A stretch of 37,397 bases of DNA from a bacterium (GCA_018675685.1 JABGXP010000006.1:1-37397), one strand, 5' to 3'; positions 1 through 37,397 are shown, counted from the first letter of the stretch. Notes: generated by a model from the sequence alone, not told the origin. Made by a program: numbers and translations.

Positions 1-131
1 ATGATTTTTAAGTTGTTTTTGTTAGCATACTTCTCTAATTCTCGTTTTTGTGCATCAATGCTTAATGCTTGTGCATCTTCTCGATCGCTACTTTTTCTGA
101 TGTAGGCAAAATATTTTATTCTATTTTTCAT
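1..131 (-). CDS. Serine site-specific recombinase, N-terminal fragment (runs off the left edge)
   Basis: Only the first 43 codons lie in the window; the gene reads leftward from ATG 131-129. The translation carries the hallmark start of the resolvase/invertase catalytic domain: YIRKSSD, where Ser14 matches the nucleophile position of the Y-x-R-x-S motif, followed by ALSIDAQ, which matches the conserved 'G-L-S-x-x-A-Q' segment. In this family the serine attacks DNA at the crossover site and stays covalently attached during strand exchange. Size class (small resolvase or large integrase) cannot be told from this piece; large members are common in mobile elements of CPR bacteria (family knowledge). 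A switch-like hairpin lies just upstream at 150-249. The small minus-strand genes to the right look like passengers of the same element (inference). Confidence 0.85.
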   Translation of the reverse strand, partial: MKNRIKYFAYIRKSSDREDAQALSIDAQKRELEKYANKNNLKI

Positions 132-149
132 TCTATTAAATTTTAATAC

Positions 150-249
150 TAAAAAGACGGTTCTGACTTACCTAACTAATCACAAGGATTGTTAGCAGAA
201 CCGCCCATCTAGTAAGATGATTAAATCCTTGTTTATTTAGTTAGGTAAG
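150..249 (-). promoter_or_regulatory. Switch-like alternating hairpins (attenuator-like) upstream of the recombinase
   Basis: Two strong and mutually exclusive foldings are visible. The first pairs 167-179 with 237-249 (13/13, CTTACCTAACTAA) and continues with 183-190 against 224-231 (8/8), enclosing a small hairpin at 206-219. The second pairs 158-165 with 196-203 (CGGTTCTG/CAGAACCG) plus 172-176 with 191-195. Read on the minus strand, the second ends in TCTTTTTAG, like an intrinsic terminator, 19 nt before the recombinase ATG. The layout is that of a terminator/antiterminator. It could instead be a recombination site made of palindromes. Confidence 0.55.
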
Positions 250-288
250 TGTTTGTATTGTACCATATAACGTTGAACATTTGCATTT

Positions 289-495
289 TTAAAGACTTTC
301 TGACATTTTTAGTAGCATTTCTAGCTCCTGCCAGTTCATAAAGCTCATTATTTTCTTGGCATAACTATCGCTATAATTTGCTGCAAGGGCACATCTGTAG
401 GCATTGAAATATGATGATTTAGAGTAAATTTTTTCAAAATCAAAATAATAACGCGCAAAAGTTAACTTTCTTTGGGATAATTTGTATCTAGACAT
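289..495 (-). CDS. Small terminase-small-subunit-like HTH protein (68 aa)
   Basis: The 68-residue product resembles the N-terminal DNA-binding part of phage terminase small subunits. A start like KLSQRKLTFARYY is followed by CALAANYSDSYAKKI, which fits the common 'L-T-x-x-Q-x-x-F ... A-A-x-x-A-G-Y-S-x-x-x-A' pattern of that helix-turn-helix family. Full small subunits are usually longer (150-200 aa), so this is either a truncated or a domesticated DNA-binding module. It is oriented with the recombinase and the other minus-strand genes to the right. No good Shine-Dalgarno sequence is seen before the ATG. A plus-strand frame overlaps its start but looks spurious. A small regulator or DNA-end-binding protein of the element is the simplest reading (inference). 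Confidence 0.6.
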   Translation of the reverse strand: MSRYKLSQRKLTFARYYFDFEKIYSKSSYFNAYRCALAANYSDSYAKKIMSFMNWQELEMLLKMSESL

Positions 496-543
496 AGGAC
501 ACGGTCTATTTTTAAGAGAGATTAGAAATATTTTGTTATTTCG

Positions 544-723
544 TTACTTGTTAAATTTTTCTGCCAAGCAATTGTTGGCTAATTTAGCAAGTGAAATTTT
601 TTGTTTAGATTTTTTATTTTCTCTATTGAATTTTATTTTCGCCTCGTTGATTAATTGCCAAATCTCTTTTGTTAGCCAAATCTGCTTGAATTGTTCAAGT
701 TTTTTGTCGAGAGGGTATTTCAT
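544..723 (-). CDS. Small charged hypothetical protein (59 aa)
   Basis: An unbroken minus-strand frame from ATG 723-721 to TAA 546-544 gives 59 residues. The product is rich in Lys and Glu and predicted helical: a first helix (DKKLEQFKQIWLTKEIWQ), a basic middle, then ISLAKLANNCLAEKF. The length and the basic helical ending recall ribbon-helix-helix or small relaxosome-type regulators, but no family is recognised. It lies between the terminase-like gene and the 44-aa gene on the same strand, which supports it being real. The region before its start is very AT-rich, with TATAAT-like words but no clear -35 box or Shine-Dalgarno sequence. Confidence 0.5.
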   Translation of the reverse strand: MKYPLDKKLEQFKQIWLTKEIWQLINEAKIKFNRENKKSKQKISLAKLANNCLAEKFNK

Positions 724-912
724 AAATTTATTTATTATAGTTTATTATTATAGATTATATCCTAACCTCAGACTCTTGCTCTGTGATATCTGGAACGTAG
801 GGAAGAGATTCAAACCTTGCTCTCATCAAGGAGTTCTCTTTTGAAGCATCTGGATAATTCAACAGTGTTAAAAAAGAAACATCACGTCGCCGTCATCGTC
901 GGCTAGTTTTAT

Positions 913-953
913 TGAAAACTCTTTAAGAAAAGGTATTCTTGAAAAAGTTTTCT
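913..953. repeat. Nested inverted repeat in the mobile-element intergenic region
   Basis: GAAAACT at 914-920 pairs with AGTTTTC at 946-952, and inside it AAGAA 925-929 pairs with TTCTT 936-940. A smaller GC-rich hairpin, GCCG/CGGC, sits at 889-903. The stretch 730-985 otherwise shows no convincing gene. The hairpin may end the minus-strand transcript of the 44-aa gene at 989, but it has no clean T-run. Confidence 0.45.
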
Positions 954-988
954 AAAAAATAACGACTTTATCTTTTGGTTAAGATTGT

Positions 989-1123
989 TTATTTTGATTG
1001 GAGTGTTAGTTTTATGATTTCGATAAGGTCAGATCCATATTTAAAAGCCTCTGATTCGGAAATTTTAATTCCAAATTCTTTGTAATAGAGCTCTTGAAAT
1101 TTTTTGATTTGAGACTTGTCCAT
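989..1123 (-). CDS. Small conserved-looking protein (44 aa) of the mobile element
   Basis: ATG 1123-1121 to TAA 991-989 on the minus strand encodes 44 residues. It reads like a compact helical protein: SQIKKFQELYYKEFGIK, then ISESEAFKYGSDLIEIIKL. From memory, short proteins with a 'L-Y-x-K-E-F-G-x-x-I-S-x-x-E-A' pattern are common hypothetical ORFs in CPR genomes near recombinases; their function is unknown to me. It lies just after the 83-aa DUF5659-like gene with a 12-nt gap, so the two are probably cotranscribed. An overlapping minus-strand frame at 1012-1200 is less plausible. Confidence 0.55.
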   Translation of the reverse strand: MDKSQIKKFQELYYKEFGIKISESEAFKYGSDLIEIIKLTLQSK

Positions 1124-1135
1124 AAAAAATATGCA

Positions 1136-1387
1136 TTAGAGGTCAGTGAATAACCTACTCTTAAGGTGTTTCTGAATACCCGCCATTTTTTGTGGCTCAA
1201 CTGACAATTCGCCTTTATGAAATGACTCTAGGACATTGTCAGTTTTTTCATTTCTGAGGAAGTGGAAAATGATTTTCTCAGGATTGTTTTTGTCTAGAGC
1301 TTCCAATGTGTGTCCGTGATAATGTAAGATGCTAGCCGTTAGGAAGTCGGATGTTTGAAGACTATCAGTGGTAGTTTTTTGTATCAT
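1136..1387 (-). CDS. DUF5659-like small protein (83 aa)
   Basis: The 83-residue product has the pattern I associate with DUF5659. There is an N-terminal SDFLTASILHYHGHTLEAL ('D-x-x-x-A-x-x-L-x-x-x-G-x-x-L') and a beta-like segment EKIIFHF. These are followed by FHKGELSVEPQKMAGI and a closing helix HLKSRLF, corresponding to the 'F-x-x-G ... V-x-P ... L-K' end of the family. The assignment is from memory and not verified. These proteins are small and of unknown function, common in CPR and phage-like elements. The gene sits between a hairpin-rich intergenic stretch (1408-1480) and the 44-aa gene, all on the minus strand. Confidence 0.55.
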   Translation of the reverse strand: MIQKTTTDSLQTSDFLTASILHYHGHTLEALDKNNPEKIIFHFLRNEKTDNVLESFHKGELSVEPQKMAGIQKHLKSRLFTDL

Positions 1388-1407
1388 TTTAACTTTTAAT
1401 GTTTAGA

Positions 1408-1480
1408 GTGGTCTTTGATTCGTATCAAAGAAAGACCCATACCACTAAGGTACAGGTCTTTCTTTGATGATAACACCACC
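1408..1480 (-). promoter_or_regulatory. Three-arm bistable hairpin between two mobile-element genes
   Basis: ATCAAAGAAAGACC at 1424-1437 is a perfect complement of 1455-1468 (14/14). Inside the loop TACC/GGTA (1440-1443, 1449-1452) pairs as well. The same 1424-1430 arm can also pair with CTTTGAT at 1413-1419. A fourth arm, ACCAC at 1475-1479, matches GTGGT at 1408-1412. One arm competing for two partners is typical of a transcriptional or translational switch. A plain terminator is the alternative, but neither strand shows a long T-run. Confidence 0.5.
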
Positions 1481-1492
1481 GTTAAGGAATTC

Positions 1493-2086
1493 TTAAGAGG
1501 CTTTTATTTTTTTCTTTGCCTTGGTAATTATTTTTGAGATATCACAAGTATTAATATTTTTACAGGTTGGCTTGTTTTTTATAATCTCTCTAATCTCTTT
1601 GTGCTTCATTCCTTCTTGTGACAAGCGATAGATTTCCGAATCTCTTTCCCAATGAACATTAGTTCTCCTTCTTTTGTCACAATCGAATTTGTAGGCAATA
1701 GTGCTTTTTTTTAATTCACCTATAAAGTCCCAATTATCTTTTATATCCTTCATTGTCGTGTCTGCAAAAACCTCAATGAATATTCTTATTTTCTTGTTAT
1801 TTCTCGCATCTGGTTTAAGCGATATCTTCAAGTTTTCTTTTTGAGCTGTAAGTGTAAGTACTGTTGTTCCTAGGATAAGATGTTCGTGTATACAGGCTTC
1901 ATAGTATGCTGAAATCTTGAAATCTTTAAAAATCTTGCCAAAGTCATTATTAAAAAGGTTGTTTTTGTTGGTGTTGAATAGTTCAGATTCCCATTTCATA
2001 GAAGCGTCTAATGTCTCGAAGCCATTCAGGGGGATGCCCCATTTTTTACGTAATTTCAAAATGTAATCAATATACTCTTTTTTCAT
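1493..2086 (-). CDS. Hypothetical protein with a possible C-terminal HTH (about 197 aa)
   Basis: I do not recognise the family. I chose the ATG at 2086 because GAGG lies 8 nt upstream of it. An ATG at 2125 in the same frame would add 13 residues and has no Shine-Dalgarno sequence. The N-terminal part is mixed helix/strand (starting MKKEYIDYILKLRKKWGIP). Near the C-terminus, EIYRLSQEGMKHKEIREII looks like a helix-turn-helix of the kind in which 'x-L-x-x-E-G-x-x-x-x-E-I' introduces the turn, and the protein ends in a basic tail (KITKAKKKIKAS). A DNA-binding role in the element is plausible but unproven. It is the rightmost minus-strand gene, so the element edge probably lies near 2126-2220. Confidence 0.6.
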   Translation of the reverse strand: MKKEYIDYILKLRKKWGIPLNGFETLDASMKWESELFNTNKNNLFNNDFGKIFKDFKISAYYEACIHEHLILGTTVLTLTAQKENLKISLKPDARNNKKIRIFIEVFADTTMKDIKDNWDFIGELKKSTIAYKFDCDKRRRTNVHWERDSEIYRLSQEGMKHKEIREIIKNKPTCKNINTCDISKIITKAKKKIKAS

Positions 2087-2218
2087 AAACAAAGCCTCTA
2101 ATTTTTGTTGGTTGTATTTACGCATTCAGTGTGATTTTAATTTTAATTTATTTAAATTTAACTTAAATCCACTCCTAAGGCAATCTTTTTTTAAGTTTTT
2201 TTATTAGAAGTGGAGAAG

Positions 2219-2247
2219 CTTGACGCAAGTTGTTTAAAGGAGTATAT
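2219..2247 (+). promoter_or_regulatory. Candidate promoter of the polysaccharide-synthase operon
   Basis: TTGACG (2219-2224), a 17-nt spacer and TATATT (2242-2247) stand just before the operon, giving a likely transcript start near 2254. The spacer also contains AAAGGAG, which would be the Shine-Dalgarno sequence of the tiny ORF at 2249. Both cannot be used from this promoter, because the ORF start would lie upstream of the transcript start. Confidence 0.5.
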
Positions 2248-2248
2248 T

Positions 2249-2332
2249 ATGAATATAGAAACAAAAGGACTTCTTTTGTTTTTATTTTTATTTAATTTGA
2301 TTAGATATTTGAAGATAATTATAAAAAAGTGA
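2249..2332 (+). CDS. Tiny membrane peptide or leader ORF (27 aa)
   Basis: ATG 2249 to TGA 2330-2332 encodes 27 residues: a short polar start (MNIETKG), a hydrophobic run (LLLFLFLFNLI) and a basic tail ending in KIIIKK. This is the look of a single-pass membrane micropeptide. AAAGGAG lies 6 nt before the ATG, one of the best ribosome sites in the neighbourhood. The stop is 7 nt before the ATG of the synthase gene, so it could couple translation into that gene. A promoter-like TTGACG/TATATT overlaps the same bases, which argues that the ORF may be only leader DNA. Chance is not excluded. Confidence 0.35.
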   Translation: MNIETKGLLLFLFLFNLIRYLKIIIKK

Positions 2333-2339
2333 AAAATAA

Positions 2340-3728
2340 ATGAATTCAAAACAGACATTATATAAAAGAAAGGACTTAAAAACTAAACATAAGTTAGTTG
2401 TTTATTTTATGGTGTCTGCCATTTTCCTTGTTTTGATTGGTAAATCATTTTTTGTAGAAAGTGATAATTTTTTACTTTATGCCTATGGCGTTTCTGTTAC
2501 ATTTGTTTTGTTAATAAACTTTTATGTAGCCATTTTTAAATATGAGGATCCTGCAGTATTGGCAAAATACATAGAAGAGACAGGTGCTAAAAGAGGGAGG
2601 TCACCCAAAAAACCTTTGGTTAGTTGTATAGTCGCAGTTTTCAATGAAGAAGAGGCAATAGAGCAGTGTATTTTGTCCTTAGTGAGGCAAAGTTACGATA
2701 ATAAGGAGATTATATTTGTGAATGATGGTAGTACTGATGGTACAGGGAAAGTTTTAGATGAATATGCTAAATTAGGAAAAATAAAAGTTATCCATCAAGA
2801 GAATGCTGGAAAAAAAAGAGCTCTTGGTAGGGCTATGAGGGAGGCTAAGGGTGAGATATTTGCTTTTTCGGATAGTGACTCTGTATGGGATCTTAATGCC
2901 ATCAGAAAAATAGTTAGAGTATTTAATGTTTTTCCTGACGTTGGTGGGGTAAGTGGACATTTTCGTTTGAAGAATTCCGGGGAAAATATATTGACAAAGG
3001 CGCAAGACTCTTGGGCAGAAGGTCAATTTGCCATAAGGAAGGCATTCGAGAGTTATTTCGGTTGCGTCTCTTGTGTATCTGGGCCCTTGGCTGTGTTTCG
3101 TAGGGAGGCTATTTTTAATTTCATTCCTGCCTGGGAACAAGACAGCTTCTTGGGGCAAGAATTTAAATTTGCAACAGATAGAACACTTACAGGATTTCTT
3201 TTAGGTAACCAATATGAAGGGGCAAGATTGAAGAAAAAGTATGCAAACGAAGACTGTGTTAAGGATATTGATTACCCAGAGAGAAACTGGCAAGTTGTTT
3301 ATTCAAAATCTGCTAAGTCTTGGACCATTTTACCTAATAATTTGAAGAGCTTAACAAAGCAACAAGTTCGTTGGAAAAAAAGTTTTATCAGGAACACTTT
3401 TTTTACAGGAAAATTTTATTGGAGAAAACCAATTTTACCAGCAATAGTTTATTATATGCACATATTGTTTGTTGTTATAGGACCTTTTATAGCATTTAGA
3501 CATATTATTTATTTGCCTATGAAGGGAGATGTTTGGTCAGCTTTTTTGTATATTGGTGGAATTATCTTCATTGGGCTAATGTTTGGGCTTGCTTATAAAC
3601 TAGAGAACAGAAATTGTCATCTTTGGGTCTATAGGCCAGTTATGAGTTTGCTGTCGACATTGTTTTTGTCTTGGTTGATATTTTATTCAGCTCTAACAAT
3701 TAAGAAAATGGTATGGCACAGAGGGTAA
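2340..3728 (+). CDS. Processive family-2 glycosyltransferase, hyaluronan/chitin-synthase-like (462 aa)
   Basis: A membrane polysaccharide synthase of the GT2 class. Two N-terminal membrane segments (about 19-35 and 44-65) are followed by the catalytic GT-A domain (about 93-350) and three or four C-terminal membrane segments (about 365-455). Catalytic hallmarks are visible: VSCIVAVFNEEE at 94-105, the donor-binding NDG at 128-130, the metal-binding DSD at 178-180, SGPLAVFRR at 248-256, the TDR around Asp280 and QQVRW (QxxRW) at 341-345. The QxxRW motif marks processive synthases such as hyaluronan, chitin, PNAG and cellulose synthases, which polymerise at the inner face and push the chain through the membrane. 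Overall shape and the TDRTLT motif are nearest to hyaluronan/NodC-type enzymes, so UDP-GlcNAc and perhaps UDP-uronate are likely donors (inference). It overlaps the next gene by 16 nt, implying translational coupling. Confidence 0.85.
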   Translation: MNSKQTLYKRKDLKTKHKLVVYFMVSAIFLVLIGKSFFVESDNFLLYAYGVSVTFVLLINFYVAIFKYEDPAVLAKYIEETGAKRGRSPKKPLVSCIVAVFNEEEAIEQCILSLVRQSYDNKEIIFVNDGSTDGTGKVLDEYAKLGKIKVIHQENAGKKRALGRAMREAKGEIFAFSDSDSVWDLNAIRKIVRVFNVFPDVGGVSGHFRLKNSGENILTKAQDSWAEGQFAIRKAFESYFGCVSCVSGPLAVFRREAIFNFIPAWEQDSFLGQEFKFATDRTLTGFLLGNQYEGARLKKKYANEDCVKDIDYPERNWQVVYSKSAKSWTILPNNLKSLTKQQVRWKKSFIRNTFFTGKFYWRKPILPAIVYYMHILFVVIGPFIAFRHIIYLPMKGDVWSAFLYIGGIIFIGLMFGLAYKLENRNCHLWVYRPVMSLLSTLFLSWLIFYSALTIKKMVWHRG

Positions 3729-6700
3729 AAAAGTACAGGAGAAGAGAATATTTTTTCTTTGGAGTAACCTTGCTCTTAGCTGTTTTTTTAATTAATAAGT
3801 ATATTGTTAGTAATATTAAGGATGAACTAATTATCTCTGCAAAAAAACAGATCAAAATAGTAGATAATCTAATTGATAATAAAATAGGTAATTGTGAGAA
3901 TGGTGAAGTTAAGTTATCGGTCGAGGGGGGATATGTGTGTAGGGATGAGTCTATACCTCATTCATTTTATAGGGAGATTTTTGATAAATATCCTATTTCA
4001 GGAAAAGGCAAAGAAATACCATATGAATTTTTAGACATTGGAGATTTGCAAGTTGCAAACCTTATGCTAGAAAGTGTCTATGACTTGAGTCGTTATGAGC
4101 CTATAAAAATAGAAGATATAGGTTGGGAGGAAGATCCATACGACGAAAGGTATTGGAGATTTTTGTTCTATAGTTTAAGGCCAACCAGGCATCTTATGTA
4201 TGCGTGGCTTGAGACAGGTAATGATGCCTACAAAGATAAATTAATAGAAGTTTTAGAAGGTTATACTAACAAGGGTCTTGCTAAAGAGAATACTTGGGAA
4301 GATTATCACGCAGTGTCTTTTAGGGCTATGGTGCTTGTGAATAGCTGGTGGAAATTGCGTGAGGGCAAGTCTCTGACTTATGAAATGAATGTTAAGATGT
4401 TGGATGCTATAAAGGAGCACGGTGATTTTTTGGTTAAGTCTAGTCATCACAAACCAGGCCACAATCACGGAGTGAATGAGGCTATGGCTCTTCTTACAAT
4501 TGCTGTAAATTTTCCTGATTTAGAGGGTTCTGACAAGTGGAGAGAGACTAGTGTTAAAAGACTTAGTGATAGTATAGATAATTTGATAGACAAAGATGGC
4601 GCTTTGATGGAAAATTCTCCCTATTATCATTTTTACGTGTTAGATAAATATTCTCAGATATATAATTATTCAAAATCTTATCAGGTTCACATTAAGGATG
4701 ATTTTGATGTGATTTTTGATAAAATGGTTAATTACGGTAAGTATATTTTAAAGCCAAATTTGGAAGTTCCAATGATAGGAGCTTCTCTTTATGACATTAA
4801 GAGCTCAAAGGGTGAATTAAGTAATATTGCTAAGGACAGTCCTGAATTACATTATGTTCTTACCAAGGGAGAATATGGTACAAGACCTGAAAAAAGGAAT
4901 GTTTTTTTTGAGGATACTGGTCAAACAATAATGAGGAGCGGTTGGGGAGAGGGTGAGGAATTTGAGAAACAGGCACACTTGATTTATAATATTGGTTCCT
5001 ATAGAACATTGCATAGCGATTATGATGCTTTGAGTTTCACTTTGTATTCGGGGGGCAAGAACATTTTAATTGACTCCGGGTTGTATTCTTATGAGAAAAG
5101 TGATTTAAACGAGTACTTTGATAGTACTAAAGCACATAATACAATTGTTGTGGATGGCAAGGATCAGTTACCAGGAATTGTAAATAAAGGTGATTTTATT
5201 GAGGGGGATGGTTTTGTTCAGCAGTCAGCTAGTCACAACCTTTATCCGGGAGTTACACATTTTCGAAGCATTTCTTTGCTTGGCAAAGAAGATGTTTTAG
5301 TTGTGGATAAAATAGTCTCTAAAGAGAAGCATACTTATAGTCAAATGTTTCATTTAGACCCTGATTTAAAAATCATTTTAAATAAAGGGATTGCTGATGT
5401 AGTAAGTGGAGAAGGTGAAGGGGTTGTGCAAATAAGACAATTAAATGATACAGCTGTAGCTTCTGAGGTAAAAAAAGCAGAAGGAGATCCTGTCGAAGGC
5501 TGGTGTTCTTATGAATATGAGAAGAAGGTTCCTTGTGAATCTTTAGCATTTAAGCAAGAAGGTGAGTCCGTTTTGTATATCACACTACTTCATATGGGAG
5601 AGTTTAAAGATAGTTATTTAGCTACTTACAATCAGAATTTGGAAACAGTTAACATTGATAATGAAGGAGGTTCTTACAGTATAAAAATAAAAACACCCAA
5701 TTCACTTGTTGACCCAGAAATTAAAAGGGTTAAGAAGCAAGTTGAATTGGAAAAAGAATCTTATACGTTAAAGTCCTTTGGTGAGGACAAAGGATGGAAA
5801 GTTCTTAATGAAAGAGGTGGTATAGAAGAGAAATATTTGGTGAAAAATGAGGATGGTAGAGTTGCGATTAATGGGTTGGATAATCATAGATACAGTATTG
5901 ATGTGCAGGGTGTAGATAAATATTATTCTACTTATGATAGAGTTGTAACCGATATTTCCTTTGAGGGTGAAGAGTTTAATGTTTATGAGCAAGAGGACTT
6001 TGTTCCAATATTGGGATATCATCACGTACTTAATGATGGTGATGACATCAAGCATCCAGAGTCTGAGATGCACAAAGAGGCTTTTTCTAAACAGATTGAT
6101 TATCTTACGAATGTATATGGATGTAGATGGTATACATTTGAGGAAATTATGAGAGATTATGTTTTATTGGAAAAAAAGACACCAAGGAAGGCCTGCGTGA
6201 TAAATTTTGATGATGGTAGGAGAAATAATTATGGAAATGCATACCCTATTTTAAAAGAGAATGATGTGACTGCTAGTTTTTATATCATTCCTAGTAAGCT
6301 AGAAATGTCAGGCTATATGACTTGGGAACAGATTAATGAAATATATTATGATGGTAATGAGATTGGCTCTCATACGATAGGTGGTGGCAGTCTAATGGCC
6401 TTTAAGGAGGATGATAATGAGTTAAAGAGACAGATTTTTGATTCGAAGAAAATTTTAAAGGATCATCAATATGGTGAAGTCAGCACTTTTGCTTATCCTC
6501 TTGGTGAATGGAATGAGAGCGTTGTTGAAAAAGTTAAGAGTGCTGGATATATCGCTGCTCGTGATACATCAAAAGATAATCACTGGAGAGATAGGCGTGC
6601 GCAGACGAGTAGTTTGGATGAAGAGTTTATTTGGCATATGTATTATTATAAGCCAGAATTGAATACCCCGGAAGAACTGGTTGATATTCTTGGATATAAT

Positions 6701-7321
6701 ACCTGGTGGCAGTTTGAGGAGGGATTTGAAGTTGTTTCTGATTTTGATGACGATATAAAAATTAGATCATCTATTGATCCAACAGAGACAAGTTACGCAG
6801 TGTTGTCATTAGCGGATTCTGGTGATGAAATTTTGAATAAATTTATCACAAGAGAAGATGCTGATTATATAATCGAAATAGTTGCTTCCAATGGAACGTC
6901 TGATGCTGGTGTGAGTGAAGGCCATTTCTTTAAAGTGGAGATTGATAAAATGGGATATGATTTTATTTTGGACAGTGATAGTTGCACTGTTTTTGATAAA
7001 AGATTTTACTGTAGTTATAAGGGGGCAGTGAACCTTAAAGAAGGCGCGCACATTATGAGTGTTGCTTCTTTGCAGAACAATTTAAAGATTGATAAATTTA
7101 GGCTTTATAGAGAGCTTGAAACAGAAAAAACTTACGAGATGGAAGTTGTTAGATATGGAAACACAAGAGAGGATAGTGCCTCGAAAGGTGAACAAATAAA
7201 TTTAAATGTTGATTTCAAACCTAATAAGTTAAAGTACGGAAAATATTTTTTAATTGGAAGTGTTTTACCTTTGATTTTTTCCTTGTATTTAGTATTAAAA
7301 AAGAGATATGCAAAAAAATAG
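3713..7321 (+). CDS. Membrane-anchored fusion: heparinase/alginate-lyase-like region plus polysaccharide deacetylase (1202 aa)
   Basis: A large exported enzyme with a membrane helix at each end (about 13-33 and 1177-1195). Residues about 90-380 form an alpha-helical toroid like that of alginate/heparin lyases, with NHGVNEAMALL at 251-261. Residues about 395-640 match the heparinase II/III C-terminal beta region: LHSDYDALSFTLYSGGKN at 433-450, then a DSGLYSY and an AHNTIVVDG signature near 474-482. Residues about 755-960 are a NodB-type deacetylase domain with NFDDG (831-835) and FAYPLG (926-931). Its second metal motif, however, reads SHTIGGG at 886-892, so the usual second His (expected at 891) is Gly. 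A beta-rich region (about 1010-1135) precedes the anchor. The lyase would cut uronate-containing chains by beta-elimination; the deacetylase would remove N-acetyl groups (family knowledge). It overlaps its neighbours by 16 and 14 nt. Confidence 0.8.
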   Translation: MAQRVKKYRRREYFFFGVTLLLAVFLINKYIVSNIKDELIISAKKQIKIVDNLIDNKIGNCENGEVKLSVEGGYVCRDESIPHSFYREIFDKYPISGKGKEIPYEFLDIGDLQVANLMLESVYDLSRYEPIKIEDIGWEEDPYDERYWRFLFYSLRPTRHLMYAWLETGNDAYKDKLIEVLEGYTNKGLAKENTWEDYHAVSFRAMVLVNSWWKLREGKSLTYEMNVKMLDAIKEHGDFLVKSSHHKPGHNHGVNEAMALLTIAVNFPDLEGSDKWRETSVKRLSDSIDNLIDKDGALMENSPYYHFYVLDKYSQIYNYSKSYQVHIKDDFDVIFDKMVNYGKYILKPNLEVPMIGASLYDIKSSKGELSNIAKDSPELHYVLTKGEYGTRPEKRNVFFEDTGQTIMRSGWGEGEEFEKQAHLIYNIGSYRTLHSDYDALSFTLYSGGKNILIDSGLYSYEKSDLNEYFDSTKAHNTIVVDGKDQLPGIVNKGDFIEGDGFVQQSASHNLYPGVTHFRSISLLGKEDVLVVDKIVSKEKHTYSQMFHLDPDLKIILNKGIADVVSGEGEGVVQIRQLNDTAVASEVKKAEGDPVEGWCSYEYEKKVPCESLAFKQEGESVLYITLLHMGEFKDSYLATYNQNLETVNIDNEGGSYSIKIKTPNSLVDPEIKRVKKQVELEKESYTLKSFGEDKGWKVLNERGGIEEKYLVKNEDGRVAINGLDNHRYSIDVQGVDKYYSTYDRVVTDISFEGEEFNVYEQEDFVPILGYHHVLNDGDDIKHPESEMHKEAFSKQIDYLTNVYGCRWYTFEEIMRDYVLLEKKTPRKACVINFDDGRRNNYGNAYPILKENDVTASFYIIPSKLEMSGYMTWEQINEIYYDGNEIGSHTIGGGSLMAFKEDDNELKRQIFDSKKILKDHQYGEVSTFAYPLGEWNESVVEKVKSAGYIAARDTSKDNHWRDRRAQTSSLDEEFIWHMYYYKPELNTPEELVDILGYNTWWQFEEGFEVVSDFDDDIKIRSSIDPTETSYAVLSLADSGDEILNKFITREDADYIIEIVASNGTSDAGVSEGHFFKVEIDKMGYDFILDSDSCTVFDKRFYCSYKGAVNLKEGAHIMSVASLQNNLKIDKFRLYRELETEKTYEMEVVRYGNTREDSASKGEQINLNVDFKPNKLKYGKYFLIGSVLPLIFSLYLVLKKRYAKK

Positions 7322-8216
7322 AATGTTTTTATTTTTAATACTTATTGCTTTAGGATTTTTTTCCTTTCATATCTTCATTAGCGATAGAGTGAATCGGGAA
7401 GAAGTAAAGGATTCAAAATTTGAATATAATAGAGAAATAGGGGTTGATTCAAGCGAAAAAGAGGTGAAATATTTAGAGGATAACTTTTCTTTGAGCTCAG
7501 TTTTGGAAGAGGAGGGAAGTATGCCTGATAGTAAGAGTCGGAATTGGTGGCTTAATTCTGGAGCTATGTTAACAATTAGCAATGGTACAGGGAAGACAAT
7601 CCACGGCGAATTGAAAAATGAAGACAGCTGGCGTCAGGAATATGAAGATTATAACTCTAGTGAAACCGACAAGGGCTACCACCCGCAAAATATATTTAGA
7701 CTAATAACCAAGTCTAAATGGTCTAGGTTTAATCAAGAGGCTTATTTCAAGATAAACAGGTATATCTTAAGTAAAGATAAGCACAGAAGTGCTTCTAATG
7801 GAATTTTGCTTTTTTGCAGATATAAAGACTCGGATAATCTTTATTATGCAGGTTTGCGTGTTGATGGTGCTGTAGTTGTAAAGAAGAAATATCAGGGAAC
7901 CTATTCTCAATTGGGGTATAAAAAGGTATTTGAAGGGAGTTATAACAGGTTCAACCAGCCAAATCTGTTACCAATCAACACTTGGTTGGGGGTTAGGGTG
8001 GAGATAGATGATATCTCGAAAGAAGAAATTTCTCTTAAGGTTTCTATTAAAAAAGAGAAAGGTAGTGATTGGGAGCAGGTCTTGAATGTGATTGATAGAG
8101 ATTCTGTCGAGAATAAATTAATAAAAGGAGAAGGGTTTGCAGGAATTAGGACGGATTTTATGGATGTAGAATTCGATAATTATAGAATTGAAGAAAAGAG
8201 GTATGGGTCACAATGA
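7308..8216 (+). CDS. Membrane-anchored lectin-like (concanavalin-A-fold) protein (302 aa)
   Basis: One N-terminal hydrophobic helix (about 5-25, FLFLILIALGFFSFHIF) anchors or exports the protein. A charged linker to about residue 80 and a beta-rich domain (about 85-298) follow. The tail of that domain has features seen in laminin-G/DUF1080-type jelly-roll proteins: ILLFCRYKDSDNLYYAGLRV, then a segment like NTWLGVRVEIDD, and a closing GEGFAGIRTDFMDVEFDN. Such folds bind or cleave glycans; I see no clear catalytic set, so binding is the safer guess. Its position inside a polysaccharide operon, overlapping the lyase/deacetylase by 14 nt and abutting the nucleotidyltransferase, suggests it holds or guides the nascent chain outside the membrane (inference). 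Confidence 0.6.
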   Translation: MQKNRMFLFLILIALGFFSFHIFISDRVNREEVKDSKFEYNREIGVDSSEKEVKYLEDNFSLSSVLEEEGSMPDSKSRNWWLNSGAMLTISNGTGKTIHGELKNEDSWRQEYEDYNSSETDKGYHPQNIFRLITKSKWSRFNQEAYFKINRYILSKDKHRSASNGILLFCRYKDSDNLYYAGLRVDGAVVVKKKYQGTYSQLGYKKVFEGSYNRFNQPNLLPINTWLGVRVEIDDISKEEISLKVSIKKEKGSDWEQVLNVIDRDSVENKLIKGEGFAGIRTDFMDVEFDNYRIEEKRYGSQ

Positions 8217-8217
8217 A

Positions 8218-8955
8218 ATGAATAGGGTTATAGTTTTGGCTGGTGGTAAGGGAAGTAGGATGAATATTTCTTTGCCCAAGGCTTTGGTAGAGGTTGCAGG
8301 AAGAATAATGATTGATAGGGTGATCGATGCTACGAGAAGTATTTGCGCGAAGCCTATCGTAGTAATTGGACACCAAGGCGAAGAAATAAAGCATCATCTG
8401 GGAGAGTCTGTCGAGTATGTTTGGCAGAAAAAACAACTGGGAACAGGACACGCAATCGAAAGTGCTAAAGATTTAAAGGATTGGGAGTTCTGCGATAATA
8501 TTGTTGTTGTTCCAGGTGATCATCCTTTAGTATCAAAAAAAACCATCAAGAATCTTATAGAGAAAAGGAACTATACTGATTCCAGTATAGTACTCGCTAC
8601 TGTCTCAGTTCCTAACTTCGAAGGTGAATATTCAAGTTTTTATAATTGTGGAAGGATTATAAGAAATCAAAACGGGGGAGTGGATTCAATTGTTGAATTG
8701 AAAGATGCTAATGAAAAAGAGCGCAGAATAAAAGAAGTTAATGTTAGTTTTTATTGTTTTAAATCTGATTGGCTTTGGCTGAATATAAGTGAATTAGGAA
8801 ATATGAATGCGTCAAAGGAATATTATATTACAGATCTTATTGAGTTGGCGAGAGAAGGAAATGATTTAGTTACAGCGATTAAATTGGATGATTTTAAGGA
8901 GGGTCTGGGTGTTAATACATTAGAACAAAAGGAGTTTATAGACAGTTTATTGTAG
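8218..8955 (+). CDS. GlmU-type sugar-nucleotide pyrophosphorylase, uridyltransferase domain only (245 aa)
   Basis: The product has the nucleotidyltransferase signature VIVLAGGKGSRM at 4-15 and the substrate loop SLPKALVEVAG at 18-28. It also has KQLGTGHAI at 72-80, typical of UDP-GlcNAc pyrophosphorylases, and PGDHPL at 99-104. Near the end are IVELKDA (158-164) and EYYITDLI (201-208). It lacks the left-handed beta-helix acetyltransferase half of GlmU. It would join UTP (or another NTP) and a sugar-1-phosphate, probably GlcNAc-1-P, in the cytoplasm and so feed the synthase of this operon (inference). I chose the ATG at 8218 because family members begin a few residues before the loop; ATG 8203 and TTG 8188 are alternatives that overlap the gene before. 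A long stem at 8955-9008 follows it. Confidence 0.75.
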   Translation: MNRVIVLAGGKGSRMNISLPKALVEVAGRIMIDRVIDATRSICAKPIVVIGHQGEEIKHHLGESVEYVWQKKQLGTGHAIESAKDLKDWEFCDNIVVVPGDHPLVSKKTIKNLIEKRNYTDSSIVLATVSVPNFEGEYSSFYNCGRIIRNQNGGVDSIVELKDANEKERRIKEVNVSFYCFKSDWLWLNISELGNMNASKEYYITDLIELAREGNDLVTAIKLDDFKEGLGVNTLEQKEFIDSLL

Positions 8956-9008
8956 ATAAAGCTATCTACAAAGACTTCTTATGGGAGTTTTTGTATAGTA
9001 GCTTTATC
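8955..9008. repeat. Long imperfect stem-loop between two operon genes
   Basis: GATAAAGCTA at 8955-8964 pairs with 8999-9008 (10/10), and TACAAA 8967-8972 pairs with TTTGTA 8990-8995. No T-run follows on either strand. A processing or stabilising mRNA hairpin that separates expression of the last operon gene is more likely than a terminator. Confidence 0.5.
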
Positions 9009-9041
9009 AACCAACCAATATTAGTCAAAGGGAGATTTTAA

Positions 9042-9824
9042 ATGCAGAAAGTGATTTTTTTCATTCCAGTGTTTAATGAAGCAGAAAGACTGGGCAGTGT
9101 TTTAAGCAGATTGCCCAAAAAGGTACTTGATTATGAAACAGAAATTGTCATTGTAGATGATTGCTCTTCTGATCATAGTGTTCAGATAGCCTCAGACTTT
9201 ACAAGGCACGTGGTAGTTTTGTCAGAAAATAGAGGTGTTGGAGTTGCAACGAAAGTCGGTTTCGAGTATATTGTCGATAATTTTAGTGACGGATATATAG
9301 TTAAGCTTGATGGTGATGGTCAGCACGAATTGAACTTTATACCAGAAATTGTTAGGAGATTGAAAGTTAACGACATAGTGGTTTGTTCAAGATTTCATCC
9401 ATCTTCAGATCAGACAAACACTCCTGTAGATAGAATCTTATTAAATATGATATTTACAGAGATGCTGAAGAAGATTACGGGATGGGATTTGACTGATGTG
9501 AGGAGTGGTTTTATGGGTTTAAGATTTGCTGGAGTTAAATCGATTGCCTCTAGTATGATTGTAGAGAGGTATGGAATTCCTATGGAAATTCTCTTGAGAC
9601 TATGGCATAACAATCCCTCAGCTGTTGTTTATGAAATACCTCACCCAGCTATTTACGGAGGAGATATCTCTAAAAAGCTTAGAAATAAGTATAGTTCTGA
9701 GAAAATAAACGATAAGAGCGATCGTTTGCAGGTTGCCTATTCCGCTTTATTAAAGGTGATTGAGAGTTTAAAGGTCCCGAGGGAAAGGATACTGAAAATA
9801 AATGGTTTTCGTATGGTTGCTTAG
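9042..9824 (+). CDS. Family-2 glycosyltransferase, dolichol-phosphate-mannose-synthase-like (260 aa)
   Basis: A soluble GT-A glycosyltransferase. The start, FFIPVFNEAERLGSVL (6-21), IVIVDDCSSDH (35-45), NRGVGVATKVGF (63-74) and KLDGDGQHE (88-96) are the classic landmarks of the DPM1/ArnC-like branch of GT2, with Asp90 and Asp92 placed for the metal-bound donor. No membrane helix is present, unlike many ArnC-type proteins. Such enzymes move one sugar onto a polyprenyl phosphate or start a glycan. The Shine-Dalgarno sequence AAAGGGAG precedes the ATG by about 7 nt. It ends the synthase operon, with a clean terminator at 9842-9878. It may instead act on another glycan, since it is separated from the core operon by 86 nt and a stem-loop. 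Confidence 0.8.
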   Translation: MQKVIFFIPVFNEAERLGSVLSRLPKKVLDYETEIVIVDDCSSDHSVQIASDFTRHVVVLSENRGVGVATKVGFEYIVDNFSDGYIVKLDGDGQHELNFIPEIVRRLKVNDIVVCSRFHPSSDQTNTPVDRILLNMIFTEMLKKITGWDLTDVRSGFMGLRFAGVKSIASSMIVERYGIPMEILLRLWHNNPSAVVYEIPHPAIYGGDISKKLRNKYSSEKINDKSDRLQVAYSALLKVIESLKVPRERILKINGFRMVA

Positions 9825-9841
9825 ATTGTGTAGGGAGGGGT

Positions 9842-9878
9842 AGAGTAAGGAATTAAAATATTCCTTACTCTTCTCTTT
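9842..9878 (+). terminator. Intrinsic terminator of the synthase operon
   Basis: AGAGTAAGGAAT (9842-9853) pairs with ATTCCTTACTCT (9860-9871), followed by TCTCTTT. Confidence 0.8.
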
Positions 9879-9909
9879 AGAATATTTTTAAGGTGTTAGT
9901 TTAAGATAT

Positions 9910-10026
9910 ATGTCAAAAGGGAAAACAAAAAAACGTGATATCAAAAAGAAAAAAAGGAAGCTTCGGAAAAAATTTGATAAAACAGAGAACAAAAGGACTA
10001 TTTGGGAAATACTAGTTTCTGAGTAA
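9910..10026 (+). CDS. Tiny very basic protein (38 aa), uncertain
   Basis: ATG 9910 to TAA 10024-10026 gives 38 residues. The first 28 are almost all Lys, Arg and polar residues (SKGKTKKRDIKKKKRKLRKK), then WEILVSE. The composition resembles small ribosome- or nucleic-acid-binding proteins, but no family is recognised and A-rich DNA encodes such runs by chance. AAGGTG lies about 18 nt before the ATG, too far for a normal ribosome site. It follows a terminator and stands alone, so it would need its own promoter, which I do not see. Confidence 0.3.
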   Translation: MSKGKTKKRDIKKKKRKLRKKFDKTENKRTIWEILVSE

Positions 10027-10145
10027 AGATGATTATATTTTTATTTCTATAGATAGCTTTTAATTTTGTGTATAATGCTAATTATGGTTATAGTTTTGTA
10101 GTCGAAAGAGGCTTGTGTATCAAGGTTAATTAAATTTTAGAGGAG

Positions 10146-10310
10146 TTGAATTAATAAACTGAATCTGATATTGTGAGGGAGTTTAATTCATCCCGATTTT
10201 CAAGGAAAAAAGTTTGAACATCGTGCAGTATGTCCCGCATACTGAACTCTAATTTCTATAGTTTGAGTTTTTTGTTACAGTAAAAGGAGACAAAGTTAAG
10301 ATAGGTATAA
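10146..10310 (+). promoter_or_regulatory. Structured 5' region before the PD-(D/E)XK-like gene, with repeat copy A
   Basis: The 290 nt between the tiny basic ORF and the gene at 10320 hold several structures. A hairpin pairs TGAATTA near 10150 with TAATTCA near 10185. Repeat copy A covers 10216-10241, and its end forms CAGTATG/CATACTG (10226-10232 with 10238-10244, loop TCCCG). A weak AACTC/GAGTT stem then runs into TTTTTT near 10275. An ATG inside copy A (10230) opens a 17-codon frame starting MSRI. TATAAT at 10071-10076 may be the -10 box. It could be an attenuator or leader; the ligand, if any, is unknown. Confidence 0.4.
10216..10241 (+). repeat. 26-nt direct repeat, copy A
   Basis: GAACATCGTGCAGTATGTCC followed by CGCATA. 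It matches the copy at 11255-11280 at 24 of 26 positions. The two copies lie 1039 nt apart on either side of the gene at 10320-11210. Confidence 0.75.
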
Positions 10311-10319
10311 AGAAAAAAG

Positions 10320-11210
10320 ATGAACCCTTGTTACCCACAGAAGTTAATAACAGAAGAGTCAAGTATAGAAGAGGAGTTTTTTAAAATTGGGAAACTTCTA
10401 GGCGATAAGAAAATATTGGTTTTGGAAATATTCAATCTGCTTCCAGAAGAAATCAAACGAGCAACTGTTCTCAGGGATCATCTTGCAAAGAGAATGCTTT
10501 ATGAATTTGGTAAGCCGTTGACGACGAGCTCATCAAGCTACCATTGTTTTGGTGGAAATCAAAATCTTGAGATTAAGAATTTATATTTGGCAATAAGAGC
10601 CGCTAAAAGTCGGTTAAATCCTTCAGATGCTGAAAAATTCATAAGAAGTATTAGTGATCCAAATAATCATCAAGATTTTCTTTTTGAAATGAGACCAGTT
10701 ATTTATTTAAAAAAGGGATTAAACCCAAAGTACGAAAGTGAAAGCAATTGTGCTCAAAATAAGAACGTAGACTGGGAAGTCGGAGGTGGTGAATATACTA
10801 TTTTATTAGAGGTTAAAAATAGAATTGGAAGTACAGCTGAACATCTGGAATACATTGACAAGATGCTATCTGAACTAAGTTCTGGGGTTGATCCTGAGAA
10901 TATTGCGCCCCCAGAAGCTCCAAACTCAGAAAAGCTATTTAAAAGCATAGAATATAAATTTAATAATCAAGAAAACACGAATGTTCTTCAAGGAGCGTGG
11001 ATCAACACGGGGATGAAAGAAGATAAAAAGAGCTTGCACTCTTGCTTTAAAGCTTTGGATAAAAGGAAAATCCAATTTGCTATCATTGCTGGATGGGGAA
11101 AAAGGGCTTATATTCTTTCAGTGAATGAGGCTTGCAAAAAAACCATTCTTGAATATTTTGACTTAATCGAGTCAAGTGACTTGATTTCTTTCGATGGTGC
11201 TAAGACTTAG
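10320..11210 (+). CDS. Hypothetical protein with a PD-(D/E)XK nuclease-like motif (296 aa)
   Basis: No named family is recognised. Residues about 148-170 carry a pattern typical of PD-(D/E)XK nucleases: Asp151 in VDWEV, a short beta turn (GGGEY), then ILLEVKNR with Glu164 and Lys166 in the E-x-K position. The N-terminal 130 residues look helical and the C-terminal part contains IQFAIIAGWGKRAYIL, a likely core strand. If active, it would cut or bind nucleic acid with Mg2+ (family knowledge). It is a single gene, preceded and followed by near-identical 26-nt elements, which fits a recently moved or cassette-like gene, or two genes under one shared control signal. The AAAGGAG near 10283 is about 30 nt too far upstream of the ATG; an in-frame stop just before ATG 10320 rules out a longer start. 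Confidence 0.6.
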   Translation: MNPCYPQKLITEESSIEEEFFKIGKLLGDKKILVLEIFNLLPEEIKRATVLRDHLAKRMLYEFGKPLTTSSSSYHCFGGNQNLEIKNLYLAIRAAKSRLNPSDAEKFIRSISDPNNHQDFLFEMRPVIYLKKGLNPKYESESNCAQNKNVDWEVGGGEYTILLEVKNRIGSTAEHLEYIDKMLSELSSGVDPENIAPPEAPNSEKLFKSIEYKFNNQENTNVLQGAWINTGMKEDKKSLHSCFKALDKRKIQFAIIAGWGKRAYILSVNEACKKTILEYFDLIESSDLISFDGAKT

Positions 11211-11254
11211 CAATAACTGGTCAGTGCAAATCTTGTTTCCCATAAAGAATCTTC

Positions 11255-11280
11255 GAACATCGTTCAATATGTCCCGCATA
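11255..11280 (+). repeat. 26-nt direct repeat, copy B
   Basis: It differs from the copy at 10216-10241 only at 11264 and 11267. It directly abuts the terminator at 11281-11312. As in copy A, its ATG (11269) opens a short frame starting MSRI, here 20 codons running through the terminator hairpin. Confidence 0.75.
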
Positions 11281-11312
11281 AAAAAACAATATTCTTTGGA
11301 ATATTGTTTTTT
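11281..11312 (+). terminator. Intrinsic terminator after the PD-(D/E)XK-like gene
   Basis: A 14-bp stem (11281-11294 with 11299-11312) has the loop TTTG and ends in T6. AAAGAAT near 11244 can pair with ATTCTTT inside the hairpin, a possible antiterminator. Confidence 0.8.
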
Positions 11313-11353
11313 GTTTGAAAAAAGTTTTTAAGGTGCTTAAATGTGTTTTGACA

Positions 11354-11382
11354 TTGATGATTTGTGAGAATAATGGTATAGT
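11354..11382 (+). promoter_or_regulatory. Promoter of the 259-aa gene
   Basis: TTGATG (11354-11359), a 17-nt spacer and an extended -10, TGG-TATAGT (TATAGT 11377-11382). A TTGACA lies at 11348-11353 but is spaced 23 nt from that -10. Confidence 0.6.
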
Positions 11383-11448
11383 AACAAGTTACTAAAAGGA
11401 GTTTTTTGAAAAAGAAAGATAAACCTATAAATTTAGGGGAGACTAAAG

Positions 11449-12228
11449 ATGGAAACGAAGACCAAGGAGAAGTCCAAGGCGCTTTACAAACCAACTGAAC
11501 TATTGCCCATGGGTCAGAAGATCTATGATTTTTGTCAGGAGTTCCCGATGGTAGCTTTCAATGCCCCTGCTGAGCATCAAGAAGAATTCAGAGAGAAGTT
11601 TGCCGAAGAGATAGCAGACACGGAACTTGATCACAGCAGGTATCTGCAAATGAGTGGTGGTTTTTTCTATGGAAACAAGCCAATAAATGATTTTCTCGAA
11701 AAAATCGAAGAAGGCACTTTTCTGTTGCTCTCTATAATGGGTAGAAAAGATCTTGTGACTGTTGTGGCTAACGTAGGAGCTTTTTATTCTGACAATGACA
11801 TCCCGAAGAGCTGTCGGGTAGATTTTCACAAAACCAGAGGATTCAAGAAACATATTGGTGGAGTTCATGTTTGGTCAGGCCATATTCTGGCTGTGGCTGT
11901 CGCGGATGGTCTTCAAAAAGAAATGTCTATCTTAGATCCAGATGCTGAGATTTTCCTTGCGAAGGCCAGGAAATACGCTGTTAAGCCTGAGCGATACTAC
12001 CAGTTAAATTTTCGGATTGAAGTAGCTGCGGCCGATTATTGTTTTAAAACCTTAAAGGGTGGAAAATTCACTGATAATCAAATTTTTCGGGTTGTGGAAG
12101 TTCGGGGCAAAAAAGTAATTTGTCCCGGAACGGAAGCTGAAATCTATCCAGGGTTGCTTATTGACCATCACTCTTTGGAAGCTCTGTCTAAACAAGGAGA
12201 GGTTATCTATCAAAAAAGAAGGCCATGA
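11449..12228 (+). CDS. Hypothetical soluble protein (259 aa)
   Basis: I do not recognise this protein. It has no signal peptide or membrane segment. The N-terminus is charged and helical (first 60 residues, several E/K pairs), followed by a mixed alpha/beta core. Segments likely to be conserved are MSGGFFYGN (about 68-76), HIGGVHVWSGHILAVAVADG (about 136-155) and the C-terminal beta-rich region with VVEVRGKKVICPG. The gene is transcribed alone from the promoter at 11354-11382 and closed by a perfect 38-nt palindromic terminator at 12251-12288. A Shine-Dalgarno sequence, GGGGAG, lies about 8 nt before the ATG. GC content and codon choice are richer than in the flanking hypothetical genes, suggesting a well-expressed housekeeping or conserved function (inference). 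Confidence 0.75.
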   Translation: METKTKEKSKALYKPTELLPMGQKIYDFCQEFPMVAFNAPAEHQEEFREKFAEEIADTELDHSRYLQMSGGFFYGNKPINDFLEKIEEGTFLLLSIMGRKDLVTVVANVGAFYSDNDIPKSCRVDFHKTRGFKKHIGGVHVWSGHILAVAVADGLQKEMSILDPDAEIFLAKARKYAVKPERYYQLNFRIEVAAADYCFKTLKGGKFTDNQIFRVVEVRGKKVICPGTEAEIYPGLLIDHHSLEALSKQGEVIYQKRRP

Positions 12229-12250
12229 TTATCCCAGGACTTATCAAAGT

Positions 12251-12288
12251 TAAAAAGGCTTGATGTAAATTTACATCAAGCCTTTTTA
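12251..12288 (+). terminator. Perfect palindromic terminator
   Basis: A 19-bp perfect inverted repeat (TAAAAAGGCTTGATGTAAA and its complement) with T5 in the 3' arm. Confidence 0.85.
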
Positions 12289-12342
12289 GTTTGGTTTTAA
12301 GTTTAATTTTTTATGGGTAGTATGCTACAATAAAGCCATCCC

Positions 12343-12378
12343 TAGAGTCCTCTATAGAGGACTCCATAGAGGACTCTA
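12343..12378 (+). promoter_or_regulatory. Three-half-site operator of the AbrB-like gene
   Basis: A perfect 20-bp palindrome, GAGTCCTCTATAGAGGACTC (12345-12364), is followed after CA by another TAGAGGACTCTA (12367-12378). That is one inverted and two direct copies of TAGAGGACTC. It lies 18 nt before the small gene's ATG, downstream of a possible -10 box TACAAT (12326-12331). Autoregulation by the AbrB-like protein is the simple guess; a structured RNA leader is possible too. Confidence 0.6.
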
Positions 12379-12395
12379 AAAAATAAAGCAGAAAA

Positions 12396-12560
12396 ATGGA
12401 AAAAGTTATTCGAAAATTAACAAAAAAGAGTGAGTATAGTTATTACGTGAGTATTCCAAAAGAATTTATTGATAAATACAACTGGAAAGCTAAGCAAAAG
12501 TTGACCATTGAAGATAAGGGTAGGGGAGCTTTAGTGATTAAGGATTGGAGGAAAAGGTAG
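12396..12560 (+). CDS. AbrB/SpoVT-type small DNA-binding protein (54 aa)
   Basis: A 54-residue protein with the swapped-hairpin AbrB pattern: EKVIRKLTKKSEYSYYVSIP, then a helix KEFIDKYNW, then a closing beta hairpin KLTIEDKGRGALVIKDW. The 'Y-x-V-x-I-P-K-E-x-I-x-x-x-x-W' stretch is the most diagnostic. Such proteins dimerise on palindromic DNA and are often transcriptional regulators or antitoxins (family knowledge). No toxin gene lies beside it; the next gene, 35 nt on, is a TsaC/Sua5-like enzyme. The striking three-half-site palindrome at 12343-12378 is a likely target. It is very short, but coding bias, start context and operator all support it. Confidence 0.75.
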   Translation: MEKVIRKLTKKSEYSYYVSIPKEFIDKYNWKAKQKLTIEDKGRGALVIKDWRKR

Positions 12561-12595
12561 AGTGTTCATTTTAAATTTAAAAGAGATTTCAAAAG

Positions 12596-13195
12596 ATGAA
12601 GACAAGAATCGGTGAGATTAAAAAAGTGGTAGAAGTTTTGAAAAATGGTGGCGTGGTTGTTTTGCCAACCGACACAATCTATGGAGTCAGTTGCAGTGCA
12701 TTAAACAAAAATGCAATCGAAAGAGTCTATTCCCTGCGAAAGCGTGATTTGGATAAACCATGCATTATCTTAATCAGTAAGCTCGAGCAACTTGAAGAAT
12801 TTGGCATTGAAATTTCCTCTAGAATGAGAAGTTTTTTTGAAAAAATTTGGCCAGGTAAAGTTTCGGTTATTCTTCCAATTCCAAGCTCGAAACAAGAAGA
12901 GTTTGAATTCTTGCACAGAGGGAAAGGTTCATTGGGCTTCAGATTGCCCAACTTTGAATTGATTGGAAGAGTTATTGACCAAGTGGGACCACTGATTTCA
13001 ACTAGTGCTAATGTTCAAGGTTTTCCATTTGCAAAAAATACCAAAGAGGCAAGGGAATATTTTGGCTCCGAAATCGATTTTTTTCTAGATGTAGGTGAAT
13101 TACGCTCTACTCCCTCAAGTTTAGTTAGTATTACGGAAGATAAACTAGAGATTTTGCGAGAGGGTGAGACCGAATTAAGGAAATTTATTTTTTGA
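12596..13195 (+). CDS. tsaC: L-threonylcarbamoyladenylate synthase, TsaC/Sua5/YrdC family (199 aa)
   Basis: It makes threonylcarbamoyl-AMP from threonine, bicarbonate and ATP, the first step of the t6A37 tRNA modification (family knowledge). Landmarks: a start of GGVVVLPTDTIYGVSCSA (about 18-35) with the conserved PTDTIYG, then RKRDLDKPCIILIS (about 48-61), the 'W-P-G-K-V-S-V-I-L' segment near 88-97, GFRLPNFELI (about 123-132) and PLISTSANVQGFP (about 140-152). The length of 199 aa matches the short TsaC form without the Sua5 C-terminal domain. It follows the AbrB-like gene by 35 nt and is probably cotranscribed with it. No other t6A gene lies in the window. Confidence 0.85.
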   Translation: MKTRIGEIKKVVEVLKNGGVVVLPTDTIYGVSCSALNKNAIERVYSLRKRDLDKPCIILISKLEQLEEFGIEISSRMRSFFEKIWPGKVSVILPIPSSKQEEFEFLHRGKGSLGFRLPNFELIGRVIDQVGPLISTSANVQGFPFAKNTKEAREYFGSEIDFFLDVGELRSTPSSLVSITEDKLEILREGETELRKFIF

Positions 13196-13407
13196 ATATT
13201 TTAAAGCAATTTATTTTTCCTTTCCAGTAGAGGATTTATCCATTGCATTTACGTTTGTATTGTTGTAATATGCTTTAAAGACCATGCCTGGGAGGGTTTG
13301 GTTTTTGTGTACATTTATTTTACAAGGCGAGAAATTTGATTCGAGAATCAACACTTGTTGATTTGACTTTAATGGTAGTAAAAACACTCAAGAAAGGGAG
13401 GACGAAA

Positions 13408-14655
13408 ATGAAAGACAGTATTCATTCAACCGATTATCATTTTTCGGGAGGCCAGGCTCTGCTTGGTGCACAAATGATGTTTGTTGCTTTTGGGGCGCTA
13501 GTACTCGTTCCAATTCTGACGGGGCTTAATCCTAACGTTGCTCTTTTCACAGCTGGATTTGGAACTCTTATCTTTCAAATTGTTACCAAAGGCAAGGTTC
13601 CAATTTTTCTGGCCAGCTCATTTGCTTTTATTGCTCCAATTATCTATGGCGTTCAAAATTGGGGAATTCCTGGCACTATGTGTGGCTTGTTGTTTGCTGG
13701 TTTCTTCTATATATTCTTGAGTTTTCTTGTTCGAAAATTCGGAGGAGGATTCCTGCATCAGTTATTGCCGCCAGTTGTGACCGGGCCAGTTATCATGGTT
13801 ATTGGGCTCATGCTTTCCCCAGTTGGTGTTAACATGGCCACAGGGAAGACAGGCGATGGAAGTATTGTGCTGGTAGCACCTATGACCGCCGCAATTATTT
13901 TTTTGACCACCTTGCTGGTCGCTGTGATAGTGACATTGAAAGCCAGAGGTGTGTTCCGATTGGTGCCGATCTTAGTGGCGATTATTGTGGGATACGTTCT
14001 CTCAATTTTCTTTGGCATTGTTGATTTTACACCAGTCAAAGAAGCTGCTTGGCTTTCTGTGCCGAGTTTTGTCTTACCAGAGTGGAATCTGGCTGCGATC
14101 CTTTTTATTGTTCCTGTAGCAATTGCCCCCGCCATTGAACATTTTGGCGATGTTTTGGCGATTGGCGGGGTGACTGGAAAAGATTATGTTAATGATCCTG
14201 GAATTGACAAAACCATGTTAGGCGACGGATTAGCAACTAGCTTTGCTGCAATGCTAGGTGGGCCTCCAAATACTACCTATTCTGAGGTAACTGGAGCAGT
14301 AACGCTCACCAAGGCATTTAACCCAGCCATCATGACCTGGGCGGCAATTTTCGCTATCTTACTTTCATTTATCGGAAAGTTGGGAGCTTTGTTGCAAACA
14401 ATCCCTGTGCCAGTAATGGGCGGGATCATGATGCTGCTGTTTGGAGCAATTACCTTCGTTGGTATCGGAATCTTACTAAGAGGCAAAATTGATCCTCAGA
14501 GCAACAGAAACCTGATTATTGTTTCCCTGATTCTAGTTGTTGGCATCGGTGGGTTGGTGTTCTCCTTAGGGAGCTTCTCTATTTCTGGTATAGGCCTTGC
14601 GGGAATTGTTGGAGTTATTCTTAATCAAATTCTGCCCAAGGAAAATGCAGAATAA
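13408..14655 (+). CDS. uraA: Uracil/xanthine permease of the NCS2 (NAT) family, UraA-like (415 aa)
   Basis: An integral membrane proton symporter for a nucleobase, with about 14 helices split into core and gate domains. I chose the ATG at 13408 because AGGGAGG lies 6 nt before it; an upstream ATG at 13336 would add a non-membrane tail. Substrate-site motifs of the family are visible: IAPAIEHFGD (transport Glu in the 'E-H' of helix 8) and GGPPNTTYSEVTGA, the NAT signature on helix 10 with its Glu. The EHFGD/NTTYSE pair points to uracil more than xanthine or ascorbate. It would let a cell with limited pyrimidine synthesis import uracil (inference). It is a single gene closed by the terminator at 14680-14715. 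The 212 nt before it hold no promoter I can assign with confidence. Confidence 0.85.
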   Translation: MKDSIHSTDYHFSGGQALLGAQMMFVAFGALVLVPILTGLNPNVALFTAGFGTLIFQIVTKGKVPIFLASSFAFIAPIIYGVQNWGIPGTMCGLLFAGFFYIFLSFLVRKFGGGFLHQLLPPVVTGPVIMVIGLMLSPVGVNMATGKTGDGSIVLVAPMTAAIIFLTTLLVAVIVTLKARGVFRLVPILVAIIVGYVLSIFFGIVDFTPVKEAAWLSVPSFVLPEWNLAAILFIVPVAIAPAIEHFGDVLAIGGVTGKDYVNDPGIDKTMLGDGLATSFAAMLGGPPNTTYSEVTGAVTLTKAFNPAIMTWAAIFAILLSFIGKLGALLQTIPVPVMGGIMMLLFGAITFVGIGILLRGKIDPQSNRNLIIVSLILVVGIGGLVFSLGSFSISGIGLAGIVGVILNQILPKENAE

Positions 14656-14679
14656 TTTTTTTTAAACCTAAAGAAAATG

Positions 14680-14715
14680 AAAATAGCGGATTACATTGTG
14701 ATTCGCTATTTTTCT
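14680..14715 (+). terminator. Intrinsic terminator of the permease gene
   Basis: AAAATAGCG (14680-14688) pairs with CGCTATTTT (14704-14712), followed by TCT. Confidence 0.75.
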
Positions 14716-14741
14716 ATTCCCTCGGGGATATTGGCTTTTTG

Positions 14742-14750
14742 TGCTAGAAT
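14742..14750 (+). promoter_or_regulatory. Extended -10 promoter of the 280-aa membrane protein
   Basis: TGC-TAGAAT (TAGAAT 14745-14750) forms an extended -10, and no good -35 box is seen. The gene starts 21 nt downstream. Confidence 0.45.
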
Positions 14751-14770
14751 AATGTTAAACATTACAAACC

Positions 14771-15613
14771 ATGATTCCACAGAAACAAACAAAAATAAAA
14801 CCAAAAAATGAGAGCGTAGACTACGCCGAGAAGAAGTTTAATCACCAAATAAATAAAAGGATTGAGAGAATTTTTTTCTGGTCACTCGTTTTGTTTTTAA
14901 TAGTTTCTTTTTTCGCACGCAACAATTTTAAAAGTGTGAAATCTCCGAATTCAAAACTTTTCAATGAACCAATACGAACAGAGCTTGCAGATTCTTCACC
15001 GATTGAATTTTCCCAAGATGGATTCAAGTTTACTTTGACGCCACTCTATGAATATGAAATGTCAGCCTTAGTGGTGAATCGATTGGATTATACTTGGTTT
15101 AGTTTAACGAGAGCTAGTAATGCTTTCCCAATGGATCTTTGTATGACTTGGGGGGAAAACATTAGGAGTGGAGCATATCGTCATAGCTCTGTTAACTTTC
15201 GTCAGGATTTTAGATTTTGTTTTGGAAATTGGAGTCGCGAGTCAAACTTCTCTTGGGCTGAAGTTTCTAATAATCATCTCGTGATTGAAGATGAAGCAAT
15301 TCGTAAAAAGGCAATGTCGATTGTTGAGGGTGATCAAATCCACTTGAGGGGTAAATTGGTAAACGTGAAAGCCGAAAATATGGATGGAAATCTAGGGAAA
15401 TATGAAAATCAAATCAGCAATTGGAACTCGAGTGTGAAACTTGGTGATAGCGGAGCAGGTGCTTGCGAAGTAATCTTTGTGGAAGAGCTGGAAATTCTCA
15501 AAAAAGGAAACCCCTTCTTTTTCCATGGATTCAAATTTGCACTATATGCGCTCCTGAGTATAATTTTTTGGAAAGTAGGAGTATTTTTCTATGAGATATG
15601 GAGAGAAAAGTAG
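14771..15613 (+). CDS. Bitopic membrane protein with an extracytoplasmic domain (280 aa)
   Basis: A basic N-terminal tail (about 1-34) precedes a membrane helix (FFWSLVLFLIVSFFA, about 35-49). The extracytoplasmic domain (about 60-250) follows, then a C-terminal hydrophobic stretch (HGFKFALYALLSIIFWKVGV, about 254-273). Within the domain are CMTWG, FSWAEVSNNHLV, GDQIHLRGKLVNV and a GAGACEVIFVEELEIL segment. From memory, the last two recur in a widespread uncharacterised family with an OB-like fold. The three Cys residues (in CMTWG, RFCFG and ACEVI) could form disulfides. Function is unknown. It is a single gene with its own promoter, convergent with the membrane-protein gene at 15689. Confidence 0.75.
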   Translation: MIPQKQTKIKPKNESVDYAEKKFNHQINKRIERIFFWSLVLFLIVSFFARNNFKSVKSPNSKLFNEPIRTELADSSPIEFSQDGFKFTLTPLYEYEMSALVVNRLDYTWFSLTRASNAFPMDLCMTWGENIRSGAYRHSSVNFRQDFRFCFGNWSRESNFSWAEVSNNHLVIEDEAIRKKAMSIVEGDQIHLRGKLVNVKAENMDGNLGKYENQISNWNSSVKLGDSGAGACEVIFVEELEILKKGNPFFFHGFKFALYALLSIIFWKVGVFFYEIWREK

Positions 15614-15640
15614 GATTTCATTGTTTTTTTGTTATAAAAA

Positions 15641-15682
15641 AAAGAAGTCCCGTCAACTAAATATGTTGACGGGACTTTCTTT
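15641..15682. terminator. Bidirectional terminator between convergent genes
   Basis: AAGTCCCGTCAAC (15645-15657) pairs with 15665-15677 (13/13). It ends in TTCTTT on the plus strand and a T8 run on the minus strand, so it can stop both genes. Confidence 0.85.
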
Positions 15683-15688
15683 GCCTTA

Positions 15689-16042
15689 TTAGGCTGTGGC
15701 TGGGGGGAGACAGAGAATTTTTTCCTTTTTGTAACCTCGCCAACATTTCTTTAAAGTGTAAACTGTTTCTACGTAGGCTTTTTTTATTCCGGAAACCTCC
15801 CTTTCCTCGCTATAAGAGAGGCCAAACTTTGTGATTGGATGGTTAAGATAACCAATTTCCAAAACGCCTGAACTTGCTTGGAGTTCCAGATATGTTCTGT
15901 CGCTTACCCATTTTCCACCATTCCTTTGGATAAAGTTAACAATGCGATTGTTAATGGCAATCCAAAAGCAATAGATAAATCCGCCAATCGCGATCGTAAG
16001 AAGGACGAATAAAACGGACATCCCAACAATGTAAGTATTCAT
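15689..16042 (-). CDS. Small single-pass membrane protein (117 aa)
   Basis: An N-terminal membrane helix (SVLFVLLTIAIGGFIYCFWIA, about 9-29) is followed by a short soluble domain with a probable beta sheet (VLEIGYLNHPITKFG) and a basic C-terminal part (KKCWRGYKKEK). I do not recognise the family. The start is well supported: AAGGGAG lies 9 nt before the ATG. A likely minus-strand promoter, TTGATT-17-TAAAGT, spans 16127-16099. It lies downstream of the two small RNAs, which have their own terminators, so the gene is probably transcribed separately. Confidence 0.65.
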   Translation of the reverse strand: MNTYIVGMSVLFVLLTIAIGGFIYCFWIAINNRIVNFIQRNGGKWVSDRTYLELQASSGVLEIGYLNHPITKFGLSYSEEREVSGIKKAYVETVYTLKKCWRGYKKEKILCLPPATA

Positions 16043-16098
16043 AATACTTCTCCCTTAGAAAGATTGTTAATTTACTCTTTTGTCTTCAAAGATGTTTA

Positions 16099-16127
16099 AC
16101 TTTAACATAAAAACGTGCAAAAATCAA
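16099..16127 (-). promoter_or_regulatory. Candidate promoter of the 117-aa membrane protein
   Basis: On the minus strand TTGATT (16127-16122), a 17-nt spacer and TAAAGT (16104-16099). Confidence 0.45.
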
Positions 16128-16179
16128 TAGTAAATCGAGAGATTAAAAAAGAAGTAGCCCCATCGATATATTTTTTAGA

Positions 16180-16313
16180 TAAAAAAAGTCCCCGATAAAT
16201 CGTTGACATGCGTTGGAAAAAGAATGGGTTTGCATGTATGCAATATATGGGGGACTTGTAGCTTGTTCAAATTTAGAACAATATTTTTTTGGTACTTTGC
16301 TTCTCTGAAGCTT
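16180..16313 (-). ncRNA. Small structured RNA, copy 1 of two (about 135 nt)
   Basis: Promoter (minus strand): TTGACA 16347-16342, a 16-nt spacer, TATATT 16325-16320; start near 16313. The transcript begins with the hairpin GCTTC/GAAGC, then TTGTTC/GAACAA (near 16265-16280). Its terminator stem is AAGTCCCC (16250-16257 arm) with GGGGACTT (16186-16193 arm) and T7. Inside that stem lies a 20-nt motif, 16192-16211 (plus strand CCGATAAATCGTTGACATGC), shared at 18/20 with copy 2. No coding frame looks real across it. I know no RNA family with this motif. The shared core inside a terminator-like outer stem suggests a stand-alone RNA, not a plain terminator. Confidence 0.65.
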
Positions 16314-16319
16314 ATTTAT

Positions 16320-16347
16320 AATATAACGCAATCTAGAGGATTGTCAA
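16320..16347 (-). promoter_or_regulatory. Promoter of small RNA copy 1
   Basis: TTGACA at 16347-16342, a 16-nt spacer and TATATT at 16325-16320 on the minus strand. The same 16-nt spacing is used by copy 2. Confidence 0.75.
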
Positions 16348-16396
16348 ATTTTTCAGACAAAGTATGTGAAAAATCTTTCAAAGCCCTTATAAGGCA

Positions 16397-16481
16397 ATGA
16401 AAAAAGCTTCCGATAAATCGTTAGCATGCTGTGTTGGTTGCATTACTGCGAAGGGAAGCTTTTTGTAATCTCTTTGAGATT
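16397..16481 (-). ncRNA. Small structured RNA, copy 2 of two (about 85 nt)
   Basis: Promoter: TTGACA 16515-16510, a 16-nt spacer, TATAAT 16493-16488; start near 16481. The RNA opens with AATCTC/GAGATT (16468-16482) and then folds on one stem: GGAAGCTTTTT (16454-16464) with AAAAAGCTTCC (16401-16411), ending in T6. The conserved core (plus strand CCGATAAATCGTTAGCATGC) is at 16410-16429. Where copy 1 has GTCCCC in the outer stem this copy has AGCTTCC: both arms changed together, so the pairing is kept. That is covariation support for a real RNA helix. Confidence 0.7.
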
Positions 16482-16487
16482 ATTTAT

Positions 16488-16515
16488 ATTATAGCGTAGT
16501 TAAAAATACTGTCAA
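16488..16515 (-). promoter_or_regulatory. Promoter of small RNA copy 2
   Basis: Consensus TTGACA (16515-16510) and TATAAT (16493-16488) with a 16-nt spacer on the minus strand. Confidence 0.8.
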
Positions 16516-16616
16516 CTTTTTCCAATAGAGTGCGTTAAGAAGGTCTTTTAATGCCTCAAAGTAATGTAAAAAAGAGAATAATAAATCTTTCTTTTAAAAC
16601 TCAAAGATGGTATCTA

Positions 16617-16645
16617 TTGACAAAATAAAACTTAGGTGGTATACT
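16617..16645 (+). promoter_or_regulatory. Promoter of the DEAD-box helicase gene
   Basis: TTGACA (16617-16622), a 17-nt spacer and TATACT (16640-16645). The leader is about 70 nt with no obvious Shine-Dalgarno sequence. Confidence 0.8.
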
Positions 16646-16722
16646 TAGTTTTTATGTTAATGCTTGTCAAGAACTGTATAAGAACTACTGAGTATCTAAA
16701 CATAAAATGATTATTAATTTTT

Positions 16723-17964
16723 ATGTTGGATACAATGTACAAAAAGAGAGATGCGCGACAGCCGCGCAGTAATAATGGCTGGAAAAAAAGAGGATCTGGA
16801 GCTGGAAACGGTTCAAGACCTGGAAACGGTTCAAGATTCGGAGGAAGAAAATTTACTGGCAACACGATTGACATCAATCGTTTTATCAGTAAAGCAGAGC
16901 CAGTTAAAGAAGAAGAGGTTTTCGAACCTCGTTATTCTTTTGATGAACTCAAGATCAGCAATGTGCTGAAGCAAGCAATCACAAACAAAGGTTTTAAAAC
17001 CCCAACTCCTATTCAGGACGAGGCAATCCCTGCTATTTTGGAGGGACAAGATGTGATTGGGCTAGCAAATACAGGAACTGGAAAAACAGCAGCTTTTCTA
17101 ATCCCAATGATTAACAAAATTTTGAGTAATCCTAGGGAAAAAGTGCTTATTGTTGTTCCAATACGGGAACTAGCAATTCAAATTCAAGAAGAGTTCAGGA
17201 TACTTGCACAAAGAACCAATATTTCATCTGTTGTTGTAGTTGGTGGTGCTAATATTCACAGACAAATCAGAGATCTGCAGAGACGTAATAACGTAGTAAT
17301 TGGAACACCCGGAAGGTTAAAAGATCTAATCGATCGAAAAAAACTTGATCTGTCACAGTTTGCCAATGTCGTTTTGGACGAAGCTGATCGAATGCTGGAT
17401 ATGGGATTTATTGGTGATATTAAGTTATTTATGTCATTAGTGGCTAAGAAAAGACAAACAATGTTATTTTCTGCTACATTCCCAAGAGAAATTGAAAATT
17501 TAGTTAAAGATTTTTTAACAAACCCACAGAAAATTTCACTTAAAACTCGTGAAACATCGAAGCAAATCGAGCAGGACATTGTTCGAGTGAAAACTGGCGG
17601 GGACAAGATTGAAATCCTTCATGACGTTTTGAATAAAGCTGAATTTGAAAAAGTTCTAGTCTTTGCTCGAACAAAGCATGGAGCAGACAAGCTTTCAAGG
17701 AAATTGCATCAAAAAGGATTCAAAGCGGATTCTATTCATGGTGACAAGCCTCACAACAAGAGACAGAGAGTTTTGAAAATGTTCAAACAAAGTTCGATTG
17801 ATGTTCTAGTTGCAACTGACGTTGCTGCAAGAGGTCTAGATATTCCAAACGTTAGTCATGTTATTAACTATGATCTTCCAGCTACATATGAAGATTATGT
17901 TCATCGAATCGGTCGAACTGGACGAGCCGATAAACTAGGAACAGCTCTAACTTTCGTTGGGTAA
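16723..17964 (+). CDS. DEAD-box ATP-dependent RNA helicase (413 aa)
   Basis: It unwinds or remodels RNA using ATP. All family motifs are present: Q motif PTPIQDEAIP (94-103), motif I ANTGTGKT (115-122), Ia PIRELA (146-151), Ib TPGRL (195-199), DEAD (219-222), SAT (250-252), VLVFART (311-317), ATDVAARGLD (364-373) and HRIGRTGR (394-401). The protein stops only 12 residues after motif VI, so the usual basic C-terminal tail of RhlE/CsdA-type proteins is missing. Instead residues about 8-46 form a basic Gly/Arg/Ser-rich N-terminal tail with a short internal duplication (GNGSRPGNGSRFGG). RNA binding may thus have moved to the N-terminus (inference). The first ATG is used; ATG 16735 is an alternative. 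Confidence 0.9.
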   Translation: MLDTMYKKRDARQPRSNNGWKKRGSGAGNGSRPGNGSRFGGRKFTGNTIDINRFISKAEPVKEEEVFEPRYSFDELKISNVLKQAITNKGFKTPTPIQDEAIPAILEGQDVIGLANTGTGKTAAFLIPMINKILSNPREKVLIVVPIRELAIQIQEEFRILAQRTNISSVVVVGGANIHRQIRDLQRRNNVVIGTPGRLKDLIDRKKLDLSQFANVVLDEADRMLDMGFIGDIKLFMSLVAKKRQTMLFSATFPREIENLVKDFLTNPQKISLKTRETSKQIEQDIVRVKTGGDKIEILHDVLNKAEFEKVLVFARTKHGADKLSRKLHQKGFKADSIHGDKPHNKRQRVLKMFKQSSIDVLVATDVAARGLDIPNVSHVINYDLPATYEDYVHRIGRTGRADKLGTALTFVG

Positions 17965-18005
17965 ACCTAAAAATAGGAAAGATTTTAAATAGTCTTCTAT
18001 TAAAC

Positions 18006-18044
18006 AAAAAACATTGGATTCTCATTTGAGACCAGTGTTTTTTG
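18006..18044 (+). terminator. Intrinsic terminator of the helicase gene
   Basis: AAAAAACATTGG (18006-18017) pairs with CCAGTGTTTTTT (18032-18043), one G-U pair, then TG and further Ts. Confidence 0.8.
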
Positions 18045-18056
18045 TTTTCTTTTTTG

Positions 18057-18084
18057 TTGACAAGGCTTTGTTTTTAGTTATAAT
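18057..18084 (+). promoter_or_regulatory. Promoter of the iron-sulfur cluster operon
   Basis: TTGACA (18057-18062), a 16-nt spacer and TATAAT (18079-18084). Control by the first gene's Rrf2 product is expected, but I cannot point to its operator. Confidence 0.8.
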
Positions 18085-18141
18085 ATTAATACATAGTAAA
18101 AAGGTAGGCATTAAAAACATTTACAATTAACTAAAAGAAAA

Positions 18142-18555
18142 ATGAAATTTTCTAAAAGTTCGACCTATGGACTCAGAGCAATGGCTCGTTTGGCGAAATA
18201 TTGGGAAGTAGAATTTATTTCTGTGACAGAAATCTCTCTTCGAGAAGGCATTTCAAAAAAATACCTAGAGCAAATCTTCACAAAGCTCAAAAATGCTAAT
18301 TTAGTTGAATCTGGAAAAGGAAGACAGGGCGGTTATAGACTTTTGCAAAAACCTGAGGAAATAAATGTCTATGAAATTGTGAATGTGTTAGAGGGAGGGG
18401 TCAGTCCTTCTAATTGCTTGGCCCATGATGGAGAGTTTATTTGTGAAAAAAAAGACAAATGTGGAGTTGTTTCGCTCTTGGCGGAAATCCAAGGTGTCAC
18501 TAGGGACATCTTAACTAAAACTTCATTGAGAGACGTTGAAAGAAATCATAAATAA
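18142..18555 (+). CDS. iscR: Rrf2-family iron-sulfur regulator, IscR-like (137 aa)
   Basis: A winged-helix repressor that senses iron-sulfur cluster status. The N-terminus, KFSKSSTYGLRAMARLA (2-18), and the recognition region ISKKYLEQIFTKLKNANLVESGKGRQGGY (37-65, shown here by its key pieces KKYLEQI and GRQGGY) are typical of Rrf2. Cys92, Cys101 and Cys107 occupy the cluster-binding loop; in E. coli IscR the ligands are Cys92, Cys98, Cys104 and a His (family knowledge). The spacing 9/6 differs from E. coli 6/6, but CysU-type Rrf2 proteins vary here. It is the first gene of an iscR-iscU-iscS operon, the usual place for an autoregulator. NsrR is a possible alternative, but the neighbours favour IscR. 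Confidence 0.85.
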   Translation: MKFSKSSTYGLRAMARLAKYWEVEFISVTEISLREGISKKYLEQIFTKLKNANLVESGKGRQGGYRLLQKPEEINVYEIVNVLEGGVSPSNCLAHDGEFICEKKDKCGVVSLLAEIQGVTRDILTKTSLRDVERNHK

Positions 18556-18576
18556 AAGAATAAACATTTTAAAAAT

Positions 18577-18969
18577 ATGTATACAAAACAAGTACTTGAT
18601 CATTTTCGCAATCCAAGAAATTTGGGCGCTTTAAAAAATTCTGACGCAATTGGGCAAAAAGGGAATCCTGCTTGCGGAGATGTGATGAAAATATATTTGA
18701 AAGTCGGTAGTAGAGACGGTGACGGGACTGCAAAGCAGGAGTATATCCAAGATATCCGCTTTGAAACATTGGGGTGTGCTGCTGCTATTGCAGTTTCATC
18801 CTTACTTACCGAGGCCGCGAAAGGAAAATCGCTTAAGGAAGCAAAAGCCATTACAAAAAATCGAATCATAGAAGACGCAGGTGGATTGCCACCAGCAAAA
18901 ATTCATTGTTCAATGTTGGGCATCGACGCCCTACGAGAAGCTATTGATAATTATCAACAAAGTAAATAA
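18577..18969 (+). CDS. iscU: Iron-sulfur cluster scaffold protein, IscU/NifU N-terminal type (130 aa)
   Basis: The scaffold on which [2Fe-2S] clusters are built before transfer to apo-proteins. It carries the three canonical cluster-ligand cysteines: Cys33 in GNPACGD (29-35), Cys67 in ETLGCAAAIA (63-72) and Cys111 in PPAKIHCSML (105-114). Asp35 follows Cys33 as in the family, and His110 precedes the third Cys. The length equals that of free-standing IscU. An insertion of polar residues (SRDGDGTAKQ, about 45-54) is unusual compared with E. coli IscU, and the Lys before Cys33 matches NifU N-domains less well, so 'NifU-like' is an equally fair name. It lies 21 nt after iscR and 4 nt before iscS. 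Confidence 0.9.
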   Translation: MYTKQVLDHFRNPRNLGALKNSDAIGQKGNPACGDVMKIYLKVGSRDGDGTAKQEYIQDIRFETLGCAAAIAVSSLLTEAAKGKSLKEAKAITKNRIIEDAGGLPPAKIHCSMLGIDALREAIDNYQQSK

Positions 18970-18973
18970 AAAT

Positions 18974-20173
18974 ATGCAGAAAATCTATCTTGATCACAGT
19001 GCTACGACACCAATGAATGAAAAAGTATTAGACGCAATGATGCCATACTTCACTAGTGAATTTGGCAATGCGACATCAATCCACACTTTCGGTCAAAAAG
19101 CTTCACTAGCAGTTCAAAGAGCTCGAGAGAACACAGCATTGTTCTTGAATTGCAAGGCCAGCGAAGTTGTTTTCACATCAGGAGCAACAGAAGCAAATAA
19201 CATAGCAATACTAGGTTTAATAAAAGCATTGCAAAAAAATAATTTGGGGAAAATTCATATCATCACCAGCACTATTGAGCACCCAGCAGTTCTAGAATGT
19301 TTTCAGTTGCTGGAAAAAGAGGATGATATAGAAGTCAGTTATCTCCCGGTGAATTCAAAGGGAATTGTTTCAAAAGACGAGTTCGAAAAATTGATAAAAG
19401 ATAATACGGTTTTTGTTTCCATGATGTATGTGAATAATGAAACTGGGGCTGTGCAACCAATTCTTGATATAGCTAAAACTATTAAAAAAGTTAAAGAAAA
19501 AAGAAAAAAAGAAGGAGCTAAATTTCCACTATACTTTCATACTGACGCAGTGCAAGCTGCTAACTTTTTTTCATGTGATGTAAAAGACCTAGGAGTTGAT
19601 CTGATGTCGTTGTCTGGTCATAAGATATCTGGACCAAAGGGTGTTGGAGTTTTATTCGTTAAAGATAATATTGTCTTGGAGCCAATTCAATTCGGAGGTC
19701 ACCAAGAAAAAGGCTTGCGCAGTGGAACCTTGAACGTCCCTGGAATTGTTGGAATTGGTGAAGCGCTGTTGTTTGCAGAGGATCGAAGGAAAACGAATTC
19801 AAAAAAAGTTTCTGGTCTAAGAGATATGCTAATTGAAGGAGTCACTGAGAATATTCCCGATGTAGTTTTGAACGGAGACATGGATAACATTTCTCCTTTC
19901 CATGCCAATTTGGGATTTAAAGGTATTGAAGGGGAGTCAATTTTGCTTGACCTAGATTTCGAAGGAATTGCAGTTTCAACTGGTTCAGCCTGTGCTTCAG
20001 GTGCACTGAATCCATCACATGTGCTTCTTGCAATGGGGATTCGAAAGGAAGATGCACATGGTGCAATTCGTTTTACTCTGGGGAGTAGCAACACAGAGAA
20101 AGAAATCGAAACAGTGATCGAGAAGTTGCCGAAAATTATCAAACGACTTCGAAAGATTGCACCAAAAAACTAA
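18974..20173 (+). CDS. iscS: Cysteine desulfurase, IscS/NifS family (399 aa)
   Basis: A PLP enzyme that removes sulfur from cysteine as a persulfide and hands it to IscU. Start: ATG 18974, 4 nt after the iscU stop; an upstream in-frame start at 18881 lies inside iscU and is unlikely. Landmarks: YLDHSATTP (5-13), the PLP-stacking EHPA with His103 (102-105), SLSGHKISGPKG with the PLP Lys217 (212-223), and the persulfide loop STGSACASG with Cys340 (335-343). The loop of this length is that of group I (IscS/NifS) enzymes. The operon has no hscA/hscB, fdx or iscA; those functions must lie elsewhere or be absent. A terminator follows at 20190-20217. Confidence 0.92.
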   Translation: MQKIYLDHSATTPMNEKVLDAMMPYFTSEFGNATSIHTFGQKASLAVQRARENTALFLNCKASEVVFTSGATEANNIAILGLIKALQKNNLGKIHIITSTIEHPAVLECFQLLEKEDDIEVSYLPVNSKGIVSKDEFEKLIKDNTVFVSMMYVNNETGAVQPILDIAKTIKKVKEKRKKEGAKFPLYFHTDAVQAANFFSCDVKDLGVDLMSLSGHKISGPKGVGVLFVKDNIVLEPIQFGGHQEKGLRSGTLNVPGIVGIGEALLFAEDRRKTNSKKVSGLRDMLIEGVTENIPDVVLNGDMDNISPFHANLGFKGIEGESILLDLDFEGIAVSTGSACASGALNPSHVLLAMGIRKEDAHGAIRFTLGSSNTEKEIETVIEKLPKIIKRLRKIAPKN

Positions 20174-20189
20174 AGTTGAAGGCAATAGT

Positions 20190-20217
20190 AAAAAAGGCAT
20201 TTCCAGATGTCTTTTTT
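20190..20217 (+). terminator. Intrinsic terminator of the isc operon
   Basis: AAAAAAGGCAT (20190-20200) pairs with ATGTCTTTTTT (20207-20217), with one G-U pair. Confidence 0.75.
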
Positions 20218-20263
20218 GGTGCTATGATTGAAAATATTTTTTAAAACAATAAATAAATTAAAG

Positions 20264-20938
20264 ATGCCTGATTTTGGAAAAAAGTTAGAAAAAAAACTTG
20301 AAGAAGCAAGAAGAATCCTAGCAACAACAAAAAGAAAAGTTAATGTTGAAAAACTTGAACAACTTTCAGAAGAAATTAAGAAAGGTTTTGAGGAGAGAAT
20401 TGAGAAATTATCGCAAAAAAGGAATCTAATTGCTGAGGCAATTCGCAGTAAATTTAAGTTACGAAAATGGAAAGTTGGTGTAATTAGCTCAATTTTGAAA
20501 TCAAAGCCATGGGTGAGTTTTAAGCTTGCTTTGAGTGCACCTTTTATTTACAGCATTTTTATCCCAGCTGTTATCTTTCATTTATTCATTGAATTGTATC
20601 ACCAAGTAGCTTTCAGGCTCTATGGAATTCCCTTGGTGAAAATGAAGGATTATTTTGTTTTTGATCGTGTGCTTTTGTCATATTTAAACTGGCTCGAAAA
20701 GATTAACTGCCTGTATTGTAGTTATGTGAATTGCCTGATTGCGTATTCAGGAGAAATTGGAGGTAGAACAGAGCGTTTTTGGTGTCCGATCAAACATGCG
20801 AGAAAGGTTAAAGGTGTCCATTCTCAATATGGGAAATTTGTTGACTATCTAGATGGAGAAGAATTCAGAAAAAAACAGGAGCAACTAAGTGATTTTTCGA
20901 AAGAGAAACAGGAGCAAGCCGAAGAAGGACAAGAATAA
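20264..20938 (+). CDS. Conserved membrane-associated protein with a Cys/His cluster, unknown function (224 aa)
   Basis: I chose the ATG at 20264; a TTG at 20228 would add 12 residues. The N-terminal 75 residues are a charged coiled coil (many K/E/L). Two hydrophobic segments follow (WVSFKLALSAPFIYSIFIPA and VIFHLFIELYHQVAF, about 85-120), then a Cys/His-rich stretch: INCLYCSYVNCLIAY and ERFWCPIKHARK. The 'N-C-x-Y-C-S-Y-x-N' and 'W-C-P-I-K-H-A' pieces are ones I recall from a widespread uncharacterised bacterial family. Four Cys plus His could bind a metal or cluster (inference). It ends in an acidic, Gln-rich tail. Adjacency to the isc operon (about 90 nt, with a terminator between) may be chance. 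Confidence 0.65.
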   Translation: MPDFGKKLEKKLEEARRILATTKRKVNVEKLEQLSEEIKKGFEERIEKLSQKRNLIAEAIRSKFKLRKWKVGVISSILKSKPWVSFKLALSAPFIYSIFIPAVIFHLFIELYHQVAFRLYGIPLVKMKDYFVFDRVLLSYLNWLEKINCLYCSYVNCLIAYSGEIGGRTERFWCPIKHARKVKGVHSQYGKFVDYLDGEEFRKKQEQLSDFSKEKQEQAEEGQE

Positions 20939-21060
20939 TGAAGCTAGAGAATAAGGTAAAGTAAAACCCCAAAAGGTTGTACATTAGTTCAGGAGATGAT
21001 TTTCTTGGCAGCTGTAAATTGGAGTAAATGAAAGTATCTTTAAACAATTTTGATTTTTTA

Positions 21061-21096
21061 GCAAGTACTAATCCGAGCATTAGTACTTGCTTTTTT
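21061..21096 (+). terminator. Intrinsic terminator
   Basis: GCAAGTACTAAT (21061-21072) pairs with ATTAGTACTTGC (21079-21090), then T6. The rest of 20939-21198 shows no gene. Confidence 0.85.
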
Positions 21097-21141
21097 GTTT
21101 AATTCGTGCTCTAATTAATGGTCATTTCGAAGGAAAGCACA

Positions 21142-21170
21142 TTGAAAATTTTTCATTAAAAAAGTAGTAA
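21142..21170 (+). promoter_or_regulatory. Possible promoter of the metalloprotease-like gene
   Basis: TTGAAA (21142-21147), a 17-nt spacer and TAGTAA (21165-21170); the -10 box is weak. Confidence 0.35.
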
Positions 21171-21198
21171 TAAGATAGCAATATCAAAGGAGGGAAGC

Positions 21199-21762
21199 AT
21201 GTTTAGTATGTGCAAAACAAAAGATTTATTAAGAATTATAGTGTTCTTTTTCTGCATTTTTGTAACGATGGAAATGAGCCTTGCCGATGAGAAGAGGACT
21301 AGTTGGAATATTCATAAAACTGCTCATTTCAAGGTATTTTTCAAATCCATTGATGATTTGAGAGTCTTTAATTCGAAGGTTATTTGTCGAAAAAACGTTG
21401 TTAAGGGCAACACGATCTCAGATGTTGTTAAAAATAAACTCGATTTAATTTTTGAAGAAGTGGAGAAAATTCTTGGGATGCACAATCCTCGGTTTGGAAA
21501 AACTTCTTTTAAGATCTTCTCTGATAAAAAATCTTTAGACAGGGAGTGTTTGAGAAAGCGACCAAAGCAAGAGCCTATGATAGCTTGGTATGAGCCTGGG
21601 GAAGACAGTGTTTATTGCCAAGTGGGTGATGTAAGTGTAGGAATGGTAGCTCATGAAATTGCACATAGTATCGTTGATAAATATCTTATGGTCCCTCCTC
21701 CAAGAGAAACTGCTGAAATTTTAGCAAGATATGTTGATCGGGAAATCACAAAAGGAATTTGA
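21199..21762 (+). CDS. Secreted zinc-metalloprotease-like protein with HExxH (187 aa)
   Basis: A signal peptide is clear: basic start (KTKDLLR), hydrophobic core (IIVFFFCIFVTMEMS) and a probable cut after SLA near residue 29. The mature part is small (about 155 aa). AHEIAHSIVD at 151-160 contains HEIAH (152-156), the zinc ligands and catalytic Glu of gluzincin-type proteases. Glu170 or Glu173 in PRETAEILARY may be the third ligand. Four Cys residues in the mature region could form disulfides. AAAGGAGG lies 7 nt before the ATG, one of the strongest ribosome sites here. Role outside the membrane: peptide or cell-wall protein cleavage (inference). It is a lone gene between terminators. Confidence 0.75.
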   Translation: MFSMCKTKDLLRIIVFFFCIFVTMEMSLADEKRTSWNIHKTAHFKVFFKSIDDLRVFNSKVICRKNVVKGNTISDVVKNKLDLIFEEVEKILGMHNPRFGKTSFKIFSDKKSLDRECLRKRPKQEPMIAWYEPGEDSVYCQVGDVSVGMVAHEIAHSIVDKYLMVPPPRETAEILARYVDREITKGI

Positions 21763-21784
21763 TAATGAAAAATGAAAAAAACAA

Positions 21785-21822
21785 AAAAATCGCTACTGTA
21801 GAAACTACGGTAGTGATTTTTC
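21785..21822 (+). terminator. Intrinsic terminator of the metalloprotease-like gene
   Basis: AAAAATCGCTACTGTAG (21785-21801) pairs with CTACGGTAGTGATTTTT (21805-21821) through two wobble pairs. Confidence 0.8.
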
Positions 21823-22017
21823 TTTATAAAAAGCCCTCAATGCAGGAAGATGTTTGAGTCCCTTGAAAATATTATCGGAAAAAATGTTTTTCCCTGTTAA
21901 TCCAGGTGGGTTTCAGTTTTGCATGCTTCCATTCTGAAGGCTTTACCTAAGTATATAACATCTAGTTATTTTTTGCCAATCTGTGATATTTTTTGCTAAA
22001 AAACATGCTTAATTGCT

Positions 22018-22046
22018 TTGGATTTGATGAAAAGAATAAATATGAT
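22018..22046 (+). promoter_or_regulatory. Promoter of the kinase/SAH-hydrolase unit
   Basis: TTGGAT (22018-22023), a 17-nt spacer and TATGAT (22041-22046). The stretch 21823-22017 shows no gene and no riboswitch I recognise. Confidence 0.6.
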
Positions 22047-22084
22047 AGACTGGAAAAGCGATTAAAAAATCAAATGGAAAATAA

Positions 22085-23104
22085 ATGGGAAAAAAAACTT
22101 CAAGAAGACATGACGTCATTGGAATCGGGAGTCCTCTTTTGGATATTGTGATGCAAGTTGATGAAGACACTTTATCGAAAATGAATCTCAAAAAAGGATC
22201 CATGAAGCTTATTTCAAAAGACGAGAGTTTGAGTATTGCGAAGGAAACGGCACAAATAAAAAAACGCGTTTCACCAGGAGGAAGTTCAGCTAACACTATC
22301 TCTGGAGCAAACGCCCTAGGAACGGAAACTGGCTTTATCGGAGCTGTTGGAGATGATGAATATGGGGAATTATACAAAAAACAAACAGAAGATGAGGGAG
22401 TTACTCCATTTCTTCACCATCAAGAAGAGTCCGTGACTGGGCATGCCTTCACTTTCATTACACCGGATGGTGAAAGAACATTTGCGACACATCTAGGTGC
22501 AGCCAATACACTTGAGAAAGAGCACATAAAAGAGGATCAAATTAAAGATGCAAAATTTTTTCATATAGAAGCATATCAACTTGAAGACCCGTTACTTTGT
22601 CGAGCACTTTTCCATGCAATTGCTATTGCAAAGGACGCTAAAACTAAAATCTCTCTAGATTTGTCAGACGCAGCATTAATCAATCGCAACAAAATTCTTT
22701 TCACTGATGTGATATGTGAGCATGTTGATGTGGTTTTTGCAAATGAAGATGAAGCAAGAGAATTCACAGGAAAAGACAATGAGGAAGCATTGGATTATAT
22801 TGCAAAAATGTGTGATGTGGCAGTCGTGAAGCTTGGTGAGAAAGGGAGTCTTATTAAGTCTGGTGAAGAAATTTGCAAAATCAGCCCATGCTCGGTGGAT
22901 ATTGAAAATACAAATGGAGCTGGTGATATGTACGCTGCTGGAATTTTGCATGGATTAGTGAAGGGGTTGAGTTTAAGGGAAGCAGGTGAACTTGCTAGCC
23001 ATGCATCTTCATTGGTTGTTGCAAGTCCCGGAGCAAGAATTCACGAGAAACATCTAGACTCAATTCAGAAACTAAAAAAAGAAAGTGTTAAAACGGGGCA
23101 CTAG
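22085..23104 (+). CDS. PfkB-family sugar/nucleoside kinase, probably adenosine kinase (339 aa)
   Basis: A ribokinase-fold kinase. Key pieces: VIGIGSPLLDIVMQV (11-25), the substrate-binding GGSSANT (65-71), GAVGDDEYG (86-94), and the C-terminal signature ENTNGAGDMYAAGI (274-287) with Asp281 as catalytic base in the anion hole. Length and the PGGSSANT motif match eukaryote-like adenosine kinases better than ribokinases or fructokinases. The gene directly precedes S-adenosylhomocysteine hydrolase (64 nt), which releases adenosine; a kinase turning adenosine to AMP would pull that reversible reaction forward. That context makes adenosine the likely substrate (inference); other nucleosides or sugars remain possible. 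Confidence 0.8.
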   Translation: MGKKTSRRHDVIGIGSPLLDIVMQVDEDTLSKMNLKKGSMKLISKDESLSIAKETAQIKKRVSPGGSSANTISGANALGTETGFIGAVGDDEYGELYKKQTEDEGVTPFLHHQEESVTGHAFTFITPDGERTFATHLGAANTLEKEHIKEDQIKDAKFFHIEAYQLEDPLLCRALFHAIAIAKDAKTKISLDLSDAALINRNKILFTDVICEHVDVVFANEDEAREFTGKDNEEALDYIAKMCDVAVVKLGEKGSLIKSGEEICKISPCSVDIENTNGAGDMYAAGILHGLVKGLSLREAGELASHASSLVVASPGARIHEKHLDSIQKLKKESVKTGH

Positions 23105-23167
23105 CTAGACGTCCAGTTAGTTAGTAGAAATAGGAAAAGATAATTAATAATAAAATTTAAAAATAAT

Positions 23168-24571
23168 ATGGAAGATTATAAGATTAAAGATATTTCATTA
23201 GCTGCTTATGGTCGCAAAGAAATTGAAATTGCAGAAAAAGAAATGCCTGGACTTATGGCGCTACGAGAAAAATACACCACAAAGAAACCTCTAAAGGGAA
23301 CAAGAATCGCAGGGAGTTTGCACATGACAATCCAAACAGCAGTTTTAATTGAAACCTTGGTTGAGTTAGGTGCAGATGTTCGCTGGGCATCTTGTAATAT
23401 TTTTTCAACTCAAGATCATGCTGCTGCAGCTATTGCAGAAAGTGGAGTCCCAGTTTTTGCATGGAAAGGTGAGACGCTAAAGGAATATTGGTGGTGTACA
23501 CAGCAAATTTTTGATTTTGAGGGGGGTAAGGGTCCGGAACTAATTGTTGATGATGGTTCGGATGCCACTCTCATGCTTCACAGAGGAGTTGAAATTGAAA
23601 AGAATCCAAGTTTATTGGAAGCTGATTTTTCCACAAAAGGTGAAGATGAACAGGAATTGATGAAGGCCTTGGCGATTAAATATGAGGAAAATAAAAATTA
23701 TTGGAGCGAGATTGCAAAAGAAGTCAAAGGTGTTTCAGAAGAAACAACCACAGGAGTTCATAGATTGTACCAAATGTTCAAAGAGAAAAAACTGCTTTTT
23801 CCAGCAATTAATGTGAATGATTCCGTGACTAAGAGTAAATTTGATAATCTATATGGATGCAGAGAATCTCTTGCAGATGGAATCAAACGAGGAACTGACG
23901 TAATGGTCGCAGGGAAGGTTGCTGTCGTTTGTGGATATGGGGATGTTGGAAAGGGCTGTGCGCAAAGCATGCGAGGATTTGGCGCAAGAGTGATTGTGAC
24001 TGAGATTGATCCGATTTGTGCGCTTCAAGCAGCGATGGAAGGCTTCGAAGTGAAAACACTTGAAGACTCTCTGGCAGAAGGGAATATCTATATAACAACC
24101 ACTGGGAACAAAGATATTATCAAAGTTTCACATATGGAGAAAATGAAAGATGAGGCGATTGTTTGCAACATCGGTCATTTTGATAATGAAATTGAAGTTG
24201 AGGCTTTGGAAAAATTTGAAGGAATAAAGGAGATTAACATCAAGCCACAAGTTGATAAATTTGTTTTTCCAGATGGTCATGCAATTGTACTTTTGTCACG
24301 AGGGAGACTTGTGAATCTTGGAAACGCGACAGGGCATCCGAGTTTTGTGATGAGCGCATCTTTTACAAATCAAGTTTTGGCACAAATCGATCTTTGGGAA
24401 AAAGACTATGCTGTGGGAGTATACACACTTTCGAAAGAACTTGATGAGGAAGTTGCAAGACTTCACCTTGGAAAACTGGGAGTTAGGCTAACTAAACTTA
24501 CAAAAGACCAAGCTGAATATATCAACGTGCCAGTTAGTGGGCCATATAAACCAGAGCATTACCGGTACTAG
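23168..24571 (+). CDS. ahcY: S-adenosylhomocysteine hydrolase (467 aa)
   Basis: It splits SAH, the inhibitory by-product of methyltransferases, into adenosine and homocysteine using bound NAD. Landmarks: [16 protein letters not shown] (49-64), [14 protein letters not shown] (75-88), [14 protein letters not shown] (217-230) with the catalytic Lys and Asp, and the NAD-binding [15 protein letters not shown] (256-270). The C-terminus ends in the canonical PYKPEHYRY, which reaches the neighbouring subunit of the tetramer. Most bacteria with reduced genomes use the MTAN/LuxS route or nothing, so a full-length hydrolase paired with an adenosine kinase is notable. It may serve the methyltransferases of the glycan cluster (FkbM and the 1050-aa protein). 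A clean terminator follows. Confidence 0.95.
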
Positions 24572-24582
24572 AAATCTTTACA

Positions 24583-24609
24583 AAAAAAGCCGTTCCAAGC
24601 GGCTTTTTT
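24583..24609 (+). terminator. Intrinsic terminator of the SAH-hydrolase unit
   Basis: AAAAAAGCCG (24583-24592) pairs with CGGCTTTTTT (24600-24609). Confidence 0.85.
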
Positions 24610-24611
24610 GA

Positions 24612-24640
24612 TTGACAACAAGAGTTTTTAATTGTATATT
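24612..24640 (+). promoter_or_regulatory. Promoter of the 254-aa membrane protein
   Basis: TTGACA (24612-24617), a 17-nt spacer and TATATT (24635-24640), immediately after the terminator. The in-frame TTG at 24612 is this -35 box, not a start codon. Confidence 0.75.
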
Positions 24641-24764
24641 AAAGAATCTTGTTGCTTTTTTGCGAAAAGACCAGTTCGTTGAAAAAATATTAATCAAAAA
24701 AATAAATCCAGTGATGCTGGAAAAAAATAACTCTAATAATTTATCTAAAGAGAGGAGGGGAAAA

Positions 24765-25529
24765 GTGAAGATTGTAAAGGAAATTCTATTAATTAGTTTT
24801 GTTGTAATTCTTTTTCTTTATGGATTTACTGCAAATGCAGTTTCAAAAGAAGGAGTTTTTGAGAGTGCTCGTTTGATTTTATCTAAAAATGATTTAACTT
24901 TTTTGTTTTTGACTGCTGGTGTTCTTTTGTGTATGGTAATCTATTTCTTTGTTTTTTGGCCATATCAACGGAAACGTCTCGCGTCACAAAAAAGTCGCAA
25001 GAATATTGAAAGCTTTAAATTGTATGCTAATGCGATTTTGAACGCTTTCACTGAGCTATTTCAGGGAGATGAAAAACTTATTGGAAAAATCAGGTTAGCT
25101 TGCATGAAGGAAAAGCTTTCAGAAAAAAGCGATAGAGAATTTCAAGCTTTGCGCTTGGTCGCTTGCCAGATATTAAATGGTTCCTGCAATGGGAATATCG
25201 AAAGGCTGAATAATTTTCGTTTAGGCGGAAATGACGCGAGCTCTTTGCGGTTAATGGAATTGGAATGGCTTTGTATGCTCAGCAATCTTCTTGGTACAAA
25301 AGCCTTGAGTTGGGATTTCGAGCGGTTGCAAGCCGTGATAGATTTCTTGTATAGCATTGACGAGGAATTCTTTGAAGCTGATTTGTGCGAAAAGATACAC
25401 GAGCTCACCCCTTCGATTGAAAATTGGCAACCGATTGATTTAAAAGCTTATAAAATTGAGAGCGAAGCTTTAGGAGTTCTCGATTATATGCTTAAAATAA
25501 AAGCAATTATTCGTCAATGCCAAATTTAA
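24765..25529 (+). CDS. Membrane protein with a helical cytoplasmic domain, unknown function (254 aa)
   Basis: I chose the GTG at 24765 because GAGGAGGGG lies 5 nt before it; an upstream ATG at 24714 has no ribosome site. A first hydrophobic helix (ILLISFVVILFLYGF, about 6-20) and a second (LTFLFLTAGVLLCMVIYFFVF, about 46-66) form a hairpin in the membrane. The remaining 185 residues are helical and charged, with aromatic and Leu-rich repeats (LFQGDEKLIGKIRLACM, LRLMELEWLCMLSNLLG). The arrangement recalls a helical-repeat domain for protein contacts. No family recognised. Its terminator is at 25591-25634. Confidence 0.65.
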   Translation: MKIVKEILLISFVVILFLYGFTANAVSKEGVFESARLILSKNDLTFLFLTAGVLLCMVIYFFVFWPYQRKRLASQKSRKNIESFKLYANAILNAFTELFQGDEKLIGKIRLACMKEKLSEKSDREFQALRLVACQILNGSCNGNIERLNNFRLGGNDASSLRLMELEWLCMLSNLLGTKALSWDFERLQAVIDFLYSIDEEFFEADLCEKIHELTPSIENWQPIDLKAYKIESEALGVLDYMLKIKAIIRQCQI

Positions 25530-25590
25530 CAGGAAGCTTGGAATGGAGTTCACGTTTTGATTAATATCCGAGGTAGGGCAAAAATATGCC

Positions 25591-25634
25591 AAAAAAACGT
25601 AGCACTGGACAAAGTCCCTTGTTACGTTTTTTTT
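25591..25634 (+). terminator. Intrinsic terminator
   Basis: AAAAAACGTA (25592-25601) pairs with TACGTTTTTT (25623-25632), with an inner GGAC/GTCC hairpin. Confidence 0.8.
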
Positions 25635-25646
25635 GTCTGTGAGATA

Positions 25647-25655
25647 TGTTATAAT
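25647..25655 (+). promoter_or_regulatory. Extended -10 promoter of the pilin-like gene
   Basis: TGT-TATAAT (TATAAT 25650-25655) without a clear -35 box. Confidence 0.5.
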
Positions 25656-25689
25656 GAATTTAGATTACAACTTAGAAATTTGATTTAAG

Positions 25690-25920
25690 ATGAAAATAAA
25701 AACAAACAATCAAGGATTCACTATTATCGCAATCGTCTTTGCTTTGATACTAACTCTTTTGATTATAATCCCTTTATATTTAGATCGAATAAGGTCAGCG
25801 CAAGAAACAAAAGAAAGAGCAAAAAAGCAAGTCGAGCAAGTAGAAATGCAAGTTGAAAAGCAAGTCAGGGACTTGGAGAGAAAAATGCAAGAAGATTTGG
25901 ATGCGCAAGTTGGGGAATAG
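25690..25920 (+). CDS. Pilin-like small membrane protein with a coiled-coil tail (76 aa)
   Basis: The N-terminus reads KIKTNNQGFTIIAIVFALIL: a short basic leader, Gly-Phe, then a hydrophobic helix, as in type IV prepilins cut by PilD after the Gly. The Glu5 that normally follows (F1, E5) is absent; position 5 is Ala. After the helix (about 9-30) comes RIRSAQETKERAKK and a regular heptad-like coiled coil (VEQVEMQVEKQV) to the end. There is no globular pilin domain. It may be a minor pseudopilin, a degenerate pilin, or a membrane tether that only resembles one. No other pilus gene lies in the window. Confidence 0.55.
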   Translation: MKIKTNNQGFTIIAIVFALILTLLIIIPLYLDRIRSAQETKERAKKQVEQVEMQVEKQVRDLERKMQEDLDAQVGE

Positions 25921-25940
25921 TCACGAGCCCAATTAATACT

Positions 25941-25973
25941 GTCTTTTGGAAATCTCCCCTGAAAGACTTTTTT
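25941..25973 (+). terminator. Intrinsic terminator of the pilin-like gene
   Basis: GTCTTT (25941-25946) pairs with AAAGAC (25962-25967), followed by T6. Confidence 0.55.
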
Positions 25974-26104
25974 GTTGTAAAACCCCTTTGTTTATTTGTG
26001 GATTGTTTGATAGGATATAACTACGATTAAACATTGAAACATCAAGACCTACAAGGTGATATTCGATAGCTTTTAAATAATAACATTGTAAGCAAATTTA
26101 GATT

Positions 26105-26275
26105 ATGCAAAAGAAAATATTTTTAATTTCAGCACTTTGTTTTTTTGCTGCCAACAATCTTCATTTTGTTGTTTCAAGTGCTTTTTTCCCGAAGCTCCTT
26201 GATATCATTGCAGTTGCAACATTGGGTTTTGGAATTTTTGTGATGTTAGTTGACAAGAGTGATAGCAGAAAATAG
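26105..26275 (+). CDS. Small two-helix membrane protein (56 aa)
   Basis: ATG 26105 to TAG 26273-26275. A first hydrophobic helix (IFLISALCFFAAN, about 5-17) and a second (LLDIIAVATLGFGIFVMLV, about 32-50), with a short polar linker and a charged end (DKSDSRK), form a likely membrane hairpin. No family recognised. No clear Shine-Dalgarno sequence; the nearest possible -10 words are near 26015-26025. The coding-like composition and clean membrane topology support it moderately. Confidence 0.5.
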   Translation: MQKKIFLISALCFFAANNLHFVVSSAFFPKLLDIIAVATLGFGIFVMLVDKSDSRK

Positions 26276-26328
26276 GATTCTATTTTATTTAAAAAGAGCA
26301 TAGATGGTCGATGGAATGGCGCAATATC

Positions 26329-26357
26329 TTGCTCAATTTTGTTTTATGTGTTATTAT
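26329..26357 (+). promoter_or_regulatory. Promoter of the 123-aa gene
   Basis: TTGCTC (26329-26334), a 17-nt spacer and TATTAT (26352-26357). Confidence 0.6.
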
Positions 26358-26425
26358 AAAAATAAATTAAATGTTTTTTGGTTCTTTTTATTAACGAGAG
26401 CATATTTTAAAAAAGGAGATTGGCT

Positions 26426-26797
26426 ATGGAAAATATCCAGGGAACGGAAATGTTGTCTTGGAAAGAAGTCCTTCTTGGTCTTGCAAAGTTACCATTCTTT
26501 TTAATGTTTGGGATAATCGATGAGTTGAGATTATACCTGCCTTTTAAAAAGGAAAGATATGATGCAGAGATCCTGGAAAAGAGTACTCATCAAAGAATAA
26601 TGCCTGATCTCAACAACGAGCCTTGCTATGCTTGTTCCGACTTTGAATTTACGGAGCATTATTTCAAAGTTCAAGTTGGAGATGAGGACACTGAAATAAT
26701 CGTTTCCAAGAGCGTGTTCAATGACAACATTGTGGGTGATAAGATCAAGGTTGATTTTTTCCACGGCCTTACTGGTTTGAAAGTAATTTCCATTTAG
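26426..26797 (+). CDS. Hypothetical small protein with one hydrophobic helix (123 aa)
   Basis: I chose the ATG at 26426 because AAGGAG lies 7 nt before it; a TTG at 26420 is in frame but poorer. A hydrophobic stretch (VLLGLAKLPFFLMFGII, about 15-31) probably lies in or on the membrane. The second half is beta-rich with an acidic bias and contains CYACSD, DTEIIVSKSVF and GDKIKVDFFHGLTGL, which looks like a small beta-barrel domain. No family recognised. It is a lone gene between its promoter and the terminator at 26829-26866. Confidence 0.6.
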   Translation: MENIQGTEMLSWKEVLLGLAKLPFFLMFGIIDELRLYLPFKKERYDAEILEKSTHQRIMPDLNNEPCYACSDFEFTEHYFKVQVGDEDTEIIVSKSVFNDNIVGDKIKVDFFHGLTGLKVISI

Positions 26798-26828
26798 GAT
26801 ATGGTGCTCTGATGATTGATTTGTTTTA

Positions 26829-26866
26829 AGGGTTGGTTTCACGTTGAAATCAACCCTCCTTTTTTT
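26829..26866 (+). terminator. Intrinsic terminator
   Basis: AGGGTTGGTTTC (26829-26840) pairs with GAAATCAACCCT (26846-26857), then CC and T7. Confidence 0.85.
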
Positions 26867-26874
26867 GTTTGGAA

Positions 26875-26903
26875 TTGCGGAAATACTCAAGATATCATAT
26901 AAT
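26875..26903 (+). promoter_or_regulatory. Promoter of the 104-aa gene and epimerase
   Basis: TTGCGG (26875-26880), a 17-nt spacer and consensus TATAAT (26898-26903). Confidence 0.7.
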
Positions 26904-26939
26904 TGAAACACAAAGAAAATAAGCAGTGAAAATAAAATT

Positions 26940-27254
26940 ATGATTTATCGACATGGATTCTTTTTCCTGAACAGTGACCTTCAGATTACATATGATATAA
27001 GTGGAAATGAATTGAGGATAGTAGGTGATGCGTACACTCTTTTATTGGTTCTTTGTCAGAAGAGGAAAGTTGAAATGGAAGAATTGAAAGAGTTGCTTGG
27101 GTTTAAGAAGGACTATAAGGGAGGGAAGATGAATGCTGATATCGAAGCAGTTAATCATGCGATTGGCAAGGAGGTTGTTATTATTGAGCAAATAGAAGGT
27201 GAGTTTGAAGAAAAAACAATAGTTTCTTTAAGGGGAGACATTGTGACGGAATAA
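26940..27254 (+). CDS. Small hypothetical protein, possibly winged-helix (104 aa)
   Basis: The order of elements suggests a winged helix: two N-terminal strands (FFFLNSDLQITYDIS, NELRIVG), then helices DAYTLLLVLCQKRK, EMEELKELLGF and IEAVNHAIGKE, and a closing beta hairpin (VVIIEQIEGE, TIVSLRG). This resembles the OmpR/PhoB effector fold, in which a four-strand platform precedes three helices and a wing. A DNA-binding regulator of the epimerase gene, which starts 12 nt further on, is possible (inference). The family is not recognised with certainty. It shares the promoter at 26875-26903. Confidence 0.55.
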   Translation: MIYRHGFFFLNSDLQITYDISGNELRIVGDAYTLLLVLCQKRKVEMEELKELLGFKKDYKGGKMNADIEAVNHAIGKEVVIIEQIEGEFEEKTIVSLRGDIVTE

Positions 27255-27266
27255 AGAATAAAATAT

Positions 27267-28223
27267 ATGCAGATGAAAGTTCTGATAACAGGAGGCGCTG
27301 GTTTTATTGGAAGCGCAGTTGCAAGGAAGTTAATTGATCGAGGAGATAAAGTTGTCATGATCGACAACTTTAATGATTATTATGATCCCAAGTTAAAAAG
27401 AGATAGAATTGCAACGATCTTAAAAGATTGTGAATATTCTTTGCACGAAGGTAATATTCAAGATCTGGAATTTTGCCAAGCAGTTTTTGCGAAAGAGAAA
27501 ATTGACAAGGTGATTCATCTAGCAGCGATGGCTGGTGTGCGAAGCTCGCTTGAAGACCCTTTGTTATATGAAGAGGTAAATGTGCGGGGAACAAACGTTT
27601 TACTTGAAATGGCCGTGAAATACAAAATCAAGAACTTTGTGTATGCCTCCTCATCGTCTGTCTATGGAAACAATAAGAAAGTGCCATTTTCAGAAGAAGA
27701 TAGAGTCGACACACCAATGTCGCCATATGCAGCCACAAAACGAGCAACAGAACTTATTGCTCACACTTACAGTCATATCCACGGACTAAAAACCACGGGA
27801 CTTCGATTTTTCACGGTCTATGGACCTTGGGGAAGACCGGATATGGCGCTGTTTTTGTTTACAGACAAGATCACAAAAGATGAGGAAATTAGTGTCTATA
27901 ATTTTGGAAAAATGAGCCGAAACTTCACCTATATTGATGATATCGTGTCTGGGACGATCACCACGCTTGATGCTGACTTGGAGTGCGAAATCATGAACAT
28001 TGGTGGTGACAAAGAAGAAACACTTTTGCGTTTTATCGAAGTGATTGAGGAAAATATCGGCAAAAAAGCAAAGAAAAATATGATGCCAATCCAACCAGGA
28101 GATGTGCCTTCAACGGTGGCAGATATTTCCAAATTGCGAGCATTGGGATGGGAACCAACAACCAGAATCGAAGAAGGGATCAAGAACTTCATTGATTGGT
28201 ATAAGGAGTATTATAAAAAATAA
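27267..28223 (+). CDS. NAD-dependent sugar-nucleotide epimerase, UDP-glucuronate 4-epimerase-like (318 aa)
   Basis: A short-chain dehydrogenase-fold epimerase acting on a nucleotide sugar. The NAD loop GGAGFIGS is at 9-16, the catalytic set is SSSSVYG near 128-134 and YAATK (Tyr-x3-Lys) near 151-155, and the substrate part RFFTVYGPWGRPDMAL points to the UDP-GlcA 4-epimerase branch, which makes UDP-galacturonate. DNFNDYYDPKLKRDR near the start is also typical of that branch. The ATG at 27273 is as likely as 27267. It is probably cotranscribed with the small gene before it and lies just upstream of the glycan-export operon, to which it can supply a uronic-acid donor. dTDP-glucose dehydratase is a less likely alternative. 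Confidence 0.85.
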   Translation: MQMKVLITGGAGFIGSAVARKLIDRGDKVVMIDNFNDYYDPKLKRDRIATILKDCEYSLHEGNIQDLEFCQAVFAKEKIDKVIHLAAMAGVRSSLEDPLLYEEVNVRGTNVLLEMAVKYKIKNFVYASSSSVYGNNKKVPFSEEDRVDTPMSPYAATKRATELIAHTYSHIHGLKTTGLRFFTVYGPWGRPDMALFLFTDKITKDEEISVYNFGKMSRNFTYIDDIVSGTITTLDADLECEIMNIGGDKEETLLRFIEVIEENIGKKAKKNMMPIQPGDVPSTVADISKLRALGWEPTTRIEEGIKNFIDWYKEYYKK

Positions 28224-28267
28224 ATATATGGAATCAAGATAAGATTCACGCATAGTTTATTTTGAGA

Positions 28268-28296
28268 TTGATAAAGAGATTGTGATAAGGTATTAT
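28268..28296 (+). promoter_or_regulatory. Promoter of the glycan-export operon
   Basis: TTGATA (28268-28273), a 17-nt spacer and TATTAT (28291-28296), about 100 nt before the first gene. Confidence 0.6.
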
Positions 28297-28397
28297 ATAT
28301 GCATAATGTGGTAGTATCAATACTGAATAAAGGATAAATTTCAAGTATTTCAATTGATATTGGTAGAAACATAAATTATGGAATATAAAAACAGTTA

Positions 28398-29567
28398 ATG
28401 AAGATTCTAATAATCGCTGCAACTCCTTATTTTTCAAATAGAGGTTGTCATATTCGTATATTTTTAGGTGCAAAATATCTTCAAAAAAAAGGAGTTGATG
28501 TTTTGCTATGTACATATCATCTAGGTGAGAATGTTGGGGATTTCCCAATTAAAACCAATGGGCATACCTCTTGGTATAAAAAAACCTCTCCTGGTTTTGC
28601 CTGGGGCAAGCTTTGGTTGGATGTCAAGTTGCTATGGTTGTGTATAAGAGAGATTAGACGATTTAAACCAGATGCAATTCACGCGCATCTTTTTGAGGGG
28701 CTGGCTATTGGCTATCTAGCGAAGATATTTGCAGGAAAATTTGGAATTCCAATTGTGATTGATTCTCAGGGTGATATTGAGGCTGAATTTAATGCATACA
28801 ATAAGAAAAATAAGTTTGCAAAAAAAGTTTTTGTCCCGTTAGCCAAAAGAATCATCAGATTGGCTGACTATATTGTGCTGAGTAGTGAAAATGCGCTGCC
28901 ATTTTTTGAGAAGATTGCTAAATTGAAGAACAAAATTTCTGTGATCAAGGATGGTGTTGGAATTGAATTTTTCAAAGAAAGTGGACAAGAAAAGTTATCA
29001 GAAAGTGTGATTTTGGAACTTGAACAAGTTGGAGAATGGAAAAAAAATGGTAAATTACTTATCTACACCGGAGGGATGGAGGATAGTAAAGGCGTTGAAA
29101 GTTTATTAAAAGAATTTCTGGTGATTAAGGATGAACTAAGAGATTGGAAACTGCTTTTATATGGGGTTGGTAGCGATCGAAAGGCATATAGAAGATTGAT
29201 TGAAGAATATCATGCTAGTGAGCAAGTTCGATTTACAAAAGAGACCAGTTTTTTCGTGCTATCGAACTTTTTGAAAATAGCCGATGTCGCTATTGACCCA
29301 AAAGAAGAGAGCACCGAGGGTAGTGGGAAATTAATGAATTATATGGCAGTTGGTCTGCCGATAGTTTGTTTCGAGAATAACTTTAATAAGCAAAAACTTG
29401 GCTCTAAAGGTTTTTATTTACAAAAAATGTCTGATTTGGGGAATAGCTTAAGACAAGATTTTCCAGAAAAAATTTCATATAACCTTCAAGACGAAATTGA
29501 AAAGGGAGAAATTGAAAAGTTATTTAATATCTTTACTAAATTAATTGAGAAAAGAAAACATAGATGA
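28398..29567 (+). CDS. GT4-type glycosyltransferase (GT-B fold) (389 aa)
   Basis: A retaining glycosyltransferase that adds a sugar from a nucleotide donor to a growing glycan in the cytoplasm. The N-terminal domain opens with ILIIAATPYFSNRGCHIR, a common GT4 acceptor-domain start, and includes a DAIHAHLFEGLAIGYL segment. The C-terminal donor domain has KLLIYTGGMEDSKGVESLL (beginning about 214) and IDPKEESTEGSGKLMNYMAVG (about 300-320), the E-x7-E-like region that holds the donor phosphates. No membrane helix. Donor and acceptor are unknown. Its last four bases (ATGA) overlap the start of the next gene. Confidence 0.8.
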   Translation: MKILIIAATPYFSNRGCHIRIFLGAKYLQKKGVDVLLCTYHLGENVGDFPIKTNGHTSWYKKTSPGFAWGKLWLDVKLLWLCIREIRRFKPDAIHAHLFEGLAIGYLAKIFAGKFGIPIVIDSQGDIEAEFNAYNKKNKFAKKVFVPLAKRIIRLADYIVLSSENALPFFEKIAKLKNKISVIKDGVGIEFFKESGQEKLSESVILELEQVGEWKKNGKLLIYTGGMEDSKGVESLLKEFLVIKDELRDWKLLLYGVGSDRKAYRRLIEEYHASEQVRFTKETSFFVLSNFLKIADVAIDPKEESTEGSGKLMNYMAVGLPIVCFENNFNKQKLGSKGFYLQKMSDLGNSLRQDFPEKISYNLQDEIEKGEIEKLFNIFTKLIEKRKHR

Positions 29568-30751
29568 AATTATTCCTAATTAAAATTGGTAAGGCATTTT
29601 GCACCATTAGAAGAGATGGTTTTTTTCGAGGTGGGAAAAGAGTGGCGACTTCATTTTTTGCTCTTTTTGGAAAAGTTGGCAAGGGTGATATTTTAATTGT
29701 TACTGGTGGTGTCGGTGATAGCGCGCGTTATAGAGCACATCATGTAGCAGAGGAATTGCGAATCCAGGGTTTCAAAGTTTCTGTTACAGTGCAGGACAAT
29801 CCCTTCTTGGTGAGCTACGTTTCAAAATTCAGTGTTTTTATCTTTCATCGCACTTTATTCACAAAATCAATTGCTAAGTTGACCAAGCAAATCAAAAAAC
29901 AACAAAAAGAGCTTATTTTTGAAACTGACGATTTGGTCTATGATCCAAAATTTTTGAAATTTATGGATTATTATCAAAAAATGAATTCCCTAGAGAAAAA
30001 ACTTTATGAAAATGGAGTCGGTGGTGAAATTATTAGGGACGACTATGTAAAAGTTTGTACTACTACTACGACTTTTTTAGCAAATAAGCTAGAGAAAGAA
30101 GGAAAAAAAGTTTTTATTGTAAAAAATAAACTTTCCAAGGAGGATGTGGAGTGGTCCAAAGAAATTTTAAAGAAACAGAGCAATAGAAAAGTTGATGAAA
30201 TTGTGATAGGATATTTCAGTGGAACAATTAGCCATAATAAAGACTTTGCAACAATCACGAAAGCATTGACTGAGGTCTTTAAAAAACATCCACAAGTGAA
30301 ATTGCTATTAGTTGGTCCACTTGATTTGGACCATAGCTTAGTGAAAAGTTTTGGTGATAGGATTATAAGTACACCATATGTTCCAAGAAAGAAACATTTT
30401 GAAAATATTGCCAAAGTTGATATTAATATTTCTCCTTTAGAAAAAGATAATCCTTTTTGTGAAGGAAAAAGCGAGTTGAAATTTTTTGAAGCAGGCATCT
30501 TGAAGATTCCAACAGTGGCAACAGCAACTCAAACTTTCTGTGAAGCGATTGAAGACGGAATCGATGGATTTGTGGCCCATGATACTAAAGAATGGATAGA
30601 GAAGCTTGAGAAGCTTATTCTTGATAAGAAGGAGAGGCAAATGATAGGTCAAAAAGCTTTCGAAAAAACTCTGAAGAATTACTGTACAGAAAATGCCAAG
30701 AATGATGAATATTATCAATATTTAAAAAACAAAATTAACGAAGTGGAATGA
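29564..30751 (+). CDS. GT4-like glycosyltransferase (395 aa)
   Basis: A second GT-B glycosyltransferase. The N-terminal part starts with a basic tail, then ILIVTGGVGDSARYRAHHVA, a pattern seen in GT4-like enzymes whose acceptor domain is poorly conserved; FETDDLVYDP (about 125-134) is another marker. The donor domain begins near 215 (IVIGYFSGTISHNKDF), continues with VKLLLVGPLDLD, and ends with CEGKSELKFFEAGILKIPTVA (about 303-323), the donor-phosphate site. It is coupled by 4-nt ATGA overlaps to the genes on both sides, so the pair and the exporter are made together. Sugar specificity is unknown. Confidence 0.75.
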   Translation: MKLFLIKIGKAFCTIRRDGFFRGGKRVATSFFALFGKVGKGDILIVTGGVGDSARYRAHHVAEELRIQGFKVSVTVQDNPFLVSYVSKFSVFIFHRTLFTKSIAKLTKQIKKQQKELIFETDDLVYDPKFLKFMDYYQKMNSLEKKLYENGVGGEIIRDDYVKVCTTTTTFLANKLEKEGKKVFIVKNKLSKEDVEWSKEILKKQSNRKVDEIVIGYFSGTISHNKDFATITKALTEVFKKHPQVKLLLVGPLDLDHSLVKSFGDRIISTPYVPRKKHFENIAKVDINISPLEKDNPFCEGKSELKFFEAGILKIPTVATATQTFCEAIEDGIDGFVAHDTKEWIEKLEKLILDKKERQMIGQKAFEKTLKNYCTENAKNDEYYQYLKNKINEVE

Positions 30752-31530
30752 GAATGGAAAAATCGCATGAAAACTACAAGGAATTGATTTGGATGTTAGT
30801 AAAAACTGATTTCAAGCTACGATATCAAGGTTCTTTTCTGGGCTATATTTGGGCAATATTAAGTCCACTTTTGACATTTGCTGTTTTAAACTTTGTTTTC
30901 TCTTCAGTGTTTGCTCGAGGAAATGGAGCTGAGTATTATCCCCTTCAACTTCTAATAGGGATAATGACATTCACCTTTTTTTCTGATGGAACAAGAGCTG
31001 GCCTAGGATCCTTGGTCGCTAAATCTAGACTTGTGACAAAAATTTATGTGCCAAGATGGGTATTAATTTTTGCTTCAACGATGAATACTGGGATGCTTTT
31101 TCTTATGAATCTTATTGTTTTGGTAATATTCTTTATTTTTTATAGATTTCTACCTAGTTTGGAAGCCATATTATTTTTTGTCCTTTTGGTTGTGTTAATG
31201 TATGTAGTAATATTAGGCTTCTCTTTTCTTACAGCAGCTTTCTATGTTAGATTTAGAGATCTTTCTATGATTTGGGCGGTTATCGTTAGGGCACTTTTTT
31301 ATGCTACACCAATTATTTATCCAATTCAGGTAATGCCTGAGTATATTCAGAAAGTTATACTACTTAGTCCTATTGGATTTATTGTTCATTTCTCTAAAGA
31401 GTCCTTAATTAATAACCATTTTCCAGAGATATGGCAGTTTATGTTATTTGTAGTTGCGAGCTTTGCCTTTCTCTTTATTGGGATCTTTATTCACAAAAAA
31501 ACAATAAAAAAAATTGCTGAAAACATTTAA
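30748..31530 (+). CDS. wzm: ABC-2 polysaccharide exporter, permease subunit, Wzm-like (260 aa)
   Basis: The membrane half of an ABC transporter that exports lipid-linked glycans. A cytoplasmic N-terminal stretch (KELIWMLVKTDFKLRYQ), typical of the family's amphipathic gate helix, precedes six membrane segments (about 28-50, 62-80, 108-132, 140-168, 178-198, 230-252). FLGYIWAILSPLL near 28-40 is the classic Wzm signature of the first segment, and SPIGFIVHFSKESL near 208-221 the last loop. The ATP-binding partner follows 5 nt after its stop. In this route the glycan is built in full on undecaprenyl-PP before export (family knowledge). Confidence 0.85.
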   Translation: MRMEKSHENYKELIWMLVKTDFKLRYQGSFLGYIWAILSPLLTFAVLNFVFSSVFARGNGAEYYPLQLLIGIMTFTFFSDGTRAGLGSLVAKSRLVTKIYVPRWVLIFASTMNTGMLFLMNLIVLVIFFIFYRFLPSLEAILFFVLLVVLMYVVILGFSFLTAAFYVRFRDLSMIWAVIVRALFYATPIIYPIQVMPEYIQKVILLSPIGFIVHFSKESLINNHFPEIWQFMLFVVASFAFLFIGIFIHKKTIKKIAENI

Positions 31531-31535
31531 ATATC

Positions 31536-32792
31536 ATGAAAAAAAAGAAAGAAAAAAAAGAGATTGTCATAAAAGTTGAAAATATTTCTAAAGCTTTTGA
31601 AATTCCACATGAGAGAAACGATACTATTAGAAGTGTTTTTGTTAATATTTTCAAGAGGAAAATTTTTGAGAAATTTAAAGCTCTGGACAATATTTCATTT
31701 GAAGTAAAAAAAGGTGAATTTTTTGGAATAATTGGAAGAAATGGAAGTGGAAAGTCAACTCTTCTGAAAGTTTTAGCAGGAATCTATCAACAAGATGCGG
31801 GGACAGTTCAGATCAATGGAAGGATTTCTCCATTCTTGGAGCTTGGGATTGGGTTTAATCCTGAACTCTCCGGGAGAGATAATATATATTTGAATGCCAC
31901 TGTTTTAGGTTTAACTAAGAAACAAATTGATGAAAAATTTGACTCAATTGTGAGATTTTCAGAGTTGGAAAGATTTATTGATCAAAAATTGAAGAACTAT
32001 TCTTCTGGTATGGCTGTCAGGCTTGCTTTTTCAGTATCTATTCATGCAAATCGTGATATTCTTTTGATGGACGAAGTTTTAGCAGTGGGTGATTCTAATT
32101 TCCAGTCAAAATGTTTATCAGAATTTAGTAGATATCGAGAGTTGGGCAAGACAGTTATTTTAGTTACTCATTCTGTGGAGATTGTTCAGAGGTATTGTAA
32201 CAAGGCTATGCTTTTGAGAAATGGTAAAATTGTTAAAATTGGTAAAGCAACAGAGGTTGCTGATAAATATGTTTTTGAAAATATGAGCGATGAAGAGAGA
32301 AGATTATCAAAAGAGATGCATAAAAAAGAGAAAGGTGTGAAAAAAACGAAAGAGATAGGACGCAAGAAAGCTGTGGAGATAAAAGGTATAAAATTTTTAG
32401 ACAGTTATGGAGTAGAGAAAAAAGTTTTTAAAACTGGTGATGACATGTCAATTCGTGTTTATTTTAAGAAATATAAGGATGTCCCAGTTTTAAATTTTGG
32501 ACTTGGAATCTATAGCCAAGAAGATTTTTACTTTTGTGGTTTTAGTACAATAAGGGACAAGGTAAATACTAAGGACTTTGTTGATAAAGGCTATTATCAA
32601 GTTGATATTAAAGATATACCCTTTGCTGAAAATGTGTTTTATTTAAAATTAAATATTGCCGGTAACGATCTTGGTAATTATTATGATTATGTTGGAAGAA
32701 CAAAGGAAACTTTTAGAGTTTTTGTAAATAAAAAGAATCCAGGCAACGTCAACCTTCTTTATAATTGGGATAAATTGAAAATAAATAGATAA
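31536..32792 (+). CDS. wzt: ABC polysaccharide exporter, ATPase subunit with a C-terminal glycan-binding domain, Wzt-like (418 aa)
   Basis: The ATPase that powers export with the permease before it. Walker A is GRNGSGKST (67-75), the signature motif reads NYSSGMAVRLAFS (154-166, the SSGM form usual in Wzt), Walker B LLMDEVLAVGD (176-186, catalytic Glu180), and the switch His is at 212 (THS). After a charged linker (about 250-280, KKEKGVKKTKEIGRKK) comes a beta-sandwich domain (about 281-400) of the Wzt C-terminal type. In known Wzt proteins that domain recognises a cap, often a methyl or phosphate group, on the finished chain, so export is length-controlled. The FkbM methyltransferase next door could supply such a cap (inference). 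Confidence 0.88.
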   Translation: MKKKKEKKEIVIKVENISKAFEIPHERNDTIRSVFVNIFKRKIFEKFKALDNISFEVKKGEFFGIIGRNGSGKSTLLKVLAGIYQQDAGTVQINGRISPFLELGIGFNPELSGRDNIYLNATVLGLTKKQIDEKFDSIVRFSELERFIDQKLKNYSSGMAVRLAFSVSIHANRDILLMDEVLAVGDSNFQSKCLSEFSRYRELGKTVILVTHSVEIVQRYCNKAMLLRNGKIVKIGKATEVADKYVFENMSDEERRLSKEMHKKEKGVKKTKEIGRKKAVEIKGIKFLDSYGVEKKVFKTGDDMSIRVYFKKYKDVPVLNFGLGIYSQEDFYFCGFSTIRDKVNTKDFVDKGYYQVDIKDIPFAENVFYLKLNIAGNDLGNYYDYVGRTKETFRVFVNKKNPGNVNLLYNWDKLKINR

Positions 32793-32802
32793 ATAAACAT
32801 TA

Positions 32803-33837
32803 ATGAGAAAAATTTTTTATAAAATACCAAAACTCGGTAAGATTGTTAAACAGAGAGATTCTGCTTTGAATATGATTAAGGATTTGGAGTTAAGAGAAAG
32901 AAGATTGCTAGAAAATAAAGAAAAGATGAATTGCTTTAAAGATATTTTTTTGTCTCCCTGGACCGATAAATGGAAGATCTTTTATGTAAACAAAAACAAC
33001 GAGATAGATAAATATATCAGTCAATTAAAATCTGGATTAGACAAAGAGAGTAAGTTAGTTGTAGATAATCTTTGGGAAAAGATAATCTTTTTAATTCCGT
33101 ACAATAAACATAAAAAATCTTTTTTATATAAAGTGGAAGATTTTTTTACAAAAAAAGAATTAATTGAACAGAAAAAAAATATTGATTTGTCAAGGTATAA
33201 TATTCCGAATGGAGTAAATATAGAAAAGCCAGTTTTTTTAAATAAAAATGGTTTGGCTTTTCTACCAAAAAGAATTTTATTAAAAATAAAAGGTAAAATA
33301 ATAGTAGATGGCGGAGCGTATTTTGGTGATTCAGCACTTGTTTTTTTAGAATACACCCCATCTCGTGTATATTCTTTTGAGCCTGTCAATTTGACTTATA
33401 AAAAACTAAAAGAAACTATAAGAATTAATAAAATGGGAGATATTGTTACTCCTATTAAACTAGGTCTTGGAAAAAAAGCAGGGAAAGCCTTTATTAAAGG
33501 AACAAATAGTGCCGCATCGTTGACTACTTCTGATTTTAAAAATGCTCAAGAGATTAGTATTACTAGTATCGATGATTTTTTCTCTGGAAAAAATGATGTT
33601 ATAGGTTTAATAAAGTTAGATGTTGAAGGGGAGGAGCTTGGAGTTATAAAAGGTGCACTTGAGACAATAAAAAGAGATAAGCCCATATTGCTTATTTCTG
33701 TATATCATAGACCAGAGGATTTTTTCTTTATAAAACCATTAATAGATGATTTGAATTTAGGATATAAATTTATGATTAGAAAGACTTCATCTTTCAGAGT
33801 TACTTCTGAAACGGTTCTTATAGGTTATTCAGGCTAA
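32803..33837 (+). CDS. FkbM-family SAM-dependent methyltransferase (344 aa)
   Basis: Residues about 165-344 form a class I methyltransferase of the FkbM type: VDGGAYFGDSALVF (about 167-180, SAM-binding Gly loop), VYSFEPVNLTYKKL (about 188-201), and IKLDVEGEELGVIKGA (about 268-283), the family's strongest marker. The first 160 residues are a charged helical region (starting KIPKLGKIVKQRDSALNMIK) that may dock on another subunit. FkbM enzymes O-methylate sugars or natural products. Here, next to a Wzt with a cap-binding domain and upstream of the four-domain protein, terminal methylation of the glycan is a reasonable role (inference). Confidence 0.8.
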   Translation: MRKIFYKIPKLGKIVKQRDSALNMIKDLELRERRLLENKEKMNCFKDIFLSPWTDKWKIFYVNKNNEIDKYISQLKSGLDKESKLVVDNLWEKIIFLIPYNKHKKSFLYKVEDFFTKKELIEQKKNIDLSRYNIPNGVNIEKPVFLNKNGLAFLPKRILLKIKGKIIVDGGAYFGDSALVFLEYTPSRVYSFEPVNLTYKKLKETIRINKMGDIVTPIKLGLGKKAGKAFIKGTNSAASLTTSDFKNAQEISITSIDDFFSGKNDVIGLIKLDVEGEELGVIKGALETIKRDKPILLISVYHRPEDFFFIKPLIDDLNLGYKFMIRKTSSFRVTSETVLIGYSG

Positions 33838-33865
33838 GGGTGCGTGTTAGAGGTAATACAACTAA

Positions 33866-36800
33866 ATGAAATACATGCAAAAAACATCCAAATTGATCAT
33901 GACAATTTTGGCGAGAGATGAGGGGGATATAATTAAGCAAAATATTGAATTCCACTTATCTCATGGTGTGGATTTTATTATTGCTACAGATAATGCCTCT
34001 ATTGATAACACTAGAGATGTATTTCTTGAATATCAGAAAAAAGGAAAACTTTTTTTAATTGATGAGCCAGGAAGGAATAAATCTCAGGCAGCATGGAATA
34101 ACAGGATGGCGAAGATTGCAATAGAAGATTTTGGAGCTGATATAATTTTTCATTGTGATGCGGATGAGTTTTGGTCTCCGATCATAGGTAATTTGAAGAC
34201 AGAGTTGATCAATTGTTCTGCAGATGTTCTAGAGATTAATCTTGTCAATGTTCTACTTGAAGACAGAGCTGGAAAAGAGGTTTTTCCAGAGGACGTAAAA
34301 TATGCCGTAGAAAAGCCCCTAAAAACGGAAAATTTTAGGGAGGATTCAAGGGAGAAAAACTTGTATTTCTTTAGGTATCCACAAAAGGTAATGATGAAGA
34401 CCAATTGTGGTATGTTGGAGGTTGCTCAGGGAAATCATTCGATTACAAATAATGGAAATAATATTGTAAAAAAAACATCTTCTAATATCAATATTTTTCA
34501 TTTTCCGTTGAGAGGAAAGGAGCGTTTTTTTAAGAAGGTTATAGAAACTGGAAAGGCAGTTGAAAAGAATCAATTTCTTAACAGTAGCCAAAGTTGGCAT
34601 ATCCGTAGATGGTATAAAGCATACAAAAAAGGAAAGCTCGATATTGAATATAAGAAACTAGTAATTACAAAAAAAGAAGCTGATGAAATGAAAAATAATG
34701 GTGTAGTTGTAGATTTTATTTTTAATAATTTTTTTAAGAAAAAAATGAATTGGACATACAATAAAACAAAATTTGATTATGAAAAAAAGCTTAATGATAT
34801 TGGTTGGCCCTGGGCTGGGCATAAATACTTTGCTTATGATTTAGTCTGCAATGTGCGACCAAAAAGAATTGTAGAGCTGGGAACATTTTACGGTACATCG
34901 CTGTGGTCTTTTTCGCAAGCAATAAAAGATAACAATTTGGATACGGAATTATTTGGTGTTGATACGTGGAAAGGAGAAGCTCACTCAGGTTTTTACGGGG
35001 AAGAGGTCTTTGAGACCGTTAGCAAAGTTAGATCAGAGTTTTATCCTGGTTTAAATATTAACTTATTGAGAAAAACCTTTGACGAAGCCGTTTATGATTT
35101 TAAGGACGAATCTATAGATATTTTGCATATTGATGGACTGCATACCTATGAGGCTGTTAAGCATGATTTTGAAACATGGCTTCCTAAAGTAAGAAAAGAT
35201 GGAATAATTCTTTTCCATGATATAAAAGTTGGAAGAGATGGTTTTGGAGTCTATAAATTTTGGGAAGAATTAACGGGCGAGTATCTTACAATTGAATTTT
35301 TTCATTCTTATGGATTAGGAGTTTTATTTTTATCTAGAGATAATGAAAACTATATAAAGAAGATTGAAAAAAAATTGCAAATGAAATATTCAGACACTTA
35401 TGAAAGTGTAAGAAAAGTGTTTACAAATAAAAAAGATTTGGAAATAAAAGAAAAAACAAAAGAGTTTTTAAAGATTGAAAGAGAGATTAATCTTCTTAAA
35501 AAATCTAAATTTTGGAAACTAAGAGAGCGTTATATGAAGCTGAAAAATTTCAGATTCAATCATTTATTAGAATTATGCTCAAAAGGTTCGTCCATTTTAA
35601 GAGAAAGAGGGATTAAAATTTTTATTTCTTATCTATTTCTTTATCTCAAGAAAGGAAGAAAAGGTTTCTCTTCACAAGGACATGTTTTTAGCAAAAAAAA
35701 TATTTTAAGATTTCCTTCGTCTCCAAGTTCTGTACTTCCTGAAAAAGTTTTTTTTGCTAAAAAGGAGGCTATTAAAAACATGGTTGATATTATAATTGTT
35801 CGATTTAATAACAAGGAAATCGAGGATAAAGCAATTTCCATGGTTAAGAAAAATACCAAACATCCTTATAAGTTAACTATATATGATAATTTCAAGAATA
35901 ATGAGGGACTTAGTACTGTCTGGAATAGACTTATTGGGAAATCTGACTGTAAATATATTTGTTTGTTGAATACTGATGCTTTTGTTACAGAGGGATGGTT
36001 GGAAGAGATGATGAAGGGCTTTACTATTGATGATAGAGTCGTCGGAGTTAGTCCAGCTTCTAATAATGCAAAAGGTCAAATCTGCAAACAAGCTGAAATA
36101 ATCACCAATCGTTTTTTGGAAATGAATACCTTGTCTGGTTTTTGTCTGTTGATAAAAAAAGAGCCAACTCTTAAATTTCCAGAAGAGATACCGTTTTATG
36201 GTGGCGAACATGCATGGTGTATTAATGCAAGAAGAAATGGTTATAAGTTGTTGTGGGCACAGGGTTCTTGGGTAGAACATCTCGGAGAGTCTTCTGCAAA
36301 AAAGAATGGAAATCTAGAAAGTTTATGGAGCAAAAGAAATGAGCAATTTTTTAATTGGTTAGCGAAAACTACCCCTGTTCTTTTCACAACATATAATAGA
36401 TTGGATTATACGAAGGAAACCTTACCAAAACTTTTGGATTCAATTTGTGGGAAAGTTATTGTTGTGGATAATGCTTCAAACGATGGAACGAAAGAATACC
36501 TAAAGTCTCTAAATAGTGAGAAATTAGAACTAATCTTTCATAGTGAAAATACAGCAATAACTGGTTCTATGAATACGTTTTTGAATAAAACTAAAAATGA
36601 AGAGTTTATTGGTAAAGTCGATAACGATACTATAGTCAAAGGTGATTGGTTGGTAAGAATGTTGGAATTAGCTATTAGACATGACGTTGATGCAATGCAG
36701 GCAAAGCATGATATTTGGAATGAACGTTTTAACTCTTTTAATGAATGGATGAAAAGTTTGCAAAAAATTGGTGACCATGTATTTTTTTCCGAATACATTG

Positions 36801-37018
36801 GTGGCTCGGGTGTTGTGATAAAAAGGTCCTCAATTACAGATGAAATACCTGGTACAAAATGGGCTTTAGGTGGTTGGAGCAGATATCAAAGAGAGCACCC
36901 AGAGTTAAGAACTGCATTTTGTAACAATGTCGAGGTTAAACTGCTGGATATGGATGGAGATAACACTCCATGTTATGAAAAATACAAAGATTATTACAAA
37001 GAGACAGGAAGAAGCTAG
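33866..37018 (+). CDS. Four-domain glycan assembly protein: GT, methyltransferase, GT2, GT2 (1050 aa)
   Basis: A soluble, very long enzyme. Domain 1 (about 8-285) is a GT-A-like transferase: MTILARDEGDIIKQNIEFH (12-30), TDNASIDNT (41-49), and the metal site FHCDADEFW (95-103). Domain 2 (about 315-490) is a class I methyltransferase of the Methyltransf_24 kind: IVELGTFYGTSLW (335-347), GVDTWKGE (364-371), LHIDGLHTYEAVKHDF (420-435) and ILFHDIK (448-454). A coiled and basic linker follows (about 495-630). Domain 3 (about 638-835) is GT2: VDIIIVRFNNKEIE (640-653), LLNTDAFVTEGWL (700-712). Domain 4 (about 836-1050) is a second GT2: VLFTTYNRLDYTKETL (838-853), VVDNASNDGT (866-875), KVDNDT (917-922). 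Each domain keeps its key Asp residues. The gene follows FkbM by 28 nt. Confidence 0.82.
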   Translation: MKYMQKTSKLIMTILARDEGDIIKQNIEFHLSHGVDFIIATDNASIDNTRDVFLEYQKKGKLFLIDEPGRNKSQAAWNNRMAKIAIEDFGADIIFHCDADEFWSPIIGNLKTELINCSADVLEINLVNVLLEDRAGKEVFPEDVKYAVEKPLKTENFREDSREKNLYFFRYPQKVMMKTNCGMLEVAQGNHSITNNGNNIVKKTSSNINIFHFPLRGKERFFKKVIETGKAVEKNQFLNSSQSWHIRRWYKAYKKGKLDIEYKKLVITKKEADEMKNNGVVVDFIFNNFFKKKMNWTYNKTKFDYEKKLNDIGWPWAGHKYFAYDLVCNVRPKRIVELGTFYGTSLWSFSQAIKDNNLDTELFGVDTWKGEAHSGFYGEEVFETVSKVRSEFYPGLNINLLRKTFDEAVYDFKDESIDILHIDGLHTYEAVKHDFETWLPKVRKDGIILFHDIKVGRDGFGVYKFWEELTGEYLTIEFFHSYGLGVLFLSRDNENYIKKIEKKLQMKYSDTYESVRKVFTNKKDLEIKEKTKEFLKIEREINLLKKSKFWKLRERYMKLKNFRFNHLLELCSKGSSILRERGIKIFISYLFLYLKKGRKGFSSQGHVFSKKNILRFPSSPSSVLPEKVFFAKKEAIKNMVDIIIVRFNNKEIEDKAISMVKKNTKHPYKLTIYDNFKNNEGLSTVWNRLIGKSDCKYICLLNTDAFVTEGWLEEMMKGFTIDDRVVGVSPASNNAKGQICKQAEIITNRFLEMNTLSGFCLLIKKEPTLKFPEEIPFYGGEHAWCINARRNGYKLLWAQGSWVEHLGESSAKKNGNLESLWSKRNEQFFNWLAKTTPVLFTTYNRLDYTKETLPKLLDSICGKVIVVDNASNDGTKEYLKSLNSEKLELIFHSENTAITGSMNTFLNKTKNEEFIGKVDNDTIVKGDWLVRMLELAIRHDVDAMQAKHDIWNERFNSFNEWMKSLQKIGDHVFFSEYIGGSGVVIKRSSITDEIPGTKWALGGWSRYQREHPELRTAFCNNVEVKLLDMDGDNTPCYEKYKDYYKETGRS

Positions 37019-37046
37019 CTTACTGTTGTGAGAAGTCTATTTTAAT

Positions 37047-37088
37047 AAAATAATAAGGGAATTCCGCCTTGGGAATTCCCTTATTTTT
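37047..37088. terminator. Terminator between convergent genes
   Basis: An AAGGGAATTCC arm pairs with GGAATTCCCTT (about 37057-37082), followed by ATTTTTATTT. It can close the glycan operon and, on the other strand, the repeat protein. Confidence 0.8.
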
Positions 37089-37102
37089 ATTTGCAATAGT
37101 TT

Positions 37103-37397
37103 TTATTGCATAGAACCATCACCATTATAGTCTAAATACCATTCCATGTAAGCAGAGCCTTTTCTAGCAACACCTACATTATCAGCCCCATCACCATCCC
37201 AGTCTCCTACGACGGGTGTGTCTGTGGCTAGACCAAAACCTGGAACAAAAACTAGTTCAGTGCTTGAACCATCCCATTGACCATTACCATTATAGTCTAA
37301 ATACCATTCCATGTAAGTAGAGCCTTTTCTAGCAACACCTACATTATCAGCCCCATCACCATCCCAGTCTCCTACGACGGGTGTGTCTGTGGCTAGA
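37103..37397 (-). CDS. Asp/Gly-rich repeat surface protein, C-terminal part (runs off the right edge)
   Basis: The frame stays open to the window edge; the stop is TAA at 37105-37103. Residues repeat with a 55-residue (165-bp) period. Each unit holds MEWYLDYNGNGQWDG, then VFVPGFGLATDTPVVGDWDG, then DGADNVGVARKGS. The two short acidic loops (DYNGNGQWDG and DWDGDGADN) look like Ca2+-binding turns of the FG-GAP/dockerin-like kind, and repeats of this type are common in exported surface proteins of bacteria and archaea. The protein ends after a partial unit (MEWYLDYNGDGSMQ). No anchoring signal is visible at this end. The true start, signal peptide and number of repeats lie outside the window. 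Confidence 0.8.
   Translation of the reverse strand, partial: LATDTPVVGDWDGDGADNVGVARKGSTYMEWYLDYNGNGQWDGSSTELVFVPGFGLATDTPVVGDWDGDGADNVGVARKGSAYMEWYLDYNGDGSMQ
37121..37397. repeat. 165-bp tandem repeat inside the surface-protein gene
   Basis: 37121-37232 and 37286-37397 match at 111 of 112 positions, offset 165 bp. The only difference (37153 C, 37318 T) changes Ala to Thr. Such near-identity shows recent duplication or gene conversion. Confidence 0.9.

Follow-up and report, generated by a model that had tools for sequence, protein, structure and literature searches.

A predicted synthase-dependent system for an acidic surface polysaccharide, with a lyase/CE4-like fusion protein, in a small bacterial genome

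Introduction

What polymer would be made by an operon that places a processive GT2 glycosyltransferase next to a single protein carrying both a heparinase-type lyase and a NodB-like domain, and how does such an operon relate to the known polysaccharide systems? The question is raised by one locus in a bacterial DNA stretch of 37,397 nucleotides (the whole of which is called the window here), from a 1.05-Mb genome that is 96% complete. A preliminary description had labelled the cell 'CPR-type', which its small size and gene content make plausible; the cell is that of a tiny, probably parasitic bacterium.

A five-gene operon

The operon spans positions 2340-9824, and all five open reading frames were found where the preliminary description, covering 2219-9878, had placed them:

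2340..3728, + strand: processive GT2 polysaccharide synthase (Pfam GT2, 1.9e-32; HAS/NodC-type motifs; tree)
3713..7321, + strand: membrane-anchored lyase/CE4-like fusion of 1202 aa (Pfam, PDB matches, alignments, model)
7308..8216, + strand: membrane-anchored ConA-like (CBM66-like) protein, probably polymer-binding (model; position of homologues behind GT2-CE4 genes in many loci)
8188..8955, + strand: GlmU-type UTP:HexNAc-1-P uridylyltransferase, this domain only (likely start, ATG 8218)
9042..9824, + strand: DPM1/PpgS-like GT2, probable polyprenyl-phosphate glycosyltransferase (Pfam, NCBIfam, synteny)

The synthase and fusion genes overlap by 16 nt, and the fusion and anchored-protein genes by 14 nt. 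The nucleotidyltransferase more likely begins at ATG 8218, abutting the stop codon at 8216. Pfam profiles identified both halves of the heparinase-type lyase (Hepar_II_III_N, 3.6e-20; Hepar_II_III_C, 4.8e-31) and a deacetylase-like domain (Polysacc_deac_1, 7.5e-21) in the fusion, an NTP transferase at 8188-8955 and a second GT2 at 9042-9824 (2.2e-22); 7308-8216 had no significant Pfam match. The five-gene observation was thus borne out in its reading frames, coordinates, overlaps and domain profiles, and the proposed union of lyase and NodB-like domains on one protein is real, both families being recovered by profile search and by fold. A protein scan of genome contigs returned a single locus.

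Conservation of gene order

The lyase was found in six loci: the window, the bacterial loci L055 (genome G399), L056 (G418), L041 (G222) and L042 (G175), and L040 in the archaeal metagenome-assembled genome JAIORZ010000011.1; together they represent five bacterial families and one archaeal assembly. A QxxRW-type GT2 lies directly upstream of the lyase-CE4 gene in 6/6, and the CE4 domain follows the lyase within the same protein in every one (assigned by alignment in L056). A ConA-like protein comes after the fusion in the window and L040 (Laminin_G_3) and, judged from weak alignment alone, also in L042 and L056; in L041 the ConA-like domain is fused to the C-terminus of the fusion protein, and no ConA-like gene was found downstream in L055. 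L041 also continues with a nucleotidyltransferase and a DPM1-like gene in the order of the window, the latter a 47% homologue of our last GT2 at the same position.

The stop codon of the GT2 and the next start overlap by exactly 16 nt in the window, L040, L041, L043, L053 and L095, whatever the middle gene, which is modular and encodes lyase plus CE4, CE4 alone, or lyase, CE4 and lectin. Synthases of the same clade are paired with a CE4 protein and no lyase in G381 and G434, and with a more distant CE4 in G401; more distant GT2s are accompanied by CE4 and one or two ConA-like genes in G413, G402, G424 and G411. A chance arrangement was ruled out, since the association is found again where the proteins are 38-72% identical, and six loci share the same 16-nt overlap; a sequencing artefact was ruled out likewise, as the reading frames are intact and the same fusion occurs in independent genomes. 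The expectation that relatives would share the gene order thus held.

Three loci deserve separate mention. In G384, from the family of the window, an operon remnant (L096, G384:C1:28000-47999, at 8650-9980) has lost the middle genes: the GT2 is truncated after ~258 residues, and 0.1 kb away only the final 128 residues of a DPM1-like protein remain (73% identity). In L046 (G413) and L047 (G402), the ConA-like genes are tandemly duplicated after the GT2-CE4 pair.

A synthase with its own clade

The synthase carries SDSDS (residues 177-181), SGPL (247-250), FLG..ATDRTLT (270-284) and QQVRW (341-345), with membrane segments at the N- and C-terminus. These correspond to the motif set of class I hyaluronan synthases (HAS), namely DxD, SGPL, FLG..(D)DRxLT and QxxRW, a set that is common to NodC and hence not specific. 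The FLG..(D)DRxLT motif is shared by the synthase, HAS, NodC (there FRG) and a Lactococcus GT2 encoded beside a sugar dehydrogenase, and it is absent from E. coli PgaC; in the clade of the window's enzyme the first Asp of GDDR is replaced by Thr (ATDR). PDB matches include Chlorella-virus and vertebrate hyaluronan synthases, identity to the viral enzyme being only 23%.

In the GT2 tree, the synthase and six relatives form a seven-member clade of their own (100/100 support), which does not cluster with HAS and stands apart from the HAS/NodC/Lactococcus group, on long branches whose deep order is unsure. PgaC/IcaA and NodC rank top among the named NCBIfam families, but the PgaC/IcaA-type cut-off was missed (134 bits against 422) and the motif also differs. 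The earlier description of the enzyme as hyaluronan-synthase-like stands on the presence of FLG...DRxLT and QxxRW, the former absent from PgaC. As judged from sequence, 'HAS-like' is a fair term for the probable mechanism, and the specificity could also be NodC-like; membership of the HAS family was a candidate only, and was rejected because the 100/100 clade lies outside the HAS group.

A heparinase-type lyase with an intact catalytic set

From N- to C-terminus, the fusion comprises a transmembrane segment, the lyase (~98-660), a linker, the CE4-like domain (~755-960), a C-terminal beta domain and a transmembrane helix; membrane helices are predicted at both ends of the model, which at pLDDT 65 was used for domain assignment only and not for metal-site geometry. 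Its best PDB match by Foldseek is HepC (6.7e-25; PL12-like), and the lyase domain aligns with heparinase III over 480 residues. Both profiles and the toroid plus beta-sandwich fold of the heparinase II/III-like superfamily are present.

The catalytic residues of HepC are Asn240, Tyr294 and His424, and the related lyases tabulated with it all act on uronic acid polymers (PMC12088678). N251, Y305 and H434 of the fusion align with these three, and Asn/Tyr/His is kept in 6/6 lyase homologues. The protein is therefore like heparinase III/HepC (PL12) in fold and catalytic set; unlike HepC, it is membrane-anchored, fused and located in a synthesis operon. Identity as a HepC heparan-sulfate lyase was rejected, the NCBIfam equivalog cut-off having been missed by a wide margin (110.6 bits against 700).

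A CE4-like domain that lacks a metal ligand

The CE4 fold and the Polysacc_deac_1 profile are present, and the model matches PplD, IcaB and PgaB. D833 and D834 represent the Asp of motif 1 and H887 the first His of motif 2, with a further His at 975. In the alignment with PplD, however, G891 stands opposite the His of 'HTVNH', so that the second metal His is missing and the Asp-His-His metal triad of CE4 (NodB) N-deacetylases is incomplete (D834, H887, G891). The same His is absent in 5/5 members of this CE4 subtype (the window, L053, L040, L043 and L095), whereas H-x-x-x-H is kept in the CE4 domains fused to the same lyase type in L041, L042 and L056.

Mutation of either metal His of PelA abolished its esterase activity (PMC12022489). 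Because of this precedent and the replacement of the second metal His, de-N-acetylation by the window's domain is doubtful, barring an unusual site; it is likely in the sister systems whose CE4 is intact. The preliminary proposal that the chain is trimmed and deacetylated as it leaves is accordingly favoured in its first part by the intact Asn/Tyr/His of the lyase and weakened in its second by the CE4 subtype.

The His-less subtype, encoded at 5933-7318 in the window, has 64 invariant columns in five sequences, for example QED, GYH, FAYPxGExN, WHMxY and WWQ, and is possibly a site of new chemistry or a binding domain.

The downstream genes

The ConA-like protein was modelled with a pLDDT of 84.8, and its best PDB match is a CBM66 (E 5.6e-8). 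The anchored family to which it belongs is absent from Pfam and NCBIfam and occurs in 9/57 relatives. Its conserved residues (W81, R171, Y179, R184, K192-194, W226, R281) are basic or aromatic, as would be expected for binding to an acidic chain.

The nucleotidyltransferase is 38% identical to the N-domain of E. coli GlmU and scores 204 bits to the GlmU family of NCBIfam, over the N-terminal domain only and below the equivalog cut-off; it ends at 255 aa, and the GlmU C-terminal acetyltransferase domain is absent. The genome has five PF00483 genes; judged by inspecting them, this enzyme may be the only GlmU-type one of the cell, and it may therefore serve beyond the operon. For the last GT2, the nearest NCBIfam families are PpgS-type polyprenyl-phosphate glycosyltransferases, with scores far below the equivalog cut-offs.

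Sugar dehydrogenases and uronic acid

In G175 only 3 nt separate an NDP-sugar dehydrogenase gene from the GT2 downstream of it, and in the archaeon 20 nt; G222 encodes one on the same strand at a distance of about 3.7 kb upstream, accompanied by an epimerase and a transposase. The operon of the window contains no dehydrogenase and none lies near that of G418, while the lyase-less or eroded GT2 loci (G381, G434, G401 and G384) have none in the operon (0/4). The numbers are small, and in G399 the contig breaks off just 5' of the GT2. Elsewhere, the window's genome encodes one TuaD-type UDP-glucose dehydrogenase and one HexNAc-type dehydrogenase. As PF03721 exceeds its cut-off in 128/131 genomes of the order, its mere presence is uninformative, and gene adjacency alone was used as evidence.

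With a dehydrogenase, a source of uronic acid, adjoining the GT2 in two loci and near it in a third, it is a well-supported prediction that the polymer is acidic. The adjacent enzymes disagree on the sugar: those of G175 and the archaeon lean towards UDP-HexNAc (312 and 289 bits to the ManNAc model; 144 and 151 to TuaD), and that of G222 towards UDP-glucose (250 bits to AglM against 107). Since the HAS and NodC motifs are shared as well, the glycosaminoglycan-like chain of amino sugar and uronic acid proposed earlier gains support for the uronic acid, from the dehydrogenases of three lyase loci and the intact lyase triad, and its disaccharide is a candidate only.

A Cytobacillus plasmid locus (L097) with a dehydrogenase, glycosyltransferases and an alginate-lyase-like gene was considered as a parallel system and rejected, the glycosyltransferase adjacent to its dehydrogenase being unrelated (19 bits).

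Patchy distribution and lateral transfer

A search of about 508 distinct genomes within the phylum found the lyase in 5 and a close GT2 in 8. The fusion occurs in 1/137 of the archaeal genomes around L040 (0/136 of the others). Archaeal 16S and 23S rRNA are encoded in that genome on another contig than the operon, and mis-binning of the copy, which lies on a 396-kb contig, is unlikely. The window's lyase is 43-45% identical to that of the archaeon and 39% to that of G399, a genome of the same order, whereas the GT2s of the window and G399 are 71% identical. With a lyase no less similar to the archaeal copy than to that of a same-order genome, and with so patchy a distribution, the sequences point to lateral transfer and domain swapping.

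Proposed function

The domains, the intact lyase triad, the synteny, the dehydrogenase linkage and the missing metal His are best explained by a synthase-dependent system for an acidic (hexuronate-containing) surface polysaccharide, with the lyase cutting the nascent chain (probability about 0.62); the identity of the polymer and the direction of action are our interpretation. By its HAS/NodC-type motifs, the GT2 would polymerise NDP-sugars and extrude the chain by a membrane channel of its own. On the outer side, the anchored fusion would cleave the nascent chain by beta-elimination beside uronic acid residues, which could set chain length, release the chain or clear misdirected chains. The window's CE4-like domain might bind the chain or modify acetyl groups by a non-canonical site, and in sister systems an intact CE4 would probably de-N-acetylate. 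The GlmU-type enzyme would supply UDP-HexNAc. We also infer that the ConA-like protein might tether the polymer to the cell and that the DPM1-like enzyme might provide lipid-linked sugar for decoration. The lyase appears dispensable to the synthase, as GT2 loci exist without it (G381, G434, G401) or are eroded (G384).

A more specific picture is tentative: minute, episymbiont-type cells would make a glycosaminoglycan-like polymer, so far undescribed, with N-acetylhexosaminuronic acid in place of ordinary glucuronic acid; the elimination lyase would be borne in the synthase operon, and lateral transfer would have occurred between bacteria of this group and small archaea.

The same genes could instead make a chitin- or PNAG-like GlcNAc homopolymer that CE4 deacetylates, the lyase acting on environmental or host acidic polysaccharide or being a structural relic. 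The rank of PgaC/IcaA and NodC at the top of the synthase profiles, the GlmU-type nucleotidyltransferase and the lyase-free GT2-CE4 pairs (G381, G434, G401) would suit this, but we consider it unlikely: the lyase triad is kept in all six proteins, a dehydrogenase lies in the cluster of three lyase loci and of none of the four lyase-less or eroded ones, all five members of the CE4 subtype lack the metal ligand, and the FLG/DR motif is unlike PgaC.

Another reading is scavenging or attack. Small-genome symbionts are in general expected to scavenge, and an anchored fusion, with predicted helices at both ends and a lyase akin to enzymes that degrade heparan and other glycosaminoglycans, might break down acidic polysaccharides on host or neighbour cells for food or attachment, its link to the GT2 being co-regulation of surface genes only. 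This is improbable given a GT2-fusion order and a 16-nt overlap conserved across families and in an archaeon, and a dehydrogenase in the operon of relatives, which indicates synthesis and not degradation; no importer or unsaturated-uronyl hydrolase was noticed beside the fusion. Least probable of all is that the lyase only clears membrane-stuck chains without shaping the polymer, for which AlgL (PMC8829089) is a precedent and the relatives with a synthase but no lyase would speak, since fusion to CE4, and sometimes to a ConA-like domain, suggests action on the path of the mature chain. Cells of this group, moreover, are expected to lack an outer membrane, so that there would be no periplasm for chains to clog.

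Relation to known systems

Set against known machineries, the acidic-polysaccharide system resembles several and coincides with none of those compared. In the PNAG system, PgaB fuses a CE4 deacetylase to a GH153 hydrolase and is encoded in the operon of the PgaC synthase (PMC5933820). There as here, a GT2 operon encodes an extracytoplasmic enzyme that fuses CE4 with a depolymerase; here, however, the depolymerase is a heparinase-type lyase in N-terminal position, the CE4 metal His is missing and the GT2 has the FLG..DR motif of HAS and NodC, unlike PgaC. The PgaB-type CE4+GH153 profile matched in its CE4 part only, a lyase standing in place of GH153, and neither PgaA nor PgaD was seen here. 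Membership of the PNAG (Pga/Ica) systems was rejected because the synthase falls below the cut-off, its motif differs and GH153 is absent.

PelA fuses an endo-GalNAc hydrolase to a CE21 deacetylase (PMC12022489). It shares with the fusion an N-terminal depolymerase and a C-terminal CE domain in one protein, but its depolymerase is a hydrolase and its D-H-H metal triad is kept. The Pel synthase is, to our knowledge, not a GT2 of this type. In the alginate operon, a GT2 synthase (Alg8) is encoded with the elimination lyase AlgL (PMC8829089), a combination found here too, although AlgL is a separate protein without CE4 fusion; no other alginate genes were seen here. The single GT2 with FLG..DRxLT and QxxRW, and the dehydrogenase directly upstream in two relatives, recall HasA-HasB and HAS, from which the separate clade and the low identity to the viral enzyme set it apart. 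We know of no HAS operon with a lyase/CE4 fusion. AlgL belongs to a different lyase family, PL5.

The preliminary description had called the system unusual and possibly undescribed. Its gene combination was not found in the CPR/Patescibacteria literature searched, which lay mostly outside subscription journals, but the fused layout is of a kind known from PgaB and PelA. The locus is best read as a rare, modular and laterally mobile synthase-dependent polysaccharide machinery, in which an elimination lyase appears to replace the hydrolase of PgaB and PelA. A 2020 survey lists five synthase-dependent exopolysaccharides: cellulose, acetylated cellulose, PNAG, alginate and Pel (PMC7112194). The present system is not among them and would extend the list by a machinery in which a lyase occupies the place taken by a hydrolase in others. 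For minute bacteria that can hardly be cultivated, it offers a concrete hypothesis on surface chemistry that can be put to the test, and its patchy, modular distribution, one archaeon included, suggests an exchange of surface polymers in cassette form. As tools, the lyase and synthase could be used to produce and cleave defined acidic polymers.

Additional observations

In L095 (G434), positions 4417-7302 encode a PMT-like membrane domain fused to a GH8 domain, directly upstream of the GT2 and CE4 genes; an alternative depolymerase of this sort fits the idea that a depolymerase of some kind belongs to the system. Just 3' of the operon in the window, 10320-12228 encodes two proteins (296 and 259 aa) without Pfam match. 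A second surface-polysaccharide cluster occupies 27267-37018, with an NAD-dependent epimerase, two GT1-type glycosyltransferases, an ABC-2 permease, a Wzt-like ATPase, an FkbM methyltransferase and a 1050-aa protein that combines several GT2 stretches with a methyltransferase domain.
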